Assembly (NCBI GenBank): GCA_021234155.1
Contig: JAJEKV010000101.1
Location: 965,453 to 1,029,452 of the forward strand
Length of the DNA stretch: 64,000 bases
Reading direction: 5' to 3'
Source of the DNA: Isoetes taiwanensis
Lineage: Eukaryota; Streptophyta; Lycopodiopsida; Isoetales; Isoetaceae
Shown here: one piece after another, positions 1-64,000 of the stretch
How the letters are laid out: each line of letters begins with the position of its first letter
How positions within the stretch are numbered: position 1 is the first letter of the stretch
The notes under the pieces: model-generated
What the model was told of the DNA's origin: nothing
Database searches by the model: none
The model's input: only the letters and a program-made list of their open reading frames with translations
Translations under genes and position numbers: made by a program

Positions 1-624
1 TTCTAGAATGGGACGGCATGCATGTTTTGCATGCATGCGTAGCGCATGCCCATTCGTTTGGGAGTTCGCTTATTTTAGGCCGATTCTGGTCAACATCTCA
101 TCGGGCGCCTCCTCTTCTCTCAGCATTACCTTATTCTCTTTGAACCCACCCTCCCCTTCTTTGTTTTGTATTTTTATCGCGTGGCACGCCAGATAATCAG
201 CCCTCCCTCCACGGGAGGTTTGTTTTGTCTTGTTGTTTTGTTGGTGATGTGCGTGTACGTGTTAGCGAGCGGCATGACCTGCTTTTTTTCTATTCTCGTG
301 GGTTTTGGGAGCGATTTTTATGCCTTCATGCTTGTCCAGCCCCTTGCCGAAGGCTTATCACTAGGGTTTTCCTCGAAAACCCGAAGGAAAGGCGGGTTTT
401 TAATCCCGGTGATAAGCTTTCTACAGTACACTAGCCCAATCTCTATTAGCATTGTATTTTGTTGGGGTCCAAATAATATAATTGGATTTTCCCTTTATTT
501 TTTGGGGGTAGTTCGCATGTGTGCGGCTACCCACTATCCACCATTGTAGAAAATCTGCTGAGATGAATGAGAAGCAAGTCTAAGTCGGGCGGTTTGTTGG
601 TTTCATGCGAGTCCCATTCTAGAA
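1..624. mobile_element. Short TIR element (MITE-like), left end at or beyond the window edge
   Basis: The first 14 bases (TTCTAGAATGGGAC) recur as an exact reverse complement at 611-624, and a few matching bases (CATGC/GCATG) follow just inside. The interior is T- and G-rich with no recognisable coding region; the open frames at 8-549 are not protein-like. The inverted ends suggest a non-autonomous DNA transposon of about 620 bp lying 260 bp beyond the DRC10 stop codon. The target duplication cannot be read because the left end coincides with the start of the window, and the inverted repeat may extend further left. Superfamily unknown. Confidence 0.5.
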
Positions 625-885
625 TAAAAAACTTTTGTCTATTCTTCTTTATCTTTAGCGACTAACTTCTTGTTTGAACAAAAAAGTTTGAAAAATGCAT
701 TTGCAAACATTATAAGTCTACTTGTAATTAAGATGTTCTCTAAAATAAAAATAAAAAATAATAATAAAAGAAAAAATTAACATAGTAAAAAAACACAGAG
801 AAGATGTCCAATTAGGGTAGTGCGTCCCATAGACCAATTGGCCTCTAAGGACATTAAAAACCAATTCAATTCAATTCACTTCAAT

Positions 886-8603
<7,718 letters not shown>

Positions 8604-8722
8604 TGTCACTCTATTAGAGGATTTTAAATGGAGAAGCGGGTGCAACACGGAGAAGTGGTTGAATGCTGCAAGTCTTATAGGATGAATCTCCGACAAAGTT
8701 TCAAAATTAAGTTTTACTGTAA

Positions 8723-8858
8723 CATGTTAATCAAAAGCAAAGGTCTTCATTCCAAGACCAATTCTCTTATATATTGCATAAGCAAATCTACATGTTAATT
8801 AAAAGCAAAGGCCTTCATTCTAAGACCAATTCTCATATATATTGCATAAGAGAATCTT
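8723..8858. repeat. Two tandem 68-bp units upstream of DRC10
   Basis: Two adjacent units beginning CATGTTAAT and running to TATTGCATAAG are nearly identical. They lie 120-255 bases upstream of the proposed DRC10 start, so they could sit in its promoter. No known cis element was recognised in them. Confidence 0.8.
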
Positions 8859-8859
8859 T

Positions 8860-11800
8860 TCCTTTGTGCCCAACAGACAAAATGAAATGACAAATGTGTC
8901 TTTGTGGTATGTGAGGTAACTTATTTCTACAAGATAAATTTTCTTTTTCTTCATTATTTAAACAAAAGGAATATTGCATTTTTAATAGCAACATTAAGAT
9001 GTGGTGTAAGATGTGGTATATTAAGCTGTGATATTTGGCAGGTGTATTTAGCAAGATCATTGTTGTATATTGTATATAAGACTAATTGCTTCCTATTTAT
9101 GGCATTGATTTAGCATGCTATAGTTGGTTCCTAATCGAAATCCTAAATGATATGTGCTGGAGAAATGTGTGTAAAATTAAAAGATGCTAAATCTTATGCA
9201 ACCACATTTTTTAATGCCCTTACAACTGCTTTCTAGATCATGTATTTCTAAATATATTACATACCACTTGGCATCATCCTTATCTCGAAGCCTATTGACA
9301 TCTTCAAAACACAAAGTATCGAATATATTTACTAAGAATTCATTGTGAATTAACTACACAACCAACCTTACACCAAATCGACTTGTTACAAAAATCGCAA
9401 TGTTTTTATTCAAAAGCTGGAGACTCATACACACCATCTAACTAGACTAACATGTTACAATTATAAAACAATGCAAGAGTTTTATAGAAGACTTGGGACA
9501 TGTACCAACAAGCACCAATCGAGCAAATTCTTAAGCCATTAAGGCTGCAATTATATACTTGATCATAAGTGAAATAGTAATGAGCTGACCAATAACACCA
9601 TGCACTTTCTCATAGGTCAAGTTTGGCCTCCGCGGACGTTAAAATATACTTCCTTCCTTCCTTCCTTCCTTGTAAGATAGAAGTGGCCTTGCTATACCAG
9701 GACAATTAGACAATGCTTATGTTCTCTTAGTGAGGAAATATTATTTCAGACATTTACAACCACATGGAATTGGTTAATAGCAAGACACACACAATCTAGA
9801 CATTCACATGCACATAAAATAATACTGCTTAGACCACTATCGCATCTGCATGACACAAGACAAACGCATACATACACATTGGAAAATATCTGGATACACT
9901 CAATCCAAAACATGTTCATCATAGTCATTTATTCCTAGACCCAACTTACTATCCTGGCACATCTGAAGTTAAGGCTATAAGCAATCTTTGGCAACTAACA
10001 TCCAACCAAATTTCTTGTTCAGCTAGTGACCTTCTGCATAGATAGACTACAAAAGTACCTCATCAGCAAATTTGAGGTGCATCTTAACTACTAGTAGGTA
10101 GGCTAGTTAAGCTTCTTTACTTCGCTCTAAGCGAATGATCCAATGAGGAATTCTAAATCATTGGTAAGATTTAATGAAAGTGGAATCCCAAGAAACAATT
10201 CTATTTCCCTCTTCTATTTATGATATTGCAGACCACATTGCGGGAGATAGACAAGTATTTATGGCCCAGCCCATTCTCATCTAATGTGGGAGGCAATTTT
10301 AAATTATGCTTTAGGTAGATTGTAGAAGTTATCATCAATGTTGATTCATTTATTGCGGTACCCAATCCAATCATAGAATCCCATAGCTATTTTATATTTC
10401 TCTCTATATCTTATGACACATCCCTTTTTCTTGTGCTTTGTGCTGCAAGAGACGAGAGACATTTTCAAATAAAGCATCCAAGGCTAATTGTGCTTAGATG
10501 TTAGATGCTACCATGATTCAAACTTTGGCTCCAATGCCCGTACAAATAAGTATTGAACTTTTAAGCTAACGCAAGTCTAAGTAGTCCATTTAGAGAATCC
10601 CTAAAACTTGCACTTTTCTTGAACCTTTGAAGTTAGTCCTAGTCTGCCAGTCCATTCATAGAATCTTTGCAACTTGCATTTTTTTTCTTTTTGTCAAGGA
10701 TACATGTTGCATTTACACACAAACAATATCTTGTTGAACAAGACTAATTAAAGCCAATACTACAAGAAAATAGAAAGTGACAGCTTCTACCCGCTACAAC
10801 CTAGACATGGTGTCAATGGACATGCAAACTTTAACTTCAAATTAGCATTGAGCTACAAACAATGATGTCAACTATGATCTCAACTAATATGCAAATTTTA
10901 GCATTGAAACCACTCTCGTGTTTCAGACCTATTCATCGTGATACATATGAGCTTGTCCACATAGAAGAATGTTAATAAAAGCATGCTTATGTTATGATCC
11001 AAGATTGTAGTAATCATGATAGAGCGTTGCTTACAACAATTGTATCCAGTCACATTTGCTAGTTGATTAAATGGGTTGACACAATAGCTATAATTCATTC
11101 TCTTATAATTCATTCATTGTAGTTCATTAGTATGATACCTTAGAATATAAGTTTTACTAAAATGTGTGAGATAAAAAATGCAGGACCATGGATGAATCGC
11201 TGACATGTAGACAAGTAGAATATGTAGAATATGTTCTCATATTTTTAGCATATCAAAATATGAGTGGTCCTTGCACCTCATTTGTAATCAAAGTGAAAGG
11301 AAATCCAATCATCATGTGAATAAGATGATTCTCTTACACCACATAAGAGGTACGCTGTTGATTGTTCTTGATGAGCTAATCACTACAAAGGTAGAAGACC
11401 TCTAGTTCCCTGGTGAAATACAAGAGTTCTACAATCTAGAATTGAGTACCATCATCAAATATGAAAAGCTAAAGTTTGAAATGATTATACTTGGCATGAA
11501 AGTGAATATTAGAAAATATCAAAATTTACTTTGAAGAAGTGAACAGATTGATTATGTCCACTATTCTTGACCTGTTAGGTTCATCAATTACAATAAGGCA
11601 TGGAGGAGAAGGGGAAAAAAAAAAAAAAACCCAACAATTGCAGAATTGAACCCCAGGCCGCAAAAGACATATGTTTCCCTCATTCTGAAAAGTTAATAAA
11701 TTTCCCTTCAAAAAGAGAGAGTTTAGCTTATTTAAAATAGAATTTCCAAGTTCTAGATCGACCTACGCGAGCGTTGAAAGTCTCTAGCAATTCTTGCAGA

Positions 11801-12900
11801 TGGGCAGTAGAAGAAAAGTATGATGAAAGTTTGATAAAGAGAAATCAACAGCAATTTAAAACAAAAGAAGTAGACACAGAAGATATAGACTTCCCTACTT
11901 TTCAATTGGAACGGTGCTTTAAAACTAAGAAAAGATGTAGACTTTCTTACGTTCCATTTGAAAGAAGAATGGCAATTTGTGTTATGCTAACATTTACAAC
12001 ACTACTACTTGTTTGTCATGCCACGTATGAAGAGAGCAAGACGGTTTCCCGCAAAACAAAGACCTACACTTTTGTCTCCTTCTCCAATGTCAGCATATGC
12101 ATGTAAATTAGAGGCCGCAATTCCTTCTGTTGGGAGGAAGATCTACGGAGCAAGGATTCTTGCTATAAGGGATAAAGCAAAGCACAAAATCCAATCCTCC
12201 AAGACGTTCTCCGTGCCAGGTTTCTCGTGCAAATTTATCCAACTTAACCCAAAGTAATGATTTCGTGAAATGAGTTGACACCCCAAAATTTAACCCCAAA
12301 ATTTAAATATCAAACTGTAATGCCCAGGTTGAGAGATCAAACAGAATACTTGACTAAGAATCCTAGAAAGGAAGGAGGTTCTTATTTGCCACAGTTGGTA
12401 GTCAGAGACACACAGAGTATGCAATCTTATATCTGGATATTCCTTAAGCTGGAAACCCAGCCACTAAACCAAAAGCACAGCCTAATATCATTCATGATCT
12501 TAATTTATTGAAACAAGCCTAACTTCCATAAGCAGCAAGCATCTTGCCTTCCTGAAGATGATCATTCATCGACCGAATCATTTTCCATCTGTTTATCATA
12601 GAACTCCAACTAATTCATGAGAATTGTTTCCCACCTGCCCAGAATGCAACTTAAACATATGTTCTAAAGTGCATTTTTCTCGTGACACTCGAAACATCCC
12701 AAGAATTCAGCCCAACTCAACAAATCAGGCTCTATTGGTATTTTATTAAAACAAATATCAGCTTGATCTATTTGCCCTGCTCTGCCTAAAAGTGAAAGCA
12801 TGCATCTGCTAAAGAGATAATTTTATAACATAAAATTCAAATAGTGATAACCTTCATCGATTAAACCCCTACAACAACGAATTCTTACTTCTTCCTCTTA
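8860..12900. other. AT-rich stretch without a convincing gene
   Basis: The longest open frames are 60-110 codons without recognisable domains. Two overlapping plus-strand frames at 11774-12106 and 12009-12257 are Lys/Arg-rich but match nothing I know and lack splice or start context. A (CTTC)n run of about 20 bases lies near 9652. A run of A (minus-strand T) near 11617 follows a tRNA-like B-box core (GGTTCAATTCTG, minus strand, about 11645), which may be a SINE end. Nothing else is supported. Confidence 0.5.
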
Positions 12901-12915
12901 CGCTTTCGTAAGCTT

Positions 12916-15900
12916 TCAGGCAACAGCAGGTTGCTGCATGCTCAAGTTCTGCAAAAAAGCAATATGCACCATCAAACTCTAAATAAAACAAGCTAAAAGT
13001 TAAATGTAAATAATCTTTAGACATCTCCCTCAAAAAGCATTGATGTTCTCATTATATTGTTGGGCTCTATGACTCTAAGGTTTCTGCACTATTGAATAAC
13101 AGCTTATCCTCTCTGCCCACTAGAAACCAGCATCTCAATCTCATTCACATAACTATGTACTGTTGATCTTAGTAAACAGTGTATGCATCATTTCACCATA
13201 TCTGGGACTGTATGCAGTTGTACTGGGCCCTCAATTTTTGTTGTTTTCATAGTATATTATTATCCTCCTATATAATAAAATTATATGGTATGTCTGTCTT
13301 CAATCTCTCCCTAGACTGAATGGCCAGGATTTCATCATGTCCCCTGTTTAATCACAATCAACTTACTTGGTAGAAGCTGGTAGTAGATGTTTTTCTTACC
13401 AGATTGACTTTAAGTCATGTATAGGTTTCAATGGCCAGTTTTACCAAGTAAGAACAACCAATGTGCTAAACTATGTAATGACAGTAAAATACAAGAGGTT
13501 GCAATACAACCAGAGGCAAACCAGCAATTGAACTAAAATTCTCTGGAAATATTTAAAGTAGCTTCTGCTTGACAGGTTCCTACACACCCAATTACTTAGT
13601 CAAGTTCAATTGCCTCCAGGCGTAGGATGTAGGGCCTTCTGGATCCCTGATGGAATAGTATTCCCCTGTGCCATCCATAATCCTTTACTTCCTACCAGGT
13701 TCTAAAGGGCATAGATAACTTCACTTAGGGTCCTTTACTTCCTACCAGGTTCTTAAGGACATAGATAACTTCACTTAGGGTCCTCCTCCTCTGTATCTCC
13801 TTCCCTTGCATTCATGCTTTAACAATTCAAGCACACCATGGTGCATTATCAAACCTGCTTGTCATAAGCACCAAAAATTCATGCGGATGTGGATGTTCTT
13901 AGCAATCCTAATGATTGTTTGCTTGTTTCATAAGTTGCCTAAAATATTCTGATTCTTCCACAGTCATGCCTTTGATACAAAGTGAATAGAGTTTCTATGG
14001 AAATTTACAACCTGTAAATAACAAGAAAGCACTTATGGCAGAAGTCCAGCAAGGTCTCCATTTAAACCAAAACAAAGACCCTTAAGAATGATCTTTCCAC
14101 CCAATTGAGCTGCCTACAAAGACACATATGGGTAATGTGATATCATCCATAAGCTTAATGAGAAATCCTCATACAAGTACCTTAAAAATAAAAGCTACAA
14201 TGAGAAAGAAATAGATAGTTAGGCATTACCCACCAAACAAAATTAGAAGAAAGTTAGCAGACAAGACTGCAGCGGACAAGACCACAGCAGGTCATGGCAG
14301 GCTGAGGCTACAGGACTCATGCACTTTTTTAGGTTGGAAGCGACAAGACTTTCTTGAAAGGACACAAACAACTAATTTTCATCATCGTTTAGCTAAGTCA
14401 CACTAAGCCTAAACCGAGAAAATAATTTCAAATAAGCAGATTAAGTAATGCCAAATGGATAGTTTTGATAGAATCCAGTGGGCTCATGAAGAATGCAAAG
14501 AAAGATGCAAGATACAAGCGCAAGCTAACCAATGCTATGTGGAGCGAATCACTCGTATGAGGCTTGACTCTGGCTAATATATGAAGTGCCATGTCAGCAG
14601 CAACAAATGATGACTAGCGTGCAAGCGTGCAGTGTGCCAGCGTGACTACAGGCGTGCAGTGTGCCTAGTCATCATAACACATAGAATACAATATTCTAAC
14701 ATCCCCCCTGATGACTAGCACACGTAGAATCATCCCCCCTGAGGACAAACACTGCTGCAAACTCAAAACACCTGTAGAAGAGTTCAGCATATGGAGTAGA
14801 GTGAGCCACAAAAGTAGCCATGCTGGCCACGAAATATTGGTCTTAAACCAAATTTTTCTGCCCCTGTACCATTCTCTACACTTGTCCTGTGACCCTACTG
14901 AGAAGTGCATGCCCTTGCTTGAGCACTTTAATTTAAAAAACTGAAACTGCTCTGCCAAGATTTTTGCAGAAGGAAATTTCAAACAATCGTGCATAACACC
15001 TATATGTGCCCGTCCTGTTCCCTTGCTCATCTCAGAGATTAAAATCTGCTCATGCGTTTGAAACTGCCCTTGGAATAAATGAGGACTATTTGCAGCTAAA
15101 TCATGACTAGAAATCAGATTTGAAGATTTAAGTAACTCAAGAGTAACGAGAACTTGATTTCTCAAATGCAAGCATCTGTAACTGACCTTTAGCCTATTGG
15201 TTAATCCTCCAATACCAGGGTAAGAAATATACCCCAAACAATCATCCAAATTAGAATGATCCTCCACTTTCCCATCATGTGTGCAAGCAAATGGAATATG
15301 TAGATGAATATAAAGTGGAAAATCGACTTCATGTTTACTAACCTTAGTGATTATGGAACTAAAACCAGCATTCTGCTCATATATATCCATCCAAGGAAGT
15401 TGAAGAACCAACTCATCTTTGAAATCTGCAGTATACACTTGATGCTCAAATATTTCATCCCTATGCTGATGCAGACAAGCCACATGCAAATCATCTTGTT
15501 CAGATTCAACTATAACATCTTGGTGTTGTTCCAAATCTGTAGATGCTGCTATTTCCATAAATTCTGTTGTTTCACGAAACTGGTCTGTAATTTCATTATT
15601 CTCAAGAAGACAAGTGCTGTCTAACATTTCATACTGCAGATCCAGATCAGAGAATATAGATGGAGAAATACCTTTACAAGATTGGAAACTCGTGGTAGCA
15701 GCAGGAAGGAGATCTGATTGGTCCAATACTTGAGCATTGCCCATAGATATAGCCTCTTCCAAAATGTTTCCGAGACAACTAGAATCAGATGTAAAATCAT
15801 GGATCTCAGGAACTGGAAGCATACAATTAGATCTGTCAGAACTAACAGTCAAAGAAGATTCCAGCCTCTTTTCCTTTTCCTTTGTCTGTTGCTTCTTCTT

Positions 15901-18177
15901 GTGTTGATTATCCTGCCCGAATTCAGATCTCAAGTAGTCCCAGAGCTCTTGGGAACTACAAAATGTAGCTTGCCAAATCTTTAAACTCAAAGGATATTCT
16001 ATAGTTAGCTTTATAGATTTTGAAACTAGATAGTCCTTATCAAGAGTAATCTCAGAAAGATGTTGTCCTCTTGCAACATGCCACAGATCTTGTGAAAGTA
16101 AAGCCCAGGTCATGTGAAATCTCCATTCTTCATAGTTCTGACCATTTAGAAACTTATCTTTCAGCGGAGCTACAATCTCGTACAACCCATCTTGAATCAT
16201 TATAAACTCCTAAATCTAATCAGCTTCTTTGTGACAAATATCTCTAACACAGTAGACAATACTGACTTAAATCTTCTCAAGACCCAGAGACAACGGCTTT
16301 GCTCTTCAAGAAACCAGAAATGAAAAACAGAGTAAAACAACTCCACTGTATTTCTGTGCACTTGTTTACGAACAACTGTGCAACCCGACCAACAAAAATA
16401 GATCGTACCTTTTTCTTTTAAGCCACGAACCAAGAAATAACTCCAACAAAATAACTCCGATCCAAAAATAACTCCAGCATGCAATATTGGTTTCTCTTTT
16501 ACCAAAAACAGAGTCAATGGCACAAATCCAGACTCCAAATACGCTAAGCTTCCTTCGGATCTACCATTCCGGCTCCAATTGTCACACAACTCCAATTGAA
16601 AAGTCAATTCCGTCAGATGCTCACCCAACAAGAGATCCGACAATATCTACTCCTGCTCACCCAACAAGAGATCCGACAATATCTACTCCGGCAAACTCCA
16701 GATACCAGCAAACCGACCAATCCAAACAACAGATCTGGCTACAAACAAATCTGCAGGTCAAATCCGGCTCTCTACAACCGAAAATGTACAGATCCACACA
16801 TCTTTGATGACAATTTCCCAATGCCAAGACAATCTTGTCTTACGATCACCCTTTCTTGCAAACAAACCCTAATGCTTGCAGATTGCAGCCAGTTCTTGGC
16901 TTGTCAAGGCAAATCCGCCTTTCAGCTAATTGATCTTGCAAGAAACTCTTGCCAAGAAATCAGCTCGAATTCATCCGATTCAGATTACACCAGGATGCTG
17001 CCTGTGTCAATCTAATCCAGCCCTTGAAAGCTTGGCTCCTAAAGCAAACTTTCTTTGAAAAATTTTGCTGATCAAAACCAAAAACCAGATCGATCCTACA
17101 CTCTCTTCCTTCTTGTAGGCTCTGATACCATGATAGAATCCAGTGGGCTCATGAAGAATGCAAAGAAAGATGCAAGATACAAGCGCCAAGCTAACCAATG
17201 CTATGTGGAGTTTAATCACCGTGATGAGGCTTGACTCTGGCTAATATATGAAGTGCCATGTCAGCAGCAACAAATGATGACTAGCGTGCAAGCGTGCAGT
17301 GTGCCAGCGTGACTACAGGCGTGCAGTGTGCCTAGTCATCATAACACATAGAATACAATATTCTAACAAGTTTAACTGTTCCAAACAGGAATTGTCAATT
17401 CTATTGCATCCGTACTCCTTGGGAAGCAGGATCCCTATGCAGAGGTATCCTATTATACTGAGCATATGCAGAGCCCTAAATATAACAAATATATTCTGAT
17501 GCAATTGCCTGGAATCAGGGAGCTGCCAAGCTATAATACTTACTCCGTCTAGCCACTAGTTTAAAGGATGCCGATGCAGAGGTACCCTATTACACTGAGT
17601 ATAAGCACAGACCCTATGATCCAAGAAAAGATAGGAGCATAAAAAGCAATATGCAGTGTCATAACTTCAGATCTTGTGCCAGCACATATATACTCATTAT
17701 CAGTTTGCAAACATAATGAGCTGATAAATGTCGATTAGAGTAAACCTAGGAAGGAAATGGCAGGCAGAAGGAGCGATGCATAGCCACATTTGAGATGCAG
17801 AATGCTGCATTTTCATGTAGAAGTTTTGGTTCTGCAATACATCAGCAGCAAGGCATGTAGACCAAAATGTGGATTGATTACCACTGTTGTCCTAAATAGT
17901 CACCCCAAATTCTCACTAGAGCACTATATTATACTGTGTCAGTGCCCAACATCAAAGAAACGGGGAACGTTTTGGTCCTTCAAATTCCAATAATTAATGT
18001 AAAAGAGCCATAGCCATATGCTGGTCATTGAGTTCAAATCGTTCATTCTGATTTGACGCATTGAAAGACTGGCGAGAGACATAGAGATTGGGCATACCTT
18101 TGTGTTGACGAATTAAAAGCCATAGACTGTACCATTGCCATATAAAGGCTAGTACCAGAGAAATCATCACTCAGGCC
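12916..18177 (-). CDS. Candidate last exons of an unrecognised gene
   Basis: Three exon-like blocks on the minus strand agree in phase: 18098-18177 (reads GLSDDFSGTSLYMAMVQSMA, flanked by AG and GTATGC), a block whose upper end is 14113 running to a GTCTTT donor near 14080 (reads QLNWVERSFLR), and 12916-12948 (reads NLSMQQPAVA, then TGA). The first block looks strongly coding; the other two are short and could be chance. The intron between the first two would hold the gag-only LTR element at 14466-17368. Upstream exons were not found. I do not recognise the family. An alternative frame in the last block ends LRKRKRKK before a stop but does not keep the phase. Only the 80-base block is reasonably secure. 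Confidence 0.4.
13681..13780. repeat. Two tandem 50-bp units
   Basis: The unit TCCTTTACTTCCTACCAGGT... occurs twice in direct succession with two or three differences. Recent local duplication in a proposed intron. Confidence 0.9.
14466..14701 (-). repeat. 3' LTR of the gag-only element
   Basis: TG...CA termini. Matches 17131-17368 almost base for base, including the internal tandem GTGCAGTGTGCC-type stretch. The long ORF of the element ends within it. Confidence 0.92.
14665..16200 (-). CDS. 511-residue gag-like protein of the non-autonomous LTR element
   Basis: The first 100 or so residues resemble the N-terminus of copia gag polyproteins: a start near the end of an LTR leader, then FLNGQNYEEWRFHMTWAL and QDLWHV, followed by a segment with KIWQATFCSSQELWDYLRSEF. 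After a Lys-rich patch (about 100-112) the remaining 400 residues have no zinc knuckle and no motif I recognise; they include Ser/Asp/Glu-rich stretches and a hydrophobic stretch with WPAWLLLWLTLLHML near residue 455. The last residues are encoded in the 3' LTR. The frame is intact over 1.5 kb, unusual for an element without pol. The protein probably packages its RNA, or the C-terminal part is foreign sequence picked up by the element. Both ideas are inference. Confidence 0.6.
   Translation of the reverse strand: MIQDGLYEIVAPLKDKFLNGQNYEEWRFHMTWALLSQDLWHVARGQHLSEITLDKDYLVSKSIKLTIEYPLSLKIWQATFCSSQELWDYLRSEFGQDNQHKKKQQTKEKEKRLESSLTVSSDRSNCMLPVPEIHDFTSDSSCLGNILEEAISMGNAQVLDQSDLLPAATTSFQSCKGISPSIFSDLDLQYEMLDSTCLLENNEITDQFRETTEFMEIAASTDLEQHQDVIVESEQDDLHVACLHQHRDEIFEHQVYTADFKDELVLQLPWMDIYEQNAGFSSIITKVSKHEVDFPLYIHLHIPFACTHDGKVEDHSNLDDCLGYISYPGIGGLTNRLKVSYRCLHLRNQVLVTLELLKSSNLISSHDLAANSPHLFQGQFQTHEQILISEMSKGTGRAHIGVMHDCLKFPSAKILAEQFQFFKLKCSSKGMHFSVGSQDKCREWYRGRKIWFKTNISWPAWLLLWLTLLHMLNSSTGVLSLQQCLSSGGMILRVLVIRGDVRILYSMCYDD
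16200..16643 (-). other. Leader open frame of the gag-only element
   Basis: A 147-codon frame lies between the primer site and the gag-like ORF; its stop at 16200 overlaps the start of the next frame. It is Leu/Phe/Cys-rich with no domain. Just upstream, at about 16615-16690, a roughly 36-bp unit containing CAACAAGAGATCCGACAATA is repeated. I regard it as untranslated leader rather than a gene. Confidence 0.35.
17131..17368 (-). repeat. 5' LTR of the gag-only element
   Basis: TG...CA termini, followed on the left by the tRNA-iMet primer site at about 17118-17130. It should carry the element's promoter. No TATA box is obvious to me. Confidence 0.92.
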
Positions 18178-18414
18178 CTGTTCATCAGATAAAACTTTTA
18201 ATCATGTCATGTATTAGTTTTTACTAAAGAATGCATTGCACGTGCCTTGGAAGCTAAAACTGACGACACCACATCTAAATATCAATTTGCACAAATTACA
18301 GAGCAAACTCTGGCAAATAGACATGTTAGTCCATACTAAAGTGAGAATCCGAAATGCAAATGGCATGGCAAGGCAAATCACCTTTCAAATGCCAGGACAT
18401 CATTATTCTGTAAT

Positions 18415-18895
18415 GCCGGGAGCTATGATCTTCACTATGATCTTAATTAAGGCTGGGGTAGAGCTACTATAAATAGGAGCTAAGAAAACCCTAATTTACC
18501 TTTGTGGAGCATCCTCTGATCTAACCATAGGCCTTTGTGGCGCATCTTCTGATCCAACCTAGGCGACGGTTCAGAACGACCATGGAATTTTAAAACCATC
18601 TATTCTCGTAGATCATGATCGAATGGCTTAAGCCACATCCAACTCAAATTATCCCGTGCTGCCGGGAACTATGATCTTGAATATGATCTTAACTAAGGCT
18701 GAAATAGAGCTAGGATAAATAAGAGCTAAGGAAAACCCTGATTTACCTTTGTGGAGCATCATAAGGCGACGATCCATGCCTTTGTGGAGCATCTTCTGCT
18801 CTAACCTAGGCCACCGTCCAGAACGGCCATCGAATTTTGAAGAGCGTCTACTCCTGTAGATCATGATTGAATGGCGTAAGCCATAACCAACCCAG
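18415..18895. repeat. Tandem pair of diverged 244-bp units with TATA-like boxes
   Basis: Units starting GCCGGGA(G/A)CTATGATCTT at about 18415 and 18659 share the order ATGATCTTAA, a TATA-like stretch (CTATAAATAGG in the first, GATAAATAAG in the second), TTTGTGGAGCATC, CCTAGGC and TAGATCATGAT. The TATA-like box and GC-poor flank make the unit look promoter-like, but no start codon follows. Divergence of roughly 15-20% by eye shows this is not recent. Confidence 0.75.
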
Positions 18896-19002
18896 ATTTT
18901 TGACACGTAAATAGGCTAACTTCGGCCACTTTATGTCGCATATTTTAGTCATTTCCATTGCGCCATAACCAAAGAAAAAATTAAGGTGCTAGCATAGAGG
19001 GT

Positions 19003-19102
19003 TGCCCTTCATGGCACGAGGGTGAAGTGGCTTAAATCAAATCCGCAGTATGTGCCCTTTATGGCACGAGGGTGAAGTGGCTTAAATCAAATCCGCATTA
19101 TG
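19003..19102. repeat. Two tandem 50-bp units
   Basis: The unit TGCCCTTCATGGCACGAGGG... is repeated directly with two or three changes. It lies between the 244-bp repeats and the 28-bp minisatellite. Confidence 0.92.
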
Positions 19103-19273
19103 TGACTTGACAATATACACAAGACTAGTTATGGAGAATTTTGTGGAAATTGCCATCTTTATAATATTTTTTGATCCATAATGTTATGCAGCCGTTTGAG
19201 CCCGACCTGAGCTATTGCCCAGATCATCATGCTTTGGACCATTTTCTGGTTTTCGGGCCCATACTGGGGCACG

Positions 19274-19385
19274 TTCGGGCATAATGATAATCATAGAATA
19301 GCTCGGGCATAACGATAATCATAGAATAGTTCGGGCGTAATGATAATCATAGAATAGCTCGGGCATAACGATAATCATAGAATAG
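19274..19385. repeat. 28-bp minisatellite, four units
   Basis: Four exact-spacing copies of (T/C)TCGGGC(A/G)TAA(T/C)GATAATC plus ATAGAATAG lie head to tail. Variants alternate (ATG, ACG, ATG, ACG), which suggests growth by duplication of a two-unit block. Confidence 0.95.
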
Positions 19386-19585
19386 CTCTTCTCCAGCTTC
19401 TATTTTTTCTTTCGCAAATATACCTACTATGGTCTCCATCAACCATAATGACCTCATTAAAACACATGGTCTAATGTTTTTCAGCATCTAGCATGCATAG
19501 CAATTTGGATTTGGAGAATTATTTGCAAATTTGAGTTTATCACCTTTGCGACATGCATCTAAGACGTACTGCATCAACAAGCACA

Positions 19586-19841
19586 CAAATAAGAAGTATA
19601 ATCTTCTGCAACAGTATCCTAAATGATGAAATCTTTCGAACATGGTTATTAAGATTAAAGGGAAAAGTAGAATTTTCTCGATTGTAAATCCTCCCAAATA
19701 AGAAGTATAATCTTCTGCAACAGTATCCTAAATGATGAAATCTTTCGAACATAGTTATTAAGATTAAAGGGAAAAGTATAATTTTCTCGATTAAGATTAA
19801 AGGGAAAAGTAGAATTTTCTCGATTATAAATCCTCCCTCGT
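19586..19841. repeat. About 110-bp tandem duplication across a SET exon/intron boundary
   Basis: The block with AAATAAGAAGTATAATCTTC...GGGAAAAGTAGAATTTTCTC occurs at 19586-19694 and again from 19695. The second copy also contains a nested repeat of about 30 bp around GATTAAGATTAAAGGGAAAAGT. Each unit carries the end of the E(z) SET exon that encodes RENSTFPFNLN plus the start of the following intron, so the peptide motif appears three times. It happened after or during decay of the gene. Confidence 0.88.
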
Positions 19842-21746
19842 TTATTGGCTTCCCGATGCGATATAAGTTCTCTAGTATACTCTCCAAAATATTTGTGTTT
19901 ATTGACTGGGCTCTTGTTGCAATAAGTGCATATTAAAAACTAAAAATTAATCAAAGCAAAATCCGGCTTTTACCTTCAAAAATGCTCCCCACCCAACCAC
20001 ATCAGATCTTCCCAAAGGAACCTGGAGACAATTACTGCATCTGAAACATGAGCATGGAACTTTCACTGATAAAATAGAATAATAAGATTCTGAAACATCT
20101 CCCATGTGGTTCCCCCATGGATCACCATTCGTTTCCTACCATGGAGTTGCTATATATGTTTCTGCTTACAAAACAACACACAATACCTTCTATTGCTGCT
20201 TCAAAAGCAACTTCATGTTATGGCATTGATAATCTTCACCTCGCGGGGAGGATGTCCCAACATCCCATCTACACATGCAGAGAATCAACAGTAAATTACA
20301 TCTAACCATTATTTTTCCACGCTTCAATGTAGTCTGAAATAACAATATGTAATAAGATAAGAATCTTACCCAACCTAGAAATTTCTGCAAACATCTGGAT
20401 CACACTCCCTGCCAGCAGCAAAGCAGGGACACTGTCTGCTGCAACACTGACTCTTAGCACAATGACAGCCTCTGAAGTGGTTCTTGCATCCATTCGAGCA
20501 ACTATAACAAGCCTCCACAAAAGAATAAATGGTGTTGAAATACCATCGGATAAAAAATGCTCCCTATAACTGGGTTCTTACCCACAACATTTTTCATAGC
20601 ATGTGCCATTCCGTCACACTCCAATGGGATCCAGTGTAGTGGACTACGTTCTTGGTAGTGCAATACATTCTATTCAAAATTTTACACTGCTAGATAAGCT
20701 CCCCGAATCAGACCATATTCCATTATCTTTTGAGTTAAGACTGTTTCATTCAACCACAGATCAACGCAGGCTTCTTCAAACCTCGGATTAAGCTGAATTA
20801 TGGTAGACATGAGGCCTTTCAAAAGAAGTTATCAGAGCTGCTAGATCAGATGGATTGGTCGGGTGATGTTAACAAGGAATCTGATACTCTTACACAAACA
20901 TTGATCATAGCAGCCGGTGATGTCTTTGGATACACTAAAGATAGGCATAAAGGCAGATTGTATAACAGTTGGTGGGACTCTGAATGCCAGCAGGCCAGAA
21001 ATTGTCTTCCAAAAGGTGTGTGGTTAAGCCAAAATGGTACAAAGCCTTAATCCGCCATAAGAAAGGAATGTTTTACAAAGAGAAGAATCAAGCCTTATCC
21101 CGTTGGTTTCATATCCATCCAAAAGCTTTCTGGAGCAGATTTTCGAAGAAGACCTCATATGGTAACCTAGACTCTGATGCTTTATTGCAGTTGGTTAGAG
21201 ACCTATATTATGTGGAACAGGCTGATGGCATGACACTGTTAAATGTTCAAGCTGATTTATTCACCCCAAGCGGACGTGCAAGAAAAAGTCAAAAGCATGA
21301 AAAGCGGTAAAGGCGGTGATTTAAATGGGTTAAGCATTGAGCTCCTCAAATGGGGTGGGCCCCAAGTAATTGAGGCGATTAAACCGCTAATCGCCGCAAT
21401 AAGACAAGGATTGCCTCGGCCTTGGAAAGTAAATAAAGTCTCTCCAATTCATAAATCTGGTGATCGTGATGATGCACGCAACTATAGAACAATACTTGTC
21501 AGCTGCATGTTTTCAAAGCTTTTAGGAGGCTTATTGGAGGTGAAGTTGAACAAGTGGGCTGAAGAAAACAACAAAAGGGCACTATGTCAGGCGGGCTTCC
21601 GGAAAGAGCATAACACTCTTGATCATATCCTAACATTGAAGGTTTTGATTGATAAGGCCAAAGCTCCCAGAAGAACTTTGTATTTAGCATTTATAGACTT
21701 CTCAAAGGCGTTTGATATGGTGCCACGAAGAGATCTTGGGACCAGG

Positions 21747-22488
21747 TGTTAGGAATTGACACACAAACTATAATGACCTTTGCAAATTTCTTGTCTAGCA
21801 AGATTTATTCACAAAAATTTTCTTCACATGCACTAGGGAGCCACAAGATGGTCACTTATCCCTTGTGCTTGACAAATAAAATAAAACTCTTAAGTTCTTA
21901 AAGCAATTCAAACTTTAAGTCATGAGAATGAAAATATTAAACCATTGAACAGTTACTGTAGCAGGGGTCATTGACTCGAACACTGTTCCTGCTTTGACCG
22001 ATATTTGTATATCGGATTCTTCACCAAACACTTTGATTCTGCTTCATCCACCGGGTGTATATCCTCTGCTATCTTCATTACTTATATATTGCGGGTTTCG
22101 GTGGTTAAGGCATCATTCATGCTTTCAATGAGGTTGTTATCTATTGAACTATATCCCACAGGCTTGGCTCAGGAAATCTGCTACTTTCGATTTATCCCAC
22201 ATACCTGCTTTAGGAAACAAGCCCTTTAACCATTAACCAATTTTCGCCTCTAATTTTGTAAAGCACATAAAGCACTTATATGCATTTGCTTGCATCTTCA
22301 ACTGCTTGCATTTGAACAATACCCCATAAGTGAAAATCTCGTCACCGGTGTAACCAAACTCCGCATCTAGTAAGTATGTTGTAGTCCTATGCAAACCCTC
22401 GCCCTTTGCTTCTCATAGGTTGCTTTGTAGTCAAACAAATATTCATCGCCTTCGCTTCTCATGAATATAAGATGACTATTTTCTAACA
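21747..22488 (-). repeat. 3' LTR of the copia element
   Basis: Begins TGTTAGG and ends CTAACA. Differs from the other LTR by scattered substitutions and indels, for example around 22390-22410 and 21955-21965. Confidence 0.95.
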
Positions 22489-22985
22489 TTCCTCCTTCGA
22501 CTTATATTCATACTATAAGTCCAACACATTCAATTGTTGTTTGAATTTCTTTGAATTTGACTTTCGCAAGTGCTTTAGTGAAGATGTCCATTTTGTTGAT
22601 TTGTTAGTGTCAACATATTTCATTTGAATGATACCTTGTGATGCCGGATCTCGTATGAAATGAATACTTAGCTCTATATGCTTAGTCTGTCATGATGAAC
22701 TGGTTTTTTCACTATAGCTATGCAACTTTGGCTATCTGTCATAATCTCGGTAGCTTCACTTTGTACATGATTTAATTCCTCCAATAATCTTCTCAACCAT
22801 ACTATTTCTTTGGCCAGAGATGATGGCAAAGACATATTCACGCCTCTGCGAGCTCATAGCTATGGCAGCCTGTTTTTTGCATCTCCAAGTTATAGCATTT
22901 TTTCCTAGGAATATGACATATCCTGATGTTGACCTCCTTGTGCTTAGATCTCCTCCCCAATCTGCATCACTATAGGCAGTTAGTT

Positions 22986-23912
22986 TTAAATTTCTTCAGT
23001 GTAACATATACCTTGAGTGGATGTTCCCTTTAGATACTTTAGCACTCGTTTGCCTGCCTCCCAGTGATTTTTTGTAGGATTGTGGCATCTTCTACTCAAG
23101 ATATTGACAGCATATGCAATGTCAGGTCTGGTATTATTTGCCAGGTACAACAAGCATCCAATTAAAGCCCTGTATGGAGTGTTTTCCATGTCTATACTTG
23201 GCTTGTCTCTCGAAGTTCTTTGTAGAGTATGCCCCGAGTCATAGGTATTTTCACAGCCTTAGCATCTTCCAAATTAAATCTTCTCAACATGTTATCAATA
23301 TGTGTCTTTTGATGTAACTTGATGTACTTCTGATCCCTGTTCCTGATGACTTCTATACCCAAGAATTTCTTTAGTTCTCCTAAGTCTGACATTTGAAACC
23401 TGTTTTTCAGAATCTTCTTTGCTTTATTAAGAACATTCATAGTACTTGCAATCATTATACAATCATCCACATAAAGTGCTATAATGCAAAATTCTTCTCC
23501 TTCTTGGAATCTATAAAGGTTACCATCATTCTTTAATTTTTCAAACCTATGTTCTTGTAGAAATTGATTCATGCAGAGGTACCATTCTCTAGGGGATTGC
23601 TTTAACCCATAAACTGCTTTATGTAGTCTCCAAATCTTATTTTCTCCCTGCTCAAACCCAGGAGCTTGTTTCATGTAAGCTTCCTCTTCTAATGTAGCAT
23701 TTAGAAAATTTTGTTTTGACATCCATATGGTGTATTTCCATATTCATTTCATTTGCCATTGCAATTAAAATTCTAATGCTTGTGAGTTTGACAATAGGAG
23801 AGTAAGTTTCTTCATAGTCTTTGCCCCTTTTTTGAGTGTACCCCCTGGCTTTATACCTCTTGCTGCCATCAGGATTTTCTTTGATCCTAAATAGCCATTT
23901 ACTTCCAATCAC
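22986..23912 (-). pseudogene. Copia reverse transcriptase and RNase H remnant
   Basis: The reverse transcriptase shows SKWLFRIKENPDGS, the LNATLEEEAYMKQAPGFE region, VYGLKQSPREWY and the catalytic ALYVDDCIMIAS. RNase H follows with YRALIGCLLYLANNTRPDIA. A frameshift near 23715 and another near 23190 split the frame into three pieces; otherwise catalytic motifs are preserved. Confidence 0.92.
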
Positions 23913-24458
23913 ATTTTTGCTGTCATCAATATCTACCAGCTCATATGTTTTTGTTTCAAGTAAATGAGCTTAGCTCCTCTTCCATAGCTGCCATCCACTT
24001 GCTTTTTATTTATACTTTCTTTGAGCTTCTTCAAAATTCTCGTGGTATATCTTCATTTTCAAGGAGGGCCATAATTTGTTCATACTACTGGTTCATCAAT
24101 AGTAATGTTTCTTACGCTTCTCCCTTGCTCATCCCTTCCATATGGTAAATCCCCCAACTTTGCTTCTTCTATGAGTTTCTCAACTTGTGTTTTTCTTTTT
24201 CTTTCGACTATTGTTTCCTTATTCTCAAGGTTTCCATTGTTGATCTGCTTTGGCCTTGGTTTGAGTTCTTGTTGTGTATTTCCATTTTTCTGTTTCCACA
24301 TTATCCTCTTGGTTATTTTCATCATTTTCATCAACATCAAATTTTACATCCTTATGTTCGATGTGTTCCTCCTCAATCTTATGCCTCCTTTTATACCTGT
24401 GCTTGTACAATATGTTTTCATTGAACAAGACATCTCTCTTGATTATGATTGTTTTGTT

Positions 24459-25315
24459 TTACGGATTGTAGATTCTATATCCTTTGGATTCATCATCATA
24501 ACCAACCACAAATCCAATTTCAGCCTTATCATCCAAATTTTTCCTTAACTCTTTGGGTACATGAGAATATGCCAAACACCCATATACTTTGTACTTGTCA
24601 AAATTAATCTTTGTGTTTGGATTCCATAGCAGACTAGGCAGATTTCCATCAATGCTGCTTGATGGCAAATTGTTTTGTATTTCTACACTTGTCTTGAGTG
24701 CTTCTTCCCATAGATTGCTAGGTAGTCCACTTTGCTTCAACATAGATCTAACAGCATCTAATATTGTTCTGTTTTTCCTTTACGATACACCATTATTTGA
24801 GGGCTATGTGCGCATGTCAATTGCCTTTTAATTCCATGCTTCAAGCAATATAATCTGAATTTGTCAGATAGGTATTCTCCACCTCTATCTGACCTAATAC
24901 ATTTCAGTTTATTTCCAGTTTCTCTTTCAGATGCCACCACAAATTGTTTAAATGCTTGTAGTGCTTGGGACTTTGTAGTTAAAGCATAAGTTGTGCACTT
25001 TCTGCTGAAATCATCTGTAAAGGTAATGAAATACCTTTTATTTGTCCTACTTTTGATATTCAGAGGACCACAGAGATTTGTATGTACCAGTTCTAGCACC
25101 TAAGTTGCTCTGGTTTTTCGTTTGGCAAAGGGCAATCTGCTCAGTTTTCCCAAAATACATCCTTCACATATGAAATGTGCTGAGTTTTTGTTGCAGCATA
25201 TCCAACCTTGTTTAATCAATTGTTTTAGATTTTTGTTGTTTGTATGAGCAAGTCGATTATGCCATAGTTCTAACCCTTCTTCTTTAATAGTATTGATGCT
25301 CACTGCATTTTTCAT
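24459..25315 (-). pseudogene. Copia integrase remnant
   Basis: Contains the HHCC zinc-binding region (WHNRLAHTN and CEGCILGKLS) and the core with LVHTNLCGPL, TFTDDFSRKC and SDRGGEYLS. The first catalytic Asp of the DDE triad, normally in HTDLCGP, is Asn here, and frameshifts lie near 25100 and 24760. The C-terminal part includes LPSNLWEEALKT and YGCLAYSHVP. It cannot be active as read. Confidence 0.88.
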
Positions 25316-25661
25316 TGCAAATAAATATTCAAATCGGTAGCACGAAATTTCAATTCATCCTTGAGATAAATATTACATTGCAATGAGTCAAAAAGTGACC
25401 CAGTAGCCTAGATCAACCAGGTTGACTAATGGAAATCAAATTCTTGATTATTGTAGGCACACACAACACATTTTGTATATCTACAATGTCACCATTTAAA
25501 TCTTCAAGTCTAACAAACCCCTACTCTGAATTTTTGAAGAGCTCCATTTCAACTTGTATATTTCTTGAACTTGCATTGGTAGCATTCTTCGGTGAGATCG
25601 ATGGGTCAAGACTACCGATCTTTCAGCTCCACTATCAACTACCATATAATCATCACATTTG

Positions 25662-26700
25662 TTAGATTGACTTTATCAAGAATAGCAAATTCATTAAGTA
25701 CCTCATCATCTTCATCTTCTTTAATTTGCTTTGGATTTTTTTCTCCATGTTCTTCAGCCACAAATGCTTTTTTTCATAACTTCTTCCTCTTCCTCTATTT
25801 GAGGATCTCGCCACCCTCGCTATCGGGCCTCCCCTTCCCCTTGCATAATTCTTTGGAGTTGGGCATTTTGAGGCTACATGACCTCTTCCACCACATGTGT
25901 AACAGTTAAACTCTTTTTTTAACTTAGGACATTCATTCTTGTAGTGACCTTGCTCATGGCAATGATAGCAAGTTACTTTCTTCTTAACAATTAATATCTC
26001 GGGATCATTAGATTGTTGCCTTGATATTTTCTTTTGTTCCCATTCGTTTCTCAAACAATTTTTGCTTCCTCTCTTGTCTTACAAGTATTTCTAATAAATA
26101 AGGCAAGATTTTCATTATCCCGCTTCTAGATATTTAGAATTTGGCTTCCTCAGATGATACATTCACATTTGCCCCAAAGAAGATCAGCTATGAGATTATC
26201 AAACCTATCAAAGAACCCTGAGACATCTTCATCCTCTGCTAATTTTAACCCTCTTAATTCATTTTCAAGTAAATCAATTTGAGAGGATGTTTTATCTTCA
26301 TAATATTTAAGCATATATTTCCACATATCTCGTGGACTCAAGCCTCTTAATTTCAACCTAATTGTAGGACTACCTTGCAAGATATGATTCCTTGAGCCTC
26401 CTTTGCTTTTGCATACAAGGATTTTCCTCCTGAGCTGCTTCCCCCTGTTGTACCTCCTGTACCTGCACTTTGAGAAGTCCTACTTCCCCCTGCTGTGCCA
26501 CCTGCACCTTCAGCATTAGTTGAGCTTGTTGTGTTAGAGCCAAATCTCGTCAGTATTCCTGCAGTAACATTCCCTTGGGGATCCACCAAATCCCACAAAT
26601 CTTCTACTTCCAAGATGTGTACTATAGCATCCTTCCAAACTGAAACACGGACCTCCAAAGCATACACATCCACGGTGTTGAGCAAGCTTGCTCCAAATCG
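25662..26700 (-). pseudogene. Copia gag remnant with two zinc knuckles
   Basis: Reads through frames that include a Gly/Ser/Thr-rich low-complexity patch at about 26410-26540, the gag core with SPRDMWKYMLKYYEDKT and GFFDRFDNLIADL at 26170-26330, and two CCHC knuckles (CYHCHEQGHYKNEC and CYTCGGRGHVASKC) at about 25880-25980. Frame changes near 26360 and 26100 break the polyprotein. Protease sequence between 25660 and 25330 is too decayed to define. Confidence 0.85.
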
Positions 26701-26714
26701 CTAGACATATTACT

Positions 26715-26728
26715 AGCTCGATACCAAT
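26715..26728 (-). promoter_or_regulatory. Copia primer-binding site, variant
   Basis: Directly inside the 5' LTR the minus strand reads TGGTATCGAGC, which matches the initiator-Met tRNA 3' end except for one missing A. It could be a post-insertion deletion or a tolerated variant. Confidence 0.8.
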
Positions 26729-27497
26729 TGTTAGGAATTGACACACAAACTATAATGACCTTTGCAAATTTCTTGTCTAGCAAGATTTATTCACAAAATT
26801 TTCTTCACATGCACTAGGGAGCCACAAGATGGTCACTTATCCCTTGTGCTTGACAAATAAAATAAAACTCTTAAGTTCTTAAAGCAATTCAAACTTTAAG
26901 TCATGAGAATGAAAATATTAAACCATTGAACGATTCATCAGAAAGTGGGGTCATTGACTCGAACACTGTTCTTGCTTTGACCGATATTTGTATATCGGAT
27001 TCTTCACCAAACACTTTGATTCTGCTTCATCCACCGGGTGTATATCCTCTGCTATCTTCATTACTTATATATTGCAGGTTTCCGTGTTAAGGCATCATTC
27101 ATGCTTTCCAACTGAGTAGGTCATTGTTATCTATTGAACTATATCCCATGTGCTTGGCTCGTAAAAAATGCTACTTTCGATTTATCCCACATACCTGCTT
27201 TAGGAAACAAGCCCTTTAACCATTAACCAATTTTCGCCTCTAATTTTGTGAAGCACATAAAGCACTTATATGCATAAAGCACTTATATGCATTTGCTTGC
27301 ATCTTCAACTGCTTGCATTTGAACAATACCCCATAAGTGAAAATACTGTCACCAGTGTAACCAAACTCCCTGCATCTAGTAAGTATGTTGTAGTCCTATG
27401 CAAACCTACTGCCACTGCTTCTCATAGGTTGCTTTGTAGTCAAACAAATATTCACTGCCACTGCTTCTCATGAATATAAGATGACTATTTTCTAACA
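26729..27497 (-). repeat. 5' LTR of the copia element
   Basis: Same termini as the 3' LTR, 27 bp longer, partly from a local repeat of GCATAAAGCACTTATAT near 27270. Confidence 0.95.
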
Positions 27498-29240
27498 CCA
27501 GGCTGGAACAAATTGGAGTACCTAGAGAACCGGCAACAGCGGTTCCACAAATTGCATCTGAAGAAGTCATAGTCCAAGTATCACTAAGCACAGAAGTTCA
27601 GAGCACAATAGGTGTTAGGCAGGGTTGCCCGCTTTCCCCTACCCTATTCGGGATCTATATGGATGACCTAGAATCTTGGCTGAAACAGAAAGGTATTGCT
27701 GGAACCTGGCTGGGAGACTTGCTAATTCAATTATTGTTATATGCAGATGACGTAGTGCTTTTAGCAAACACGCCAGAAGGGTTGCAATCACATTTAGACA
27801 ATCTTTCTTCATTCTGTGATGCTAAGAAAATGAAGGTAAATCTTGTGAAATCAAAGGTCATGATTCTTGGCATTGTGAAAAACATACTTTCATGTATAAA
27901 GGTGAGGCTCAAAGTTGTTGACACTTACAAATATCTTGGGTTTGGAGATCTCCTCGAACTATAAATGGAAAGAATGTATTAAAAAAGAGCAAGCAGCAGT
28001 GAAAGGAAAAGCCGCTTTTGTACAAGATATGCTTTCAAAATGTTTCAAAGCCTCTTTGATGATTGGGGCCTCTAAAAAGGTATTGTTTAAAACATTGGTA
28101 CAACCAAGTACTTTTATATGGGGCTCCAATTTGGGGGCCTTCCTTATCATGTAGGCAAAGTGGTCCCAATTGAGACCGTGATGAAGATATTTATCGAGAA
28201 GAATTGGGGGTGAAGAACCAAATACCTTATGCAATTCTCTTGGCGGAGACAGGCATGATCCCATTAGAAGCCGAAGCTTTGTACCAGACTATTAATTTTG
28301 TGAACAGAATTTGCAGCCTTGAGGAGGACAGACTCCCTAACTTGGCCAAGCATGACTTCGGTAAAAAGGGGTGGTACGATGACATTATCAAATGGGCTGA
28401 AAGGTGGGGCATATCAGAGGCCAATTGGCCGATTTTCACGAAGAAGGCCGTGGACATGGTACAAACGGTAAGCTCTGGGAAAATAAGGGATTGAGAATGA
28501 TGTTATACTCATCGGACATCAATCCAATGCTTACATACCCGGATCAGAGCTATTTACATGCCTCTATTCCGAAAAACTTGAGACATTGGATAGCCAGATA
28601 TAGGACCAGTTCGCACAAATTAAAGGTAGAAACTGGAAGATGGGCTCAGGTTCCTAGGGATGAACGAGGACATGTAGAAGATGAGAACCATGTCCTGCTG
28701 GTGTGCCCATCATATGATGATATTAGGCATCAATTCCACATAGACGTACTCGACTTTCAGTCACTATGGGGTTTAGACTTCATGATATTAGGGAACTTCA
28801 TTAAATCTGTTGATTCACACAGAGAGTTCCTTTTGAAAACTCAGTAATTGTACGTGTCGCTCCATGACCATTGTGGGTGTGATAAATATATTATTATTAT
28901 TATTATTGTTGTTTTTCACATATAAACAGGCACGAGCATGGGGTAAATTGCTTGCAAGGCTAGTCTTTGCTATCTGCCACTCTCTTCCTGATCAATGGAT
29001 TGCCTGAGCTGACTTCCGAGTGTATTTCAACCTACGAACCCTTCCTCTCCTTCGGCCATTGTAAATCCTAGATCTTGATTGAATGTCTAGTTCCTACACA
29101 TGTAGAAAGCAACACTCAATCACCAGTTGGTACTATTAGACTACTCGTGCAAAAAATAGTGTAAACAATTGCTAACAGACTCTTATGTCTCACTCACCAA
29201 TTATCCAAAAATCTACTTCCCGGTTATACAATATGCAATC

Positions 29241-30535
29241 TTGACCTGTCGGTCGCTATATAGAGGCTAGCAGCCTCATGTGCATACATATATTATCCAA
29301 CTTCTATACAGCACTTCGGTCCTCTTAGCAGATTCCGAGCAATCATACAGCTGTATTAAATTTATCGTTATGGAAAATTAAAATTAGCCACTTCAAGAAC
29401 TTTAATATGCAATAATAAAACTAATCAACCAAGAAGGTTTGTTGTAGATGTTTATAAGATTTTGGGCAAAGGTTGGGTTGAGCGATTCCTTTTTTTTTAA
29501 GTGGGTTTTATTCCAATGGTTCGATTTTGGCTATTTCTTGGTTTCCTTCCTATGATCTCGCGGGATAGGGGCCGAATTCATGGATCTGGAAGTGGGCAGC
29601 AGAGTTGCCGGAATTGGCTAGGTTGCTTCTAGTTTTGTGCAGGGCTCCATCTACTTTACAGGGCATCTGATTTACGGTTGCATCTGGGTCTTGCATCTGC
29701 TGCATCTACTCGGGATTTGGCGGTATCTGGATCTGGCTGCCACCGGAATAGAGTAGGTGGTTACTGCTGGTAAAGTGTTTACCGGGGTTCGATTTTTTGC
29801 TTCAAATGATCTTCCCCGCCAGAATAGAATACAATAGAATGGAAAGGCATGGGCAGGTTACTGGTAAGGCTTTTACCGGGGTTCGACTCCTCGGCCAGTA
29901 GATCCTCTATGCAGCCATGGCTGTCTTCAGACGATTTTGCTGCAGACGATTTTCCTTGCTTCATTCTTCTCGATTTTCCATCCTGTTCGATTTCTCTTCT
30001 CGGTTGTAGATTTTTATTCCGGATTTCTTTTTGGATTTCTTATTTCAAGCCGGATCATCCGTCTCTGGGTTGTCTTAGTAGGGGAACCGGTGTTGGATTA
30101 CATACAGGCTCCTCTGTTTTTGCCTCATCCGTCTCTGGGTTGTCTTAGCAGGGGAGCCGGTGTTCTGTTTTTGCCTCTCTGTGATGCGCTGCAAATGGTT
30201 TCAGTGTAAATTATGTTATCCACGTCAGCCAATGGTTTTAATTGTGTGTATTTTATTCATATCCAATAGTTTCTTAAAAAAATAAGAAAAAAAAAAGGTT
30301 GACCTGTCGGTCGCTATATAGAGGCTAGCAGCCTCATGTGCATACATATATTCTCCAACTTCTATACAGCACTTCAGTCCTCTTAGCAGATTCCGAGCAA
30401 TCATACAGCTGTATTAAATTTATCGTTATGGAAAATTAAAATTAGCCACTTCAAGAACTTTAATATGCAATAATAAAACTAATCAACCAAGAAGGTTTGC
30501 TGTAGATGTTTATAAGATTTTGGCCAAAGGTTGGG
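29241..30535 (+). mobile_element. A-tailed 821-bp insert between 237-bp direct repeats
   Basis: 29241-29477 and 30299-30535 are the same length and about 98% alike by eye. The 821 bp between them (29478-30298) ends on the plus strand with an A-rich tail (AAAAAAATAAG then a run of A), as after reverse transcription of an RNA. The insert has two similar blocks of about 40 bp with pol III B-box-like cores (GGGGTTCGACTCC near 29876 and GGGGTTCGATTTT near 29784) and a repeat of CATCCGTCTCTGGGTTGTCT (about 30056 and 30126). No ORF of note. It is best read as a SINE-like or processed-RNA insertion, but the 237-bp repeats are far longer than a normal target duplication. Confidence 0.6.
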
Positions 30536-30539
30536 AGGT

Positions 30540-33290
30540 TTCTTGGTGTTTTTTATTTTTGTTTGCTTTTTCAGGTGTAAGTTCGAAGATTTTCTAATCT
30601 GGCTAGCTCCGGCATACTTCAGAGCCAAATTGCCCAAGGATTCTCTATCTAATCCACCTACCTGTGGCCGTCTCTGGCACAAGGTGTTCTGACGCAGCTA
30701 CGTCCGAGCTGGGTTCCACAAAATCCTTTAGATACCTAGTTCAAAATTTGTCTTTGTAGGTTCCAAAGCCCTTTGAGCTCCAGTTCAAAACCGCAAAAAC
30801 CGGGGAAAGGAAAGGTTCAAATGGTCGAGCAAAAATCGCTTCTCAAAGTTTTCTTAGATTTTGTCTGTCTGTGGTTTATGTTTCTACGTGATTCCGCCAT
30901 AGCCGTAAGAAATGCAAAGCTTGCTTTCGTGCCCCTTGTTTGTGATTCGGTTTACCTTATGCGCATGCGTGAAGAATCGGTCATCCGGCTTTCATTCCTC
31001 TTCCATTTCGTTTCTCTCGAATCCCGCTTTTTTTATTGTGGCCATTGATGTGCTTATGGTTCGTTGCTCACGAGCTTATCGAGGTTCAGCTCGGGCTTCA
31101 TCGAACCAACGACTTGTGCATGTATTTGCACATTTTGGTATATTCATTACTTATATGTGACAATTTAATGGTTTAACAATGGTTACAAGTTTTAAAAAAT
31201 GCAAAAGGTTACACTTAGCAAATTGGTATCCTAAACATGACCATTTTCCTTAATTATCACCCAAAACTTAGCAAGAATTATTCTTACAAGAAATTTATCG
31301 CGCGGCCGCCGCGAACATTTCTCTTCTCCAACCCGCTGCAAAAGAAGTTTTGTGCTAAGTCGAACAGATTTCAATTCTGGACATCCTTGAGAGGGGAAAG
31401 AACATGCAGGAGTTGAACCTTGGGATTCGTCTGCACATCTTTAGCCAAAAAGGTTTGATACTAAGTTTGCAAATAGAGAAGCCTTTGATAATGGCATGGA
31501 CTTCAATGTTGCATCCGCTTAAATATGCCCAGTGGGTACATAACAAAAGAAATCGACCTGTGTGGTCCTAAAATATGAACAGAGGATCTCAAGTTTGAGC
31601 AAAAATTTTTACACTATGCTCTGTTGCTTCTGGTGCAATTTTGTCCATTATTATTGATCAAATATTTTGAAATTGAATTACTGAAAAAATCTTAAAAAGC
31701 ATAAGGAATAGATCCTAGGAGGGTAACAATATTGCAAATTTAGGTTTACATTGCATATTTAAGGTCGTGGAAATCATGCCCACTAATGCCATACTCATGC
31801 CTAATTATGTTCATGCTCTAATACAAATATGACATAGGCATGTCTCAACTGGTTTAAAAGAAGTTGAATGAACAGATGCCGGTTGCCTCTCGCAAATGGA
31901 ACATACACAATAGAGCTTCAAAATAGAGTTCTTTCTTTTGCCATGGATACACTAATTATGACGCCTAGCATTCATATTGAAAGCTTGTATATCTCTATTG
32001 CAAGCTTGCATATCTAAGTTCATTGCATTGAAATGATTTTTAAGACACAAAGATCGGATGCACTTATTTGTAAGGCACAACAATGCAATATGCATATATG
32101 TCTCAAGTAAAATGTAAAAGTGAGCATCTAATCCCACAATAAGAGTTTGTGGTTGTAGAATTAGCTCTTCTTCCCTCCCTTGACATTGACCGAATACAAA
32201 AGAGAAGGAGCATAGGAGATGGCATATCTTTGTACTAAGAACTCTTCAGACGAGTCCCAAAAGGAGGCAAAGGAGAATGTTGATAGTTGTCCTATAAAAA
32301 AAAAAAAGACAATAATGAAGATGCAGAAGGAGAAGCAACAAAGCATGGATACCTACCTCATTTGGAATAATGACAATATTCCTAATCTCCAAGCCGCTCA
32401 AGTGAAGGTTTCCGGCATTATGGTCGGTGGCTGGTCGTGGAATACCCAAGATCTGATCTCTAATTCCCCCACGAGAAAGAAGAAAAGCATGCGATGCGTA
32501 AAAATATTACCTCAAGAAGCAAGCGACCACTAATCCTTTTAGATTCCTAGAGAATTTCGCCAATCAATGGCATCGATGCGGTATGTAGAGAAGATAAAAG
32601 TTTGCACCTAACAAGTTGCCATTTTAACATGGCGGACGACTATGAAGAAGTCGGACCAAGAATATAGGGATGCAAAACACCAATCCTAAATCCGGTAATC
32701 ACCGATAGTATGCAACTACATCCTATACCTAGTTCCAAAACCAAAACCCCAAACATAGTAAGTTTTCCCTATACTCTCCTTAGGGACGTCTTAAGGAGAT
32801 GGCGTATGAGACATATGGATTGGCCGTTGAAAAAATGATATATATTCGACATTGGTTGGTCATCAAGAGTATAAGAAACCCCGCAGACGGATGCCGGCCA
32901 TTAATGGAGAAAATGGAAAATTAAGAAATTAAAATTTGTAACCTTAGATAATGCATCCTATGGACCCAAGCAATGGAATTACACCTATGCAAGAGAGGCA
33001 TCAATAGTCGAATCCAAAATGAGAGACTTAAAATTTAAAATTGCATTTGCGGTAGTGATCCTAACCGCTTGAAAAATTTATCGAGAGGAAATGGATTTCA
33101 TGCTAATGTAATTAGAAGTAAAATGTGAAATGGAGCCATTGGTTTCAAAGAAATTATTATGTAACGCCAAGTGCAGGATTGTCAATGATGCACATTTTGT
33201 GTTTGAAAGGATAATGTGGCTGCATAACGAGATGAATGCAGGATGTTCTCGACATGGAAATTGCAAGGTAAATATGGAAGTCTTTATCAA
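30540..33290. other. Stretch without a recognised gene
   Basis: The minus-strand frame at 30479-30682 is Lys-rich near its end, and the plus-strand frame at 30773-31048 starts with a Ser/Lys-rich peptide and continues hydrophobic; neither has a recognisable domain or splice context. A GC-rich GCGCGGCCGCCGCG core sits at about 31300. Otherwise AT-rich with no repeat structure that I can see. Confidence 0.45.
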
Positions 33291-33308
33291 ATCGTTCTAG
33301 ATACATTT

Positions 33309-33535
33309 ACATTTAGTGCATATATGCTAAAGGTTGGTAGCATAAGGGATTCATTTGACAGGTTGCCATCACAGGATGTGGCTTCTTGAATGGTGCTTGC
33401 AGCATGCATTCGAAATGAACATTCTGAACTGTGTCTTAAGCTTTCCAATGAAATGCAAAATAATGGCATTATTCCAGACAAACTTACATTTGTTAGTGTT
33501 CTTAGTGCATCAGCATCGTGTATGGTTAGAAACAT
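33309..33535 (+). pseudogene. Pentatricopeptide-repeat (PPR) gene remnant
   Basis: The plus strand reads a PPR-type segment: YMLKVGSIRDSFDRLPSQDV, then a TGA where these proteins have Trp (DVASW), then MVLAACIRNEHSE and GIIPDKLTFVSVLSA. The repeat order and motifs fit an organelle-targeted plant PPR protein of the PLS class. Only about 75 codons survive, with no start, no further repeats and an in-frame stop, so it is a fragment. Confidence 0.8.
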
Positions 33536-33729
33536 CCAAAATATAATACTATAGCACATTCTAACCATAGCTTTTGTCCACAGCCCATATGTCTGAGGTA
33601 GAGGTTTCTCCTTGCGTATAAACAATGCATCATAACTAAATTGTTTGCATGAGACACGGCCCATGTGCAGAAAATATTGACATGACGTGGTCCTCAAAAT
33701 TGTTTACACTAGAAATGCCGTGTTCTTAC

Positions 33730-34045
33730 CTGCGAAATACCTTATGCGACAAATTTGGCTCCATGCCGCATCATCATCATCTCTGTCAAATTCTTGTTTG
33801 CTTATAAGTTGTTTTCCCATGGATTCTTTTAAATCCTGTGCTCTACCACGTTCACTCCATATTAATGCCAATTGCGTGGATCTGGACATCTCAGCCATCG
33901 GATGCATAAGCAAATTCTTTTGGATTACTTGAAAGAACCCCTCGTGATCTTCTGATAAATTTATGAGATCATGTGCAGTAGTTAACATAGATGTGTAATC
34001 CTTATAGTAAGACAGAAACCATCTTTTGACTGTCTGATTGGTTGC
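33730..34045 (-). CDS. 316-bp exon of an unrecognised gene
   Basis: A minus-strand block is open for 105 codons between an AG acceptor (GTTTAG) at its upper end and a near-consensus GTAAGAA donor at its lower end. The peptide is protein-like, with VKRWFLSYYKDYTSMLTTAH, AEMSRSTQLALIWSERG and an acidic DRDDDDAAWSQICRIRYFAG stretch; it is amphipathic and probably helical. I do not recognise the family. Possible further minus-strand frames lie at 34452-34637 and 33560-33690, without firm junctions. It may be an intact gene or a fragment. The PPR remnant runs on the opposite strand 200 bp away. Confidence 0.5.
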
Positions 34046-35572
34046 CTAAACCTCAGGAAAACAAAGCCTAGGAATAGATAAAAAAAGGGGGGGATTAAAC
34101 TATGGGGCTTGGCTCTGCTTCATCACACAGCCAAGCAGAAAAAGATTTGATTTTAGCCTACTCCAAGACTGTATGACGAAGTCGATGCCTTCCAAACATG
34201 AAGTTTTATAAGAAGCAGCGTTTGGTGAAATTTCATGTGCCATCCAATTTTACAACAGGGATCCCTCTTCCACGAAATTCAAGAAGCCAACTGTTGGCCT
34301 TATTGCTAGTCCTAGAGACAGGCTGCATAGCCGGATCTTTGAAGGAGCAAATAAGAGAGAGTGAAAGCTGGGTTTAGTTTTCCTAGTTCTGCAGCAGAGA
34401 ATATCATTTAGACTACTGGCGGAAAGCTAGATAAACCGACAATGCATAGATCTACCTCAAGTCTATACACAAATCCTGAGAAAATCTGAGAAAATATGCA
34501 GGAAGCTTAAAAACAAAGCTAAAATGATTGAGTAAATGAGTTAGGTCCATATTCCAGTCGGATATTTCCGATCCCAAAGCGTCTAGAAATACCATTCTTT
34601 CCTGCCCATCTTTGCTTTCTCTGCAGAAATACACCAAGTAGATCTAAACTTTTATTCAAATCCCCTTTTTATTACTACAGACTCTTATCAACAAAACACA
34701 TCATTAAATGCAGCTCTGCCTGAGAATTTGGCCATAATCGGGCTTAGAAAGCTTCAAATCATTCCCAAATCACAACCCATTTCGTGAATTGCTTCCAATG
34801 TACCTACAGAAACATCCATAGCTCAACTATTGAAGCACACAAAAACCCATCTAAAAATGTGCATCAAACCCATTTCGTCAATTTTAGGCTTATCCACAGA
34901 GGGTTTTATCCGCAGAGTTACCTGATGGGTTTCTCCCTGCCCTATTTCAACAGTACCAAGCACCCCAGAAGCTGCAAGGTTCTCCTGCGGAGCCCAACCC
35001 TCTCTTCAAAAACCTACAAAATGAGAACCAGAAGATGGAATCGAAGCCGTTGCCGGACAGTAGCCGCCATGGAATGCTCAGAACAGGGCTCGGCCAGCAT
35101 AAAATCCTGCTGTTTTTAGGGCAAGCCGATCTGGCTATGCCCTTATGGGCGGCCGTTTTGACGCCACAGCATTCTTTAAGGACGCCATAGCCAGCAAAAA
35201 CTTGGCGCAACTTCTCTTAAGTCAATTCGCTTCAAAACTAAAAAGCTGTTCTAATGCGGCATCTTACTCCAACAAACTAAAGAGCTTAATGTTGCTGGGC
35301 GCTTCACGAGGGCGATTGCATCCGGAGGAGATGCTTCAGTGGTTGGGTTGCCACAGTTGTCGAACCCGCAGTTGCCCTTTCCTTTTATGCGACGTGTCAA
35401 AAAAATTTGCATAGAAGTGTTGCACACAAAGAATCGTCCTCCAATAATTATCTCTAATATATAATTCTAATATGGAAGGTAAGGGGACAGCACAGCTTAT
35501 GTTATGTATAGGAAATCATGATCTAAATTGAGTACGTGTCAACACATAAAAAATTTGAAAGGAGGCAGCTCT

Positions 35573-35650
35573 TTCTGGAACTTTCGTGTGCTCTAAAATA
35601 TTCTAGAACTCTCTCGAAGTTTCTAGCGTCTTCTTCGGCCTGGTATATAA
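35573..35650 (+). promoter_or_regulatory. Heat-shock-element cluster with TATA box
   Basis: A perfect three-unit HSE (TTCTGGAACTTTC, 35573-35585) and a longer array at 35601-35633 (TTCTAGAACTCTCTCGAAG followed by TTC) keep the 5-bp nTTCn/nGAAn spacing, with one unit changed. A TATA box (TATATAA, 35644-35650) follows within 15 bases. This is the layout of a plant heat-shock promoter bound by HSF trimers, directed to the plus strand, with a start expected near 35675-35680. No heat-shock protein ORF follows. The transcript is unknown: a 30-codon frame from 35660 is the only obvious one, and a pyrimidine tract ending in TTTTGCAG at about 36055 could be a 3' splice site. Confidence 0.75.
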
Positions 35651-35759
35651 AGAGGAAATGTCAGTTGCTGAAATCAGACCGCAGTCGTAGGCGTGTAAGC
35701 TCAAAGCAAGGGTCAAAGATGTGGAAGTTGTGTTTGCGCCCAGGTTTGGCTTGGCAGAT

Positions 35760-37412
35760 TTAGAACTGTATTCAAGAGGACAGAGGCATAATAATCTGGT
35801 GGTCTCTGGTTTGCTATTAAATTTTAGAATAGGGTAATCCGGAGATGGAGTTTCTTTGTTGAAACTTAGGGAGGCATAAAAAGCTACAAAAAGCTAAGAG
35901 GAGTTCTGGCTGGGTCTGCAATTTCGCCGGCAAAAAGCATCAGAAGACCACAAAGAGCTTGATGCTCGAACAAAGGGCGGCCACTTCTTTTTTTAAGGGT
36001 TCTTTTGTTCTTTTGTTCTTTTTTTTAAGGGTTCTTTTGTTCTTTTGTTTTGCAGCGGCCATTTGTTGGAAATCCGTGGAGGTCTGGTGGAAATCTGTGG
36101 AGGTCTGTATGGTAGAAATTGGGCCTGTTTGATGATTTGGCATGCAGCGCAAATCATCAACCACATGTAGACTTTGCATAGAAACAAAGATTGTATTCCA
36201 TAGTCTTATAGTAAAGATTTTCATGTCCTCTTCTGGTAGCTTTACAGATAACTTGCCTTAAAACATATAACATATGGACCCATCTGCCTTGAAATGCGTC
36301 CCACAACATTTGCAGTGTATATATGTCCGGTGTTCGCTATGTGCTGCTTTGCATTGCTTCACATGAGAATGCTTCACATGAGAATACTCTAGAATCGATG
36401 CTTACTAGTTCATCAAATTACAAATGGTGGTTCTTTATGCTACGTTTATAATGCAGTCTCAAGTAAAGACTTCCTAATCCTGGGTCCTGAAAGCAGATGA
36501 AGGTGCTTAGGAATCCCAAAGATATGTGAGAGAGTTGTTTTGCAACCAATCCATGTGTTGTTGCATGTTGTAAAAGGGTGATGGGATTGGTTGTTCCGTC
36601 AGGGTATGATTATGCTGTGGGCTACACAGATGGGAGTTGCTAGTCATCTACGGAACCTGCATAATTAAAGAGTTCAGATGTATCATGATTTAAGTGTGTA
36701 TAGCAACGTTCATAGGTGTATCACGATTTGATCTTAACATGAATTTTACTTTATTCGTTTAACTTTACTCCATTCACCCATTCAATCTAGAATTGTGCCA
36801 CTCAATTAAACTTAACCATAATGCACGAAGAATAATTTTTTAGCTAATCTCACTTTATCAAAATCACATGACTGAAGAAGTGCCAATAAAGTCCAAGGGG
36901 ACAAATATTATGAAGAGGTTCTTGGTATGGAGATAAATTTCTCAATGAAGTGAAACCGTAAAATAGCTTGCTTTTAATCATGGAGATGCAAATGTATATT
37001 ATGTAGTTGAGAGTCTAACTTTTATTATATATAAAATTGAAATATTTTGCATAAATTTGAAGATACGAGTCACTTTTACCTTCATTGCAGAATGTAAGGC
37101 ATATTTCTTTTCTTATTGTCAATATCATATTCAGTATAACTTCTCAAGATACAAATTGAAAAGCACAATGTAGCGGCAGCGAAGGCTGCCGCGACAAATA
37201 CTTGTATATGTTAAGATAATATCTAAAGCGTATATTTTGATCAAAAAGCCACTTACCAATTGATAGAGAAGCACAAGTTAACTAAAAGATATATACCTGT
37301 TTCTACCAAAAATTTGGAGTCCTTTCTCGTATAATCCCTTCTCCAAAGTGCTCCAATTACTACCTTTTAGATTACCTGTGGTGGCAAGTCCCTCCTTTAA
37401 ACTACCATCTTT
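35760..37412. other. Stretch downstream of the heat-shock promoter, no recognised gene
   Basis: A tandem repeat of TTTTTTAAGGGTTCTTTTGT occurs twice at about 35987-36045, followed by a repeated GGAGGTCTG block at about 36070-36110. The rest is AT-rich with no open frame of interest on either strand. Confidence 0.45.
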
Positions 37413-37860
37413 CTAAGTATCTTGTGTAGCAGTTTTAACTTCATCAGACTTCGATTCTTCTCTAGGTCGTTTCGATTGGTTACATGCAATATTACTCTTC
37501 TTGTGCTTCCTGAGATTTCTTAGAAGTGCCTTTTCTCTTTCCTGTTGCATTTTTGCATGCCCAGTTCCTTCTCCTTGTATGTCTTCTTTTGTAAGAGAAG
37601 TGCCATCCTTAGTAGGCTCCTTCCCATCCTTAATAGGCTCAACACGTGCAGGACGATGCTCTCCTGCATCTTCATCACCTCCTTTTCCACTTTTTCTTTT
37701 CAAAAGCTTTCTCAAAGCATTAACTCTCTTGTCTTTTATCCCCCTTCTTGGATGGTCGATCAGTTGGGTCGTTGTTCGATCTGTTATTGCACCAGATGTG
37801 TGAGAAGTTGTGCCATGGTCCACTCTGTGCTTGAAACTATGATCCAGCGGCCATCCTGTT
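37413..37860 (-). CDS. Candidate terminal exon for a basic, Lys/Arg-rich protein
   Basis: A minus-strand frame of about 149 codons starts after a good acceptor (TTTTGGCCATTTCAG) and ends in TAG. The sequence is highly charged and low in hydrophobics: VNALRKLLKRKSGKGGDEDA, KDGKEPTKDGTSL, EREKALLRNLRKHKKSN and KRPREESKSDE. This composition fits the disordered tail of a nuclear protein. No family is recognised and no upstream exon is seen; the L1 LINE 900 bp upstream may separate it from the rest of its gene. Confidence 0.45.
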
Positions 37861-38120
37861 CTGAAATGGCCAAAATAAATGCGCCACAATCCGTTACATA
37901 TTACCTGATTAAACTAATCAAACGTGAAGAATAGAATAGTGTTTTGCGATTGCGAATACGTACTGTGCATTTAGTCTCAAACGACTATTCTATGTATGAC
38001 TGAGTGTACGATTAAAATATGTCACAGAGTCTAGCATTTCATCGGAGTTTAGGCAATCCAAGATTAGGAATTTGTAGGTGCCTAAGATGCAGCAAAAGTC
38101 ATTAGCACGGCTAAAAACCA

Positions 38121-38728
38121 AACACAAACCATTACATTCTACACTTAAAAATTAAATTCCCCCTTGAACCCCCTTTGGTTTGGGTGCATATTCACACGGG
38201 GGGGTGACGTAGAGCAGCGAGAGCTCCTAAAATTATATTATGCATGTATAAATCAACACCATATGGTACATTGCATAAATCTTATAGTATTTACAAAGCG
38301 TGTTATCTGATTATACCAAAACTTTAATGGGACATACCCCTGGCCAACGAGGATTTCTATGCACGGTCTAGATCGTGGAATAAAAGGCATATATGCTTAT
38401 CCAACAGCTCTGGCATACCCCACAAACGAGGATTTCTATGCGCGGTCTAGATCGTGGAATAAAAGGCATCCACGATCTAGACCCAAGATAGAAATCCTTC
38501 GATGGGTATGCCCTGCATAAGTTTTGGTATCTTTGTGATAACACGCTTTTTGCAAAAATACTATAAGATTTGTGGCAATGTACTATATGGTGTTGATTTT
38601 ATGCATGCATAATATAATTTTAGGGGCTCTCGCTGCCCTACGTCACCCCCCGTGTGAATATGCACCCAAACCAAAGGGGGTTTAAGGGGGGATTTAATTT
38701 TTAAGTGTAGAATGTAATGGTTTGTGTT
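38121..38728. mobile_element. 608-bp foldback element with arms of over 200 bp
   Basis: The left arm from AACACAAACC (38121) to about 38345 is the reverse complement of about 38470-38728, including CACCCCCCCGTGTGAATATGC-type and CCCCTTTGGTTTGGGTGCAT-type blocks. Between the arms a unit with GAGGATTTCTATGC(A/G)CGGTC occurs twice directly (about 38350 and 38428), and a third time inverted within the right arm. No ORF. RNA from either strand would form a long hairpin. The flanks do not show a clear target duplication. Confidence 0.88.
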
Positions 38729-40060
38729 ATACCTAAAAAAAAATTTGCCCCTTCGGGACTTCAACAAAAATCATTACCTTTTTTTTTTTTAATTAAAGGC
38801 TAAAGTATATTGAAATCCGTATGGTAAAAGTTACATCCAAAGCTTTTAAAAGCTTTTTTGAAAAAAACCTTTAGGAAAGGGTAGGTTGAGGACCCTGATC
38901 AGAACAGAACTATCCAAATCCAAAATAGAATATAAAAGTTCCTGGTAGCTCAAAATAGCAAAGTATCTGATTTCAAGATTAGCATGGTGATCAGTATTCA
39001 CCCGAAAATCTTCTTTTCTTAGGCTCCCTTCGAGAATGATCCTTTCTTCCCATCCCCTTATTAGCTACAATGAACAGGCAATAAGGGCATTCGCACAGAT
39101 GAGCCTTCCCGGGATTGAATCTGTCTTTTTTGTCTTTTGCAGTGCATAGAATATATCTTTTCTCATCGAAGTAGGAAGTGCAGACGCAGTTGCATTGAGA
39201 TTCCTCTCCATGTTCATTAGGAACCTCGACCCCAAACTGAGTAAGTCATAAGGCATTCGCATGGAGATTCGTCCTTTTCCATCTCAGCCTTTTAAACATG
39301 ATCAGAGTATTTCCTGCAAACAAGAAGAAAACAGGCATTAAAAAATAGAACAGAACCTTAATTCTGATTCCCATAAATTTCCAAAACCCAATTAATATCA
39401 TATTAGGCTTGTTTAATTATGGCATTGGGCCAAACGATCTCATCCTTGAAAATCAAGGCATTTATTCCCTTCCACATTCTCCATAGGAGAATATACCTCC
39501 TCCATTCAACTGGGTTGGCAGGGAAAAAAAGCTCAATATTTTGTATATTGGCTAAACCAGGAATGTTGAGCTCAGTTTCTGCTAACTCCAGAGTCCATTC
39601 TGCCCATAGGCAATTTTTAAACAAATGTTCTTCATTTTCCTGATTCTGCAAACATCTAACACAGATGTCAGAATTAGACATGTTGAGCCTCCACCCCTTT
39701 CTGTTGGTAGCAAGGGCTCTATGCCAAAGCTGCCACATGAATGCCTTGATTTTTGGATGAATGGGACTTTTCCACATGAAGGTCAAATCCTTGAAGACTC
39801 TATCAGGATCAATATTCCATTTCATATGAATGGATATTTCTTGGTGCCTGTTAAGATACCTATAAGCCAAATTGACTCTGTAACCACAAAAGCCATTAAT
39901 ATGCCAAAACTCATTAGTGTCATGCCATTCTCCAATTGCCAATCTCTGAGAAATACTATTGAATAGCTGCCTGGAGTCCTCTCCTAGATCTCTAAGGGTT
40001 GATTCCTGATAATCAAAATCATCAATAATATCCCTTATGTAAATTATGCCTCTATTAGTC

Positions 40061-41090
40061 CATTCCTAGGATGGGTCCTATGATAGGCATATACTGGCCA
40101 AGTGAAGTGGTGTTCTCATTGAGCTTTGTAAAACATTGAGTACAAATGGATCCCTCACTAGGGATAGATAAATTTGAAAATATGAACTTTAAATGCTCTG
40201 AAACTAGACAATCATCGAGAGCATGATGAAACTGAAGAATATAACATAAAAGATGGTTTTATCCACCACTTGGTTGATGCAAAGGTGAGAAGACTCGGTG
40301 ACTGCTCCTCGTCGGGAAGAAGAACCACAGCTTCTTAGGTTCCCACGCACTATGGCAACCACAAGACCTTAAACAATCCCCGTAATCAAAATTTTGAAAG
40401 AAAAATAACCCGTCAACGAGTTAGATGCCATAGGTAAGAAGACTCGAGGCTCGAAGGGCCGAGAAAGAAACAATAAATAGATAATCGAACCCGTCCGTGG
40501 AATGACCATCGCGGGAAAAAACAACCGATTAGTCTTTGCCTCTCCGAGGCCTCTGGCCGCCAGAAAAACAATAAATATGATCTCGAGGCAAAGGCATACG
40601 CCGAGAGAGAAAACATGAATAATAAATATGAACTCGGAGGCTACAATGCCACACCGAGAGAAAACATGAATGAATAAATAAAATACTAGTGCCATAAAGA
40701 GTAAACCAAATGGTATGCCTCGGAGGCTGACAAAGCCGGCCCGAGAAAATAAAGAAACAATGAACAAGAGTTATGCTTGGGCTATAGTGCCATGCGCCGA
40801 AAGAGTAAACTAATAAGTCCGCCTCGAGGCTACAAAGCCCAATGAGGGAATAAAGAATGCAAATTAAAGGAGATAAAAAGAAAGGAAATAATGGACACGA
40901 TCAAATGCAAATAACCATCAAGGGAGGGAGGGTGAGGGAACCCGACAAGATAGAGAAGAAGGAGAAAACTAGCTCAAGAGAAACTGGCCAGATGATAGAA
41001 CAAATGAAGAGAGGCTAAATAAATAGGAGGAGGAGTGGGACGCCCCATCCAGGAATGTCGGGTTCTATTCGTCGCAATAGAACCGCGTGG
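40061..41090. mobile_element. Unclassified element, copy 1 (1.03 kb)
   Basis: Inserted in the L1 LINE, next to a CATT motif. It starts with CCTAGGATGGGTCCTATGATA, a near-palindrome, and ends with an 11-bp-stem hairpin (GGTTCTATT...AATAGAACC) plus CGCGTGG. Both ends recur in the larger copy that follows directly: about 40 bp at the start and about 150 bp at the end. The interior is unrelated to that of the larger copy. No TIR, LTR, poly(A) tail or protein frame. At 40530-40860 it holds a degenerate array of about six 45-65-bp units with CTCGGAGGCT and CGAGAGAAAACATGAAT cores. Confidence 0.65.
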
Positions 41091-42412
41091 CATTCCTAGG
41101 ATGGGTCCTAGGATAGCATATCTACCGGCCTATAGAAGAGGAACAAACTCAAAACTACCTCAAAGATGGAGACCAAAAGAAGAGAAGCTAAAGAGAAATA
41201 TAGTATAAGGAAAGGGAGAAACGAGTCTACAAGGATCACTGGAAAAGAATGCACATAAAAGGCTGATGGGATAACGGAACAAGATGGGAGGAATGACGAG
41301 TGAAGAAGAACACATAAAAAGGGAGAACATAATACGGTAGAAAGGAGCCAGGTAAGTGGGAGCCCGAATGGATAGTGGCATGGGAAACAAGGCGACTAAC
41401 AAACAGGCAAGTGAAGCAAAGTACAAGGTCGGAACAAAAGAGAGTGGAAAGGAAAAAATGGAGAAGGTCGATGGGGACAAAACTCAGCAGGAAAAGTGGA
41501 TGGAGAAAAGGAATCAATGATCCGCATCATTAACGAATAAACAATGAAAAAACACACACGGAACAAATGAATACATGGAACAAAAGGAAGGATAGAAACA
41601 CGAACCAACAAGGAACTAAAAGAGCAAAAGGACGTCAACAAATTTGCCAAACAGAGGGTGAACAACAAACACAAGGCTCCCAAAAATTAACCAATATCAA
41701 TTTTTTGCAACATTTTTTATATAAAATCACTATAATAAAGTAATATTACTTTGTGGGTTAATATGTTGATTAACCATGAATAGTTATGTACTATGATTTG
41801 TGTGTATAGTTTATTATTCTAGTTTGCTACCACAGTTCAACCTTATGGTTTCTTATAGCAGTTATTTTGCGTGGTTTAATAATGTGGTCTTAGTAGTGTT
41901 TTATTGTTGTGTTTTAAAGATATGGTCCAATGCCATAAACTGATAATGGTTTCAACTTTACTTATCTATGGAAGCTATAATGGTTTCTTGATGAAATTAT
42001 ATGTAGTTCATATATAAATCAACGTTGTTAGATACAATAAAATGCCTAAATTTTTTATCACAAAATATAGGCTAACTAGTATTGCTTTTTCCATCAAGAT
42101 AGTAACTGGTATTAGGACAACCCAATGGTGTTTTCATAGATGCAGTTGGTTTTATTTGTCAATTGCAGGATATATTTGTTCAACAATGGTTTTTTATTGG
42201 TTGCAATTTTGACTTTGTAATCATTATTGATTTATGCTTAAATCTTCAACAACTCTTATCGTTTGGTTACAATTTTTCAATCAAATCCCAAACGTTTTAA
42301 CTTTGTGATCATTATTGATTTATAAGAAATTAAGAAATGCTTATGTCATCGTAAAGCAATGATGATTACCTATAAAATGTGATATTTAAACAGCCATCCA
42401 AGAAAATATACG

Positions 42413-42475
42413 AGGCAGCTTAGGGATTTGAACCCTAATATCTCCATTTGGCCAATGACTAGAGTGCAAGAAATA
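42413..42475 (-). repeat. tRNA-like (SINE-type) fragment
   Basis: On the minus strand a B-box core (GGGTTCAAATCCC) and an A-box-like stretch (TGGCCAAATGGAG) occur with roughly tRNA spacing. The surrounding sequence does not fold into a full cloverleaf, so it is more likely a SINE head or tRNA relic than a tRNA gene. Confidence 0.4.
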
Positions 42476-45006
42476 TTACATGGTATCCCATAGTATCCCA
42501 CAGAAAAAGGGGTAAAAGATAGACATAGTAAACGAATTGCATATAAAAGAAATAACTAATGTATTCTCTTATAGACTAATTCAAGGCAAAATGTAGAATC
42601 ACATCCAGATAAACAAACAAATAAACCATATAAAAGAGAAGCAAAAAACACAAAGATATATACTATAAAAATTGCAAACCAGGCCTTACCCATACCACCT
42701 GTACAGGAAACAAAGTAGAGATGCATCCATGAGGCATTTCCTTTGCCCACATCTCAACATTTAAGCACATGGAAAAGCTTTTAAATAAGTAGATTTCAAT
42801 GCGCAAAAGCATTGATATTATAAAACAGCATATATTAGTTCCTCCTGCAAATACCGAAGACGATGCATGCAATGAAAAGAAAATTAAAATATTTATACTT
42901 GAGATGAGATAGCTATATAATACATGGAGAGGGATTAAGTCATACATATTAATTTCCGAAATCAGAAGCTTCAGATTTGAACTTTGTATTTCATCCGAAG
43001 AGCAGAAATGCCATAATCAAAATGGGTCGTGTTCATTCTTTGGAGACCTGCAGAGGGCACTTGCAATAAATCTCAAACCCTTTTAAGAATATGTACTTCC
43101 ATCAATATAGATGGAGCAATGTTTTTGAAGACACATAGAGATTTTGCTTACTTCAAACAGTGAGATAGAAGAACTATTATCGCTTCACTCCCAAATAATC
43201 AGCAGCATGCCAATAATGGCAAAACATCAAACGCTCAAATAAAATCGGCGGCTAGCAAGAACTCACAGAGGCAACTAGGGCAAGCGGAAAAAAGTTTATT
43301 TGAAAAATATGTTAGCTTGCCGGAAATGCATAGAAAGGCAAAATAAGGAAACTCAATCCAAGTCGCACAGGCCACATCAATTATGTCTAGATATAGAACT
43401 ATTAGATGATGGTTCTTGCATGCCCTTACATGCAAATCAGTAAAGAGAGCTTGTAAACTACCACAAGCCACACCAGAAAAGTAGCATCCAACACTTCTTT
43501 GAGAATCGATCATGCTAGATCAAGCAAGAAATCCTGTAAAATGTTCTGAAATAGAGAATGACGGACGCGGAAAGACACCTGGGACCCTATAAACATCCTA
43601 GAGAAGAATACTAGGAGCAGCAAAGGCAGTCAAGAATAGTCTGAAGACACGAACCTTTACAGCAAATCGCCTTGTCCCAGTTACAGTGTCGCCATCCTTC
43701 AGTCGCTAGTTCGCCATAGCCATTTATCCAACGTAGCATATGAGAAAGAATGAGGAATGAAAGCGGCAAAGAATGAGGAATGAAAGCGGCAAAGCATAGC
43801 CTAGCATGAGAAAGAGGGGGGAAATGAAATAAGGTCAAGCCGTTATAGAGAAGCGTTTTGGATATTAACCACACGTGGCATTCAAAAAATAAAGAACAAA
43901 TTACGGGCTTGTGTTTAATATGCACCTCACATTTTGTATTTGTCATCAACCTTGCACGATTGCCCAAGTAAAATTTTATTGGCTAAAGTTTTGTACACAT
44001 GAACTTAAGTATTTGTCATCAACCTTGCACGATTGCCCAAGTGTTGAAGAATATTCAGAGTGATATAGGCACCTCATACGTGTTGGAAGTGAGTCCATGT
44101 CTGGTATATGTTGTAACACTTGGAATATCATGAGAATAGTTGTTCCATCATGAAGGCATGCAATGCCAGCAAATAAAAACTTATAAGTACCTTGGTAGTT
44201 CATTACTTTTTGATCATTTTCTAACATCGTTTTATAATATGTTGCACCTATGGAATGGAGCACCAATATAATTATTGAATGGCTTACTTACAATGAGTGT
44301 ATGCAATTTTAGCCATTTGCTTATCATAGTCCTTTTACAATTTTTAGAGCCAAAGATAACATATGAATGCGTGCATTCAATTTCCATGACTCTCGGGTGG
44401 AACATCATCCCCCAAAAAAAAAAGAAAAAAGAAAAATAAAACTTCTAAAACATCTGGGTCTTCTGAATGCACATCTACTTCCTTAATTCCACGAAATCCC
44501 TAATTTCTCTATAATGCAAAGAACCCTTGGCTCTTATTTGATTTGAGACAATCAGAAATGTTGCTAGAATAGACAAAGGAAAAAATCTCCCAGAAAATCA
44601 TCCCCTTCTTCCACACATGGTGGGTGATCTTTAAATATGGCACCAAACCCTATGGAAAAATGGATCAATGGGCCCTTCTGATTACCACGTTCAACTCCAA
44701 AAGGTAGTTCAGCAGCAGCCCAATGCTGCTTTTCCCTTTTGATGGCCTTTGGCCCATAGCCAATACCAATGTGCTACCTCCGCATTTATGATATAAACTT
44801 AACTCCCATAGATAAGTTTATTTTGGGTCCTGTGGTAAGACCCTAAACCCCATGCCTAAGGTTACGGCTTCCACGTCTCATTGTGAAAATGGCCATGATC
44901 ATAATAAAGTTAGTACAGATTATTCTGATCGTTGTGTTGTACTTCAGCCCACGTACAGTAGTGGGGGCAACCATGTAAGTTTCGGCTTCTCATGGACGTA
45001 AAAAAC

Positions 45007-45074
<68 letters not shown>
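45007..45074. repeat. (TCTA)17 microsatellite
   Basis: Seventeen uninterrupted TCTA units within the CACTA-like element. The motif is the complement of the ATAG array in the DRC10 intron. Confidence 0.97.
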
Positions 45075-45075
<1 letters not shown>

Positions 45076-48000
45076 AAATGCCCTATGTTCATAACAAATC
45101 ATGTCTACATTCTTTCTTTATAGATGCAATATGATGGAATAAGCATTGAATGGCTTGAGTGTATGCAATTAGTGTTCGTTAAATATTTCCATTTTCTAAT
45201 GCTCCATAAGTGCAACATGTCCTTTTTTACATTCTCTTTGTAGTTGAACTAAGATCCAAGGCATATTCGACGCAATTCAGAGATATTATTTGGCTAGTAG
45301 ATGGTGAGAAGTGTGAGGCTATTTGGTCTCCATAGATGATAAAAATCCTAGATCTATTCTATTCAAGCAATATATTAATATTTTCGAATTAAATTCTAAT
45401 GTACCTCAAAATGATTATCTAATCCATACTGTCTCAAATAATTGCACCTCGCGAAGTTTCAAAATTTACCAAAAGACATTCCTTCACCGTAAATCTTCTA
45501 AAGAAAAATGCCCAATGTTGTTGGGCTATTCGTCAGGCATAGATTTGGAAATGAATCTGGAGGGCTATCTCTCGAAGGGCTGCCATATAGAACTTGGTTT
45601 TCCAAGAGTTTCGGAGAGGTGAATCTTTTTTATTCTTTATAATCTAGAACATGCATGATACTTACGAACTCTTTGCAATTATTATTTTGAATAAAAATCT
45701 CAATTCGGATCTATATAGCCAGTGGTAAACTATCTCTAAATTATTGGGAATATAAAAGTAATAATTTAGGACATTGTTCTATCAATTGATTTGAGCAATA
45801 AGTATTAATGTTTGCATTCATAAACCTACATTCCTCTAAAAACATATTTGTGCTTTATTCTATTTTATTGTATTCCGTTTGAACGAAGCTAATTTAGCAG
45901 CAGAAAGCTGCTAAGCCAATTTCAATATGATATACACCCAATGCATTAGATGAGGAATGATAAGAGAGTAAAATTGTAGAATCACATTTATTCTTTCTAC
46001 AAGCATTATAAGCTCTTCTTATGTTCTTTAAACTTGGCTACATAGAAAATATTTGGCCATATTAATAGAATAGCTTCTGATGGTAGACAAAAATGCCAAC
46101 ATCTTTGAGAATGCTCAACATTCCCATGGTTGGTGAGGATATACAAGCTGAAAAACTGTTGCACACAACTAGTGTCTACAATGGAGACAAGCAGGGTGAA
46201 AGCACATAATGCGAATGCTTATATCACCCACCATCATTTGATGAAGTGGAATTTTAGAAGAATAATTAAATTTCACTAGAGAGAGGAGTATAAACTGGCA
46301 AAGGTAACTTATTTATAAAAATAATGTCAAATGTGAAGTCTACCCTTCTGATTAAGCATTTAATGCTGTCTTAATATAATGTGCAATCATCTTGATGTCG
46401 TGTGGAAGTATTATATGTTATTTATGTTGATTAGCATTGTGCATAATAAAACTAGCCTCCAAACCATGTCACAAGTCTTAGATCAATTTTAGCAAATCAT
46501 TATTAGTTTCAATGAACCACTATAATATGCACAAACCATGTTATAAAACATAAATATTTTGGCAAAACACTATCGCATTGATTACTAGCATTGATAACCA
46601 TGCCATAAACCACTATTAGTTTTGATAAATCACTATGGCATATGGTTTTTTGTTGTCAAGTATATTCATGCATAAAAAACCAATATTATTATGGTTTATA
46701 GCTGATATGATACTAGTTAAATATAATAGTTCGATTTTGGGGGCCTTGTGAAATGAGCTAGAGACCAGAAAAACCATGACTAATATGGTGCCAAACGAGA
46801 CGGACCAATAGGTGGAAAATTAATAGTATCCAAAACTACACATATAGGGAGCAAGGGCAACAGAAGAAGTCCACCTATGTCAAAACAAACGGTACTAACG
46901 TGAACCCGAAGGACGTAACCTAACTCACAGAGACAACAAGAGACAACAACCGAAGAGACCAAAAAATGGGACCACAAAAAGATAAGAAAGTGAACAAGTG
47001 TTGCACAAAGGCAAGAGTATCGAAGCAAAAAAGAGGGTCCCAAAAAGGGGGAATGCAACTGCAAACAGGATGACTAAAGCGAAAGATAGAGAACTAGGAA
47101 CAACATGACCAACCACCGGATAGGTAACTCTATAAATGAATAGCTCAATAGGACGAATGAGGCAGAAGGAGCAAGTAGGGAGTGGAGGAGAGGGCTCACG
47201 AGTGCCAAAGAGCAACCGAGGCAACTAGAGTAAGAAGGAAGGACGAGGGCACCAAGAAATTGGAGCAAAAAAGACGAGAAGACAGAGCCAATGGAGCAAT
47301 GAAAAATAGAATTGGATGTATATTGGAATCCGAACAAGAGGATGCATAAAAGTGAAGGATGCAATGGAACAACGAAAAAATGCAGGAAGAGATGGTGAAA
47401 GGAACCAATAGGATAAAATCGACAAAAGCCATGAACATGACGACATCAACAAAATAAAGATCTCAAATGACTAATGAACTACAACAAATGACTAATGAAG
47501 CAGAAAAAACTACACAACACGGATACTATAAGCCAAACTAACCTAACTAGCAAGAAAACAAAGAGCAAAAAGACTAAGAAACCAAAGAAAGAACGATGCA
47601 ACCTGAAGGAGTAATAATGTCACTAAAACCAAAGAAAGAAAGATGCAACTAAAGGAATAATAACGTCGAGAAAGTTTAACGAAATAAGAAGCCAAAGGAA
47701 CTTACAGAATGAAACAACGCAAACACAAGAAATAGAGAAATGACATCAAATAAAGCTACAAAGGGATTATAAAGGGCATATAGCAACTGGAGCAAGAAAT
47801 GAAACAAACTGCATAGATAAGGGGCTGATGGGAAACATGAAGCAAGTGGAAGAACGGGGTAAGAGAAACAATAAAGGAGGTTCAAAATACCAGAACAAGG
47901 GAGTACATCAAGTGCTAAATGAAGTAACAAAAAACAAAGGTAAATAGACTAATGGAACAAACACGGCATACAAGACCAGGAAAATTATCAAAGTCCCGAA

Positions 48001-50344
48001 ACAACAAAAAACATCATGGGAAAGGAACTATGCTAGAGTACCATACCAAGAAAACGCATCAAGTGAAGAAATGGAACAATGCAGGAAAAAATGGCCAAGG
48101 AACTACTAGGATAAGAATAAATAAATCTACGAATACGACAAAACAACCACAACAATAAAGACGACCAAATTAATGCACCAAAGAATATCACCGCATAAGA
48201 AACAGAGCGATCAAAAATTGAACACTACGTCCAAAGATAACAAATGAGGTAGCAATGGCACTAAACGTATGGACGATGATGTCATATAGCCCTAGAGTCA
48301 CTCAGAATAATAGAAACGAGGAATAATAGAAACGACGGGAAAAATAAAAGACACGGGACAAATGGCACAATCAAATCTCGAAATCAAGCAAAACTATAAA
48401 AAAGAAAACTCCAAAGTTTGGAAGAGAGTGGGCAAAGGTAATCTAGAAAGAGAAACGAGATGTATTTATCATAGCCTTCTCCATCCGAATCTCAAAAGAT
48501 GAACAAAATAGATCCACTTGCACCTTTTAATCACTAGCAATCATACCATGACTCCACGATAGAAAGATAAAAAAAAATGGACATGCGACCAAATGTAAAA
48601 CTATGAAAATACAATAGAGCTGGCATATAGAAAATCACAGATGTACAAGCTCTCGAACCCAATATCCCCAAGCTATAAATCTCATGGGTCAAAACAAATA
48701 AATGCGCAACACCAAGAATGGATAACGAGGCAACAAAAGAACGCTGAAGGAACAACATGAACAAAGACATAATACAAGTGCCAACGGGGCAAAAGGGACT
48801 AATGAATAACTCAACAAGTGGAGCATAATAGTGTCCAAGGCACATCATATATCAACAAAGCAGTAGAGAAAGCCGAACAACAAGAGTAAATTTAGGCCAA
48901 TGAAACAAATGGTGCGGAAACTAACAAACAAGTCCATATGGCAATCAAGAATAATGGAACCAATGACAACCTTAGACAAAGCAACATAGGGAAAGCAAAT
49001 GGAGTAGGCCAGGCAAAATGGAACAAATAGAATATTAGCCAATGGGACAAAGAAGTTCCAATGAAACAAGGATAAGCAAAATGATCTGGGACGAATAGAC
49101 TCAAAGTGATGAATTGCAAATCAAAAGTACTAAAAACTCGACAAATGTAGAGACGATATCTTAACATCCACAAGAAGCAAACATAACCATTAGAAGAGAA
49201 CATAGCTTGCAATATATAACAAGCTTCTTATGGCAAGGCTAAGAATCTACCACAATGCAACGAAGCAAAGAGCAATAAAAGTTATGGATTGCAACTTGTA
49301 ATATATAGCGCACTTCTGATGGCAAGAATAAGAATTTATCACAACCCAATGAAAAATGAGTAATTAAAATGGAGAAAATACCACGACTGAAACCGGATAA
49401 TCTAGCAAAAAGCACAAGAAGCCCAGATGGAGTATCATGATGCCGTGGGGTGAATCGAAGTACAATCTAGGTTGCGCTAGAAAAGATCCATAGAAAATCG
49501 GCAGGTGAACCTTAGGAAGACAAAATATCACATACCAAGGCAGTTGAATGAAAATGTGAATACAATCTTGCCAAAAAACTAACGAAAGACATTGAGGGAC
49601 AAAAAATATTCTATGGATAATCAATAAGGCGATATCTTGTCGTTAGTATAAGGATCAAACCGAGATCTCTATAAAAGAAAGCCCCTCAAAATAGGACTAA
49701 ACTCATCTGGATCTCCACAACGACAAAGAAAAGCCCAACTAGACCATACATGGCACCCGAAGGACCAACATTCGAAAAACGAATTAAACCAATGCCTAGT
49801 TAAAATGGACGCGCCAAATGAATGAAATAAGAAAACAAACCATACCTAGGTTGCGCTCGAAAAAATCCACGAAGAATTGGCAGGCAGACATTAGGAAGAC
49901 GAAATATCATATACCAAAGGCAAGAAACGATAATATGTCTCGCGAAAGACTTTATAAAAATGAACAAGAAAACATATTCAGGACGAGAAACAATAAGGAT
50001 AAGAGATGTCAACCCATTAATATAAGGATTAAAGCCTAGACCTTTACCAAAGAAACATTTTAAAATAGGACTATAGTCATATGGATCTTTACAACCACAA
50101 AAGAAGGCCTGACTAGGCCATACATGAAATGTAATAATGCGATCCATGTCTATCCAACAACATCGACTAAATTTACCTCCAAACAATTTAAAAAGGAAGA
50201 TAAAATTTGGTGTAACGGCATATATGTAGTAACTTTGCAATCCACAATGAAAAATAAAAACTACCCCAAAACAATCACAATGAAAAATAAAAATGACCCT
50301 AAACCATTGAATCTGAAAACATGAAAAACTGACTCTAAATCATT

Positions 50345-50430
50345 GAATCGGAAATATCGTTTCATTCGAAGTTTGAACCCATGACCATAAAAATGACAAT
50401 AATCGAGCTAACCAATGCACCATGCCAAAT
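50345..50430 (-). repeat. tRNA-like (SINE-type) fragment
   Basis: The minus strand reads TGGTTAGCTCGATTAT (A-box-like) about 30 bp before ATGGGTTCAAACTTC (B-box-like). Spacing and order fit a tRNA-derived SINE head. Confidence 0.45.
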
Positions 50431-53400
50431 TTTATTGATAAATTGCTACTTAACTATAAAAATAACCTGCTAACGAAGGTAGAACCGACTTGCAGAACTG
50501 ATTTACACAGGGAAAGTTTTCTGTTAAGAAGCTTGAGAGTTGCGGCAGCGATCTGAGTCCTTACAAGGTTGCCACGATCTGAGTTTATACTGCAAGATCT
50601 AGGTTCAACTTCAGATCCCCGCTACCAAAGATCCGGAGGTCAGACTCGGCTCAAAAACTGGATTTAACAAACAAATCGAAGCTGGGTCTCTATACAAGCA
50701 CAGACAACCATGAAAACAACCCAGCCAAAAGGCCCTAATACTAAACATCAAGGCAAAAACTCGAAATCAATATGAACAAGAATCAGATGAGGGTTTGCAA
50801 CCATCGATATCCGAACCGTAGAACCACGACGCGATCCGCAAAAATAGAATAATAAAGGCATATCATCCCAAGATGCCCCGTGGTGCGTAAAAGATTCGCT
50901 CCAACCATCGATTCATGCCCTATGCTCTGCTGATGATTTTTCATAAGGGGCAAGTCAGTTGCACTCCATGGATATCCGAGCAGCATATGCAGATATCCGA
51001 GCAGAATATGCGATCGGGCTGGAAGATGCAACAAAGAACGATTTTGGTGGGCTCTGATTGCCTAATCAGCCTCAAGGCCTGCAAAAGTGGATAGTGACCT
51101 CTGCACTGGTGTATCATATGCCATCAATCATGCTCCAGCCTCGCCGATCTAGTTAGAAATTGTGCCACGTCGATCCTTCTTTCTCAATCGCCCAGCACAC
51201 CTTGGCGAGTTATATTAGAAGAGAAGCATCCAAACACCCACAAGGAAACGAGCCGGAACCACGGAAGACCTCATCCGAGTTCTAAAACCTCAAAGAAACT
51301 CGTAAGTTAGCAACGACAATCCATGAAAATAGAAAGGCAATGTGCATGACTTATTAGAAGCGACTCAACAGATCTCGTGGTAGATGCGATTGCTATGGAG
51401 AACCAGACTCTGGATTGTGTGGGACCCTAATCTGTCAAGAAAAGAGAAAAGCCAAAGGGCAAACCCCCGCTTGCTTGTAGATGTCGATCCACCGGGCTGC
51501 TCCCCTTTTGGAATCTTCCACCATATAAGTGGATCATGCAGAGGATGATCACGTAATTGCGGCCCAAGAATCCCAAGCATACACAAGACAAAGGGACGAG
51601 GGGAAAGTCGATGTAGAAAAGGTCCTGGTTAAAGAGAAAAGCCATGATCGGAAGAGGTAGGTTGGGCGTAAATCTGGAAAAAGGATTAGAGAACCGATAC
51701 GGGTGGATAAAATTGGAAAAAGGACCGGGGGAAGAACGACCCGAGGTTGTGGAACAAATCTAGAAATCGAGAATCCGGCTAAAGGTCGATTCCTAGCGAA
51801 AGTAAAATCCTTCCGGGAGGCATCGGACAAGAGAAAACCAAGGAAAACTAGAAGGACAAGAGAGAACCAAGGAAAAATACGATAAAGCGATTCAAAAAGG
51901 CTGCACGTAACTATCAAATGATAGAAAAAATCAGAAAACTAACCCGACCCCATGAATCTTGCTCACCATCCCCAACTAACACGGGAGCCCAAAACCTCAG
52001 TATGGAAAACTTATGGATGCAAATGATTGGGGTAGATCCAATTCCTTGGATGTAATCATCCGTACCACAAAAAACCAAGGCAAACGCTAGAGCAAAAACA
52101 CGGGGGTTTGGAGCTAGGTAGGGATGAAGCGACAACAAAAAAGCTAGAATAAGGATGGATGAAAATGGGAGAGGATAAAACTGACAGGATAGAGAAGAAG
52201 GAGAAAACTAGCTCAAGAGAACGCCGATGATAGAACAATGAAGAGAGGCTAAATAAATAGGAGGAGTGACAAAGGGACGTCCCCATCCAAGGAATGTCGG
52301 TTCTATTGCTGTCGCAATAGAACCGTGGCATTGTTTGGTTAACTTAGGAAAATTAGTGGCTAAACACATATTCGGATCATCCAAAATTAGAGAGAGACTC
52401 CAGAAAATAGGCTGGTCCTGAGAAAGGCCTTCTTTCCATGTGTACATACCTCTCACCTTTAACCATGCTCTAATCCATTTCTTGATAATCAAAGGCATGG
52501 AGGCAGGGACAGTAAATTCAAAGTAAATGCTATGAGGCAGCTGCATTTTGAGGTTTCTCCAGCCAAAGCGATGACACTTTTCAATATAATGGGAGATGAG
52601 AACACTCCGCGGTGGTTCATCCGGTTTGTTGTGCCCCGAAGAAATATTTTGCAGCCAAAGCAGTGGCCTGCTTCTCGATATTGATAACTCCCAGACCCCC
52701 CTTACTTTTATGCTTGCAGCATTCATCCATAGAGATTGGGATCCAGCACCTCCTGCTAGATCCATCTGCAATAAACCTTCTAATGATACCTTGCATTTTA
52801 GCCAGTACCTTCTTAGGTGCCATAATAATGGAGGATTGGTAGACCTGAGAAGAAGAAATAACTGAATTTGCCAGAATGGCTCTCCCATTTTTAGATAAAA
52901 ATTTAGAATTAAGGGAGTCAACCTTTCTGTAGAATTTATCTAGCAGGTCCTCCCAAAGATCACAAGCATTAATTCTAATAGCATAAGGAATGCCTAGAAT
53001 TTTCGTTTTAGTACTAGGGGAGAGATATATACATCCCATGTTTGTAGCTGCATGCTCACCCTCTTCCTGATGCCTTGAGATTAGCTTGGTCTTGTTGAGA
53101 TTAATTCTGCATCTTGAGCAATTTCCGAAGTCCTCCAAGATAGCTTGAGTATTCTGAATGGATCGATCCTCCAAATGTAGGAATAGGAAGGTATCATCTG
53201 CAAAGTGGACATTAAGGATCTCATTTGCTTCCTGGGATGGAAGACTGAGTCCTTGATTAAATGGAGATCTTTTGCCCTCTTGAAGTTACTATTTAGTCCT
53301 TCCATCACAATTAAAAACAAAAAAGGTGCAAGAGGGCAACCTTGCTTGACCCCTCTTTTGATATCAAAGAATGGACTACATTCACCATTGATAAGGACAG

Positions 53401-55840
53401 CAGATCTGGAATCCTTAAGAATAGCTTGGAAAACAGAAATAACATTATCAGAGAATCCCAGTTTCTTGCAGCACCAACAAAATAGCGTCAGCGCCAAAAT
53501 CTAAAATAATACAGAAGTGGTGTACTTCTCTAGGCTCTCCTGATTCCAATACCAGTCCAATCCTAGTTCGTTCAAGGGTTGAAACCAGATGATGATGGAT
53601 CCATCAGTAGCTGCACCGTAGTAGGGCAAATATTTTTTTGTTTTTCATTGGGCCATGAAGTTAAGACAGCTGATGGAAGAGCAATATCTAAATCCTAATG
53701 GAACTGCTATATATGCACGAGGAGATATATATAGAAAAGGCTGGAATGGAAAAAAGGACACATTGTACTGATCCTGATGCCAGTTAGAGAGTATTGAAAC
53801 CAGAAGCAATTTTTATCTATTCTGAAGAGCCATTAAACAAAGGGCACATTCTGAGCTGGTGATAGAACACAGAAGCTAATTTCCTTCTTTCTTCGGAAGA
53901 ATGTCATCTTTATAACTGTGCAGAACTACTCCTATTTGATTCTGAAACATGCATAGATCGATTAGATTAAAAATATTGAATTCTTGCATGTTGCTTATTT
54001 GCAGAAGAAGCCCTCTTGACGATTCATCTGCTGTTAGAAAAAGGGTAAAAACAGGGGTAGAACAGGTTCATACGGTTTCGTGAGTAAACATGGCTGGGTG
54101 AGGCGAATGCGTTTGTTGCTTTTAGATCAAAAAGCTCGTTCTTGCTCTAATGATAGAAGCAGAAGAAGATAGATAGATATTAGGATCAGAACTAGAAGCA
54201 CAAGCGACAGAAGGATGTAGAGAGTATCGGGATGATTCTAAGCCAGACTTCTCTTCAGACTTTTTGCTTGTTACCGGGATGCTTAGACTTTTTGCTTGAA
54301 ATATAAACCAAAATCCAAAACAAGAATAAAAAACTATGGTGTAGCATCCCACAGATTAAAGCTCACCTTTTTGCTTTTCTAACAGACAGATTGATGCTTT
54401 TGCTTACAAAACCATTATTGTAACCAAAACCAGAATAAAAAACCATTACCTAGCATAATAGAAGCTATGATTCCATACCAATATTCTCCTGTCATCAAGA
54501 ATCCAGCCCGCCAGCAACACAAGAATCTAGGGGGTAAAAGTTATTGGGCATACATATGCATGCAGTGACAATATCAACCGCTGAATTATTTCAGCGAACC
54601 CAAATCAACGACCCAAAAAGGGCGCACTCTAGAAATACTATTTAGTATGCCTTCACGAATACACGCTGAAACCATAGAAAAACCATATGAAAAAACGTAT
54701 AAAACTATAAATAACCCCTGTTATAATGCTAGATATTAATGAGAATTAACATTGCGATGGAGAAGCTTTGATGGATCACCTTTCTTGAAGGCTAATAGTT
54801 GCGTAAGCTATTCGTGTTGAAAATTGTTATCACTTTCAATATTTATTATAACAGTTAATTTAAATAAGCTAGAGAAAAATATCGATGATAAAATAATTGT
54901 GCTAGATTTTGTTAGCTAGAGAAAAATATAGATAATGAAATAATTATGTTAGATTTTGCTACACTAGATGTATAACTCTTTATAGTTTGATGAAATTGTA
55001 GAACATATAAATAAAAAGAAACATTTTTCAACAAGGGCTTGCATCTGGGAAGTCTTGAGAAATGGGATGAGAGGAATTCAAAGAGAAATTTTAGCTGTTT
55101 GAATAATAAAGTTATAGTGATCTATAAGACATCAAGGAATCATTGAAAAAACTGAAAAAAGCTTTAGATCAATTGTCAATGGTGACCTATATTGCAACAC
55201 TAGCCTTGCTAGTTTAATGTCTAAGAACTAGATTAATATAAGAGCATATATATATTGCTAGAAATCCATATCGAATGCTATCTACGAACCACTTATAGTT
55301 CCAATATACTCATGGGGAGACAAATATATCTCTAATCCGAGTGTGTTTCACAATATTGTGTTAATAGATGTTTGTTAATAAACAATGGGTAATGAGTCTA
55401 GTTTCACAGGTTTGGAAAGGCAATAACTTTACATTCTTATTTCTTAATCACACCTTATTTTCTTCTAGAACACAAGGTGAGAAAATGCAGGTCCAAATCA
55501 TGTATATTTTTGGACATGTAGACGAGATAGTTGAAGAGAAATGTTAAGAAAGATATACAAAGCCATACATTGATGATGCATGGATGTTGACAAACAAGAT
55601 TGACTACATGTACAATGCTACTGCTTTCCAATTCAAGAAACCAAAAGCTTCACCATCCACGTCAAGCTGCCAAGCTGTCGATTCAAAAGCTAACAAACTG
55701 CTACCTACGTTTTTGTAGATCATTGGCTGCAAAGAAAGTTAATGCTTCTACTGCTACTCTCCTTTCTTCTATAGCTTCTTCCACGCAATATGTAGCAAAA
55801 TAACAGGGGGTTCCAGGGGGATTTGATATGGATGTAGAAA

Positions 55841-56037
55841 CAACAATTCCTGAAACCATAGACCATATATCCCTAAAACAATTGAATGGGTTGTTATAAA
55901 AAAAAAACACATATTCAGGATAAAAAATAATCATATTAGCAACAATTACTGAAACCATAGACCATATATCCCTAAAATAATTGAATGGGTTGTTATAAAA
56001 AAAACATAGATTCAAGATAAAAAATAATCACATTAGC
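55841..56037. repeat. Two tandem 99-bp units
   Basis: The unit starting CAACAATT(C/A)CTGAAACCAT occurs twice in succession with about 6-8 differences. Confidence 0.9.
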
Positions 56038-56042
56038 TTACT

Positions 56043-56105
56043 GGGTACATTGGTTAAAGTAGTCTTATTAGGACATTGAATTATTTTGGTAGAGGTTCGA
56101 GCCCC
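56043..56105 (+). repeat. tRNA-like (SINE-type) head
   Basis: The plus strand shows TTGGTTAAAGTAGTC (A-box-like) followed about 35 bp later by AGAGGTTCGAGCCCCC (B box). Downstream copies of CAAAATC(T/A)TAGGC fit a SINE body. No cloverleaf acceptor stem, so not a tRNA gene. Confidence 0.5.
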
Positions 56106-56719
56106 CGTATTTCATATTCTAAAATCTTAGGCAAAGCCGTATAGAGGTTTGATATTCCCTTAAAACCTTAGGCGAAATCGTATTTCATATTTCAAAATCA
56201 TAGGCGCCTCCAATCATAAATGACTATAAGCGAAACATGAGGTGCCCAGAGGCCCCAACATACGATCTGGGTCGTAGGATCGACGAATCCGACGACTGTG
56301 GTAGTTCAGAGTGCACCTTGTTTAGAATATGTCGCAAAATAACAGGACGTTCCATCTGCAAATATCATCACTGGTGTTTTAGATCTAGCGACATAAGAAA
56401 TGCTTTAAGAACCTTATAATAATGGTTCATCATAATTGATTGCTAAAATTAATGATGAATTCAAGGTAAAACTACACCTAAAAGTTATCTTTTAATATTC
56501 TATGCAACACAAAGCAAGTTTCTTCCCATCAATCTTGAAGGATCACTCCTTGTTGATGTTCAGCCAACTGAGAAAGTTTAATGAGTCTTATCTGAAACAA
56601 CTACATATATGCAAACTAGGTCCAAAACAATGAATGCACTAGTCACATACTACCATTCTCACAAAACACATCACTCAACCATATGTATAGGCATACAACA
56701 GAAGGCTTGGGAAATTTAC

Positions 56720-59137
56720 CTTTTTTGGGAGTGATTCGACCAGTCATGGCAGCAGAAATAGGCAGGACGTTGATGTCACGTAGTTGTCCTTGATGGACCG
56801 ATACATCATGCAGCTTATTTTCCTGCTCATGTGCTTCTTTCCGTGCAGTTAAGACATAGTCGATTCCTGTTTTCTTTGGCAAATCCTGCTAAATAACAAG
56901 TCAGTGCCCAAATGTAATGCACGTTTACACTATGTTACTGACCCTAAAATCAAGTTCTTTATTCTCCTTGACATACATGGTATCCATACGTATTGGTTGT
57001 TGTGGAATATTCCCTGCAGCATTGTTGATTCCTAAAATGGACTTAAGGCATTTCAGCACAAGTGCCATATTTACTATTAATTCAGATTAAGAAAGGACTC
57101 ATTGTACATGCATCCCATCATCGCAACTCCTAAAGCCATACATGCATCCCATCATAACAACTCCTATAGCCGTAAAGGCCTGCCATATATCTAACATGCA
57201 GGCACCCTGTTTTCTGCTTTCTCTATTGGTGATAAAGATCAACGGATCTGGTCTGCCTCCATCTCAGGGACAGTGGCTCTAGAGGCATTTCCTTGAAGGT
57301 TTCCAAAAGAGTAAAATGTGCAGCAAAGAAAACCATGACTCATATTTTGCTGCATATGATAGAGAAGATAAAAAAAATATTATTTTTAGAGATCTTTTTT
57401 TATTTTAGAGGAGATAGATGATATGTTCCTAACTGTTTACAGATCACACTTGTCTTATTGGTCTCATCGATCCATGTGGTCTTCTGCAGATGTTTCTTTC
57501 TTTCTTCATTCCTTTTCCCACCTCTCCAGTAACAACACATCATTATTTTAAATTGGTTACTGCGTCATCCACTATCTAGATCTTGACTTGAAACAGAAAG
57601 CAGCAGTATCAAAAACATGTAAAGCTGTTACTAGTATCAGGTTTTTCCAGATTTGAATTGTTATAGCCTCCATTGGGTGTATCTTCAAAATGTTTCCATT
57701 TACTAATGAAAACAGTCTTTGCCTGGCAAATTTTCTAAAAAGTCAATATATCAAGTCCGGCACATGCTGAATGGCGAGCTTTAAGCATTCGACTCCTCGA
57801 GAATACAAGTACTTTATTCTAATTCTTAGAACCGAGGTACAAGATTTCATCTTAAACTGGTGAGAATCTGAAATCTGTTAATTTATGCATCCAGGGCTAA
57901 GAACAATAAATAAGGTATTAACCTATTCTGGATTGCCCTTGATCTATGGCGCGCGGCAACACGGAGGTAGGTTGACACGTCAGGAAAACAATCTCAACCA
58001 GATATTCTAGAGCAATGGCTAAGTTAATCAATATATAAATTGACAAATGTCTTGACAAACAAAGGAATTATAGTAAATTTGTGCACGTTCATGCTTTTTC
58101 TACTGTAGCAAAAGAGAAACGGCAAGGGGCATGACTAGAAACCGCCCTAAAAAACTGTTAGAAGGCATATCGTGGAAAAACATTGGCTAGATTCAAGCTC
58201 CATGCAGACGACCAAAAAACAGTTTTGAGTATAATCAGTAATGCGACTCAAGAAACAATCTGGCCAGCCAATTACTGATGTAGACATGATAACAAAAGAA
58301 CTAGTATATCATGACTTGCAAAAACCATGCTTGATAACAAGGCAAACATGACGAGATTTTCATCTCTTCTCATGGGAGAAAAAATTTGACACAGAACAAA
58401 CGCACTTCTTGTACAAATTCAACATCGTATAACAACTATATTAAAAAAAAAGCAAAAAGGCAAGGGCCCCTCAAATTGATACACCAAGCTCAGCACCTGA
58501 TTGTGATGCCAAAGGCAATTAGTGAAATGGCTATGGTAAGCATAATAAGAAATCTACAGCCCTCAAAAACTGTTAAAAAATATTTTGTGGAAGAACTGCA
58601 AAACACAATTGAACTTTTGTCCTTGAGCTACAATCTGGCCAACAAAGTTTTGATGTAGACGTGATGCTAAAACCAAGAAGCAGTATCTCAAGACCAGCCA
58701 AAAATCTAGGCAAACCAGATGGAATGCATACGAACAATGCAGCTTGAAAAAATGTGGTTTCCACCACCATCACCTTTGCAAAATTAACTGAAGCTATAGA
58801 ATCTAGTCTATAAGAAAAATATCGTGATACCTCTAGCTACATTCCAGCTCCATACAGACAACCATGAGACATCTCATGTCAGGCTAAGTATAATTTACAA
58901 TGGACACACAGAAAAATGAGAAACAGATGAAATCCAACAAGTTACCTCTGGCGGAGATATACCTAATATGCCGCTGCCAATATTTGTACAGAGCAAATAC
59001 CAAATGCAACAGAAGACCTAGTTAGACGCCAATGGATCTTGCACCAACTGCGAATGTGGTGATGCTGGAAATGGGTGATTCTTGGACAATGAATCTTGGC
59101 CGTTATCTGATTTGCAACCTTGCAAACGTGGCCCAGC
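56720..59137 (-). CDS. Exons of an unrecognised minus-strand gene
   Basis: Three blocks agree in phase and splice signals: 57244-57291 (GNASRATVPEMEADQI), 56943-57031 (NIPQQPIRMDTMYVKENKEL) and 56720-56885 (LPKKTGIDYVLTARKEAHEQ, then DINVLPISAAMTGRITPKK). They form about 100 hydrophilic, protein-like residues with no stop. Two earlier blocks are possible: one ending with a GTAACT donor at 58946, and 59018-59137 after a TTGGTGCAG acceptor (GPRLQGCKSDNGQDSLSKNH). No start codon or 3' end was found, and a downstream exon with matching phase was not seen. The composition resembles a nuclear regulatory protein, but I do not recognise it. The GC-rich LINE lies just upstream and may limit its promoter. 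Confidence 0.55.
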
Positions 59138-59439
59138 CTGCACCAAAAAACCCAAAAGAAAATGCGAGTTTAGCTTCAAGCCCCAAAGAACTTTTACCTG
59201 CAGAGATCAGAAATAACCCAAACCCTTCAAATTATTGAAGCTAATGAGTAGGAAGGAAAGAAGGAAGGTTCTTTTATCGTCCAGCTGGAGGCCAATCGAC
59301 CTATGGGACCCAAATTACATGGGGCGGCAAGCCCGTTGCTACCCGGATTAAAAACCCCCTTAGAGAGAAAAACCATCGCAAGAACAAGCGGCGGGCATTT
59401 GCACAAATATACATATACATTACGAATTCTCAGGCACTC

Positions 59440-62400
59440 ATGTAGGCCAGGGGCAGAGGTGAGTCCCCAGATCCAAAACCTCCCCGGAGGTAGGAGCCAA
59501 GGGATCGAACCGGACGGGGCGTCGAGTAGCTTGTGCAGCGCACTGTGCGCACCAAGAGAATGTAGCGAGCCCGGACCGACTATAGGTCGACAGACTCACG
59601 GAAGGCATGGCTTTCATCCTCAACAACCCCCGGCAACACCGACAAAGCCTCGCCTTGGCGCGGCTCTCCAACCCACCCACCCGCTCCTCAAGCCGAAGAT
59701 GGTGGGCCCCGTCGAATGTGGACGCCCCCGCTTCTTCATGGGCAACCGAGAACGCAGTAGAGCCGTGGGCCTCGAACGGGGTGGGGTTTTATGTGTTGTT
59801 TGTAGTGTGCCATCTTAGCATGGTGGTCCCAGAGCTTCCCCGTGAAACAAGAGTCCAAAGTACCCTCTCGGCCCTATCCCGGCGGGTCAGGTGTGCACAC
59901 GGGACGCACCTATGTCGCCTATTGCCAAAGTAGCGTAGCCACCGGGCTCTCTTTGTCCTTCCAACAAGCCACGAAGTCGTTGCGGGCTCATCTCCACAGC
60001 GTAAGCCAAGTGCGAGGGAGCCGAAAGTGTCGCCCATCATGCTGGCCACCTTCAACAATGTGTCTATCGAGGGTCGCGATGCCGCAGGGCATGAATCATG
60101 TCTCCGCAACAAGATCCCGATATGGAGGCCAGGGCTTGGACCCCGAGCTCAAGTCAAAAATGCCTCTCGACTGCTCTAAGTCGTTCCAAGTCGCCAAAGA
60201 CACCACCGGGCCCCACACCTCGACCTATCTGTAAGAACCGGCTCCACCGGTGCAGGAACAAATGTGATCGGTGGCCTCGATCCTCTGATACCGCCTGCGG
60301 ACTATTGTTTTGCATTGCATACAAGTGCCTTCCAACTGCGGTCACCGGCGAATAGATGCATCCCAATACATTGAGGGATGGAAATTCCACTCCCGTGTAC
60401 TTGTAGCCGGGTGTGACCTCTACCATCCGCCCCCTCGATAAGTGAGCCGGAGGTCTTTGGATGACATGAGGAGGATATGAGGACCACCTTAGTCTTGGCG
60501 AAGTTGACACGCATGTCCGTCCGCCTAGCGTAAGATGTCGGGGGCATCGGGTGTGCCTGCATGCCCTCGTGTATGGGCTAAGAGGTCCATATCATCCGAG
60601 ATAGATGAGCCGCCGGATGACCCGGTGCAAGAGCCGTGATAACGCCCCCATTGGCGAAGCAAGCCAGGCTTCCAAACCGTCAATGTAAAGTCCAAAGAGT
60701 GTGGGTGAGAGAGGACAACCTTGGTTTAACTCCAATGCTACGGGCAAATGATCGTCCCTTCGGGTTGCATGCGGCCCGCGGTGGCTCTAAATCAGATACC
60801 AGCATTAACCGCGTTTTTACAGATCCATAGGGAGCCCCAAATGGTGCAATCTCGCCCACAACTTTTTCTCGGGAATCGTGGTCGAAAAGCTTTTGCAAAG
60901 TCCACAAAACAGCAAATGATGTGTCCTCCGGCGGTTCCTTGTCCTCACCCGTGGCCCCCGAGTGTGAAGATGTGATCAATGGTCGAATGTCGGGTCGGAA
61001 GTCTGCTGGGTAAGTGCCGACTTCCGCTCTGCCCATATCCGGTCACCGCTGTTCGAGAATGCCCGCAAGACATCTTTGGCAAACACCGAAGCTGACCATG
61101 ATGGTTCGATGAACTATGGACAATGTGGGTCCCCGCCTTTGTAGATCGGAACAACCTCGCTTGTGGTCCATGACAGGGGAAAACCCTCTTGCAAAGCACC
61201 TCGTTGAATAAAGGCAGCGGGCTTTCTCCGCGCACCACTTGAGCAACTCCGCTTGCCGCCCAAGTCTGCCGCTTTCCCATTTAAAGCGTGCAGCCCCTCT
61301 TCGCATCTTCTTCGTGATCACGGTGACGGTGGGCCATGTTGTGGGGCACATCCGTCCGTGTTCCGGGGATCATAAAAGGCTGTTGCATGTATCGCTCCCA
61401 TTGCTCGCCATGATGTTCCCCATAGGTCAGGGCTGGCTGCAGAAAGTACCATGCGCCGAAAGTTCTCGGATGGGCATCGGTAGGCGAACATTTCTCCTTG
61501 GTGCCTTGCCGTATCTTGCCTTTGTTTCCTTGGAGGAAGGCACGGTAATGGCTAGTGGCCTCGAGCTTTCGTCCCACGATCCACGATGAGGCGAAAGTGC
61601 ATGTTTGTGTTCCTTTTCGGCATCAAACCATCCGCTACAGCGGGAAGGTTGCGACCTCGATCTCCGGCGTGGGGAGGTCTCTCAAAGCACCTGCGCCATT
61701 ACGAGGAGCTCAACCGGCTGGTCGGTTTGTTGCTCCAACGTGGGCCCTAGGAACGCCGGGAGGGTTTCTCTTGCAGCATGTCACAGAACCCTCCTTTGCT
61801 CATAATCCAAGCGCAACCGAATGGCGTACCTCTTGAGGGGGCGTGAGTGGTCGGCCTGCCGGGCCACATAGAGTGGGAGGTGATCCGAAGTCGGCCTCCT
61901 CGCCCGATTGTCCAGGGCTAACGTGAAAATGGTCTGACAAGGTGTACATCCCGCGCAGCCCACTATGACATAATCCATGACACTAGTTCCGCCACCGCGG
62001 ATTGTCCCCGCCCGCAAGTGTACCCGTGGGAAGAGGGCCATTGTGGTAGGCCATTGCATATCTTGCGCAGGTCAAAGATACCGACATCGAGCAATTATCG
62101 CCAAAGCTGGTGACTGACTGTCATCCGAAAGTGCCGCGGTGCAAGCCGCCTCGTGGGACGCAATCGCAAGACGCCATCCGCGAGGGGTCCACCGCATGGC
62201 TCGCTTTCCACCCTCGCCCGCTGCATTGAAATCTCCAAGGAGCATGACTCGCCCATCCCGCTTGGCTTTAGCCGATGTCATCATATAGATCGACATACGG
62301 GTCCATCCTATCCACCTCCGGGTGGCTGTGATAGAAGGGACTCTCTGCATGGGAAAAGTAGCAAACAGCTAGGAAGAGAGGATCTCCGCCAGGGTGGTGC

Positions 62401-62470
62401 ACTCGGATCCACAAGTAGCGAGAAAGAGCGAGCTCCTCTTGTAGACGCCGGACTTCTGGCTTAGATCCAT
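59440..62470 (-). pseudogene. GC-rich decayed LINE with endonuclease and reverse transcriptase
   Basis: On the minus strand: the endonuclease domain with VMLLGDFNAAGEG (about 62230) and PTSDHLPLYVARQ (about 61880), then reverse transcriptase pieces RAGFKWES-type and HSTIDHIFTL (about 61000), GCPLSPTLFGLYIDG (about 60710) and MRVNFAKTKVVLIS (about 60510). No frame runs far; breaks occur every 100-300 bp. Its GC content is clearly higher than the AT-rich surroundings, with sharp edges near 59300 and 62560. Domain order and the GCPLSPTLFG motif recall the LINE at 20.6-28.9 kb, so the two may be related families of different age or origin. Confidence 0.75.
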
Positions 62471-62756
62471 CAGTAAAGCAATTGACACAGCCGGTTAGGC
62501 AGTTCGAACAGCACGAACCGGCAACAGGGCTGACCGCCAGTTTACTGGCAACAACCAGTTCCAAACAATTTTTGGCATATGTCGGCATATACATGTAATA
62601 TGCCAAAAACCCATATGAGTAAGGCTTTGCCCCCTATGGGCAACCCAAAAAAGTGGTTTTCATTATTAAAAATAAGAGATGTCGTATTTAGGTTTGGGTA
62701 GGTTCGGTTCATCTTATCTCTTTTACAGGGAATGGAGTGTTAGGCCCTTTTCTTAC

Positions 62757-63360
62757 ACTAGTCACAAAATATGATTCTTATAACACCATTTGTGACTCCA
62801 GGGCTTAAAATGAGACACACAGATTTAAACTTGTTTTTCCACTGCATGATAGTCATAAAATATGACACCACTAAAATACTAGTGGAAAACCATGAAAAAA
62901 TAAGACTATAAGACTAGGTGTCTTATTTTATAGCGGGGGAAATCCCTCGGAATAAAATAAGACTCTATTTACATTAAAAGTGGTATCAAACCTATCCAAG
63001 CCTATTCCGAACCTAAATAAGACATGTGTTATTTTTATAGTGAAATTTTGATTTTCTTTTAGGACAATAGATGGCCAAACATTATTTAATAGAGAAATAA
63101 GACTACCGTGGAAAAAGGGCCTTATTTTATACCAGGTGATTTTTCCCAATAGTAAATAAAGCAGTGTCACATATGTTAAAAATATCATTAAAATAAGACA
63201 TGTCTTATTTTTATAGTTTTCCACTAGCATTTTGATGGTGTCTTATTTTAAGACACCTTATGGTGAAAAAACAAATTCGATTCTATGTGTCGTATTTTTT
63301 GATTTGGAGTCATAAACGGCGTCATATCTCAATATGACAGTCGTATTTTATGACTATAAT
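62757..63360. mobile_element. MITE-like element with long imperfect inverted repeats
   Basis: The left end (TAGTCACAAAATATGATTCT then TTTGTGACTCC) and the block up to about 62890 (CTAGTGGAAAAC) are mirrored by about 63210-63360 (GTTTTCCACTAG...GGAGTCATAAAC...TTTTATGACTATA). The interior repeats short ATAAGACA(T/C) and TGTCTTAT motifs. No coding frame. A small non-autonomous DNA transposon is likely; the target duplication is unclear. Confidence 0.6.
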
Positions 63361-63637
63361 AGAAAATCACCCTTAAGGGTCAGATTCGACTAGCGGAACT
63401 AAAGCTCTGGCAATGTCGGACCTGCATTAACATAGCGATATGCCATGCCAGAAGCTATGATATTCCACTTGCATATGCAGTTTAGGTTCGGATCAGCTTT
63501 GGGAATGGCATATAATTGCCAACTTTTAAAATCAACTAACACCGGGTTAAGATTGGGAGTTGCATTTTCGATGCTTTGTCACCCTGTTTCCATGCCAGGA
63601 AAGGCATGCAGATTGCCTTTCTTGTAACGTAAAAGAC

Positions 63638-63877
63638 AGTAAAGAAGCATTCTGCAGCAAGTAAAAACTTCAAAATGCTTAGTAGATTCTTGGAATGCTT
63701 AGTAAAAATGACGAAATGATGGATAAATCATGAGGATGCTTGGCAGAAACGCTATAAAGTAAAGAAGCATTATGTGGCAAGTAAAAACTTTAGAATGCTT
63801 GGTAGATTCTTGGAATGCTTGGTAAGAATGTTAGAATGATGGATAAATAGTGAGGATGCTTGTAGAAAGAAACAGCC
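63638..63877. repeat. Two tandem 120-bp units
   Basis: The unit AGTAAAGAAGCATT...GATGGATAAAT...GAGGATGCTTG is repeated directly with about 10% difference by eye. Nothing coding. Confidence 0.85.
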
Positions 63878-64000
63878 CATCTTGCAGTTCATTGTAGAAC
63901 AAAAAAAAAATACTTACATTCTTGGATTTGAAATGTGCCACGTGGTGCGGCGCAATTGGGGGAGATGGCATAATGCTTCTTAACTGCCTTTTAAGTTCAG

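Follow-up and report, generated by a model that had tools for sequence, protein, structure and literature searches.

Gene capture by a Helitron-like element as the probable origin of a broken Polycomb E(z) locus in Isoetes taiwanensis

How did a disabled copy of the Polycomb methyltransferase gene E(z) come to lie on contig JAJEKV010000101.1 of Isoetes taiwanensis? The window, i.e., the whole stretch analysed, comprises 64,000 nucleotides (positions 965,453 to 1,029,452). A sequence-only reading had placed a second E(z) gene at 19494..29093 and proposed that it was killed by CAG/TGG to TAG changes. Comparison of the window with the intact E(z) of the same genome indicates that the E(z) exon blocks are real and all on the minus strand. 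We propose that the locus is probably what remains of one copy of a Helitron-like element, of the rolling-circle type, that had captured the 3′ half of E(z) and was amplified while the gene piece was already disabled. Direct support for the proposal comes from a family of copies, a near-fixed 3′ junction, a terminus, shared stop codons and an intact parent gene.

The gene piece extends over 19093..37799 (minus strand), from the linker exon to the 3′UTR, and is split by later insertions; E(z) exons do occupy the interval first proposed, but the piece reaches well upstream of it. Its blastn matches to the parent at C1056 are 37799-37216, 31289-31221, 30496-30299, 29438-28909, 20614-19695, 19695-19364 and 19304-19093. 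The captured part, introns included, starts with the linker exon and ends about 100 bp beyond the stop codon. The 237 bp SANT exon is present in duplicate, at 30299..30535 and, with four differences, at 29241..29477 (both minus); the second duplicate contains an in-frame TAA at 29295-29293, where the parent has GAA. The CXC exon (20368..20500, minus) matches Pfam preSET_CXC at 27.6 bits (cut-off 23.3). The loss of a zinc cysteine noticed earlier is borne out, as parent TGC is TTC (Cys to Phe) at 20380, a change also found in sister copies. Next come an exon at 20188..20265 (minus), holding the TAG at 20192-20190, and the end of a SET exon with its intron at 19586..19826 (minus), tandemly duplicated in 109-bp and 33-bp units. 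Within the ELFYDYRY segment of the SET domain, a 28-bp unit absent from the parent exon occurs in about four copies (19275..19388, minus). Past this repeat the normal E(z) C-terminus, which had been thought missing, resumes and reads to its own stop codon, as ...ERAPVWARKPENG...RAQTAA (19184..19304, minus; blastn to the parent).

By eye, the alignment to the parent shows a frameshift of about 1 nt within the SANT exon and others of about 2 nt each, near 29005 and near 19428. With seven in-frame stops, these frameshifts and the insertions, no functional reading frame runs through CXC and SET. The window copy shares the exon order and the CXC and SET motifs of plant E(z) genes (CLF/SWN); it differs from them in sitting inside a mobile element and in its extent, since no N-terminal half of E(z) was found in the window. 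The window yielded no matches in Rfam or tRNA scans.

That transposons had invaded the exons was read correctly. An apparently 5′-truncated LINE (RVT_1; 20615..28908, plus) interrupts the CXC exon; about 11 bp of the target are gone, and its ends show no visible target-site duplication. Nested in the LINE is a Copia element (21747..27497, minus; LTRs 21747-22495 and 26729-27497) with a 5-bp target-site duplication, CCAGG. Its LTR pair was rejected as a clock, as the 40 differences over 740 aligned sites are mostly clustered. The sister copy at C996 has neither LINE nor Copia nor the tandem repeats.

An intact paralogue, whose presence had been left as a check, exists at C1056. Over the captured part it has 516 codons open across eight GT-AG introns, and its N-terminal exons lie directly upstream. 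A genome search for the CXC-SET half gave 60 E(z)-like clusters, counting the parent and the window (58 besides); by exon, from the last SET exon going 5′, the clusters number 48, 32, 32, 13 and 13. The exons of the N-terminal half gave three matches at C1056 and elsewhere a single weak one, at C1046. Over the pieces that match, the copies compared have 81–96% identity with the parent, and they keep the introns. Their 5′ limits vary but fall into recurring classes, within which the copies have foreign sequence in common farther 5′. Three pairs of loci have common flanks (L100/L101, L103/L107 and L098/L099), and several clusters lie on C1053. In early land plants, according to the part of PMC12655823 available to us, E(z) genes (CLF/SWN) occur in one or few copies.

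Outside this genome, a search of viral contigs for plant E(z) yielded six pattern matches, none of them confirmed; in GTDB contigs, 562 relatives were retrieved and 80 kept, their titles all bacterial. A literature search for papers that print plant E(z) peptides returned none. A one-exon query of the PDB returned 15 EZH2/EZH1 chains, and the best 60 of 105 matches to a longer query were EZH1/EZH2 and other SET proteins, with no plant chain by name.

What the copies share is a 3′ end. Homology to E(z) stops in the window at a decayed terminus (18983..19092, minus) that ends CTTAAT and includes a 50-bp tandem duplication; the family form ends ...GGAGGGCAACCCTCCGTGCGCAGCACCTTG, followed by a T-rich flank. 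At up to 2 mismatches the terminus has 5,121 matches genome-wide, against 0 for the control. We compared 59 loci (L090–L148), of which L119–L148 (30) were fetched by a query combining the E(z) end with the terminus and L090–L118 by protein. The terminus is present within 4 substitutions in 45 of the 59, which represent 36 distinct flanks; that is, it is demonstrated at 36 flanks, as against 60 clusters in total. Parent homology ends at offset 2581–2595, within 15 bases, in 34 of these 36 insertions, and in the other two (C1059 and C1054) it stops earlier, still just before the terminus. Among the protein-fetched loci considered separately, the end point is the same in 11 of 13 distinct flanks. 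Of 18 E(z) loci that extend to the C-terminal end, three (L104, L112 and L114) lack the end of the terminus.

On both sides of the captured piece, the adjoining sequence is absent from the parent gene and common to other copies. At the 5′ junction, the element body at 37800..38115 (minus) is also found at C996. Further out, 54734..57180 (minus) is 5′ body shared with C996 in three pieces (57180-56342, 55789-55139 and 55046-54734), and homology to C368 extends to 57697. The 5′ terminus of the element was not found in the loci compared.

To which class does the carrier belong? Canonical Helitrons, as described in the excerpt of PMC4067079 available, end in CTRR and insert before T. The present element ends in CTTG; the T flank is found in 36/36 distinct insertions at position 1, in 35/36 at position 2 and in 29/36 at position 3, and 13/13 distinct flanks of the protein-fetched loci start with TT. 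The 30-nt tail can form two hairpins, GGAGGG-CAA-CCCTCC and GTGC-GCA-GCAC; at this length the fold is conspicuous (z -2.42), but over a 53-nt stretch it is not (z -0.66). As in Helitrons with captured gene fragments, capture is at the DNA level with introns included, modules are mixed, many copies have no transposase, and the gene fragment lies beside a palindrome-bearing 3′ end. Rep (HUH) genes are plentiful in this genome: there are 1,813 candidates for PF14214 (Helitron Rep), and all 150 that were scored exceed the cut-off. In one open frame a Rep domain is joined by the start of PIF1, at 25.7 bits against a cut-off of 25.9. The terminus is absent from the 3 kb on one side, the 3′ side, of the Helitron at C1042, and no Rep/helicase gene was found linked to this terminus. 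Where canonical Helitrons have CTRR the element has CTTG; their 5′ TC end was not seen in the stretches compared, which stop short of the element's 5′ end.

Helentrons and HINEs, according to the same excerpt, prefer to insert at TT, have T-rich flanks and carry subterminal inverted repeats of 12–15 bp, one near the 5′ end. Judged by that partial account, the element resembles them in its T-rich, TT-type flank (seen here on the 3′ side), its short 3′ palindromes and its high copy number, and differs in that no endonuclease-bearing partner is linked. A guessed form of the expected 5′ subterminal inverted repeat was not seen in the loci compared, which stop short of the element's 5′ end, and has two genome matches.

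A carrier of another kind, be it a retroposon, a terminal-inverted-repeat transposon or some other class whose 3′ end is conserved and whose 5′ ends vary, is unlikely, but it is the alternative that fares best. The copies form a series anchored at the 3′ end, with varying 5′ limits, which resembles the 5′ truncation of LINEs; the CTTG end, and a 5′ end not found in the loci compared, fit such a carrier as well. The copies, however, retain introns, their 5′ limits fall into recurring classes that run on into common foreign sequence, and their 3′ ends show no added tail, just the T-rich flank. As for terminal inverted repeats of the Pack-MULE type, no inverted copy of the terminus was seen upstream in the stretches compared, one of which covers about 8 kb ahead of the terminus at C996. 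Nor was an inverted partner seen by eye within 20 kb among the 100 sites listed of the 5,121, a limited search in that all 100 are exact matches and a diverged partner would not show. That E(z) is an ordinary gene family amplified through segmental duplication, and this locus one dead member of it, is very improbable: the paired loci and the clusters on C1053 would suit it, but 36 distinct flanks start at the terminus and the N-terminal half is not amplified.

The stop codons prompted the proposal of a gene that died in place. Seven in-frame stops are counted against the parent codons, and in four of them CAG or TGG has become TAG, the parent codons being CAG, CAG, TGG and CAG. The three TAGs noticed at first (28962, 20377 and 20192) do align to Gln or Trp codons of C1056 (CAG, TGG and CAG), and the fourth, at 37413..37415 (minus) and so beyond the interval first proposed, likewise replaces CAG. 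This last one is also TAG in the copy at C1040 (L128), whereas C996 and C1 have CAG. The TAG at 20377-20375 (minus; TGG, Trp), in the CXC exon, recurs at C1059, and that at 20192-20190 (minus; CAG, Gln) is found in all five element copies covering the site. The TAG within KDQPC at 28960..28962 (minus; CAG, Gln) is confined to the window, one of nine sequences covering the site. The other three stops, likewise beyond 19494..29093, are transversions: GAA to TAA at 29295, TCG to TAG at about 29215 and GAA to TAA at about 29203. A further idea, that TAG is read as a Gln codon, was dropped, as one TAG stands at a Trp codon and frameshifts are present.

Because the same TAGs occur in other element copies, three of the four CAG/TGG stops (20192, 20377 and 37415) are, on the sequence comparison, most likely older than the insertion in the window, and it follows that these changes were not what killed a gene here. 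The shared stops would have been inherited rather than recurrent. For the TAG at 20192, in five copies, recurrent mutation at a CHG site is conceivable in principle.

The same-genome references for the mutation spectrum, scored on window-only changes, were the sister copies together with the intact paralogue. There are 15 GC>AT, 13 AT>GC and 11 transversions, not clearly an excess of GC>AT over AT>GC. C-to-T changes affect 7 of 90 CHG sites as against 6 of 491 CHH sites (odds ratio 6.8, p 0.0013). The CHG rate is likewise raised in 27 other copies pooled (31/591 versus 80/3404), with no difference between these and the window (p 0.32). Composition over 19120-20620 gives no sign of local CHG loss, with CWG observed/expected at 1.01 (37 sites) versus 0.79 for the window. 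An earlier spectrum, taken against approximate sequences of Arabidopsis CLF and SWN (15 GC>AT, 7 AT>GC, 6 transversions, 1 ambiguous, with CG/CHG enrichment), is superseded by this test. The deamination pattern therefore stands in that CHG exceeds CHH, and falls short in that it is no stronger than in sister copies and is accompanied by three transversion stops. A second full E(z) gene, silenced, mutated by methylcytosine deamination and decayed in place, accounts for the four TAGs and the CHG excess, but it is scarcely credible beside a locus with no 5′ half, foreign junctions on both sides, dozens of copies sharing a single 3′ junction and terminus, and CAG/TGG stops that mostly recur elsewhere.

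Under capture by a Helitron-like element, the history might be as follows. Long ago the element would have taken up the 3′ half of the host E(z), with its linker, SANT, CXC and SET exons, and placed it right beside its own 3′ terminus. The chimera would then have moved, swapping or dropping 5′ parts and mostly retaining the E(z) 3′ end, to give dozens of copies, with disabling changes probably already in the fragment during the mobile phase. At the window, the LINE, the Copia within it, further insertions, tandem duplications and point mutations would have followed, with mutation at CHG sites raised as in the sister copies. We infer the rolling-circle mechanism, capture as one event and the order of some of the hits.

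What was claimed as the death of a gene by cytosine deamination is thus more probably a gene fragment picked up by a mobile element. Before a stop codon in a single copy is taken as local history, the sister copies should be consulted. The element terminus has more than 5,000 matches in the host genome. A word search of the main text of the I. taiwanensis genome paper (PMC8566536) finds no mention of Helitron. The authors of that paper used plant proteins to filter their repeat library. Such filtering could drop gene-carrying elements, thereby inflating some gene counts. A Helitron-like family appears to have made mobile the 3′ half of an apparently single full-length E(z). More speculatively, and we hold this to be improbable, the copies could be a source of small RNAs or of short transcripts directed against the parent gene, tuning the host Polycomb system. 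If so, host silencing of the copies would belong to a regulatory loop.

On the minus strand, the window keeps the exon order of a plant E(z) gene, i.e., linker, SANT (twice), pre-CXC, CXC and SET exons, from the linker exon (37799 to about 37297) to the C-terminal stop codon (19186–19184). In Pfam searches, preSET_CXC (27.6 bits) and the SET end (22.6 bits, cut-off 22.4) were matched in open pieces, and four further E(z) pieces had no match. The CXC exon is interrupted by a plus-strand LINE, within which a Copia element flanked by the 5-bp duplication CCAGG is nested. Units of 28, 33 and 109 bp are tandemly duplicated in the SET exons. The SET end, reckoned as missing in a sequence-only reading, is present: the gap is the 28-bp repeat, and the C-terminus resumes beyond it.

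Other repeats were seen in the window. The LTRs of the Copia element (21747–22495 and 26729–27497) share long identical stretches, with 40 differences in dense clusters and 7 gaps over 740 aligned sites; the clustering could stem from gene conversion, from multi-base events or from errors in a long-read consensus. A 97% identical repeat pair (14547–14701 and 17214–17368) surrounds an open frame of 514 codons in which DUF4219 scores below threshold (23.2 bits against a cut-off of 27) and is, together with it, probably another retroelement. The segment 58000–62500 is 51% G+C, rising to 56% in one 2-kb step, against 38.7% for the window, and shows, by eye, LINE-like endonuclease reading frames.

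The genome compared comprises 1,658,258,908 bases in 1,110 contigs, the window being C910:965453–1029452. At a single locus, C1056, the E(z) exons extend from the N-terminal region through the stop. In the portion that the window also has, the exons of this intact parent gene give 516 open codons with eight GT-AG introns. The sequence-only reading had placed three TAG stops at ancestral Gln and Trp codons; the four TAGs at 37415, 28962, 20377 and 20192 are CAG, CAG, TGG and CAG in the parent, and the proposed loss of a zinc cysteine is likewise borne out as Cys to Phe at 20380. Within 500 parent codons the window has seven stops: these four TAGs, plus three in the SANT exon that are transversions.

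The E(z) copies of this genome are a family, not a gene. A CXC-SET query gave 145 matches (150 of 168 candidates scored), which were grouped within 6 kb into 66 places, six being dropped as other or doubtful SET matches. At least 60 E(z)-like clusters are thus counted, parent and window included, the cluster counts being lower bounds. The last SET exon is found in 48 of the 60, the preceding exon in 32, the next in 32, and the CXC and pre-CXC exons in 13 each. A 170-residue N-terminal query (13 of 13 candidates scored) detected three exons at C1056 and one at C1046. The latter exon (C1046:7836745–7836852; G000) is 78% identical, and a more diverged SET-region match with stops (C1046:7860948–7861106, 54%) lies in the same orientation at a distance of 24 kb; the pair may be an older, second E(z) locus.

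Past the E(z) stop, the copies have in common a tail of about 62 bp, which ends in GGAGGGCAACCCTCCGTGCGCAGCACCTTG, with unrelated sequence thereafter. Excluding parent and window, 18 of the retrieved E(z) loci have the C-terminal end, and 15 of them reach the CTTGTT end; L104, L112 and L114 do not run to it. The end is present in L095 and L098, with changes inside. Three locus pairs among the 18 have common flanks and are probably duplicated segments. Across 59 retrieved loci (L090–L148), the terminus is found within 4 substitutions in 45, representing 36 distinct flanks. Parent homology stops at offset 2581–2595 at 34 of these 36, an agreement that is partly by construction, as the query used to retrieve L119–L148 already spanned the E(z) end and the terminus; for protein-retrieved loci alone, 11 of 13 distinct flanks have the fixed end. 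The exceptions are C1059 and C1054, where parent homology stops at 1502 and 2339 and the terminus follows within 72 bp. The base after CTTG is T in all 36 distinct flanks, and the next two positions are T in 35 and 29. With up to two mismatches allowed, a 31-base form of the tail matches the genome 2,519 plus 2,602 times; its reversed control has no match. The window's own terminus has decayed to CTTAAT. At L121, L123, L126, L129 and L135–L145, the E(z) remnant is very short, being the last ~130–180 bp of the captured part; these remnants form the 3′ end of several unrelated element bodies, some common to several loci.

The 5′ capture junction lies at 37799, where the parent match begins; the preceding sequence is shared with another element copy, C996, and is absent from the parent. 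A further 5′ body, 54734–57180, is common to C996 and the window, and a match on C368 extends to 57697. Upstream of C996, a piece of a pentatricopeptide repeat gene (L150 4947–5789; PPR_2, 75.1 bits) sits ~2.3 kb upstream of the window-shared body and is only a candidate member of the element.

The carrier appears to fit the Helitron superfamily, in that it has captured sequence with introns, combines mixed modules, and bears a hairpin at its 3′ end next to T-rich flanking sequence. Its TT-type flank is nearer to Helentrons, as these are defined in PMC4067079. The element is a putative rather than a proven member: its 3′ end is CTTG, its 5′ end was not found, the search for an inverted terminus had limited reach, and no autonomous partner could be tied to it. 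Helitron_like_N (PF14214) is very abundant genome-wide: of 1,813 candidates at first look, 150 were scored and all 150 exceeded the cut-off, with many matches within long open frames. Among the open-licence papers matched, no title or abstract opening told of E(z) capture by a Helitron-type element.

Several of the lesions are shared. TAG 20192 occurs in all five aligned element copies covering the site (window, C996, C952, C1030 and C1087), where the parent has CAG. TAG 20377 is also found in C1059, the codon being TGG in the parent and three element copies and CAT in C1087; TAG 37415 recurs in C1040, whereas parent, C996 and C1 have CAG at that codon. The Cys to Phe change is present in five element copies including the window, and C1087 keeps Cys. 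TAG 28962 is confined to the window among nine sequences, and so is the SANT TAA at 29295 among seven rows, the window's other SANT duplicate counted. Several SET-only copies (e.g., L097, L099, L103 and L118) have no in-frame stops over the 92–142 codons present in them, by a count of stops alone. Because stops are common to several copies, a broken E(z) fragment would already have been travelling with the element, and movement of the element with that fragment is the most likely history.

The mutation spectrum was read from an alignment in which parent and window stood beside 27 further copies, namely C996 plus 26 loci chosen from those retrieved, leaving out second loci of one place and most terminus-only pieces; a change was called when all other sequences, at least three, agreed. 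Over 1,847 sites the window alone has 15 GC>AT, 13 AT>GC and 11 transversions, the GC>AT changes falling at 7/90 CHG, 2/43 CG and 6/491 CHH sites. The 27 copies pooled have 128 GC>AT, 79 AT>GC and 91 transversions (CHG 31/591, CG 17/240, CHH 80/3,404). No context differs between the window and this pool (p = 0.75 for CG, 0.32 for CHG and 0.14 for CHH), whose counts are not independent, as they cover related copies and one duplicated pair (L098, L099). Parent-only states show no CHG excess (CHG 2/84, CHH 16/541). Across all copies there are 20 distinct stop events; roughly half of them are not single C-to-T changes, and some may be misalignments. The comparison therefore supports methylation-type CHG decay as a feature of the E(z)-carrying family, and does not support it as what killed a gene at this locus.
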